DNA of 64,000 nt. It comes from Chondrilla cf. caribensis (Eukaryota; Porifera; Demospongiae; Chondrillida; Chondrillidae). Position numbers and translations under genes: made by a program. Position 1 is the stretch's first letter, and each line of letters begins with the position of its first letter. Below, in pieces: positions 1-64,000 of the stretch. The notes below the pieces were generated by a model. It was not told the DNA's origin. It saw only the letters and a list, made by a program, of their open reading frames with translations, and searched no databases. Location of the stretch: positions 3,996,548 through 4,060,547 of the forward strand of contig OZ026552.1 in NCBI GenBank assembly GCA_964020155.1. The letters run 5' to 3'.

Positions 1-5732
<5,732 letters not shown>

Positions 5733-5895
5733 GTTTCCTAAAGGTACTTCTTCGGTAGTTTGGAGTCAATAACCGTCTTCAACTTCGAGCACGCTACCCT
5801 ACAATCGTACCCCCGACGTACGTCACGAGAGAGGAGGCGGTACCAGAGTTAATCCAGGTGATTTGATTCAGACGATGAATATCATTAACTGTACT
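5733..5895. promoter_or_regulatory. CDC5L-side half of a divergent promoter
   Basis: The 163 bases between the CDC5L ATG and the transposon. With the 299 bases at 11124-11422 this would have been a ~460-bp head-to-head promoter shared by CDC5L and SMPD2 before the element inserted. No TATA box is evident. The promoter role is inferred from gene layout only. Confidence 0.5.
5887..5895. repeat. Target-site duplication, left copy (AACTGTACT)
   Basis: Matches 11115-11123 exactly. The two copies border the inverted repeats, which defines the element ends. Confidence 0.9.
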
Positions 5896-6319
5896 AGGGA
5901 TCGCAATGAAAAAAAATGAACAGAACGAATTGTTTCGAAAACTGGCACATAGATAGACCATACCGAGAGGTTTCCAATGATGTCCGTTTTATCTAGTTTG
6001 TTTCAAGTGAAGAGAGTTCGGGGCTAAAAAAAACATTTTTTCCGGTATATTCCCGTATTAAAGGCTTCCGTGCCGACGAAAGAGAGGCGTAACTGGTATT
6101 ACAAGATAGAGCCGAAACAGGCATCTCATAGACCATCATACAGTGTATGAATAGTTATAGAAATCCCCATACAGACCCGATGGCACGGCGGTCAATGGGA
6201 AAGGGAACCTGACGGCGGGGGGATAAATTATCGTCATTCCATTTAAATGACGATCTCGGAGATCTTCGTAGCTCTATTAGGTTGGGTAGTACCTAAGTTA
6301 TCAACCATCCAAAATTCGG
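5896..6319 (+). repeat. Left terminal inverted repeat of the transposon
   Basis: About 424 bases, nearly identical to the reverse complement of 10692-11114. Differences seen by eye include an A-run length change near 6030, AAAGG versus AGGGC near 6060, CGGCGG versus CGGTGG near 6213 and one T/C near 6240. It probably holds the promoter and the transposase binding sites, which is inference. Confidence 0.92.
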
Positions 6320-6624
6320 TAAGATAGCAATTGTTACACCACCAAATCCGCCTAGCTATCCCACGAACTGTTTAAGCTACACTTGGAAAGCGTCAAATTA
6401 TTTTGTGATTGCACCTTATTTACGTTAACAATACTGTAAAATTTTCAACAAGAAAGATCGAATTAAGTCATAAGTTGTTATTGCACTACGGTTCAAATCT
6501 TACTCTGACCATAGTATTATCTATGTTCCGACCGTACAAATAACTTGTCACGTGATTATTGGCGCGAATTTAGAAAGCTTGCAGTTGTTGGCCAAAGCGA
6601 TTTCGAATTGTGTTTGTGAAAGCG

Positions 6625-9600
6625 ATGATCGAATTAGTGCAATGGAGAGCAGTCATAGGATACTGGATGAATTCTTGCAGAGCTGTATGCACTCAAAAGA
6701 ACCAGACTATAGGAAGAACTCAGGTATCAGGCACCACGCTATCAGTGCTATCCATCATAGCTATGTTGCTTGTGCTAGGCTGTGTAGAACGCAACCCTGG
6801 TCCAGTTTTGAGAAGCACAAAATTGAACAACCAAGGTTAGAATAATTACACTATTATTTGTACTTAGCATAATATCATTATGTAGTATTAACATAATGGA
6901 ATAAATTTGTAATTATACTAATTAAATTTTATGCACACACAGCATATTGAGGGATCACAGATATCTAATCCACTGTATTAGGTACACAGACTCCTACATA
7001 CAGAGATATAATTACAATGCTAGGTGAGGCAAAGGTAGAGGCAAGGAAAAATGGTACTTACATTGGTGACATACTATTGTGGAAATTCCAGTCCACTTTC
7101 CCTTATACTGATATCCCAACCCGTACATATCGGCTCCTTCAAGCGGTGGAGCGAATTGCTGCACCAGTGCAGAATGGTCACAGACAGCTCAAAGGGGAAA
7201 AATTGGACATGTACTTAAGTAAAAAGTGGAAAATGAAGGCCACTAAACATGGTTAGTGCTTACAATTAAAAATATTTTAATACACCTTTAGTATATGACA
7301 TGTACATTATCAATTTATTTGATAGCTGTCAAAGATGAACTTGTATTACCAAAAGAGGTTGAGAAGGAAGGGTACTGTCTTGGGACTCTTAAAATAGCAT
7401 TCACCAGAGCTCAAGAAGAACTGCCAGTATTAGCTTTTGTGAAGAAACCAACATTAAAGTTCTACAAGGAACTACACAAGTTTTTAACACACTGGAAATA
7501 CTCCCGTGATGCTGGTATAACGGCTATAGGAAGGGTTTATAATGCCATTGATCCATACCTTCGACAAAGACAATTTCTTCCTTTTAATGCTTTTAGGTAT
7601 ATCGATCAACAGGCTCAAAGGTGTTGTGAATTTAATAGCACTGCAACTGTCCAGTATGATCTCAAATCAAAAACACATACAGTACATTCTGAGGAAAGAA
7701 TGCCTGAACTAGATCATGATGTACTTGAACTAAAGAAAAAATTGGCAGTTTCAGAACAAAATACAGCCATTGCAGAAAAAGGCTTAAGCGACCTTACCAA
7801 GAAAATGGATAAGATGAAGCAATCATATGAAAGAAAACTTGAGAAATTGAACAACACAAATGAAGATTTGTATCAGGAAATATTGATGTGGGAGGAGGAA
7901 TTGCAGAAGATATTAAGTAAACCAGATATGCTTGGCTTAGTACAGGACATAAGTGATGAAATTGGAGAGGTTGCAAATCAACAACCAATTTTAGAGTGTA
8001 CTACTGATAAAACGGAAGATGTGTCTATGATGGGCTTTTGTTATGAAACAAAGCAAGGGAAAACATACTCATCTGCTGTACGGAAACTTTACTACAGTTT
8101 ACTGTCCGCTAATTTACCACCTGGGAAGATAGCATACACAATCAAAACAGTTCTTCATCACTTGATACCAAAGGTAGATGTAAGTAAAATTTGTCTTCCA
8201 CAACATTCTTGTGCACTCTATATGAGAAGAGAAGAATTAACAACAGTGAATAGTGTACATAAAGCTGTGAAACTAACTGGAAAGGGAGAAAAGATAATGC
8301 ATATCAATTCTGATGGTACAACATTACAACAACGAAAAGTAGGAGCTACAGCTGTGAATGGAATGGTTTTGTCAGTCAATGAATTACCAAATGGATCTGC
8401 AGAGGCAATTGCCAGAGACATATCTGAAGAATTGGATAAACTTAGAGCAATTGCAAAGGCACTTGAGCTTCCAAATGCAGATTCAATTAATTGGTCAATT
8501 GTTGCTTCAACAACATCAGACAGTGCTGCAACACAGAAAAAATTCAATGATATTGTAGTAAAATTGAAAAAACAGGATCGAGAAAAGTTTGGAGAAACAA
8601 TTTCAGATCTCGGCAAGGATCTAATCAGTAATTTTTGTGCGATGCATCTTGGTGTGAATCTCCGGAAAGCTTTCTTAGAAGGGAGTGAGTTTGACAAATT
8701 GGAATCTACTAACAGAAAATATTCTGAAACAGATACATTAGTACATGAATTCTGTAAATTGTTTGGAACTAAAGGTGTCCCTGAGTATGGGGTGGGGTCA
8801 ACATCTTTTCAAGATTTCCTTGCTGTTCAGACTACATCTGACAGAGATAATAGTGATTACTATGAAAAATGTATGAAAGTCACATTGGAAAGGCAGGTAG
8901 GAAGCAGGTATTTTGTAACTGCTTCCAATGCAGCCAAAGTCCTTTTTTTGGGTGATGCAGCACAAAAATACTTATTGACGTTTGCCAAGAACAAATTAGA
9001 AAGAGAAGTACTCACAAAATTGAAAGATTCACATGCAAGGGCAAACTTAAAAGCAGAAGGTCTCATGTTTGTACATGTATATGCAGATTTAGTAACACTG
9101 GCAAAGTCAGAGGAGTTGAACAAAAATGCACTCGACATGACAATACATTACCTTGAACTGAGTGGCTTTCTTGAGCATTTGACAGATGATCCTACTATAG
9201 CTTTTGATGTTAAAATGCAAGTATACAAGACTGAACGTAGACTTTATGATGCCAAATCAAACCTGAATCATCGAATCAAGCCAAAAAATCTATTTGTCTA
9301 TCAAAGATTGTTTGTTACGGATCCCACATATGACACTTTGGTGTTGGAGAAACTAGCAAAAGGAGCAGCATCAATGAGAAACAAATTGAAAGTCTATGCA
9401 AAAGATTATCTACCATCAGGGAGATACTGGAGTCCACCAGAACATGTCGCAAACATATTAAGAGGAATCAAACCAACAAATGACATTTGCGAATCAATCT
9501 TAGGCTTAAATGATTGGTTGCAGACTGCAATGCCCAATGTTTGTCAATTGACTAAGAGAAATCTTATTGAAGCAAAAAAGAACAAAACAATGGAGTGGTT

Positions 9601-10270
9601 TGATAATATACCATCAAACAAGCAAGATGAGATTGTTCAAATGGCAGTGAAAAGGAAAGCAGATGTCAAAGACTCTTACAAACAGCATGTTGAAGCAGTT
9701 AAGGGAGAACGGCAAGCAGCACTACGAACAGCAATGCAAAAGAAGGAATACAAGGATGAGAAACAACAACAGCTTAAAACAGATCTTGCACATATTATGG
9801 CCCTTGTAGACTCAACTTCTTTTGAGATTATATCTGATAGAATAGAGAAGAGCAATCAAATATCGAAGAGTAAAAAGGATGGGATGAAGCTGGAAATACT
9901 CAAAACACAGCTTAAAGTAAGGCAAATGCTGTTTGATAAACCCATCAAATTCTATTTTACTAAGGGAGGTAAGAAGATACCTCTATCACAACTCATACAG
10001 TCCTTTAAGTCCATGCTGGACAATTATCCAGTACCAGATCCTAAAACAATGCTTAAACATTTTCAATCTGTTACCAGCGGAGGCCTTGTAGGGAAAGAAA
10101 TCATGCACAGGTTTTCAGATAAAACAACACAAGGAAAATGGTATACCGGACATGTACTAGCTTATGATGAAAAAACCAATGAGTATGAAGTAGCCTATAA
10201 AGATGAAGATGAGCCCTGTTATTTTGACTTGGCTGTAGACTCTGTTATGGGACATCTCAAGACTCATTAG
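6625..10270 (+). CDS. Transposase with 2A-like leader and C-terminal Tudor-like domain
   Basis: Spliced from 6625-6835, 6982-7251 and 7326-10270 (GT-AG, phases agree), 1,141 residues. The first in-frame ATG is 6625; earlier in-frame GTG codons are ignored. Residues 1-59 are a leader with a hydrophobic stretch (LSVLSIIAMLLVLG) followed by CVERNPGP, a 2A-like motif at 6784-6804. Next come a ~100-residue N-terminal domain, a coiled coil (about 7710-7920), and a probable RNase-H-fold catalytic core. Its candidate residues are Asp in NSDGTT (8312), Asp in TSDSAATQ (8519), CAMH (8636-8647) and Glu in NDICESILG (9491). The D-D and D-E distances, 69 and 324 residues, resemble hAT transposases such as Hermes. 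The last ~55 residues (GKWYTGHV, NEYEVAYKDEDE) look like a Tudor/SH3-like reader. AATAAA lies at 10294. The frame appears intact. Confidence 0.85.
6754..6804 (+). other. 2A-like ribosome-skipping motif in the transposase leader
   Basis: Encodes a hydrophobic run followed by GCVERNPGP, in frame with the transposase after splicing. Classic 2A is D-V/I-E-x-N-P-G-P; here Cys replaces the first Asp while V, E, N, P, G and P are kept. Skipping would occur between Gly (GGT 6799) and Pro (CCA 6802), separating a ~59-residue leader from a transposase starting with Pro. Activity is inferred, not shown. Confidence 0.65.
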
Positions 10271-10691
10271 CCTCATGAATAGCCATGCATGTCAATAAAA
10301 CGTGCTCCCTACATTGTTGCGTTCAACAGATAAATATTATTTACATATACTTGTGCTTACCAAACTTTTAGCTCCACTTTCGTGCTATTATTAGCCACCT
10401 TTGCGTTTATGTATGCTTGAGTTCTGCCATTTTAATTCATCCAAGTTGCCAATTTATTGCGCAATCATTGAGAATTTACTGCAAGTAGGAAATTGCGAAT
10501 AAACTCATCCAATATTGCAGATATAGGCTTCTACCTATGTGGATCACTTTTTGTAGCTATTCTGATTCCATTTCATTGTACATAATGTTGTATCAGTTGG
10601 TAATCAAGGAACTTATTGAATGCGCCAGTTATAATGTAGCTGCGAGTGAAATTTTACGGTCGGCTTTGGTGGTGTTACTACATCTAACTCT

Positions 10692-11114
10692 CCGAATTTT
10701 GGATGGTTGATAACTTAGGTACTACCCAACCTAATAGAGCTACGAAGATCTCCGAGATCGTCATTTAAGTGGAATGACGATAATTTATCCCCCCACCGTC
10801 AGGTTCCCTTTCCCATTGACCGCCGTGCCATCGGGTCTGTATGGGGATTTCTATAACTATTCATACACTGTATGATGGTCTATGAGATGCCTGTTTCGGC
10901 TCTATCTTGTAATACCAGTTACGCCTCTCTTTCGTCGGCACGGAAGCCCTTAATACGGGAATATACCGGAAAAATGTTTTTTTTCAGCCCCGACCACTCT
11001 TCACTTGAAACAAACTAGATAAAACGGACATCATTGGAAACCTCTCGGTATGGTCTATCTCTGTGCCAGTTTTCGAAACAATTCGTTCTGTTCATTTTTT
11101 TCATTGCGATCCCT
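10692..11114 (-). repeat. Right terminal inverted repeat of the transposon
   Basis: About 423 bases, the inverted partner of 5896-6319. Similarity stops abruptly at CCGAATTTT (10692), mirroring the break after AAAATTCGG at 6319. Confidence 0.92.
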
Positions 11115-11123
11115 AACTGTACT
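11115..11123. repeat. Target-site duplication, right copy (AACTGTACT)
   Basis: Exact match to 5887-5895 at the other end of the transposon. Confidence 0.9.
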
Positions 11124-11422
11124 GTCCTCGGCTCCTGGTCCATGATATAATCGAATTTCAAATTTGAATTGGAAAAAGGGATCCGCCAGACCACAGATAC
11201 TCAAAACTATGATAAAAACAAACGTCCACCCGGGTTTGGGATTGTCTAGTCTGGTATAGCCAGAACCACCCTCCAAAAAATTAATGTAAAATTCAATTCA
11301 GAGAAGGGCTGTTTCCGCCGGGAGGGCGGATACCTCTCCGCCCCTCTCGGCGGATAAAGGGTCGGCTACCGGCCAAACAATAGACTAATATACCATAGAC
11401 ACCCTATACAGCACTATCAAGG

Positions 11423-13292
11423 ATGGACGGGTCAACATTCAGACTGCTGTCCCTAAATACGTGGTGAGATTTGTATATAGTCTGATTATCTTGTTTAGGT
11501 GTGTTCAGTGTTGAATATGACGGGTCTTTTAGGGGCTACCACACGCAGGCCAAGAAAATTAAGGAGGGATTCAAGTTCATCGCCGAAACAATAAAGAAAA
11601 AAGATTATGACGTTGTAGCTTTGCAAGAAGTAAGTAAGCCAGTATAAATTGTGAGTAATTCCTTTTACAAATTACCTATGGCTGGATATATCAATATCCA
11701 TGCCATGTAATTGCTTTGAAGAATCGAATGTTCCATCCCATAAATGCAATCATGTATGAATATCTATTATGTACAGTAATTATTCAGCTCAAGATCTTGG
11801 TGTGCAGCCAATCTCATCACACCTCACTACCATGTATTGCAAGACATGCACCAGTAGTCCATCCGGATTAGACTTGACTTTTCTCCAGACTACCTCCTTC
11901 ATGCAGTGGTCCTGTGTCTTCAATCAATATTGCGATTAAATGGGACGCTCAGTATGAAATGTGGTATCAAATGCCAAGCTATCTTACCGGAGTCATAACA
12001 GATATCCATCAAGATGGTACAACATAAGTCATCTAACTAACACACTTGGTACTGTATCGAAGCAAAGTATTAAACTTATGCTTTTATATAGGAACTGAAC
12101 TACGTTAATAAATTTTGATATTGAACAGGGGTTTCTACTGCAAATGCCCAATTGCAATGAATAGTATAGTGTGTACTTCACAGTGATAAAGCTCATTTAC
12201 TTCCGTTTCCGACCAGGTCCTAGAGTGTTGGTCACATGACTTGTGACGTACTACACCAATCAAATATCAATGACAGAGTCAATATCCCGCTGTCTTGCAA
12301 CAGGTAATGGTCCTGAAGGTGTAATCCCATGTCAGTATTGCCTTCATCTTGCATGTGGAACTTTTGCTTGCAATATGGGCTTACGTAGTCCGTCGGTCAC
12401 AGATATATGTAAGCCAACACCAGACAACTCTGAGTTACAATTGTTTATTCATAACTGGATCAACTACCAACCACTACTACGCCAACTGTTCCTACCCCCT
12501 CTGTGGTTTGTAACATTCACAGCAATTCTACCTTGTTATTTCAGTGAAGTTCTCATCATATTAGATGAGGGATTGATCACGTATTGCCACTGTTATCCGT
12601 GTCTGTCCTTCACAGGTGTGGCATAAAGGTGACTATCAGCTACTAGTTAACGCTCTTGAGTCAGTTTATCCACACAATTATTATTTTTTCAAGTACGTAC
12701 TGTGTGTGTGTGTGTGTGTGTGTGTGCACATCAAATATTCATTCTAAATACATTTGAATCTCCAATTGAGCACACTTATGTGTCTTGATATGCACATACA
12801 TTTGAATTACATGAGAAATTATGTAATTTCAGTATGCATATGTCTATGTGAGTACATTCAAACATTCATTCATGTAAACATTTGTGTGCAGTGCATTACT
12901 AATGGATTTTATCTGTCCGTTATCACCAACACTGTCCCTATAACCCGTAGTGGTAATGTAGGAAGTGGGATCTGTCTGTTCTCCAAGTTTCCCATTGTGG
13001 ACGCTCAGGCCCTACCTTTCCACGTTGTTCAAGGAATCTTTGCTGTTCTTCGCTTCAAGTTGGAACTCCTTACCGGCAAGGGTTGTCTCTCTTGTCGTCT
13101 CAAAACACCTCTAGGCTATGTGAAAATCTACATCCTCCATGTGAGTGAAACTGGTACCTCTCTCACCTATGTATTCCGCAGCAACAAAGGTAGTCTGTCC
13201 TAGTAGTGTATGGCCTATGGAGTATCCTGTGGAATACTTTGTGCATGTTGTGTTTTTTAGTGTTCACCGAACTGATGAAGTGTGTGTAGTGT

Positions 13293-13382
<90 letters not shown>

Positions 13383-14091
13383 ACTTACATAGTGTGTGGG
13401 TGTGGGTGTGGGTGTGTACATGTATGTGTGTAGGTGGGTGAAACATGAGTCATGTTAGTTAAACTTGTCATTGCCCTCACTACTGAACAGCATTTTACCC
13501 ATAAAATCTGTTGAGATATTGAATGCCGCCGTAGTATGACACATCTTCTATTACTGTTGACATCGGCTATCATTTGCACCAGACTACACACACCGCATGG
13601 GCCAGCTTTATGAGGCAATCCAATTCGTAGCAAGTACCAGCGGGGGAGACCCTGTAATATTCTGTGGTGACTTCAACATGGACGATGTAGAGCACCCTTA
13701 TGGTGTCATCACCGATGTCCTCGGAATGAAAGATGCGTTCGAGAAGAACAAGGAAAAGACATGCCAACGACCTGATAATGTCTGGACTCATTCGTGGATC
13801 AACCGGGGCTACCCTCCTAGCCGGCTGGACTACGTGTTCTATTCGGACAACGGATGTTCTGATGTCACACTGCAGCAAGTTGAGAGTAGGCTAGCCCTAG
13901 AGGGCTTCGTTCCTGGAGGAAACTACAATTTTTCTGATCATTCTGGAGTGGAAGTGCAGTTTTGTTTGGAGAAAAGGCCTGAATCTTCCTCACCGCGACC
14001 ATCACTGGGGAGTAGGTTCTCTGGTTAGTGTGTCAGTGTGTGTGTCAGAGTGTGTGACTGTGTGTGTGTGACTGTGTGTGTGAGTGTGTGT

Positions 14092-14151
<60 letters not shown>

Positions 14152-14157
14152 TGTGTG

Positions 14158-14226
<69 letters not shown>

Positions 14227-14603
14227 TGTGTGTGTTGTGTGTTGTGTGTGTGTGTGTGTGCACCAGAGTGTTTTTATGTACATATGTACATATGGCATGT
14301 GTGTGTGTTTATGTGCATATGTATGGCATGTCTGTGTGTATAACCCCATATTGCTTCATATAGTACATAAGCTCAATACACACACATATACACATATACC
14401 TCCACTCTACAGGAGACAGCCTAGACACTAAAACACGCCAATTCTTCCATGACACGTTGTGTGTTATGAATGAGCACTTCAAGGCATACAAGGACCCATC
14501 CATCTTCCGTGTGTTCACTAGAAGCACAGGTCACAGTTATCTTGTGTTGCTGCTGCTTGTACTGGTGTCCGTTGTAACATTAAGGTAGGTTTTCATGTAC
14601 GTA

Positions 14604-14674
<71 letters not shown>

Positions 14675-14798
14675 TTATGTATGTATGTATATGTGTGCTA
14701 CTTATGTACATGTGTGTATGTGTGTTTGTGTGTGTGTGCTACTTACGTACATGTGTGTATGTATGTGTGTGATTCTCCGTGAGTGTGCACGTGTGTGG

Positions 14799-14834
<36 letters not shown>

Positions 14835-15111
14835 ATACTATGATGATGAAAACATCTCCATAGCTGAATAGTACCCTCGTACATGCATAAACGTTATTTT
14901 CTCTACCTTCCCCTGGTGTAGCCTGTCACCATTTCTACACCCATTTGTGTCCATTGTTGGATTTGGAATGGGAATTGCGATCACTCTGATCATCATGGGC
15001 ATTTTGTCCGATATGAGGCACCAGTATGCCTTCGAGAGCCTGCAGAGACAGCTGGCAGCTAAGGTGTGTGGACTGAGGCTCTCTCAACCACTCACGTCCA
15101 GAGAGCAGTGA
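11423..15111 (+). CDS. SMPD2: Neutral sphingomyelinase 2-type (SMPD2 family)
   Basis: Hydrolyses sphingomyelin, or related lyso-phospholipids, to ceramide and phosphocholine; an Mg-dependent membrane enzyme of the DNase I-like fold. Exons 11423-11463, 11509-11629, 12616-12692, 12951-13153, 13583-14023, 14413-14584, 14922-15111; 414 residues against about 423 in human. Visible motifs: RLLSLNT at the N-terminus, the metal-binding Glu in ALQEVW, GSGICLFSKFPI, CGDFNMDD (catalytic Asp/Asn), RLDYVFYSD, and the catalytic His in FSDHSGVE. Two C-terminal membrane segments (YLVLLLLVLVSVV in exon 6; VGFGMGIAITLIIMGIL in exon 7) match the family topology. The exon 1/2 join needs the second of two AGs (11508 rather than 11498) to keep frame, which loses the usual Trp-Gly of the N-terminal motif. 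A polyadenylation signal AATAAA is at 15403. Confidence 0.93.
13298..13381. repeat. (TG)n microsatellite in SMPD2 intron 4
   Basis: Some 40 TG dinucleotides, followed by a GTGTGGGTGTGGG variant tract to about 13440. Confidence 0.95.
14028..14262. repeat. (TG)n microsatellite in SMPD2 intron 5
   Basis: Interrupted TG tract starting immediately after the donor at 14024 and running to the CACC at 14261. Confidence 0.95.
14607..14832. repeat. (TG)n/TATG-rich tract in SMPD2 intron 6
   Basis: A pure TG run (about 14607-14670), then TATG and TACATG variants and a second TG run (about 14797-14832). Confidence 0.9.
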
Positions 15112-15609
15112 ATATAGCTACTGTTTAACTGTACTAATTTTATATGCATATTTATACAATAGAATATAATTCTATCACTATTATTATAGTACTAATATAT
15201 AAGAGTAATCAAACTAATACCTGCATGAAATCTGATTTTTAATTCTAGATAATTAATTTAATTCAATGTTAATGACGTCAGATAACCTAGGTGTGACTGT
15301 ATGATACTAAATTATATAATTATAGCTATTAGACTGCATGGGCATAATAGAGAAAAATGAATTAATATAATGTGGACACAGAAATGTATAATAATTAGAC
15401 ATAATAAATACAATATTTTAGATAATTATTATTACAAAAATAATATACATGAAGATATATAAAGATAAGTGGCACATGTGTTATACACACATAATATCAT
15501 ATGTACAATGTTATGAGGGCATTACATACAAACACACATTCTATAATATTATATACGGTATATTATATAATATATTGTAACGATAATTTATATAGTTGAG
15601 AACAATTAT
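15112..15609. other. Tail-to-tail intergenic region SMPD2 / POLQ
   Basis: 498 very AT-rich bases with AATAAA at 15403 that would serve SMPD2. No open frame, RNA gene or transposon end is evident. Confidence 0.7.
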
Positions 15610-18600
15610 TTACAACTTCAATTCAGACATGGTTCCCCATGACTTTCCACAATGGAGTTTTACCGGTAGTTTCACAGTCAAACTGACCACTGATTCCATC
15701 TCGGCTCGGACCAAAGCTGCCACATCCACCAGACACTGCTTGCCCACCTCGAACAGCAACTCATCGTGGATCTGTAGGACCATGGCACCAGGTGATGCGA
15801 GGAGTGGTGAGATGGAGGACCGAGGACTGTTCGGTGATGTCCGGCTTGCAGAGAGAGATGTTAGCTTGTGATCGATGGCAATCATGGCCTGCTTGACGAT
15901 GTCCGCTGCTGAACCCTGGATGGTGGAGTTGACCGCCTGCCTTTCAGACTGGCCTCGTATGTGCACATCAGTGGAATGGATTCCGGGGAGATGACGTCTT
16001 CGATCAGTGAGGGTGGTTACATATCCACGGTTACGACATTCATCGATAGTAGATTGAATGTAAGTCCGCATGTCAGGGAACTGGGATTTGAAACTGTCCA
16101 TGAATGTTGCGGCCTCCTCAATCCCAACCTTCAACTGCTCAGCCAGGGCTCTGGGGCCCATTCCGTATATCATACCGTAGCATATTGACTTTGCGTGTTG
16201 CCTCTGAGAAGGTGAGACGTCCTCAACACTCGTATTCAGCCATTTTGATGCTATCATCTTGAAGACGTCCCCGTCACTGTTCAGGATGGATCTCAATCGA
16301 CGGTCTCCGGATAAGTGGGCCAAGATTCTCAGTTCAAGCTGAGAGTAGTCAGCACTTAGGAGCATCCTGTTCTCTGTGGCAACAAATACACTCCTCATGC
16401 TTACGGTTAGAGGTTTCTTCCGCTCCAATTTGCCCCGTGCAGGATTTCCAGCCCAAATCTGGCTCTCACAAACAATGTCACTGTCATTGTTAGTACGACC
16501 ATCTACACCAGGCGTGAAGCTCTTCAAATCTGAGTCAGAATCCCCATAAATAATGTAAGCTTTGGGGACATTTTGAAGATTTGGGTCTGCTACATTGACA
16601 CGCCCAGTGGAGGTGTGTACGTGACAGGTGTAGTGAATGCGGAGCAAGGAGAGGTCTGCGTGCCACACGGACTCCTTACTCAGTGGGTACACCACTTTGG
16701 CCAATGTACTGGATATGCGTCTCCACTCAAGGACCAGTCCCGGGAGTGGATGAAGGTGAGATATCTTCTCCAGCACGTCTCTGGCTGTGCTTAGATGTTG
16801 AAGTTGTCTCCTCCGAGCTCCCTTTCCCTTCGCCCATCCCTTGAGAGGAGGGGCTACCGTCCTGCTGGTGGGATCCGAACCTGATGGTAAACGCAGTTCC
16901 ACAAAGAGAACCCGAGCTACATCTTCAGGTGAGCTCAACGAAAACGGATGCCTGGCTAGATTGTAACATTCCTTTTCAATTTCCAGCATCCTCGTCTTCA
17001 GAATTGTCTCCACTTCTCGACAGGTTTCTTCCGAAAATCCAATGCCAACCGACTCCATTCTCGCTAGCACAATCTGAAGAGGCATTTCGACTTTCAGAAA
17101 TGCAGGGACAAGACCCTCAGCTTCCAATAACCCGTCCAATTGCCGCATTAGCTTGTGCGCCAGCACACACTCTGCAACAGAGCGTAGTTTGGGTGTGAGA
17201 CCGTGAGTTGCTAAGGTTGTTAGCGGCATCTCACCACAAATGGCTCCAGCTTGCAGGAAATGAGGAGAGTCAGAGAGGTAGTGCAGAACCATTTTTGTAA
17301 GTGTTTTCTCCTTCCCGTCGGGATCCAGGAGCCAATCTGCAACTCTTGGGTCCCCCATCACACCAGCTGGAATGAAACTACAAGTGGAGGCTAATTCTCT
17401 GATCTGTCTCTTGACGTCAAGGATGGTAAGCTTCTGTTGTCTACACTTGGGGCTGGTGAGGCACGTTTGAACTCCACCAACCCTGTCAGCCAGGGGTAGG
17501 TCTGGACTAATTTCATCGCTGTCTTTGGTGAATGCGACTAGAGGAATGTAGTAGACATCCCATCCTCCCCAGCACACTGCCACGCCCACTACTTCTTCGC
17601 TAGATAAAGGTATGGGTATCCCCTGGCTGGTACCATTGGGGTGGGTAAAAGCCATCCCCACCCCTCCGGACAGGGTCTGTTTGGCAACAGATAGGGAAAT
17701 ATACTCCTGTTCTGAGCATTCGGCCACAAACGTCTGAAACAGTTGTACATCAGCGGCAACATCAATGACGGTCAGACCAGCTTCATCGTCGTGGGTGGAG
17801 TGAAGCAAGGAGAGGTCGTGAAAACTGCCCGACACTTCAACCGGAGAGTTGGGAACAACAAATATTTGATCGGAAGTTTCAATATTCTCTTCCAGACAAC
17901 TATGCTGGGTCTTACTATTCTGTACAGCCAGCCCACAGTTGATGGGTTGAGGTGGGGTGGGAGGTATGATATCTGGGTCTTCGTTCACCTCCAGGGTGGA
18001 GAGTTTCACGTCACGGCACATCTCAAACCAAGACGCTGAGGACTGCATTGAGAGTGAGCCCCTCATAGGTGACTCGGCCACCATGCTCACGGAGCTGGTA
18101 CTGTGGTGTCCAGCACCGTCCACTGGTCTACTGGTCTTCAACACAACATCCTTACAAGCAGCATCCATGACTGAGAGAGATTTAGGACTGAGGTTGAGGG
18201 AAAAGTCCATACTGCTTGGATTGAGACCGATACTCTCAGTAATACTCTCACCAATGGAGTTGCCTACATCACGGTCTGTGTTATGGGGGGTGTTTCCATG
18301 GGCTTTTATGGATAACGTGATCGGAGACACCAGACACTGTGGGTCTTGGTATCGTGAACCTCTTGTACTTGTACCAGCACTGCTGGAAGAATTCTGGGTC
18401 TTCTTATCAGTGAGAGGAGTGGACACGTTCCTTGTGAACGTTGGAGGAGTGGCAAATGGAGAACTGAGTGGAGGAGGAGGAGGTGGATGGCTGGGGCCAC
18501 TTTGAGGAGAATAGAGTTCAGTCAACTTCATGTCATCTCCCCCCGAAACACCAGCGGGGCATTTGGGCTTCTTCAGCAAGCCTTGCTGGTGGCTACCACT

Positions 18601-20235
18601 GCTGGGACTCTTACGAAGACACTTCTCAGTGATGGCTCTCTTTTCAGTAGAAATCCCCATATTTGAGGCTGGTTGTATACACCCTAGTTCCATCTGCTCC
18701 CTGTCCTGTACAGATTTCTCTGTAGACAATTTTGCACCATTGCTGGTCAGTTTCGGTCGACTCCCACCAGATGATCCCACAGGCTTTGCATTTCGTAATA
18801 AACCAGTGGATTCAATATTGTCAACTTTGCTACATACACCCAGTACACCAACATCTTTCCAGGTCGACACTGGGACATTGAAATCCTCCGCAAGCAGCTG
18901 CTTGGCCTCATCTACTATCATCACTGCTGCTTCGCTCTCCTTGAGACCTCTCTTCAGAGTTGGGCACCAGTTGACAGAGAGGCATTGTCTGTCGAGGTCA
19001 GGATCTCCGTCCAGTTTGTAGCTCTTGAAGGGGACAGCGTTTCTCAAAATGCTCTCAATTGCAAAAGGATTAGCAGTAGCCAAGGCTGTCAGCGTGTGAT
19101 ATCCAGCGTTGTACAGGGCTCGAGCACGTTGGCCATTCAGGAGAGAAATTCGCACCAGATCGGTCAATTCTCTCTCTACCCCAAAGGTCAGCCTACACTG
19201 AAACTGTGACAGCAGTAGCTCCAAGTTTTTCCAACCGAGCTTTTGACAGAACACCGTGACCATCCCAGCAAACATACCAGCTGAGGTTTGGAGGGACTGT
19301 ATGAGTCCTTTGGAGACACCGTACTTGAGAGCTACATCCGCTACAGGTACCTCCCTCACAAGGTCGTGGAGTGCTAGAGCTGAAAAGAACCTTCGATGGA
19401 TCATAAGTGATCTCTGTTGAGCGACAGTGTAGTTTGGAACATGGCCGCTTGCTGCACGAACTAGGAAAGATTCGCTGACCCCGATCATTTCAGCCACACG
19501 CTTGACGTCTGGGGAAAAGCCCTCCCACATGCGAAGGTAGATGTACCAGTCAGTGTTGGGCCACTGCTCGTGGATGGAGATCGGCGTCACCTGTACACAA
19601 AGCACAATGAACAAACGTTAAAGCTTTCCATTGTATACAGACACGAGGGTGCACAAACACAACTATACTCATATATACTACAAAAGTACAGTGGAACCTC
19701 TCTATTAAGGACACCTTGGGACCTCCATTATATGTCCTTATTACAGAGGTGTCCTCAATTCAGAGGTCATTTTATACACTACAGTACTACACTGGGACAC
19801 AGAATGGTGTCCTCGATATAGAGGTTTTCCTAAGTCAGAGGTTTGTAATAGAGAGGTCCTACTGTATGTATTTAAGCACATTACGTATATGTATGAGCTA
19901 TGTATGTCTGCATCATGCATTAGGGTAACATGGGAGTATACATGATGCTATGTGCATGCACATACACACAGGAATGTGTGTCCACATATAGATACCCCCT
20001 CTCCTCCTTGGCCCCACCTGATATATAATGTGCAGCTCATTCTCCAGGACGAACCCTCTCTGGGCTGACTGCAACTCCCTGAACACCACAAGAGAGTCGT
20101 CAGGACCAAGGCCAGAGGCGACTGTGGCAATACCGAGTTGAGTGCTGTACAGCATTTCTGAGAGAGAAAGAGGAAGAAAGTTTTGAACAATGTATGTACA
20201 AGAAAGAAATACACATACATACGTATCTCTCTCTA

Positions 20236-20270
<35 letters not shown>

Positions 20271-22703
20271 ACTAACCACTGTCAGTTTCATCTCCTTCGT
20301 GTTGGCCGATGAAGTCATTTTCAAGCAGAAATACAAGAGTTTCTTCAACCATAGAAGACCGCACAGCACTAGAATCCATACCAACCGACACCTCCGACAT
20401 TTCAGCAAAGAAAAGCGTACTGGAGACATACAGCAGAACCGCACTGGATCTAGTTGCAGCTCCACTTGCTATCACCTCCAGCACAGCTCGCTTCATGGCA
20501 GGAGGGGCATTAGACCCCTTGCTGGCTTTGGAAGATCCTTTGTGGCTACCTTCACCCAAGCAACTTTTAACAGGTCTGAGAGAGCCCAATATGAGCTTAA
20601 TAGCCTTCTGTTTCTCACAGGGCTTGCAGATCAGTACACTCTCCCCCAGCGAGTCCACTCCCTTCCTCCCAGCTCTACCGACCATCTGCTTGTAGACCTG
20701 CACATTGAGAAGCGACCCGTGGAAGATTGGAGTCCGGATGATAACACGTCGGGCTGGAAGGTTCACACCTGAAGAGAGAGTTGAGGTTGCAACCAGGACC
20801 TTCAATTTCCCCTGTCTGAAGGCTCCCTCAACGATCTCTCTTTCTTCAAAGGTTAGTCCGGCATGATGGAAACCAACTCCATTAGGGATGATGTGCTCCA
20901 GAACTGAATCGAGCCCCACACTTGTTCTTCTGAGCTGCTCACACACACCTATCAGGTCACTTGGAGATGTGACAGGTTGATCTGTTGAACTTTGATCTAC
21001 GATTAGGCGTTTGAGGTGCTTGACGATCAACATGGACAGACTCTCGCAGCGATTCTTAGTCGGACAGAAGATGAGCACTGAATGGCCCTCCTTAATGCTC
21101 TCCCAACACAACAAGGCAACCTCGTCATCGTGACCGTTTCCACACGGCGTGTCGTATTCTTTCACTTTGGTCAAACTGAATGTACCATTGCTGTCTGCAT
21201 CAGCTTTGTACAGAGATGGTCCAACTTTCAGCATCTCCACCAGTGGGACAGGGCGGAAATCGGTACAATACAGCTGGGCACGCAGCCATCGTGCAACACA
21301 GGAAAGATTTGGAAGGGTAGCACTCATCCCAATGATCTGGACAGGTAGGATAGACTCTAACTGAGGCTCCTGTGGCTCGCTAGCCCCCTTAGGTCCTTCA
21401 GAGCAGGCTCTAATGTACAGGATCTTTGTCAGCAGGAGTTCCAGGAGGTACCCTCGGTGGGAGTCACCTATCATGTGTAGTTCGTCCACGATGACTCCCG
21501 CAAGTGAGTCCAGTTTACCTTCTTCCAGGAGATGGTTGACAATGCTGTTGGCTTTCTCAATGGTGCACAGAGCAAGGTCTACAGCGGAAAGTCCACCTGG
21601 AGGCGACCGTCCACCATGAAACCCTCCTACTCTAATCCCCACCGGACCAAGAAGCTGCTTCAGGTATACCTCCTTTTCGTGTGTGACACTTACAAATGGC
21701 AGAATGAACAGGACCTTCTTCTTGGTCTCGAACATGCACTTTATTGCAAGCAGTTCTGCCACGAGGGTCTTCCCAGCACTGGTGGGGGCGGAATACACCA
21801 GATTGCACTTCCTGTCCAGCACACCGGGGAGCAGGAGGCACTCTGCCTGCCAGGGGAACATGGACTTGATTCCGTGCACAGCGTAGCGCTCCAACACTCT
21901 CGGTGGAAGATTCCATTTTGAGAGGAGAAGATTTTCAGGCAACAGAGAGGCATCCAGTTTACTTCCAACAATTTCAGAATCCAGCTTATTCATGTCCACT
22001 TTCGACCCCATTTCACCTAATTTGGGATCCAGTTTATTTGTGTCTTCTTTCAACTCCAGTTTTTGTCCATCTAATTTGGAATCCAGTTTATTAACGTCTA
22101 CCTTCGACTCCAGTGCATTGGGCACAATTCCAGGTAGTACAGGAGGTTTGTTGGAAAAGAACGATGAAGTGAATTGAGAAACACTTTGCATGCATTTGTT
22201 CTGAACAGCTGCAGTGTCATTGACTCCTTCGAATACATCCATAGCCTCCATAAGCTGTTGGTCGAGGAAAAAACTAGCCGAGGGAGGAGTTAGAATGGAG
22301 TTTCTGGTTCCACACAAGGTCCCGGCTTCAGTCTGGTCACTGCATGAAGTCGTTCCATTGCTAGGCCCAGCTGTCTGTGGGTATATACATAGTAGACAAG
22401 AGACACACGTGTTGATGAGAGAATGGGGGGTATAGTGACTGCAGTGTAGTGTTCATATGCGCAGTGTCAACATTCGAACAGATGCGCTGTATGTGAAGAA
22501 CCTACCCCTGCATTTTGTGATCTTTTCTCTCTCTTGTTTCGATCAGTCTGCACAGAAGGGACGTGTTGTTTACTGGCATATGCGCGAGCATAAGTATTGG
22601 GTCGTGTCTTTCTTTGAGTTTCCTTCGAAACACCAGCTTTCTTCATCATTTTAAGGGACAAAACAGCTGTTCTGTCACCTTTTGGATATGTCTTGTACTT
22701 CAT
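15610..22703 (-). CDS. POLQ: DNA polymerase theta (helicase-polymerase)
   Basis: Carries out microhomology-mediated (theta-mediated) end joining of double-strand breaks in the nucleus. Exons 22703-22506, 22374-20277, 20157-20018, 19590-15610, about 2,138 residues, shorter than human (~2,590) mainly in the central linker. N-terminal superfamily 2 helicase: SAPTSAGKT (Walker A, ~residue 260), VDELHMIGDSHRGY (DELH box, ~360), GMSATLPN, HHAGLTFEERE, STLSSGVNLPARR, QMVGRAGRKG. A short exon FVLENELHIIYQ links to the helical domain (LLSQFQCRLTFG, LVRISLLNGQRAR). The C-terminal family A polymerase keeps motif A (SADYSQLELRILAHLSGDRR, ~1890), motif B (RQHAKSICYGMIYGM) and motif C (QIHDELLFEV, ~2086), so both enzymes look active. 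The start ATG (22703) is the first in frame after the acceptor near 22753; an upstream non-coding exon is likely. An imperfect Lys-Leu-Asp repeat lies before the helicase. Confidence 0.95.
19689..19864. mobile_element. Small TIR element (pogo/Tigger-like MITE) in POLQ intron
   Basis: Starts CAGTGGAACCTCTCTATTA and ends in the inverted partner TAATAGAGAGGTCCTACTG, with TA on both sides (19687-19688, 19865-19866). Non-coding, ~176 bp. TA duplication and a CAGTGGAACCTC-type terminus are typical of pogo/Tigger-derived MITEs. Confidence 0.75.
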
Positions 22704-22980
22704 GAATCCAGCTACAACCTCTCCACCGTTTTCATTCGGCCCACATAATATCTGGCACAAGAGAGAATTAAGTGAATACAGTGTCTACGTCAATATGATT
22801 GAATCCGCCACATACAGGCGCTGGTGTGGTACGTAGGACGCAAAGAACACTGCTCCCTCAACCCCTCGAGCGTATTGTGCTCGAAACAGACGGCTGCTGC
22901 AAATTCCCTCCCTAACAGTTTTTCGAATTGAGATTTCAAAATGGGAAAGGGAGTGGAAGTTGGATATCAGTTCTGGTAAG
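22704..22980. promoter_or_regulatory. Divergent promoter POLQ / MRPL19
   Basis: 277 bases between the opposed start codons. It probably also holds the POLQ 5' untranslated exon and an intron ending at the acceptor near 22754. No TATA box seen. Confidence 0.55.
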
Positions 22981-23947
22981 ATGGCTGCTTCTTCTGCTGG
23001 AAATTGCCTACGTTTGCTGGCGAGGTTGAGGCCTGGATTAATGAATACTGGTCCATTGAAAGCTTCGTCGAGATTGCTGACAGGTAAGTTGTTGTTGTCA
23101 TAAAATTATGAGTAAAGCGGCCTAGTTCAGCGTCGATTTTAACGTTCCAGCATTGCTTTATCAACCCTGAAAACACGTTAAATTACAGTCATACTGCTGA
23201 TTTATTAGTGTTGCGTTCCGTTTCATGAGAAAGCCGGTCAAATATCGAAATTGGAAAGCGAATAGTCAACATGATCGTGAATTAAATGAATAAATCTTTC
23301 CTGTTAAGCGAAAAAAAGTGGTCCGTGTGAGTCTCGAACTCACGACCTTCGCGTTATCAGCACGACGCTCTACCGGCTGAGCTAACGGACCAAGTTGTGA
23401 ATGGTGGATTTAGATTTACATTTTATTTCCATTCTGCTTTGCAGTTAATGAAAGTGATAGTAGTAGAGAAGTCCCTAAACCTATCAGCCCGGGAGCAAGA
23501 GTTTGTATCAAAGGACAAGTTTGTAGTAATCCACAAGAAGCAAGAACAAATTTGTTGAACTTTCTCACGCAATCAGATGTTCAGAAGCGTGCTAGCAATA
23601 TCGACATACCTTTGTTTCTACCTGGAAGCATTCTGGCTGTAACCAGAACAGATCCATACTCAAAGTCGGGTGAAACTAGATTTGTGGGAATTTGCATTGC
23701 TCGCCACAATAAGGGCCTTGGTTCAAATTTTATCCTGAGAAACGTGGTCAACGGCATTGCTGTAGAAGTCCGGTTTGAACTGTATTCACCAATGATAAAG
23801 AAGATTGAAGTTTTGAAGTTGGAGAGACGACGCAGGGCTAAACTGTATTACCTCAGAGGTAAGAGGCCTCGGGAGAATACCTTCAGTGAAACCATGAAGC
23901 CTTTTAACACAGACAAGGTTCTTGTTCATAAGAGAAGAAGGAAGTAA
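22981..23947 (+). CDS. MRPL19: Mitochondrial ribosomal protein bL19m
   Basis: Subunit of the large mitochondrial ribosomal particle. Exons 22981-23083 and 23445-23947, 201 residues. Exon 1 encodes a basic, Ser/Leu-rich mitochondrial presequence (MAASSAGNCLRLLARLRPG). Exon 2 has the L19 core: IDIPLFLPGSILAVTRTDPY, RFVGICIARHNKGLGSNFIL, RNVVNGIAVEVRFELYSP, and LYYLRGKRP. The human protein is about 290 residues; the extra C-terminal tail is absent here and the gene ends in a basic HKRRRK. The single intron contains an antisense tRNA gene. Confidence 0.93.
23319..23391 (-). tRNA. tRNA-Ile, anticodon GAT
   Basis: 73 nt folding as a full cloverleaf: acceptor GGTCCGT/ACGGACC, D stem GCTC/GAGC, anticodon stem TCGTG/CGCGA with loop CTGATAA (anticodon GAT), T arm GTGAG/CTCAC around TTCGAGA, discriminator A. 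A and B boxes (TAGCTCAGCCGG, GTTCGAGAC) are present and seven T's follow (23317-23311 on the minus strand), a Pol III terminator. No tRNA intron; CCA not encoded. It lies antisense inside the MRPL19 intron. Cytosolic Ile tRNA for ATY codons in eukaryotes usually has AAT, so GAT is uncommon. Confidence 0.95.
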
Positions 23948-24358
23948 CAGAAGGAGACAATTTGGCAGTAGTTTTTGTGTGTTACTTATGAATGGTATAG
24001 GCACAATGTTCAAGCTTGGCAAGCGGTACAGTTATATATGTATGTGATGTACTATATTATTATTCTCATAATGATGTAAAAGCGTTTTAATATGTATTTC
24101 ACAATTATATATTATGCAGTTTGATCCATGCATATATACGATTTTCTTAATAATCTATATCTATTTAAAGTATGCTTATTATCATGCTTATTAAGCATAT
24201 ATTCTATAGAATAATTTTAACACTTGTTTATTTTTAATTGCTCATCACTTTATATTGCTATTTGAATTAATTCCAAGAAAATTTACAATATTTATATATA
24301 CACATATACAATGATCATGCAAATTTTAACAGTTTAGATATAAATAAGGACACCTCAG
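23948..24358. other. Tail-to-tail intergenic region MRPL19 / CCDC81
   Basis: 411 AT-rich bases. TTTATT at 24227-24232 reads AATAAA on the minus strand, 127 bases past the CCDC81 stop, a plausible poly(A) signal. Nothing else seen. Confidence 0.7.
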
Positions 24359-27300
24359 TTATACAATAAGGCGTGCACCTGAAATGTACCTGCTCTCGGC
24401 AAGCACATTGGATCCCCCCTTGTTGTCCAGAGATCGCTTGCACTGACCGCACCTCTTGTACTTGTCACACTGCTGGAGGAGCCGGATGCTGGGCTCCTCT
24501 GTGTGCTTCCTTTCTTCAGACTCTCTCTCTAGCTTCTTGGCAATGTTCTGTTTCCATGCTTCATCTAGAGACCTGCGTGTGTCGCTATGGTGACCTTGCT
24601 TAACCCGGTACTCTTCTATCAAGCTAGACAGTATAGGAATGAACAGATTACCTAGTCATTCATGGAGTTATTGTGAGAGTCAGTGAAAATATATCGTAAG
24701 CAGCACTATTGAGACTATTGGGAACACCATTACCGTACTCTAAGTATGGATAACCCATAAACAAACAATTGGATCAAGATCAGTTATTATAGATTCACAT
24801 ACATATTATATTAAATCAGTAACTACATATGGGTATGGTAAACAATAGTGATGATGTATTGTGTATGTATACTCGAGCATGCAGGACTAACTCTTGTTTA
24901 GCTCTCTTTAGCATATCTAGCTCTTCATCTTTGCTTCTCTGTGCCTTGATGCTGTTCAAGTATTGTTTCTGTTTGACCATTTCCAATTGATCTTTGAACA
25001 AGTTTTTAGCTCTCTGTCTGTGTTCCTGGAGTTTCTCTGGTGTCATGTCATGAACACCAAATATGGGCTGAATGGCACCTCCCTCACAAGGTGGGAGTGG
25101 GGTGTTCTTAAAACGAACCTAAATACGAGCACACATAATAATATGTATGTGGTACACATAGAAACACAACTCAGCTGAGTGAATTATACCCATGTGCGAA
25201 GAATACACATTTCGTATGCAAGAAAACATGTTGCTTGAAATATACATACTAATATCTGTGCACGAATTGTGTGTGTAGAGAAGTGCAAATGGTCTGGTGA
25301 AGGTGAAAATGGCAGTACCGTCTTCATTTTGTCAGCATCTTCTATTAACATGGGTTTAGTATGGGAGAATGGTAAGATGATTGTAGGCTTGGGCAGTGAT
25401 AGAGGTCTGAGATGATGTTGTCTCTGGCTGCTTGACCAAGACACGGGTGAAGTCTCGGCCTTTGCTCTGCCTGGAGACGCTGCACCTCTCCCCTTAGGGG
25501 AAGACCCTACTGTAGTACTGGCATGCGTGAAGTTGTCGTTTAAAAGTGCATTCATTTCATTTCTGATGTTGACCTACACAGCAACACAACAACAGCAGTC
25601 ACCCAGGCAATAAAAAATCGAGACATACAGCAAGTGAGAAGGGTCATATATCATATACGTACACATACGCACGTACACAAAGAAGTAATAAATTCCAAAT
25701 ACGTACGTACATAGGTATCAGAATTTGTATTTGGACATATGTTACAATAAAATGCACAAGAATGATACCTGCTCAGCTAGTGCCTGTCTGTATTCTTCCT
25801 TGTGTTTGTTCTTCCGCCTAACGTACTCCTGATGGTCAAGTTCCAATCTGAACATCAAGAATGTACGTAGTACATATTCAAATGTATACACAAGTACATA
25901 CTATAGACAGACCACTGTATGTACGTACATACGTATGTAACTCCAGTATAATTCTCTTCATGACTCACTCTTTTGCAACTAGGATTTTTTCCAATCGGTC
26001 TTTGTCTTCTTCCTGTTTTTTGACAGCCTTATGATGTGCAAGCTTGCTGTTAACCTGCTGGTCAAGCTGATAACAGTATTTGGTTTGTTTGATGCCAAGT
26101 GGAGGGGTCACAGAACGTTGTTGAAACACGTAGGAAGGATGGAATTCTTCATCTTTAGCATTCTTTTTGACGCTCTTACTGTCAGCAACACTCAGATTGA
26201 AAGCTGCCACTTTCTTGCTGTGCTCCCGGTGCTTTACTTTTGAAATCTTAAGTCGGCACACATGGAGGGAAGAATAGCAGGCAAGTGAAAGGAATGACAT
26301 ACATATGTACATATGCACATACATTAGATGTACGTACGTATGTATCTGGACATGATGTCATACTCACATTCGTAACATATGTATACAGTATACAAAGAGG
26401 AAATCATTAAGATTGGAATTTGTAATGCTGAACACCTACATACCTACATAAGTGAGTTAGCAGCCACAGTTGAACATATACCAGTAACAATTCTTAACAA
26501 TAATTATTACAATGTTGAGGACAGAGATAGGTACATCACACAATTAATGCCATGCATACCTGTTCTTTGGCAATCTCAAGCATGTCTTTCTTCTGCAGGT
26601 ATTCCTGCAATAGTTTATCTTCCTCCAGCTCCATCTGGCGTCTCTCCTCTGTATAGGAAACTGGTATGTTCCTCATGGCCCTCTGGTGGCAGATGTAGCA
26701 CTGCTCCTGACCGGGGTTCATTGGGTGAGAGCAGGTAGGTGGTCGGAGGGTGGCTGGATCGAGATGTGAAGGCACGATCAAGGGTAAATCACTGGCAGTT
26801 CTATGTTCATACATACATATGTGTACATATGTATGTAGGTAGCTACTACCTATGTATTTGAACATGTGCTCAGTCTTACTTGTACTGTAGTGCTCCAAAG
26901 GCAAGTACATGGTACAACACCCACACCACACACACACACCCACACCCACACCCACACACACCCACACCCACCCACACCCACACCCACACCCACACACACA
27001 CGCACACACACACACACAATATACACTGACCTCCTTCACTACCCTCAGACAAGAGGTAACTCCTCACAGATTCATCTGATGTGGTGAGGGTGTCTCGACT
27101 CTGACGTCCACCAATAATGTTTGCCGACTGTCGCACCAAAGGAGCACCATAGGATGGGGATGGAGAACCAAGGACCAGACTATCAGTGTGGCTGGCTGTC
27201 AGAATGAATAAAGTGATAGGAAGTGGCAGCAATTCAGAGCTACACTTATGTACATACGTATATTGATGTGAGAACCATAAATATATTATACATCTAGGTA

Positions 27301-28566
27301 CATTCGAACACATTAACACCTGAGTTTTGTGATAACACCACTTCAAAACCATCACACAAAGTCACATAATATATTTTCACAAAATGTAGCTGAACACCAT
27401 TTCCCCTGTATAATTCCATATTCACACATGCACATGGTAGTATCTTTACACTTCACAATATACATGCACAGGTAGCATCAGGTATGTAGTACATTTAGTG
27501 CGATGTAAGCCAGTGTGTGTGAAGGCATGTTGTAAAATTAACACACCAGTGATCATTAGAGGTGCTAATTCAGACGACCTCACAGTAAATGCATCATGTT
27601 AGGATCAACAAATTCACATACGTAATAGCTACAATTGGTATGGTAACACTATATTAGGTTTATACCTGGTCAATCTCCATTTCAGGACATTACCCAGTGT
27701 TTGCCAGTGTTTAACAACTGGGGCAATGAAACACCTACACACTTTTGTCTTGGATAGGAGCCAACTAAATTAATGCATATTTATATAAAGGAGACAGTAC
27801 ATTGCGCGGTACTTGCCTTATCTGAGAAACAAACACACAGTGTGCTCTAACTCACAGTCCTGAGATGACTTCTTCATGACTTTGCATTCATTGTTTTGTA
27901 GTGGTTCGTCTGTGTTGTTGAGCTCAGTATGTTCTGAAATAGGTGGCATTGCCGGTTTCCTCAAGCCTAAAACTGGTGAATTGGATCCACTTCCATTGGA
28001 GGTGAGATCTAGAGAGTGTCCATTGCTAGGTTTAACGATATGCGGCAGAACCAGGGAGCCAGTAGTGTCTGGACGAGAAAATGGTGTAGTGGGGTTTGAA
28101 ATGATGGATGCTTCACTTCTCAAGCCTCCCATTGACGTAGACGATCTCTGTAAAAAGGCTCCTTCCATTTGCCCACTGCAGTCCAACTGTCTGATGAATT
28201 CACGGAAGAACTTCATTTTTGCCTTCCCGTCACAAATTATCAGCTTACCAATCCCAAGGAATGGAAAGTCGACCATCCTGCCAGAGCTAACTGCATGACT
28301 CAGTGCTTGTAATATCTCTTTCACACACATTTCAACAGTGTCTCGGTCAAACGGACTGTCATTGGATAGAATGGTGTAGTTTAATGCCACTACAGGAATT
28401 TGTCCTAAGGAAAAAAGAAAATAAACATGTAACATAGTATGTAAATGTATATTTCACCAATTGTGTGCATGTGTGTGTGTACATGTGTGTTTGTGCATGC
28501 TTGTGGCTTGTGTGTGTGTGTGTGCATGTGTGTGTGTGTACATGTGTGTTTGTGCATGCTTGTGGC

Positions 28567-28601
<35 letters not shown>

Positions 28602-29058
28602 CAGTCGTGAACGAGCAGACATTACCAGGAGTGTGTTGTTTCGGGTATTGGATGCAGTGTGTCCCTGAAAACTTTTCCGACAACAGAAAAACTGGTCTTT
28701 GCAACGAAATCCGCCTGTTATTACCAATATCAATGGTTTTCACAGCAAAGGAGAATATACCAAGACCTTGAATGGATACGCCCTAAGATAATTGAAACTT
28801 GCAGGTGATGAAGTAATCAGCTACTTCGAGGATCCACAGGTACTCACCTTACGACAAACCATCTGCTTTTCGATGAACTCCGATACGTTCTCCCATACGC
28901 TGGCGATGTCTACCGGAACACACAAAATTACACCGTCAACACTACCGTCACAAGCACGCACGTACACAACTTTGCAACTTACTCTGTTCTGATAAGCGAG
29001 GCACAAAGGAGGCCTTGGCCTTCCTCAAGTCGGAGATCAAGTTTTGCAGAAGCTCCAT
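24359..29058 (-). CDS. CCDC81: CCDC81 orthologue (HU-like domains plus coiled coils)
   Basis: Family linked to centrosome/centriolar satellites and cilia. Exons 29058-28983, 28909-28848, 28782-28626, 28404-27856, 27195-27031, 26753-26560, 26246-25969, 25847-25769, 25573-25250, 25118-24892, 24623-24359; 791 residues. The N-terminus (WENVSEFIEKQM, GLGIFSF, LQRPVFLL) and exon 4 (GQIPVVALNYTILSNDSPF, FLGIGKLIICDGKAKMKF) form the two HU-related domains of CCDC81. Then come a Ser/Thr/Pro-rich linker, the Cys pair region EQCYICHQRAMRNIPVSYTE, long charged coiled coils, the conserved VHDMTPEKLQEHRQRAKNLF, and a C-terminal Cys cluster (KYKRCGQCKRSLD). Exon 6 may start further upstream; the chosen AG at 26754 keeps phase. 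Probable wrong calls would affect only the linker. Confidence 0.9.
26929..27018. repeat. (CCCACA)n/(CA)n tract in a CCDC81 intron
   Basis: CACACCCACACCCA-type repeats, ending ten bases before the donor at 27030. Confidence 0.9.
28460..28600. repeat. TG-rich duplicated tract in a CCDC81 intron
   Basis: Two copies of a ~64-bp unit (GTACATGTGTGTTTGTGCATGCTTGTGGC) joined by (TG)n, between exons 28782-28626 and 28404-27856. Confidence 0.85.
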
Positions 29059-29310
29059 CGTGGTAGAAAGCTCTCGCAGAACACTTTCTAGGAAGCCTGG
29101 ATTCTAGTGGAGCTCACCATGGTTGCTACGGACGCCGAAGACAGCCAATCAGCGTTTCACGAACGATGACAAATTAACGGGAATGCAAATTGTCAAACGC
29201 GTATAGTTGTCGCTGGGATTGCGTTTGTATATGTTTGAGGCCAGTGTGATTTTGGAGGTGGTTGGAACCATTGACGTACCACAGCAAGTAGGCCGTTAAC
29301 CCAATGCACA
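29059..29310. promoter_or_regulatory. Divergent promoter CCDC81 / CDK8
   Basis: 252 bases between opposed start codons. Contains GCCAATCAG (29144-29152), a canonical CCAAT box, and ATGGTTGCTACGGAC (about 29119-29133), which resembles part of an RFX X-box. The X-box would suit a ciliary CCDC81 gene but is only a partial match. Confidence 0.55.
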
Positions 29311-35260
<5,950 letters not shown>

Positions 35261-36186
35261 CAATATTATTTTTATATCACGTAATTATGTATACATATTA
35301 CTGTTGATATTATTATAATTAACATGCAGATTATTTTCTGCTATAATGTTTTTCAACTATAATGTACGTATTCATGTATGCATGTTTAATTGTTTCTAAT
35401 TGATATCAGATTAAATACATTAGTTTTAATATCAATAATTAATATTTTGGTCAGATGAGGCTTGGGCACTCCCTTCCTCCATAGCCACTTGATGACCAGC
35501 TAGTGTAAAAACATAAAGTGAATTCAAAGTCGTTTTTATGGATGGGTGTTCATAAGGATCCAAATCTCTTATAACCATGCCATCATAAATACTCCATATA
35601 CAGTGAATACTCATTAATCCGCTACAATTCGTTTCCAAAGAATATGGTGGATTATAAAGAGTTTGGTGGATTAACTGGATATTCATTGGTACTTGTACAT
35701 TATATTGGTTCTGAGAAATTGTGGCAGATTAAAAGGTTTGGCAGATAAAGAGGTGGCATGCAGATTTTACTGTACTATGACAATCATAACGTATCTGGTT
35801 TTCCTTAATGGCTGGTTACACACAAATTTGGCTGTAAGTAGTGAGAATGGCTTTAACGGTACACACTCCTTTAGCACAAGAGGTACCTTGTATTGCTAGG
35901 TGTACATGCATGGGAGAAAAACGAGTTTACCCATCACTACCTTGTATATGGTAGTAGTGTGCATCACAACCATTCTATCTGTTCTCCAACCACAGAGTTT
36001 TACAGATTTCTATGTGAAATAATTTTTCTAGTATGATTCAAAACAAAATACAGTAAGTAGTAAGAGTCACTGTAATAAAATGATTAATTCAGAAATTAAA
36101 ATGTTGCTTGATTTAAACCGTTCCATATACATGTACAATTTAATAATAACACCTGCCAATCACCACTCCATCAGCACAAAACGAAC
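35261..36186. other. Tail-to-tail intergenic region CDK8 / F-box gene
   Basis: 926 AT-rich bases holding one small TA-flanked element (35601-35772). No other gene or RNA seen. Confidence 0.7.
35601..35772. mobile_element. Small CAGTGAAT-type TA-flanked element (MITE)
   Basis: Begins CAGTGAATACTCATTAATCCG after TA (35599-35600) and ends in TTTTACTG before TA (35773-35774). Internal GGTGGATTA repeats match the elements at 43434, 44249 and their inverted ends, so these are one non-autonomous family. Confidence 0.65.
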
Positions 36187-37793
36187 TCATTTTATAATCT
36201 CAAGGTGAGGATTATTTCCCTGTAACCATAGCAACATATTCTCCTTCACTCCATGACACTGCTTCACAACAAATTGACCCCCATCTGGGGAAAACTTGTT
36301 TTGCAGTGACTTGATGAGGGTCCCAGCAAAGTTGTTGCCTACAGAGGAGAACAACACAGAAGGTTAACACAACAACAAACAAGACCACATCAACAGCTGT
36401 AGAGACTGTTGGGTGACATTCCTTAGTGTTTGTAGTTTTGCATGTCAAACATACACAATGGAGCAGGGTACAGTGAGACCATCTGTAGAAACACTGAGCA
36501 ACTGCTAAAATCCATAAAATCACAAAAACACAAGAAAGTGTGTGCCACATAGAACAACTGAGTACTTCTGCCAATTTCTGCAGTAAACGTGAGACATTTA
36601 CCCATAGAATTATAATATTTGTCTAGAAAAATGACACAAGTGTCATATTTCATACAATCATGCATGTACTTGGACAGACCCATCCGCAAGGTAGATGGAA
36701 GATAGATAATATCCCTTATTCTATCATATATCCCAGATACGGATATCCCATATATAACATATCCCTTATTGATTTTCAATAAATGCACAAACATAATATT
36801 ATAGGTTAAATTCAATCTTGCATGCATCTCACATGATAGATTGAGGTGAGTGAGGGATGAATCCTTGATTTTACCCAGCATGTTCACAAGAGCATCCTCC
36901 TCCAAGTGACAGAAAGAGAGGTTGCAATGCCTCAAGCCCTCGTAGAACGGAAGAGCCTGGGCCTTCACGTCGCTGTGTACAAGGACCAATGTATGCAGAT
37001 TAGGGGAAATCCCTTTGTGGGACTCTTGCGGCTCCTGATTTTTTACGTGTTTAGCCGTCACCGTACACTGTGAAATGTGCAGTTCTTCCAATTGCTCAAA
37101 ACTTTTCGAAATTGCAATCAAATCAACTGGCAGACATTTGTGTAGGGTTAGTTTACGTACACTACTTATCGACCTTTTGTCCAATTTGAGCTGATGAAAA
37201 CCCTCCAGATGAAGAGTCTTCAGGGACATAAGGAAACCCAACGTCGTAACCACGTCTTTCTCAACCATTCTGCTGCTAGTTTCCTTCCGGGGAGATGTTC
37301 TGCGGCATTTCAAAATAAGATGATCGACAGAGGATAGTTTCGATTCCAATTGAGCTGCAATCCTAACCACCTTCGAACACTTCTCGTATCGATCCGCCCT
37401 AAAGGTGCTCAAAGACGACACGCAGCACAGTAGTTTTTCCATTGATTCCTGGGTGTGGATACTGCTGTTGATGCGACCGATGTCATGATAGGTCAGGAAG
37501 TACCACATCGCCGGTATGGAGGTGCGTTCGGAGACGGTAACGACCACTCGGGACCAGAACATGGGGGCTTCGCATACGCCGAACCAGGATCTACACACCA
37601 GCCTACAGGCAAGAAGGTCCGTTGGAGACTGCAAAGCAAACGTGAATATATGCGCCAGAATTTCATTTGGGATCATGGTCCAGTCTGCAAATCCCGGGTT
37701 GTTTTTCTTTGATCGTTTCGCATCTTTATCTAACAGTGATTGCTGTAGTGGGCCTCTCGAAGGACCTCTTTTTCTTCTTCCAAGTCGAGGCAT
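36187..37793 (-). CDS. F-box protein with leucine-rich repeats (FBXL-like)
   Basis: Probably the substrate adaptor of an SCF ubiquitin ligase. Exons 37793-36833 and 36338-36187, 370 residues; frame runs T|GC across the join and ends at TGA 36189-36187. A basic N-terminus (PRLGRRKRGPSRG) precedes an F-box at about residues 38-85 (WTMIPNEILAHIFTFALQ, LACRLVCRSWFGVCEAPMFW). LRR-like segments follow: LKTLHLEGFHQLKL, VRKLTLHKC, LEELHISQC, LHTLVLVHSDV, LRHCNLSFCHLEEDALVNML, LTHLNLSC. Reading on past 36833 gives an alternative open frame to 36423, but a GTGAGA donor and a matching conserved-looking second exon favour the splice. Exact orthology within the FBXL group is not clear. Confidence 0.85.
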
Positions 37794-38541
37794 ACCAATA
37801 TGTTACGCATAGAGATACCCACGTGATTTGATCACGTGACCGTGGGGAATCCCCAACAGTGTTCCGCCTGGCTGCGTGTGCTGTGCACGTACTCATGGCT
37901 GATTGCAGTTGGAGCATCATAACCTAATCATGTTGTGCTTCAGCAGTACCAAGTTCGATTTACTGCCTCCTTTTGATAAAGTATGCTCCGAAAGTGTTTC
38001 TCTTATCCATTGAAGATTATGAGATGAGTTATGATAGATATTAGACCAGAACTTATTGGAAGTAGCTCTACACGCGAGATGTATGAGTTTAATTTTACTG
38101 TGTCACAGGTGAGCCTAACGAGTTAAGCATCATGCGGCATTGATGCCATTACACATGGCCAAGGAAACTATGATCTACCTCACAGGATGTGTTTGGTTCA
38201 AGATGGAAGTCATCTTATTGACAAGCACCCAAAAGAGTAGTCTACCTGGGCAAGTAAGGCTATATCGTGCAATAATACCAAATAGAGGTCTTGCCAATGA
38301 ATATTCAATGTGTCATAATAGTAGACTATTATCTAATCGCGATAACAGTATTCATGAGCTGGTCAGTGGACCTTCCCGCCATTTTGTAGACCTTCGTACT
38401 CGTTCATCAAAAATCTGGGCGTACCCCAATTTGGGAGGGAATCCATTTCGTTTGAGCAGTAATCTTTTTCTTCGTTAGTCAAAAGCACAAACGATTTTTT
38501 GATCGCAGTCTCTTGTGCTTTGCACAAAAAGATACCAAAGC
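37794..38541. promoter_or_regulatory. Divergent promoter region F-box gene / cadherin
   Basis: 748 bases between the two start codons. Two E-boxes of the CACGTG type lie at 37820-37825 and 37833-37838, 27-45 bases above the F-box ATG. No coding exon of either gene is recognisable here. Confidence 0.5.
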
Positions 38542-40870
38542 ATGAAAGGACCAAGGCGGAAACTGCCTCCGATCCTTTCGTGGTGCTTTCTAGCTAGTTT
38601 GCTTTCTCTCTTAACACCCGTTTCAGGACAAGGAGAAGGTGAGGATGTTACGCGAATTCACTATAGTGTGATACTTGTGTTCTACTCTTCTTCATCTGCT
38701 TTGTGTGCTCGCAGCCGTAGTCACATTCGTGTACAACCAGATCATACAAGCCAGCAGAACGGCGCGGACTACGGAACAATTCACCGCTACGAGCACGGCG
38801 AACGAGACGGTGGAGTTTACACTGAATCGAGGTGAGGGGCGGACCGAGAGGAGGAATGAGCGTACTATTGCGAACGTTTGATCATAGATCTATGGTTTAA
38901 TCGAGTGTGTTATCAGTTTTGGGTAAATCAATCTTTTATTCCAATTTTCCTGTTTGTGTGTCTTTCTAGTGCGAGTTGACAGCACCACAGGACTGAACAA
39001 CCAGCAAGCTGAAGCCTTCTTCGACCTTTCCACGACTGGTTTGTTGACCATCTCTCCAGTGAATGTCAGCTTTGAAAGCGCATTCACCTTCTTTGCAACA
39101 GTGAGTTCTTCAATGTACTGCATGGAACTCAACACAAAGATTTGACATGGTGTGCATGTGTGATAGCACAGTTAGCAGCACTGTGTTGCTCCACGTTGCT
39201 GCAGACTGTGTTTGTAAGATTCCTGGTATATTTCTTAATTACGGTAGTTATTTGTCAATAATTCACAAGACAATTAAAAACAATAGTGTGATATTCAACT
39301 CCGATTGAATTTGTCAATTCTTATAGATCAGCTTCGGACTATTGTTGATTGTATACAATTGGGAAATTCATTATAATTATAGGAAGTTTTGTCAAAGTTT
39401 GTGGAAACATATTAATCTTAGTTGATACTGTTTTGACTTGTTACAGGTACTTCTGGTTTACTTCAAATTGGCTGCCCAATTTGATATTAATAGTATTTTT
39501 CATGAAAGTTCATTTAATTCTGCAATCACATTGGAACCTGTCTAATCTGGTCATCTATGGGATCTCATTTCTTGGTTGGAATGAACAGGTGGCTGTAATG
39601 TTGAAATTGAAATATATGTAAAAACGTTGCAGATGTTTATTGCAGGACTTGATTGGGGTGACCACCTTGGGTTGGTGACTGTTAATGCAGGTTCCACTCT
39701 GTAAATAACTTAGCAATTTTCATAACAGAGATATGTGCTGTACGACGTTAGTGCATTAACTGACCTCTCATTCTGTTGTCTTCAAGGTGACGGCCAGTGG
39801 AAGTGTGTCCGGGGTTTCTGCCCGAAACACCATACAGGTCAATGTTCCAGCTGCACCTATCGTCCCTCGGTTCAATAATGACCTGTACGAATACAACGTG
39901 TCTGAAGGGGTTGTGAATGGATACACAATAGACACACTGACTACTAATGTGGATACCAGTAAGTGGAATGAAGGCAGTTCATTCACTCCCCCCATATTAC
40001 TTTGTGATTGCACCTGCTGTACGTGTTGTGTTGAGTCTTCAGTGTTGGGGATGGTCTTTATCGTCACAGCAATGCATGTGTGTGATGCTTAAACTGGGGA
40101 GTAGAATAGGTATTTTTGTTGATGTTGACCCGGCAGTGCAAATATGCTTTCTGGGAGGAGTGTATTATAAACATGGCCGTGCATGTGAAAAGGTGTCAGT
40201 CGGTGTGTTGATGAAATCAAAGTTTGAGGAAGAATAGCATTAGTGTGAAGTAAACCACCTCTTGGAGGATATCCTTCAAAAAATTTTAACTCGGTTCTCT
40301 GTCCTTTCTTATATTATCTAAGAATCCCAATATTGAATATATATGTACTTACTATGATTTGAGTCACATATTGCAGGGTGTAGATTATAGTCTTTGAATT
40401 CGTTCTTTGGTCTGATAATGTTATTGTCACTGTCTCCCTTCTCTAAAAATGGAAAAAATTATGTAAACTATCCTGACCTTTAACACTTGTAGTTTATACT
40501 GGGGAGGAGTGGTGCCTATGAATATCATTAAGAGTGTTTATACTAAATAAGGTTGTTACTATTTTTAGCTCACTTCCCTCTGTATCTACACTTGTTGTGT
40601 ATGATAATTAGTATTGGAATGTTGATGCGTGTGTGGAGTGAAATATATTATAATGCTTATTGTGGTCTGGAGAAAGGAACGTACCTTATAATAATGAAAG
40701 AGGGGAATTTTTGTAGGTTTATTTTTGTGTTATTTGGGTTTTCATTTGGTTTGTGAAAATACAACTTGAATTTTGAATCACAAGTTGCACTATGGTGTGT
40801 TAACTACGGAAATTGGGGGAGTTAAATGTAAAATGGTTGTTTATAAATGAAATGTGTTTGAGTGTGTGTT

Positions 40871-40933
<63 letters not shown>

Positions 40934-43900
40934 CTGTAGGTGTCTTTCAGTCTATTAGACACTAGCAATAAAGGTACTAATGAACACAACTGCCATTCAT
41001 AATGCACTCCACTTGTCCTCCCAACTACCAGGCACGTCACAGGTATCATACTACGTGGACCCTGATGCAGTCAGTGATGATGGTACACTGGTGTCGGTTA
41101 TTTTTGGATTCACGACAAACTCTCCAACTTTGATCGTCCTGGACAACAGGCATCTGGACAGGGAGACGCAGGCTGTTTACAACTTCACTGTCTACGTCAA
41201 CGGCTCCAACGGGATGGACTCAACCACTGTTATCATCAACCTCACTGATGAAAATGATCAGGTGCCTTACCTGACAAACACCAAGTACGTTATATGAAAT
41301 TTTGCGGATGTGGGGGATTAACACTAGAGGGTTTCCATAAGTTCTGTGCAACATACGAATCCCTAATTTGTGTGTATGTACAGTATGTATGTATGTATGT
41401 ATGTATGTATGTATGTATGTATGTATGTATGTATACGTACATCCATATGCATGTTTGTGTGTGTGTGTGTGTATGTACATTTGTACATGTGTACAGCATG
41501 TACATACAGAGATATCTTGTTAATCTACTGTGTCTCCCTTCACCCGCAGTGACACTGCACTCATCATTGCTTCTGACTCTGATGGAACCTTTGTGCTACA
41601 AGCCAGAGCCGAAGACGACGACGAGAGTGGCACTTCCAATTCACTCATCACGTTTTCCATTTCCAACTCCGTACCGTTTGCAATTCACAGCGAGTCTGGG
41701 AACATCACGGTGGATGGTACCCTGAGTGCAGGACTCTACATCATCAATGTGACTGTAACCGATAGGGGCACCCCTGCTCTGAGTAGTTCTGGAGAGTATA
41801 ACGTCACGGTTGCTCCTGCCAACAGCTACAGGCCTGTGTTCGAGCAGTCCCCCTACGAACCTAATGTAACTGAGAACCAGGTTCCCACTGCACCCATACT
41901 GACTTTCACAATTTCGGATGCGGACGCTGGTGAAGAAGGCCGCGTGACCTTCCTCACTCTGGAGGGCAATGATTCCAATCTTTTCTACTTTGACACCATC
42001 CCACAAGACTCATCCCTAGTAGTTGAGTTGTACTTGAATTCTTCGCTCGACCGAGAAGAGCAGGATACTTACTATTTGACAGTGAGCGCAAGAGACAGTG
42101 GAGAAGAGATGTTTCGTAGAACCTCTTCGGCCAACATCACTGTTACAGTGGACGACTTGAATGATAATTGTCCCATGTTCACCTCAATGCTGGACCCAAA
42201 CGTCACCTTATCTGAGAACACGGAACTCGGTCATGTTGTGTTCAGTTTTGAGGCCAGTGATGAGGACTTTGGTAACCTAACATTCACTCTTTCACCAGAG
42301 AGTACGGATTTCGATCTAGACCCAGACAGCGGTAACCTGACTGTGAATGGAACACTGCTGCGATCTCGGATGGCCAGCTACATCTTCAACGTCACTGTTG
42401 ATGATGGCATCTGTACAAATACTACCACCATCAGTATCCAGGTGATCGAGGTCAACGACAATCCACCGGTCTTTGACCCGGAGGTCCGCAACCTTAGCTA
42501 CACTCTTGATGAAAACATCACCATCCCGTACAATTTGGTCAACATCACCGCCAGTGACGATGACACTGGTTTGAGCGGTCAGTTCAGCCTGACGTTGACG
42601 CAGAACAGTAACCACTTTCGATTGGACGGAACCCTACTCGAAATTGTACAGCCCTTGGACTATGAGAACAGTACAAGACTTGTTGTCACCATCACTGCAA
42701 CGGACATGGGGGTTCCCCCTCTCAGCAGCAGCATTGATGTCACCATCAACGTTAACGACCTGAATGAATTTTCGCCTCGGTTTTCATCCGAATCCTACAC
42801 AGCTGAGACTGTGTACACTGCGGCTCAGTTCACGGAGCTTGTGACAGTGTCAGCTACAGATCAAGACGGCCGTGACAACCGGATTACATATGCACTCGAA
42901 GATGAACCCGTGTTTGTTGAAATCGTCCCTTCTTCCGGATTGATCAGGATTGGCAGTGGGAGTGTCCCACAAAACTTCTCGCAGTATGACTTCACAGTGG
43001 TTGCCACTGACAGTGGTCAGCCAATGAGGCGCAGTAGCAGGGCCAATGTCAGCCTCTCCGTGTACTCTCCCGAGAACGAATTTGCCCCCATTCTCGACCT
43101 TCCCACCTACAACGTTTCCGTTGACGAAAATGCTCCAGTTGGAACTGTCGTGTTTGTCGTCACCGTGACCGACAATGACGGGACCTCCACGCCATCCGGA
43201 CAAATCAAAGCTGTCTATCTGGAGGGCACTGACTCCGATCTGTTCAGCGTCTCTGATCCAGAGGGACCCTCAGATGTGGGGAGCTACACTGCCAACATAA
43301 CAACAAAGTGAGTATACCACACAGCCCACCTGTGAACACTGTGGGAAAAGAAACTTCCTCAGTTGTCCACAAAATGTCGTTTTGGGTTATTGTGCCTATG
43401 TTCCCACATTTAAGTAGTGGTATAATTGTAATACAGTGAATTCTCCTTGGTCATTATTGCTTTATCCAACAAACGTTTATCCACTACACTTTCAAAATAC
43501 CAATTTGATATCAACACAATAATGTATATCCAGGTAATCCACTGAAGATTGTGGGGAAAAAGAAGGTTTCTTAGTTGTCCACGAGATGTCGTTTTGTCCT
43601 GTGTTCCCACGCTGGAAGTTGTGATGTTACTCTAATGCAGTGGATTCTCCTTAATGGCCATTGCTTTATCCACTAAGCTTTTTATCCACTACACTTTCAA
43701 ATTCCCTATTTGATATAAACACAGTAACGTATATCCAGGTAATCTACAGAATTCATTAATCCACTATAATATAATATTTTTGGAAAACAAATTACAGTGG
43801 ATTAACGAGAATTCACTGTCTCAAAGTATAATTTCTAAGAATGTCAAAAGCTAGTTTTACAACACATAGACTAGTTATATATTTGTGTGTTGTTTATTTT

Positions 43901-44727
43901 TCATATGTACACATGTTGTTGTTTACTCTTTCACCCTACGTATCTCTTCTTCCTGTTTACAGTTCTGTGTTTGATTTCGAGTCTGTTTCCGTGTACGACA
44001 GTCTCCACTTGTACGCTGTCGACGACGGACGCGGGGAGGGTCAACAGGGACTCCCCAGTGTCCCCTCCACTGTGATCATAAACATAGTGAACCTCAACGA
44101 CAACCCTCCGAGGTTTTCCCGAGACCTATTCAGTGAGTAGCAACGGATTTTGTTAATCTGTAACCACTTTGTCCACAACCCTTTCATGCCCCATCATTTA
44201 TGTACATGGATTTGTTTGTGTTATACTGATTTGGACAAAGGAAAAATACAGTGAATTTTTGTTAATCCGCCACTGCTTTATCCACCGAACCTTTCAATCC
44301 ACCACAATTTCCCAGTACCCATATAGTGTACATGTACCAATGAATATCCAGCTAATTTGCCAAACTCGTTAATCCACCATATTCTTTGAAAACAAATTAC
44401 GACGGATTAACGAGAATTCACTGTATACCAGAAATGTTTTCTGCCCCTCCTATCTACTTGCATACATGGCTGATTAACAAAAATGTATGTACTGCATATA
44501 TGGTGGTGTATTTCATCTACATCTCTTCTTTCTCATTTACATCATGCCCATAGGTGGGAGTATTTCAGAGCTGGCCTCCAATGGCACTGAAGTAGTCACA
44601 GTGACTGCCAGCGACGAGGATGGGAGTACACTGACTTACTCTCTTACTTCTGGTGAACCGCCATTTTACGTCAACTCAACCCTCGGGAGAATTGAGCTTC
44701 TAGGAAACATTGACTTTGAAACAAGGT

Positions 44728-44791
<64 letters not shown>

Positions 44792-47700
44792 GTGTGCGCG
44801 TGTGTGTGTACGTGTGTGTAATGTATTGCATTATAGAAATTGTTGTATGTACGTATCCTTGCTTGTATTCAACTCAACAATATTGTACAGTGTTCACTTG
44901 ATCCAAATTCCACTATTTCAGGAGCGAGTACAACCTCACTCTTGTGGTGAGCGATGGCAATGTTAGTGATTCTGCCGTTGTCATGGTTACAATTCTGGAT
45001 GGAAATGATGAAAAACCAGTGTACCTGGGCCCAACCACCTTCGAGATCACAGAGGAGGGAGATCCCCATTACATCACCACACTCAATTTCACAGATTATG
45101 ACCAGTACCCCAACAATGTGGTGAGTGTACAAGGACTTCTTTGAGATCGCTGCATCTTTTTTTGGTTTACAAGGTCTTTTTGAGCTCATTGCACTGATTT
45201 TTTTCCTGGGTGTGCTTTGACTGGTTTCAGGACAGGTTTTAATGACTCCTATGGCTATTCCCCACTTGCCCTCATTCATATACACTAGTATACAGTCAGA
45301 CCTCTTTACAATATTACCCTTGGTAGTGCTCCCATACACTAGTATACAGTCAGACCTCTTTACAGCATCACCCTTGGTAGTGCTCCCATACACTAGTATG
45401 CAGTCACACCTCTTTACAGCATCACCCTTGGTAGTGCTCCCATACACTAGTATACAGTCAGACCTCTTGAAAACATCACCCTTGGTAGTGCTCCCGTACG
45501 CTAGTATACAGTCAAACCTCTTTAAAACATCACCCTTGGTAGTGCTCCCATATACACTAGTATACAGTCAGACCTCTTTACAACATCACCCTTGGTAGTG
45601 CTCCCGTACACTAGTATTCAGGCAGACCTCTTTACAACATCACCCTTGGTAGTGCTCCCGTACACTAGTATTCAGGCAGACCTCTTTACAACATCACCCT
45701 TGGTGGTGCTCCCGTACACTAGTATTCAGTCAGACCTCTTTAAAACATCACCCTTGGTGGTGCTCCCGTACACTAGTATTCAGTCAGACCTCTTTAAAAC
45801 ATCACCCTTGGTGGTGCTCCTATACACTAGTATTCAGTCAGACCTCTTTGAAACATCACCCTCAGTAGTGATCCCGTGTTTTAATAAGCACATCTAGAAG
45901 TGTTAGAATTCACGAATTTTTAATAAATGGATATATGTTATTCACATAACTGATCATATATGTACACATACTAGAGTGTACCCCATGACATGGGTGCCAT
46001 TCAGCCTTCTCTCCTATTTCTGTAGATCACCTATTTCCTTGAAAACGGTTCAGACACTTTCTACGTTGACCGTGAATCTGGTGATCTCTATGTGAATGTT
46101 ACTGTTGACAGAGAAACAACACCATCCTTCACCATCAGTGTTGTTGCAGCCAACAATGATGTCAGCCCTCGGCTCTCCACGACGGTTGCCATAGTAATAA
46201 ATGTGGAGGACATCAACGACAACTCCCCGGAGTTTGTGAACGACACCATCCCAACCCTCAGGATCCTTGAGACCGAATTTCCAGGATTCCAGTTCTCGAA
46301 TTCTCCCATAGAAGCTGTAGACATTGATGACGATGAGAACGGCAGAGTGACCTATCGTCTGGAAGATGAATACGGCTGGTTCAACATCTTCCCCACGAGC
46401 GGTGTGATATATCTCGAGAATGACACACTTTTGGATTACGAGAACACGACTGAAGTAGTGGTTACCGTCATTGCTGAAGATCAAGGGTCCCCAAGGCTAT
46501 CCACCAACACCTCGGTCACTATTATGATTTTGAATGCAGATGACCACCAACCCGAGTTCACAAGTGACCAGTTTACATTCCGAGTTCCAGAAAATTTGCA
46601 ACCCGGAGGTCAAATTGGAAACCTGACTGCTGTGGACCAGGATCCATTCAACCAGAACTACTATTATGGCCTGTGTGATTGTACCAACTGTACCAGTGGA
46701 GAAAACACAATCCGGATTGAAAATAACGTGTTCAGTGTCGATCGTAACCTTGGTATTCTCAGACTCTCCAGTGGAGGGTTCAACTATGACAACAGTAGCT
46801 TGGTTCAAGTGTACACCTTTTGCTCTGTGGTCTACAGGGGCACCAACACCACAAATGTGACGGATATGGCAAATGTGAGGCTCGAGATTACAGATGTGAA
46901 TGAATTTGGTCCAGAGTTCATCCAATTTGGAAACCTCTACATTGTCGAAGACGCTGCTATCAACACAGTCATTGGACAGTGGGAAGCCATCGATAGAGAT
47001 CGAGGTGCAGAAACAGTGGAATACTCCATCGACATATCCGGGAACTATCTTGCTATTAATTCAAACGGCAGCATTTACACCAGGAGGGAAATTGACAGGG
47101 AGGTGGCATTGTTTAGCTGTCCTCCAGATACTTCTGGCAACTCTACCTTACTCTTTCTCGTGACAGCCACGGATCCAGCCAGCGGTGTTGAGGAGACCAA
47201 GACCGGTACTCTGATTGTGAAGGATGTTGACGACGAACCTCCTGAGTTCACCAATAGCATCTACCACGTTGAGGTGCCCGAGGATAAGAGCGTGGGAGAG
47301 ACAATATTCCGCCTCACTGCTGAAGACACTGACTGTGACATCACCCTGCGATACGAGATAGCATCATCCATCCCAGGGATGAACCCTTCAGACTATGACT
47401 TTGAAATCATCGAACTCAGCGGAGTGATAAACGTGCGAGAGGCTCTCGATCGAGAACTTTACAACAATTATCAGCTCACGATTGTGGTGAGAGACTCTGT
47501 GAATGCCAGCGACACGACTGTGGTCAACATCACCATACTGGACATTAATGACAACAAGCCTACGTTCACTCCAGCACAAAGAACGTACAGTGTCACAGAG
47601 AGAGCTCCACTTGGTCTGTACGTGGGAAGGGTGAGTGCTTCAGACCCTGACCTTGCCGAGAATGGAACATTCAGCTACGTGATGGGGACCGGGAACACTG

Positions 47701-50700
47701 GGGATGCTTTTGCCGTGAATTCATCCACGGGGATCATCACGGTGATTGGGGACATTGATCGTGAACGGACGCCCACCTTCAATCTTGAAATCTACGCAGT
47801 AGACAACAGCGTTGCTCCTATGACAGGAACGGCCGAGATCACCGTGAACATCCTGGACATCAACGACAACATCCCCATGTTCGGAAAACTCTCCTATGCT
47901 GGGTACATCTACGAGAATGAGGCAGCTGGATCCCAAGTACTCGAAGATGGGACCAATCAGACACTCTACGTGGCGGCAAATGACTCAGATGCCGGAAGCA
48001 ATGCAAGAGTGTCTTACCACATTCTACAGGACGACGTTCCTTTCCAGATCAATTCCAGCAGCGGTGTGATCACCACAACGCGGAGATTGAACTACGAAAT
48101 TGAGAGTGAATACTCCCTGACTGTGTACGCTCTTGATGGTGGAGGCTTTTCGTCTTCTCCCGTAGAGGTGACCATTTTTGTCCTGAATCGCATCGACACA
48201 ACTCCAACTTTCGAAGAAGAACTCTATACTTTCACTGTCAGTGAGGGACGAAGCAATGGTACCTTTGTTGGTGTTGTCAAGGCAACTGGTGCTTTCCCTA
48301 TCGAATATCGGCTGGATCCGAACGATGACCAACCGTTTGAAATCGATTCCACCAGTGGAAACATCACCACGACAGAGAACTTTGACAGAGAAGATGAAGC
48401 GGACTACACGATCACCGTGCAAGCCAGTATGGATGGATTTGTCACATTCTCGAATGTGTCTGTTATGGTCAGTATCAGTGATCGCAACGACGAGGTTCCC
48501 ATGTTCCTCCGATCTTCGTACTCTTTCAACATTACGGAAACCTCCTCAACTAACATCATCATCGGTTCGGTGTCTGCCACAGATAGAGATGGCACTCTGT
48601 CAATCCAGTATACGATTTCTGCTGGGGACGATGAGAACGTTTTTGATCTGGCCTGGGACGGCAGCACAGGTATCATCTTCAACAGATTGCCGGTTGATCA
48701 TGAGGTCTCCTCTCTCTACAACCTCACCATCACAGCTTCTGATGGAACTCTTTCCTCCAACGTCTCCGTCTACATCGATGTTCTCGACATCAATGACAAT
48801 CCTCCACGTTTCAACCAGTCCGAGTACAATCGGACAGTACCGGAGTATTCCCGACGGGAATATCTCGTGACGACGATGGTGGCAGAGGATCCAGATGCCG
48901 GACTGAACGGCACCGTTACTTACACCATGACACCAGTGGATCCAGTCAACGACACCTACTTCACCATCAACAACAACACAGGTGAAGTCACCGTGCTAAT
49001 GCTACCTCCCAGGGAGGAGATTGACCGGTACGAATTCACCGTAGAAGCAATGGACCGCTCCTCACCATATTACACGGACAGCACACAGCTTGTAATATAC
49101 GTTGTTGACGTCAATGAACCACCAGCGGTTGCGTCTGCCTACAATTTGACTTTGAGTGAAAACACCACTTCTGGAAATTTCTTTCAACTCAATGCATCAC
49201 ACGGGAATGATGACCCTGGAAATTCTGGAGTCCAGTACCGGCTCCAGTTCCCAATTTCCGAATCCGGAAATGGAACTGAGAATGAGACAATGACTGATGA
49301 AGTGAACTTGGCTGACTACATCACCATCAACGACACAACAGGCGTTATTTCCATCATTAGACCGTTTGACTATGAAGCTGGTGATAGGTATTTCGATTTC
49401 ACCATCATTTCCGAAGACCCCAATAATCCATCAATCAACAGTACCACTTCCATCCTACTCATCATCACAGACACCAACGACAATCCTGTCTACTTTGAGA
49501 ACAGCACCTACTTCCTTGATCTGAATGAGAGTATTGCTGAAGGCGATATCATTTTCAATTTTGGGGACGAGGTCTTGGATGTGGATGAGGTAAGTCACAC
49601 CATGTTCCGTTTCACCATTTTGAACACTTCTGCTTCGTCAAACTTTCTCGGAGTCGACTCTGATACAGGTGAGGTGTTTGTGGAGCGCCGACTCGACTTT
49701 GAGACACACCCCGAGGTGAGCATCACCGTCCAAGTATCAGATGGGATCTACACAGACACAGCCGTGCTTGACCTCACAGTATATAACGCCAATGATGGTC
49801 CCGAGTTCACTCAGCGGGTCTACTACGTTTCTGTGTCCGAAGATGCACCCAACGATACCTATCTCATCACCGTGTCGGCAATGGACCACGACAACTCCAC
49901 TGGATTTATGGGATGGATTGACGTAAATATCACCTACGGACTGATAGACGATGATGTCTTGCCTTTCACAATAGATCCAGACACTGGGGAGGTCAACCTG
50001 ACTGGCAGTCTAGACAGAGAGACGGTAGCCATCTACAACCTGACCCTCTTTGCACTGGGTAACACAGGGGTACAGAGTACAGCAAAACTTGAGGTTACTG
50101 TTCTTGATATCAATGACAACATGCCTATTTTCCTGTTCGATTCTCCAAACGCAACAATATACACAGCAACTGTATATGAAGGTGCACCGATCAGACATGT
50201 CATCACGTCTGTGCTGGCAGAGGATGCTGATGCTGGAGAGAACCAGACTGTGATATACTCACTGCAGCCCTTCTCCAACAACTCCCTGCAGCCGTTTAGT
50301 ATAAACTCTGCAACAGGTGAAATCACGCTAAGTCAACTTGTTGATCGTGAGGAAAACCCTGTAATTAACGTCACAATTGTTGCCAGGGACAACGGAACCT
50401 CTCCAATGTCGTCGTCAGCCACCCTGGTGGTCTCAGTATCAGACGAGAATGACAACACTCCAGAATTTGTCACTGAACTCATATTCGGCATTTCTGAGGG
50501 TCTTGCTGTCAACAGTGTTGGCTTTCAAATTGAAGCTGTTGATCCAGACGCAGGAGAAAATGGCACTGTGTACTACAACTGGATGTACACCTATCCGAGC
50601 GAGTGTGAAGACTTCTTTTCTCTTGACTCGAACACGGGTAACTTCACCATCACTTCCTCACTGAATATCAACATCACGAACATCAGCAGGTGCTTTTTGG

Positions 50701-53700
50701 GAATTTTTGCAAGGGACAGAGGCCAACCGCAACGGGAAACCGAGGCTGGCTTCTACATCACGATCCTCCCCGCTGCCCATGATGCTCCTGCGTTTGTCTC
50801 TGATGTGGGATTTGTGGGCAGAGTGGCAGAAGCAACTGAGATAGGAGTCTACGTGTTGACGGTCACTGCCATCCCGGATGAAGGACTGAGTGTAGAATAT
50901 GCCCTTCAGACTGACGACCCCATGCTCCCATTCGCTCTGGATTCTGAGTCTGGAGCCATCACGGTCTGTGGTGTGTTCGATCGGGAGACCACCCCTTACT
51001 TCACTTTCAACGTCACTGCCACCGATAACGGATTCCCATCTCTCACCTCCACCACGTCAGTGAGAGTGGACATAATCGACGTGAATGATGAAGAACCCGT
51101 CTTCTCGAACGACAGTTATGTCTACATGGTCCGTGAATCTGCCAGCCTCGCCTATCCCATATTCACACTGAGTGTGATGGACCGGGACATCCATCCCAAT
51201 AACATCCTAAACTTCCGGTTTCTCCCGAATGAAGAAAACCAGACGAATTACGGCACTTTCAGAATAACATCTGCTGGAGAAGTGTACCTTTTGAAGCCTC
51301 TGGATTTCGATTCTGGGCGTTTCCAATACGTCCTCAACGTATCTGTTACCGACGGTAAGTTCACCAACTTTGCCGAAGTAGTTGTGGAGTTACTGGACTC
51401 GAATGATGCGGCCCCAATGTTCTCCAACCTTCCAAACAGGATCAGCATCAGAGAGGATGCAGAGACAGGAGATGTTGTGTTCGACGTGGACGCAACTGAC
51501 CTGGATAGTCTGCGTAATGCCTTCCTGGAGTACCAGCTAGACGATCCCTACAACATGTTTGATATCAATTCCACCACCGGTGAGGTGTTTGTGGCCAGTG
51601 GAGGGTTCGACTACGAACAAGGAACGAGACAGTTTGTTCTGAGCGTGACTGTCATCGACCGACTGCCGCGTAATCTCACTGCTGAAGACCTAAACGGTAC
51701 TGACATTGCCGACTTCCTCCGCCATTATGATGCAGATGAAGGGAGACTGAACACAACCAGTGAACTTGCGATTGACATCATCGATGTAAACGACAACAGC
51801 CCGATGTTCCTTGCTCCGTTTGAGTTCGAAGTGGTTGAGAATGACCAAGCGTCAATAACAGTGGGTCGTGTGGACAGCATTGATCTCGACTCCGGTGAGA
51901 ACAGTCGGACAGAGTACAACATCACTGCAGGGGATGAAGGTCGTTTCATCATTGACCCAGTTACTGGCATCATTACAAGCATCCCCCCGTTGAACAGAGA
52001 AGTGAATTCTTCTTATTCTCTCCTGATCGTAGCTACAGATTTTGGATCACCCCGAATGAGCAGTAATCGTACCTTCCTCGTGATTGTTACAGATGCACCT
52101 GACACTCCTCCTAGATTTGCCGTCCCCGATGGTGGCTTCCTCTTTGCCAAAGTTGAAGAAAACAGTCTTTCCGCCTTTGTGATGAACGTCACTGCAACTG
52201 ATCCCGATGATGGAGACCTGACCTACTACCTTCTCGATCAGAACAAAAACTTTGTCATCAACAACCGCACAGGGGAGGTACGAACATCTCCCTCGAAAAT
52301 CATTGACAGGGAAGAAACACCTTTCGTGACAATTGGTGTTGAAGCAGTTGACTCGTCCGGTCTCACGGATACGGTGATCGTGGTAGTGGAGATTACAGAC
52401 GTCAACGATTCACCTCCAGTCTTTGGAAGATCAGATTACTTTGTCAACATCACCGAAAACACACCGCTCGACTCTCTTGTTCTCACCCTCACTGCTAGTG
52501 ACCCGGACCTGGGTACAAATGCTATGGTTAACTATGAAAAAGTGAACGGAAGTGACTTCTTTGAAATCGATCGGATTACCGGTGAGATTAAGGTGGTCAG
52601 GAGACTGTGCATCAACCACATAGACAATGCCTTCCACACCATGCTGATCCGAGCGTATGATGCTGAAAACTCGACTCTGTATGATCTCACCGAAGTCAGC
52701 ATCGTCGTTCATGACGTAAACCGCTTCACCCCGATGTTCTTGCAACCGTCTTATGTGGTCCGGATAAATCGGAACACTCAAGCAGACACAGTAATCTTCT
52801 CACACTTGTCTGTTTTCGACGACGACTACTGCACTGAGAGTCTCACGCTTTCAATTCTATCCGGCAACGAGGATAACACGTTCAGTTTTGACACTACCTT
52901 GGGTAAGATTGTGCTCAGGAGAGACATAAGTCCGGACGATTTTGACTTTGTTCTCAGAATCAGAGTGACTGATGCCGGTCACTCTGCAGTAGTCCCGACA
53001 AAATGGAGTGAAATCAACGTCTACATCCTGGTTGGTGCCGTCCTTCCCATCTCTGTTTCACTCTCTGAAGGGTTTGCCGTGCCTCCTCTTGTACGTGTGT
53101 CTTCCTCCCTCTACCAACAAGAAGTGTGGATACCGACAGGGGGGCAATTTGCTGAGTCCGTGGACGTTGAGTTCTCTCTGGGCGGTGAGGTGTTTGCGCA
53201 ACAATCAGTCCAGGTTGAGCAATCCCCTGCTGACTACCTCAAGGGAGCTGTGGCATCAGAGGTCATCCACTACAGCAAGCCTGAAGTTAAGATCGTTGTA
53301 CAGGTATTCTCGGCCGGTCACGAAGTTCACTATGTGAAGCAGACTGCTGTGTTTGCTGAGCTCTTGCCTTACGGTGAGTTGGCCGGTGAGACTACAGAGA
53401 CCGTTCGTGAGACTTGCATCACACAGCCTCCACTGTCGAGCTGCGAGCTGACTCTCATCGTTCCAGACAAGTGGTTCGAATACACAGAACTGGGCGAACG
53501 CATCGTTCAAGCAAGGTACGGTTTTGATGGAGTTGACAATGAGAAGTCCCAACTCATTCCATCAATTTACCTCGAACCGAGACCAGTCGTTGACAGAGAA
53601 GACTTATTCGTTCAAGTGTCTCTCCCTTCACATCCCATCTACCCAGGTGACGAGTTTGACATACAGTTCTCAACGAACTGGCCACATCCTGTTGCCATGG

Positions 53701-56700
53701 TAGCAGTTCACTGTTCATATGACGAGAGTATTGAGTTTGAAGAGGTCCAGTTCAACAGACTCTCTCAGGTTGTTTACGAATCGGACACCAGTGGACAATT
53801 CAGTGTGACTTACACTGACCAGCCGTATCACACCCCCCCACCTGACCTCAACAACCCCTTCCTCACAGTCACCATGGAGCTATCAGATGACGTGGAACTG
53901 ACCAATGGGACAGCTGAACTCGATTTCGAATGTGTGGTTGATTACGTTGCCGACGCAACCGGGGGTACAGTTCAATCCGGAGATCCAGCTTTCCACGTTG
54001 GACGATCGGTCTTCAACAATGGGACTTCAGTCGTGTATGCTGCTGAGAACTTTGTCAATGAACTGATACTCTACAGCGATGAGGGTACTTTGGTGAACAC
54101 CGCTGTTCTCACCGGGAACAGGGTCTCAACCAGAATTATGGGCATAGCAGTGTACGGAAATGGGAAAATCGATTACGAATACGATAATCTCACCTGTACA
54201 AGTGGTGACGATGATGTTGTCAAAGTGACAACAAACTGTGAAGAAGCCTACTTGGATGGTACAGAAAGTGAAGGATCCAATATGGCCGCCATCCACGCTT
54301 CACCAGACCGAGGGGAGAAAACGTACAGTGTCTACCTCCAAGTCTGGTATCCACGACAAATTGACATCCGTTTTGCGGACCAAACGCTCAACACTATAAC
54401 TGGCTGCGATCCCGCTAAATTCCAAGAGACAGCAATTTCTGTTGAAGGAACCTTTGTGTCCGGTACTCTCCGCAGTGGAGCTGATTTGACGTCACTCCTC
54501 AAAGACAGACTCAATTCCAGAGATGACACTGTTGCTTCTCTCGATCTCTCCAGAGCTGTACCTTATGCTGTTGGTAAGGGTGCTGGCACCACTGAAATCA
54601 TCATTGACATCAACGGGCAGACATTTTCTTCATCAAGCCTTGTGGTTACTGAAGTCGAGGCCACCATCTCAGACTTCACCATCACAGTTGTCAGCGTGAA
54701 GGAGAGCGGATTTTTCAGTTCTTCTGTGGCAGGTTCGAGCCACACTGCGTTGGCTGATATCAACATATCCGCTAACTTCACAAAGCTCTACCAGAGAGGC
54801 ATTGTGTATGCCGATGCAGTCATGAGTGATGGGAGTATTCTAGCAGTGAACAAAACGAGAGAGCTCATGTTATCTTCACTGGACATGTACACCATTGACA
54901 TTGATGATGGTGAAATTGTCGTGTACAGGCCAAGAAGCGGCCGATTCCTCCACTCACAGTGGACCACCTCCGTGTGTACACCTAGCACATTTGTCAAGAA
55001 TTGGAACATCAACGCTGGTGGTATAAGTCCACCAGTAAGTCTGAGGTTTGTGACTGCATCTGGATACAGGCTAGCTCTGGACACCTTCACCTCTCAAGTT
55101 CTCAACTTATCGTCAAGTTTGACATTCGAAATCGAACTCACGGACACTCACAATCGTACCATTTTGATTTCAAATGACCCCAGAACTATTGTGAATGTAA
55201 GCAACAACTTGGATCTCAACCGCCTGACAGCATCCGTTGGATCCAATGCAGTTGCCGGATCTGCTAATATCACCGCTTACTTTGACTATGATGGCATTGT
55301 CCTTAGTACAACCCTCAATTTGGAGCTGGTTGGCATTGCGAACTTCACAGCATCCGTTGAACTCTACCCTGAGTACTCAGACAGCAGTGACACCACCCTG
55401 TATGCACTAGCATATACATCACCACCCATCTACCAGTCTGCGTCCATAGTGGCCCAGGTGACCACTACATCCGGGGATGTCCTCGACGTGTCTTCTCGTG
55501 ACGAGATTCGGTTGAATATGGTGCAGAACACAAACCTTACCATTCGACGTGATGAAGATGGAGTGAGAGTGATTGAACCTTCGTCGAGCAAAGAACAAAC
55601 CATCACTGTTTGGTTCGGCAGCTTTTATGATTCTGTAAACGTGACTTCCTCGGATGAGGAACTGTTGATCACTCGACTATTCGAACTTGAACTGGATCTC
55701 ACCAACGACACTCTAGCTGGAGTTGTGGGAACTGAGGCCTCCATCACTGGTATTTCTGCTGAACTGTCCAGCGGTGGAATTCTCCTTGACTTCCGTCCAT
55801 ATCTGCCTTACTACCTGGATCTTCTCACGTTTAACACATCAAATTTCAACGTTTCCCGGGCAAGTCTCTCGTCAATGTCAATCCAACTTGTCGGTAATGC
55901 TCCGGGTTTGGAGACAGCGTTCCTCACCCTCCAGTACCCCCCACAAATCAACTACGTCAACGTGACGAGGAATGTGACCGTTGTCAGAAAGATTAACAGC
56001 ACAGATGCAGACGGTTTCAACATGACGGGAAATTTTACAGGTTTCAACATGACGGGAAATTTTACCAGTGTGAACTCCACCAATGGAACAGAGGATGGTG
56101 AGGAGATGTACACCACAGAGGTGATACAAGTCACTGAAATCGAGGTTGTCGTGGATGAGATGCAGCCTGTCACTGGCACTGTGGAGTACTATACCAACGT
56201 AGCTGCCGAAGTGGGAGGTGTTGACCTGGGTGAGGAGTATGGTCCACCTGCCATCGTCTCTAGTAATTCTCTCATCACCATTCCCGTCACCATGAACTTT
56301 GCCGAAGGAGATTTCACCGTTGATGCTGCGGTTGTCAGTATTCTCTATAACACAACCGGTGTGAGACTAGTGAACATACTCCCCAGTACAGAAATGAATG
56401 CCGGACACGTTTATTACTCAATCTGGCCGACAGAGGGTGTGGTAAAGCTAGGAGGCATCAGCACGGGGTTGGAATTCAGGGACGTGGTCAACGATAGGTA
56501 TCATATTGGTACAGTTGTGTTTCAAGTTCTTGAACGTGGTTCCCTCTACGGGTTTTCAGCCATTGTTGAAGTGTTGGCCGGAGCAACTCTTCCCCCCGAA
56601 GATGCAAGCGATAGTATCCTTGAACGGACAGCCGCGGGAGAGATCACCGTGGAGGATCAGGTCTTCATGGGCGGGTATTATCCACCACCTCCGCTGCCCA

Positions 56701-59700
56701 CCACTCTCCGACCTCAAGTCTGTAATTACTCCGTGCCGGGTGACTCCACTGAGGACTGTGTCTTCACTCTCAAAGATGCATTGTACGGGAGACTTCTTGC
56801 AACAGAGGCAGCCATCAACCCGATTGTGTGGACAGACGATCTTCAGGACAGGGTTGACTACGATCACAACGGAGTCGTAGACATGAGAGACATCTGGGAC
56901 CTGGAGAGAGCAGGATTTGAACTTGCTCCTCTCATTTCAGCCGTTTCTATCATCCCGGTGACTGCCGATACTTCAGATTGTCGTCTGACTCTCACTGTGT
57001 CCCTGTATCAACAATCTCTCCTGGACACGAACACTTCCCTGGTCTATTTTGGTGTATTCAGCAATGAGTACGGATTCCAGCGTTCGTTTGACAACACCAC
57101 CTTGAGCACCGGATCTCTAGTGTCGGACATTCAAGGCATCCCCAACAACTCTTACGGCGGTTGGTGGGCAGCCGAAAACCTTGGCAACAGTGTTTTCCAG
57201 GTACAGACTGAGCCAGGCCTCTTGCAAGGCAATGGTATTGGTGTGGTGGCGGTTGTCATTGCCAACAATGTGGGGACAGACGTTGTACAAAGACATGTGT
57301 CATTCTTGAATGGTCCTCTTACAGGGAATCCCGAATTCGGCAGCATGTCAACTCAGTTCACAGTACGTGGCCAAGGTGTATATGTAAACAGCACTAGTGG
57401 GTTTGATCCCTTGGAGATATTTGACATCCCGTACACAGCATACGAGTGTATCAACGAGCACGCCCCGATGTTCACCATTAGGGGTCCTTACAACCAGATT
57501 TTGAGAGAAACCGCGAGAGCAGACATTTTGCTACCTGTGAGTGCCACAGACGATGACGATGGTCCCACGGGAGAGTTGAAATATTTCATTTACAACACCA
57601 CCCAGCCCGGGCTACTCCAGATATTCGACAATGGTAGTCTTCTGCTCAACTATCCTCTGGACTATGAGTCGTACTCGACTGTCAACCTCACGATACAAGC
57701 CATCGATCAGGGTCCCCACGTGTACACCAGAAAGACTGCCACCATTGGCTACCTCATTACTGTAGTCGATGACAACGACAATCCTCCCGTACCCGAGTAC
57801 CCCTCCTACGAGGTGGTGATCGAAGAGAGATACACAGGTTTGGCCAACCTCACCATCAGAGCTAGCGATGGGGACAAGTTTAACGCTGACTACCGTGCAA
57901 TGCAATTCTACATCATCGACGGTGACCGTCCTAACAATCCTTATTTCAGCCTTGTCTCCATCGACAACACCTCGGTCCAGCTGAACGTTCTCAGAGCTCT
58001 GGACCACGAGAGCCAATCAGAGTTTAACCTCACGCTGATTGTTAACAATACCAACCCCACCAATCCACCAGGACCCACTGCCACTCGATTTCCTGTGAGA
58101 GTTCTTGTTGCTGATGTGAACGACAATCCTCCGATATTCCCTAAAGGACCCATTACGATTTTCATCTCGGAAAGCATGCCACCGAATTCTATCATCTACG
58201 TTCTCCGAGCAACTGACAAGGATTCCGGCAGCAATGCGAGAATTGACTACTTCATTGATTATGCTTTTCCCGCAAATGCTCTTGGGACTGCCCTGAATGG
58301 TACCAGACTCGAGGATGAGTATCTCCATGTCGACCCCATGTCGGGTAACGTGACTCTGTTGAGACGGCTAGATCGAGAAGGAGATATCAAGGCTCTTTCC
58401 TGCCAATTCCATGCTGAGCAAGACGGGATTGTTTTACGGGATCCTGATGAGCCTGTAACAATTGTGATACACATCATTGTCTGCAATGAAAACGATGAGA
58501 TACCTGAATTCATCGGTGTACCTTACATTTCGACTCTAGCGGAAACGGTTGGTCCGGGGGCTGTAGTTGTCACAGTGAGTGCACAAGACAGAGACCTTGG
58601 ATCTTTCTGTGCTTCTGATGCAGAGAATGAACGCCTGGACAGTGAGGTGAGTTACACCTTGACAAGTGCCGATGGGGGACCTTTCCAAATCAATTCAGAA
58701 AGTGGAGTGGTGACCATATCGAACGGGTCGCTTGACCGCGAATCAAGAGAATCTTACAATCTCATCGTCACTGCCAGGGATCGTGGAGTTCCCCCCCAGG
58801 AAGCCAACACAACTATAACAGTTACCATCACGGACGTCAATGACATGTCTCCCACATTCGATAAAGAAGTGTACGAATTTTCAGTTAACGAAGGAATCAC
58901 GACAGTTCTGACACCATCTCTGATCATAACTGATCGCGATGGTGTAGTCAGTGGTGGTGAAGTCGCAAGTGTGACCATATCTCCTTCTGGACTTCCATTC
59001 AGTATCTCTAGGGTCTCCGGTGACGTGTACAATCTGGCTGTTACTGGTCCTACTGACAGAGAAACGACGGCTGAATACAACTTCACCTTGATCGCCACCG
59101 ATAACGGAGTATCGCCGTTGTCTTCATCGGCCATTGTGATTGTAAACATCAACGACGTCAACGACAACCCTCCAAATTTCCTTGGTGAGCCGTACTATGG
59201 GAGAATCACAGAAGGGTCTCCAGCAGGTACGGTGGTTTTCCAACTTCGTGGATATGATTTGGACGGGAATTCTACCTTGAGATTCTCCAAAGTTAACCAG
59301 AGCATGAATGCTTACGATGGGTCCCTCAGTGTAGATGAAATGTCTGGAGAAGTGTACATCAACGAACCACTGTGTTACAGTGATGGCAGTTTATCAGTCA
59401 ACTTCACTCTTGGAGTCACCATAACTGATGACAATGGCAGTGGAAATGCAATCTCTTCTTCTGTCGCCTTTTCTTTGGAAGACAGCAATCTCAAGCGACC
59501 AGAGTTCATCAGAGACTCCTACATTGTGGTGGTTCCCAGAAACACTCAATCAGGGGAGGCCATCTTGACAGTGAATGCCACTGATGAAGTGTGTTCCCAC
59601 CCCCTCTTGTACAAGCTGGTAGATGGGGACGATAGTGCTTTATTCTCAGTTTTGACGGTGGACGATATCGACAGAGAACCTCCCTCTCGTTACAAACTCG

Positions 59701-62700
59701 GAGAGGTGAGAACAAATGGATTGTTGACCTCCAAAGATGTTTACTCTTTCAGAGTTGAAGTGGAGGACAGTGGATCAGCGACAACTCGTTCTAGTATGGC
59801 AACAGTGACAGTGCATGTAGGGTCAGTGCCGGCCGTTCAGATGTCCTCCACTTTTGGACTTCCCGAAGAGGACGTAGTCTCTTCTCCCTCGGCAAGATCG
59901 TTTTCACAACGCCAATTCTTCGGATACAGCAGTGATCAAGGAGTACACAGTTTTACAGCAAGTTTCGGAGGCATCAGTAAATCGTCGAATTTCACCATTG
60001 AGCCTCAACCAGTGACAGATCTTCTCACAACCATCCCAGTGGATCAACTCTTTGCTGATGATGAGTATGTGTATGTTATTGTGCAGGCCCTCAACCGTTT
60101 GAGAGGTACTCACGTCCAAGAGACCAATGTAACTGCTTCTGCTTCGTTCAACAGGGACACTTCCAGCAGTGAAACCGTTGTTGTATCTTCTGCATCGCCA
60201 ATAGAAACCATCCGCATTCCCATTCCATTGTCATGGAGAGAAATCTCCCAGAATGAAACCAGAATGGAAACAATAGTGGTGTCCGTCACAACAGGGTCCA
60301 TCACCAAGGCTCACAATGTCTCTTTGACCACATCATCCTCAGCCAACTCTGTCTTTGAAGATGTTGCCAACACTAACTATTCTGTGCTTGTCTCCCTACC
60401 GAAGCAATACCTGTACCCATCAGGCGAGTCACGCCTGTTTGTCTACACCAAGAACGAGAATAACCCCGTGACCAGTTTGGTGGTTGAATGCGATCTGGAG
60501 GACTCTTATCAATTCGACATTGCAACTGGAAATGAAGGTTGGATCGCAGCAGTGAGGGAGTCCGGGGGTAAACTGCGGATTCAAGCAAACTGGCAGTCCT
60601 CTGCTGGTTCCTATGTACCAGCCAAGCTCACCGTGCCGTTCACTGTACCAGAAGTCATCAGTAAGCCATTAGCAAGCATGTCCTGTAGGGGCATTCTGAC
60701 TGCGAGATCTCGGCCGTATATCTTCAGCAACGAGGAGTTTGAAGTCCTTGTCTCTTCTCGGGAGGAGCTCACAGTTCGTATGGGAACAGTCTACTATGCT
60801 CAGAGGGAGCTCAGTGATGTTCTGATCAGTACTAGTGCCAGAAGTCTCCTCAATACTGCTGTATTCACAGGTGTAAGGGTGGAGGATGTTGTCTCCTACA
60901 CCGGTCTGTGGGTGGACGCAATTCCGTATTTCGAAGAACTTGATAGCAGTGTCAGCATATCCTGTACATCCGGACCAGAAGTGAGCATCGAGAGGGACTG
61001 CTCCACAGTTTATTTGAGCGGAGTAGAGGAAGCAGGAAGTAGTGATGCAATGGTGAACGTATCTTTCAGCTATGGCGGGAACACTCTGATAAAAACATTC
61101 CTGTTTGAAGTTTGGTATCCTGATCTACCATTGACTGTGTCTGCCGCTGACCAAATTCTCAACCCCATCATGAACTATCGTGTTGACAAGGGAGCCTGCG
61201 TCCAAGGTTACCAGTGGACGACACTGTCCATCCAAGCAACCTTCAGAACCTCGCCGATGAGTGATGCCTTCAATGTCTCCGTTGAGTCTCTCGTCAATGA
61301 AGCAAACATACAGAGCAGTGTCAACAACATTGCATCCGTCAATGGCTTGGTTGTTCGCGGGGAATCCCCTGGTATTTCCACAATCAGTGTTAGAGACCCA
61401 GTGGACGGTAGCAGTCTTGGAACTGTGAACATCTCCGTCGTCACCACTCCAGTGGTGAACATATTGGGTACCGTCACCTACAGTGCCTCTGATATTGGAC
61501 TTTCTCCTGACAATATGCCTGTTTCACCTACCAGTGACTTCACAGCCAATCTTATCACAGATTTAAATCAAATTGATCAGAATTTTGAGTTTGTGACATT
61601 CATCTTCTTCTCGGACAACACATGGTCCAGACTGAGTGTGGGGAGCGGTCTATTCTACAATGTCAGCGAGACTGAACTGTCAGTTGACAGTTCCCGGGCA
61701 ACCGTAATCGGTGCGTTTGCTGGCTACCCGGTCACCGCTGTGTGGAGCTCCGAATGTGACGGAACTCTTTTGGAAGAACCTGTTCCTCTTCGAACCAACA
61801 TTGACAACACAGCTGCCCGTCTCTACCTGGTTGTACCCCACAACACACTGGTCCCCAGTTCTGATGTGTCACTGTCGTACAGTGTTGGACTCCCCAACTC
61901 CACCACCGTCCGCGTATTCCTCGTTACCGATAACGGCGAGAATGAAGTGGAGGTGACCACTAACCCCAATGTACTAGTGACCGTCAGTGTAGACGAAGGA
62001 GTAACCCTCACCAAACTCTCCAATGGGTCTTATCTCCTCCAGGTCACCTCTTCAGCTAATGTCTCAAATGTCGACATCACAGCCTCTATGGACACCTTGA
62101 ATGTGGTTGACAGTCAGACCATTCAGATTGTAAAATCGGATGAAATCTCTGTGTCCGTGAAGCCATATCCATCTTACCTGTCTTCTCCGAGTCTTTCGAC
62201 CCTTAGACTTGTTGGGAACTCAAACATGTACCAATATGCTCAGCTTGACGTACAGTGGGTGTTTGATACTGCCGATGGCAAGTATTCCATTCCTGTGAAT
62301 ACCAACAACTACCTCACTCTCAGTACTACAGACGAAGCGGTTGCTGAAGTGGGTGAGGACTCCAGGATCACTGTGAATAGCCCTGGTAACATGTACTTCC
62401 AAGCAAGTATCGGCCCTCTCAATGCCTCCACTCATCTCTCCGTTGTGAATGACTCCATCTACGTGATGAATGTATTGGAATTTGACATCACCACTAACTC
62501 TCTCCTTTCTGGTACTTTCGGGAGCACAGCTGCCAAGGTCAGACTGGGCCTCATGTTCAGTGACGGAACACAGGTGTTGGATTTCTACGGGAATAACGGT
62601 ACTCTTTATCCCGGACTTGTTGATATTGAATCGGATGAGGAATCGGCTGTGAGAGTAAACAACTTTACGGGTGAAGTCAGTATCCATGGTAACCTTGCCG

Positions 62701-64000
62701 GAGTGACTCAATTCAGTGTTGATTTTAACGATGAAGGATCAGTTAAACCATCGTCCGAAAGTTTCGCAGTGAATCTCCAACCAAGACTAGGTGAGGTTGA
62801 CCTGGGAGGGAGTGTGGGGGTCCCCATTCCCAGTGTGAGCGTAAACGACCAAGTTCAAGTCCCAGTTGTATTGAATGTGGGGTCCTGGTCAGTCGGGGCA
62901 TGGGAAATTGCTGTTGCATATTCTCACGCACATTTGGAATTGCTGTCGGTTTCGGTCGGCTCGGACTGGGGAGGTAACATTCTCCAACACAGTGGGACCA
63001 CCTTCCAGGGAGCCGTGCTCATCGGAGGAATTGCTGAGAACACCAAATATGCCGACAACGGTACCTTGGAGGTGGCAGTTCTCAACTTCAAGGCTATCTC
63101 CCCCACCACAGCACCAGCAGTCCTCACAGCCGAACTCCTTGTCCTCGCTGACGAACTCAAGAAGCCTCTTTCTCTTGTCACACCGAGTTTGTCCTCCATT
63201 GTTGGTGTGAATATTGACTCCTCTGCGACAATTGTGGTTGAAGCCATCCCATCTTCCTACCTTGACGTCTTCAGGCCGTCCAGGAATCCTTGTGATCTGT
63301 CCGTCCCGTGTAGCTGTGGAGACAGCAGAGAGCCGGGAGACACTAACGGGGACTGCGTGCTGAATGTTTTAGATGCTGCTGAAAACTGTGGGTCATTCTG
63401 GATTGATGTGGACCGTGACGGAGTCTGTGATCGCTATGACTATGACATCATCCTCAAAGCCGCTTTTTATGATCTCCCGATTTTGTCTGACTACACCATT
63501 TCCACCATTGATTCCAGCAACTGCTATTTCAAGGTATCTGTCCAACTTGCCATGAGAGGAAGAAGAGAGATAGACAGCAGTTTGTTTGATGTCGCCGTGC
63601 TCCTCTCTCATACAAATCAGTCGTTCCTGACACAATTCGACAGTTCAACCATTAGAAACACTTTGGGGGAGATAGCAACCCCCACCCTTACCACCACAAG
63701 TAGTGTGAACCTTCGAGCAGTCAAAGCTGCTTACGTTGAAGACGGTCTCTACCAGGTTGAAATGAACTCCAAATTACTCCTGGAAGACGTTGGTGTCGCC
63801 TTGTATCTTCTCCCAACAGGTGGAAACGCTGTCCAGTTTGTGCGCAACAATGCAGTACCGCCAGTCTATCCTGAACCTGTTGCCTTCTCGCTCCTGGGTG
63901 AGGACTTCTCCTACCCTCTTGGATTCACTCCGCTCGATAGTACCACATTCACTCTCACATCCGACAACTGCATCAATGACGCAGTACCTGTATTTTATCC
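38542..64000 (+). CDS. Giant coherin/TMEM132-like cadherin (3' end outside window)
   Basis: A cell-surface or secreted adhesion protein, at least about 7,010 residues in the window. Exons 38542-38638, 38715-38831, 38970-39100, 39787-39958, 41032-41284, 41550-43307, 43963-44132, 44554-44725, 44922-45120 and 46026 to beyond 64000; phases agree throughout and the last exon was sampled at several points in one frame. The start has a signal peptide (WCFLASLLSLLTPVSG). Then: about 30 cadherin repeats with DxND/LDRE motifs (39787-53030), a TMEM132-like module (53040-56230), a cohesin-like domain (56240-56650), a dockerin-like Ca-binding pair (56720-56935), about 7 cadherin repeats (57440-59820), a second TMEM132-like module (59820-62790), cohesin-like (62790-63250) and dockerin-like (63320-63475) domains. 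N-glycosylation sequons are abundant. No membrane segment is seen yet. Cadherin plus cohesin defines the 'coherins' of sponges and choanoflagellates; the TMEM132 match is by motif. Confidence 0.92.
40860..40932. repeat. (TG)n microsatellite in a cadherin intron
   Basis: About 35 TG units, roughly 100 bases before the acceptor at 41030-41031. Confidence 0.95.
41383..41432. repeat. (TATG)n microsatellite in a cadherin intron
   Basis: Twelve or so GTAT/TATG tetranucleotides in the intron 41285-41549. Confidence 0.95.
43434..43818. mobile_element. Nested or duplicated CAGTGAAT-type MITEs in a cadherin intron
   Basis: Begins CAGTGAATTCTCCTTGGTCA after TA (43432-43433) and ends in GAGAATTCACTG at 43818. 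A second near-copy of the start lies at about 43638 (GCAGTGGATTCTCCTTAATGG), so it looks like two tandem, partly deleted elements. Confidence 0.65.
44249..44423. mobile_element. CAGTGAAT-type MITE, intact ends, in a cadherin intron
   Basis: CAGTGAATTTTTGTTAATCCG at the left and its partner CGGATTAACGAGAATTCACTG at the right, flanked by TA (44247-44248, 44424-44425). ~175 bp, non-coding. Confidence 0.75.
44726..44800. repeat. (TG)n microsatellite forming a cadherin donor site
   Basis: GT repeat starting at the intron's first base (AAG|GTGTGTATGTGTG), running to GCGTGTGTGTGCGCG. Confidence 0.93.
45275..45885 (+). repeat. 54-bp minisatellite in a cadherin intron
   Basis: About eleven copies of a 54-bp unit containing CACTAGTATACAGTCAGACC, TCTTTACAACATCACCC and TTGGTAGTGCTCCC. 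The unit is 18 codons long so a frame stays open through the array, giving a repeated PYTSIQSDLF translation. No splice sites or link to the neighbouring exons support coding. Confidence 0.92.
53040..56230 (+). other. TMEM132-like module A (cohesin-like and Ig-like folds)
   Basis: The stretch VSLPSHPIYPGDEFDIQFST (about 53610) begins a cohesin-like fold. It is followed by LVNTAVLTGNRV (54087-54122) and LQVWYPRQIDIRFADQTL (54337-54390). The pair 'NTAVLTG ... VW-P ... I/L-x-I/V-x-x-D-x-x-L' is the hallmark of the TMEM132 family ectodomain. Ig/BIG2-like repeats then run to about 56230. The order matches TMEM132. Fold assignments rest on motifs, without profile scores. Confidence 0.7.
56240..56935 (+). 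other. Cohesin-like domain A and dockerin-like motif A
   Basis: A beta-rich segment (ITIPVTMNFAEGDFTVDAAV, then FRDVVNDRYHIGTVVFQVL) resembles cohesin domains. About 25 residues later a paired Ca-binding motif follows: first loop PGDSTEDCVFTLKDAL is degenerate, second loop VDYDHNGVVDMRDIWDL fits D-x-D-x-N-G-x-V-D-x-x-D well. Dockerins carry two such loops. Confidence 0.6.
57440..59820 (+). other. Cadherin repeat block B (~7 EC repeats)
   Basis: Starts at ECINEHAPMFTI (57447). Repeat ends at VDDNDNPPV (57765), ADVNDNPPIF (58110), CNENDEIPEF (58482), TDVNDMSPTF (58830), NDVNDNPPNF (59150), SNLKRPEF (59484). Confidence 0.88.
59820..62790 (+). other. TMEM132-like module B
   Basis: Parallel to module A: VSLPKQYLYPSGESRLFVY (about 60391), LLNTAVFTGVRV (60845-60880), FEVWYPDLPLTVSAADQIL (61105-61160), then Ig/BIG2-like repeats. 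Same order and similar spacing as 53040-56230 but clearly diverged. Confidence 0.7.
62790..63475 (+). other. Cohesin-like domain B and dockerin-like motif B
   Basis: VQVPVVLNVGSWSVGAWEIA, LELLSVSVGSDWGG, VAVLNFKAIS resemble a bacterial-type cohesin. It is followed by PGDTNGDCVLNVLDA and DVDRDGVCDRYDYDII, two Ca-loop-like motifs of dockerin type. The second copy keeps the first loop better than copy A. Confidence 0.65.

Follow-up and report, generated by a model that had tools for sequence, protein, structure and literature searches.

The window analysed here, a 64,000-nucleotide stretch of the genome of the sponge Chondrilla cf. caribensis (C7:3996548-4060547 of a 137 Mb assembly), carries a giant open reading frame on the plus strand, gene A, which extends from 46026 to 63998 as 5,991 codons without a stop and runs past the window to C7:4067802, for a total of 8,410 codons. 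Pfam searches with this frame recover cadherin repeats, two copies of the TMEM132 fourth domain, weaker matches to the TMEM132 fifth domain and a cohesin near 63 kb. An upstream frame with cadherin repeats (41524-43308), which may belong to gene A, together with a signal-peptide-like start near 38542, suggests that the 5' end of the gene also lies within the window. Just 5' of the giant frame is a tandem array of 11 copies of a 54-base unit (45277-45877), which is open in more than one frame. Elsewhere in the window, two minus-strand frames at 15613-22317 with family A DNA polymerase, POLQ helical, DEAD/Helicase_C and HTH_61 domains constitute a DNA polymerase theta-like gene, a minus-strand frame at 36426-37793 contains an F-box-like domain (E 3e-12), and a 991-codon plus-strand frame at 7295-10267 has a Tudor-like match (PTM_DIR17_Tudor) under the cut-off.

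Gene A encodes a giant cadherin carrying a large composite module, in which the TMEM132 domain set is followed by a further segment and then by a classical cohesin, a dockerin and a domain that we term X. Three complete copies are present (A1 and A2 in the window, A3 just outside it), along with a fourth, partial copy, which is interrupted by an apparent intron and then by N bases of the assembly (C7:4067500-4074100). The initial annotation had proposed that a single frame joins cadherin repeats to TMEM132-like, cohesin and dockerin domains; this is indeed the case, its coordinates are accurate, and the four ranges that it singled out coincide with real domains. Across the genome the TMEM132 fourth domain occurs at six regions, three in gene A, two in a second gene (gene B) and one in a third (gene C). 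The six surrounding stretches can be aligned with one another as a single unit of some 1,385 residues at 18-26% pairwise identity; for the second copy of gene B (B2) the alignment stops at the end of its frame, and the remainder of B2 lies in another exon-sized frame. The module opens with an N-terminal region and a CR-like region; then come, in order, cohesin 1, the TMEM132 fourth to sixth domains, the further segment, which bears a PYPxY motif, cohesin 2, a linker, the dockerin with its two calcium loops, and X. The features of gene A within the window are as follows:

38542..38832, plus strand: likely first coding exon of gene A, an open frame with a predicted signal peptide (MKGPRRKLPPILSWCFLASLLSLLTPVSGQ), recognised by eye
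41524..43308, plus strand: upstream exon-sized frame with six cadherin stretches (Pfam Cadherin, E 1.8e-60)
46026..63998, plus strand: giant open frame of gene A, with 22 + 6 cadherin stretches inside the window
53031..57464, plus strand: module A1, whole unit, 1,478 aa, colinear with five other copies from the same genome and with homologs
53589..53966, plus strand: A1 cohesin 1 (the TMEM132 third, cohesin-like domain), profile-profile match to cohesin 2
54072..54356, plus strand: A1 TMEM132 fourth domain (NTAVLTG ... VWYP), PF16070 E 2.4e-19
54378..55052, plus strand: A1 TMEM132 fifth and sixth domains, PF23486 E 0.021 and PF23487 E 0.052, with alignment to vertebrate TMEM132
55053..56201, plus strand: A1 further segment (PYPxY motif), not in TMEM132, from the module alignment
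56202..56666, plus strand: A1 cohesin 2 (classical cohesin), from alignments and family-profile matches to PDB cohesins
56667..56714, plus strand: A1 linker, free of convertase motifs
56715..56936, plus strand: A1 dockerin, loops DSTEDCVFTLKD and DYDHNGVVDMRD
56937..57464, plus strand: A1 domain X with two cysteines, end of the module, from the module alignment
59823..63983, plus strand: module A2, whole unit, 1,387 aa
60363..60719, plus strand: A2 cohesin 1
60828..61127, plus strand: A2 TMEM132 fourth domain (NTAVFTG ... VWYP), PF16070 E 1.2e-11
61128..61799, plus strand: A2 TMEM132 fifth and sixth domains, PF23486 E 5.2e-6 (27 bits; cut-off 28), the sixth by alignment
62775..63239, plus strand: A2 cohesin 2
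63240..63275, plus strand: A2 linker, free of convertase motifs
63276..63485, plus strand: A2 dockerin, loops DTNGDCVLNVLD and DVDRDGVCDRYD
63486..63983, plus strand: A2 domain X, from the module alignment

A profile built from the six modules of this genome retrieves vertebrate TMEM132 proteins with E-values of 3.3e-33 to 3.8e-37, in support of the common origin of TMEM132 and the cadherin modules put forward in the initial annotation. This relationship is itself already published: according to PMC6030884, the cadherins known as lefftyrins, coherins and hedglings contain the full set of five TMEM132 domains in unchanged order. The alignment with TMEM132 covers at most positions 170-636 of the 1388 of the module, to which five of the six copies add a weak stretch earlier in the module, and TMEM132 thus corresponds to the first half of the module. 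Within this half PF16070, the TMEM132 fourth domain, is detected in all six modules (best E 2.2e-19), followed in order by the fifth and sixth Ig-like domains (PF23486 in four of six and PF23487 in two of six, at E-values up to 10); the whole fifth-sixth stretch is also alignable with vertebrate TMEM132. The Pfam model TMEM132_3rd matches one of the six modules. Profile-profile comparison of cohesin 1, the equivalent of this third domain, with cohesin 2 gave a probability of 58.6 with the six sequences and 95.4 with the whole family, against 1.1 or less for control windows touching neither cohesin. PDB searches yielded eight weak matches for cohesin 1 alone, none of them a cohesin, and no match for the TMEM132 half of the module. 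The alignability of cohesin 1 with a classical cohesin of the same unit supports, at the level of sequence profiles, the assignment of TMEM132's own domain as a cohesin. TMEM132A-E resemble the module in having the CR, the cohesin-like domain and three BIG/Ig-like domains in order, and differ from gene A in being single short proteins that lack the further segment, cohesin 2, the dockerin, X and the cadherin repeats. TMEM132 proteins are single-pass and carry PP1/WIRS motifs on their cytoplasmic side; in gene A the corresponding end falls in or beyond the N bases of the assembly.

In whole-genome Pfam scans Cohesin had no matches and Dockerin_1 four weak ones, all under the cut-off; single-domain profiles being too weak here, we used family alignments. 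Cohesin 2 shows both the jelly-roll fold and the sequence profile of PF00963, and its family profile matches cohesins in the PDB. A first AlphaFold2 model was of low confidence and was used for the cohesin fold alone. In structure comparison the matches listed covered only the cohesin part. As to the dockerin, 10 of 15 family members match PF00404 (best E 2.8e-6), and the family profile retrieves PDB dockerins (best E 2.8e-9) ahead of EF-hand proteins. It follows cohesin 2 in all 24 modules examined, weakened in a few, at a distance of 24 to 56 residues (20 modules). Both calcium loops fit the strict pattern in 21 of the 24, the departures being P0002m2, P0003m2 and P0014m2 from related proteins described below, and A1 has a threonine at loop position 3. 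Among the four first and last loop aspartates, three are invariant in 15 of 15 aligned sequences and the fourth nearly so, at 24-40% identity to the first sequence. The presence of a dockerin adjoining a cohesin in one animal protein, as originally claimed, is borne out by family profiles and loop patterns. A calcium-dependent contact between cohesin 2 and the dockerin, the other part of that claim, is plausible from these sequence features.

The first calcium loop of the dockerin often has a cysteine at position 6 (as in DxNGDC), where most dockerins have a glycine. Modules of the gene B type have three more cysteines just before this loop, which might form a disulphide cap.

Three kinds of proteins contain the whole module. 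Besides the gene A cadherin, these are the product of gene B, a receptor phosphatase resembling lefftyrins, and that of gene C, which is mucin-like, membrane-spanning and cadherin-less:

Gene B, C7, minus strand: 8,908-codon frame with two modules and many cadherins
Gene C, C21:3519917-3530752, minus strand: 3,612-codon frame (L016, L017, L025)

Coherins are defined by cadherin and cohesin in one chain, a combination that gene A shows. Lefftyrins combine LamG, EGF, cadherin, FN3, a transmembrane segment and a tyrosine phosphatase. On the N-terminal side of gene B there are frames with Laminin_G_3 (E 8e-6, under the cut-off) and EGF_laminin (E 6e-20), and behind it frames with fn3 (E 0.006, under the cut-off), a hydrophobic, apparently transmembrane segment seen by eye and Y_phosphatase (E 3e-21); the phosphatase and N-terminal frames are linked to gene B by position only, and from this domain content we take gene B to be a lefftyrin. 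In gene C, Ser/Thr-rich repeats span about 2,000 residues and are accompanied by one module and a transmembrane segment; there is no cadherin match, and a weak dystroglycan (DAG1) match, under the cut-off, covers the membrane region. A search with the window frame recovered six giant proteins of 5.9-7.9 thousand residues (P0001-P0006). P0001 is 89% identical to gene A over the queried 1,501 aa, and the other five are 21-26% identical and have three modules each. P0002 and P0003 share the three-plus-one order of modules with gene A and likewise end inside their fourth copy. The six-module profile additionally recovered P0007, a cadherin fragment carrying the whole module, and a search with gene C recovered P0014, a Ser/Thr-rich protein with two modules and no listed cadherin domain.

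Two trees (FastTree and IQ-TREE) were computed from the fourth to sixth domains of 33 of the 42 aligned segments, P0001 included; nine were dropped because the region is absent from them. TMEM132 is placed differently in the two, beside the lefftyrin-type first modules in FastTree (0.90) and beside P0007 in IQ-TREE (38). Given these conflicting placements, and the existence of cadherin-less carriers of the whole module such as gene C and P0014, the derivation of TMEM132 from a coherin-like giant by loss of its cadherin repeats is only one candidate history. Gene C groups with P0014 in both trees (87 in IQ-TREE, 0.95 in FastTree). The first module of gene B (B1) groups with module 1 of P0004-P0006 at 0.19 in FastTree and 80 in IQ-TREE, and for B2 one tree gives A3 as its neighbor (0.35), the other module 3 of P0004-P0006 (80). 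As the trees disagree on gene B, modules were typed by best match instead. By this measure B1 is clearly the top match for each of the nine modules of P0004-P0006. For P0004 and P0006, in which the sequence beginning at the third linker or dockerin was compared as well, that sequence has its best match in the gene B tail exon (E 9e-28 and 2e-31); hence the 11 motif-bearing B-type modules discussed below belong together, a grouping with which the trees agree only partly. Modules 1, 2 and 3 of P0002 and P0003 have A1, A2 and A3 respectively as their best match in six of six cases and group with them in IQ-TREE (96, 91 and 71), which indicates that the three-copy layout is old. Typing is clear for P0002-P0006; for the second module of P0014, B1 (99.5 bits) scores above C1 (75.0).

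The linker between cohesin 2 and the dockerin is the principal site of basic motifs of the convertase type. In gene A, gene B with its tail exon, gene C, P0002-P0007 and P0014 (P0001 was left out as nearly identical to gene A), we counted 31 R-x-[KR]-R motifs in 61,496 residues, the frames being taken from stop to stop with some intron residues included; 27 of these fall within the 24 linkers, which make up 1,045 residues or 1.7% of the total. Shuffling of whole proteins gave a mean of 2.9 motifs in total and a maximum of 8 in 200 shuffles, and shuffling within linkers a mean of 2.1 as against the observed 27, which none of 1000 shuffles reached; the counts are not independent, as P0004 and P0005 are close and the modules are paralogous. 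Motifs occur in 15 of the 24 modules: all 11 of the B type, two of three of the C type, the single one of P0007 and one of nine of the A type. The last is A3, whose motif is not conserved in its P0002 and P0003 counterparts; the linkers of A1 and A2 have none. The second module of P0014 has lost both the motif and one dockerin loop. The predicted model of B1 has a low-confidence stretch (residues 152-180), and each of its two motifs falls inside this stretch or on its border; a convertase P-domain is present in the genome. Of 20 modules examined, 18 have a cysteine-free cohesin 2, but the segment preceding it contains one or two cysteines in 7 of the 12 examined that bear the motif. B-type modules have, after the predicted cut, four cysteines (three before the dockerin and one in it) plus two in X, numbers that allow them to pair among themselves. 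From this distribution of cysteines a disulphide spanning the predicted cut is unlikely. A separate RRRR run occurs in the C-terminal FN3-like region of P0014 (residues 3927-3930) and recalls the loop at which furin acts in FN4 of PTPRM (PMC9800333).

These features raise the possibility, to which we assign a probability of roughly 45%, that cohesin 2 and the dockerin form a calcium clasp whose linker is cut in the lefftyrin, mucin and P0007 types and left uncut in A1 and A2. The cohesin 2 and dockerin of a module would bind each other via Ca2+, in line with the very strong mutual binding of their bacterial counterparts noted in PMC6030884. In the secretory pathway a furin-like convertase would cut the linker in the lefftyrin, mucin and P0007 types, after which the clasp would keep the ectodomain on the membrane part. 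A precedent is offered by the LAR phosphatases, whose ectodomain is cleaved by a furin-like protease while the two resulting parts remain non-covalently joined (PMC8711739). In chains with several modules, a dockerin would head every inner piece and a cohesin would close it, which would make head-to-tail relinking or exchange of partners possible. Because only one of nine A-type modules has the motif, the cut cannot explain the module in the gene A family; there A1 and A2 might act as permanent intrachain clasps or as trans linkers, and the cut would apply only to A3 among the gene A copies read. The motifs in the relatives point to a clasp over a cut, and not to the cellulosome-like scaffold with which the initial annotation had compared the pair.

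It is also conceivable, if somewhat doubtful, that cohesin 2 instead binds the dockerin of another molecule, whether that molecule sits on the same cell, on a neighboring cell or in the matrix, giving rise to calcium-dependent networks in which the convertase sites set the length of the pieces. Such linkage in trans is compatible with the uncut A-type modules, partners could be supplied by the three kinds of carrier proteins in one genome, and every inner piece between cuts would have a dockerin and a cohesin as its opposite ends; however, within one chain just 24 to 56 residues separate the two domains, and the resulting high local concentration favors binding in cis. A further alternative, which we judge unlikely, is that the two domains no longer bind each other and serve as structural spacers, so that the convertase cut releases the ectodomain. 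The loops of P0002m2, P0003m2 and P0014m2 that depart from the strict pattern and the threonine at loop position 3 of A1 would fit such a decay, but the calcium ligands are kept at sequence identities of 24-40% and the dockerin follows cohesin 2 in every one of the 24 modules, few of them weakened.

An origin of the architecture by misassembly, or by read-through fusing separate genes, is extremely improbable. The joins were read from genomic sequence, and there are N bases in the assembly just downstream; against this stand the 8,410 stop-free codons, the 89% identity over 1,501 aa of P0001, which comes from a different source, and the same three-plus-one order in P0002 and P0003, whose modules pair with their A counterparts in all six cases. 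Misassembly as the origin of the frame was rejected on the basis of its stop-free length and the matching layout of P0001-P0003.

Returning to the calcium clasp over a cut linker, the closest parallel to its gene B version is provided by the LAR-RPTPs (PMC8711739), which are likewise receptor phosphatases with an arginine-rich convertase site and a non-covalently held ectodomain, the last of these being our proposal for gene B; what differs is that the clasp proposed here is a cohesin-dockerin pair. Bacterial and archaeal cohesin-dockerin pairs, cellulosomal or not, differ from the present case, in which both domains adjoin in one animal adhesion chain with a convertase motif between them in 15 of the 24 modules. 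The lefftyrins, coherins and hedglings of sponges and choanoflagellates resemble the modules described here as cadherins with the five TMEM132 domains in order, and differ in that the part of PMC6030884 available mentions neither a dockerin nor a convertase linker in them. None of the open papers among the matches listed deals with a dockerin or a convertase linker in these cadherins, and the domain lists of Nichols 2012 may include a dockerin. What is apparently new is the whole unit in three kinds of proteins, the alignment of cohesin 1 with cohesin 2 and the near-confinement of convertase motifs to the linker.

We know of no function that has been shown for animal cohesins or dockerins. TMEM132 has been associated with deafness and panic disorder. 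According to PMC6030884, dockerins are undetectable in vertebrates, and partly for this reason it was left undecided there whether the TMEM132 cohesin makes a strong contact. A more far-reaching scenario, which we consider tentative and rather less than probable, is that giant cadherins and a receptor phosphatase of early animals were made as single chains, cut by convertases between a cohesin and its dockerin and held together only by this calcium clasp of bacterial type, their strands rupturing and relinking under force, and that TMEM132 is the remnant half of such a module, which kept one cohesin and lost the clasp. With a dockerin beside a cohesin in the module shared with TMEM132, and a cut motif in all lefftyrin-type modules examined, what had been a matter of homology becomes a question for the bench, namely whether the pair binds, whether the linker is cleaved and whether the ectodomain is retained. 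The clasp idea would thereby give TMEM132 a concrete ancestral mechanism to test.
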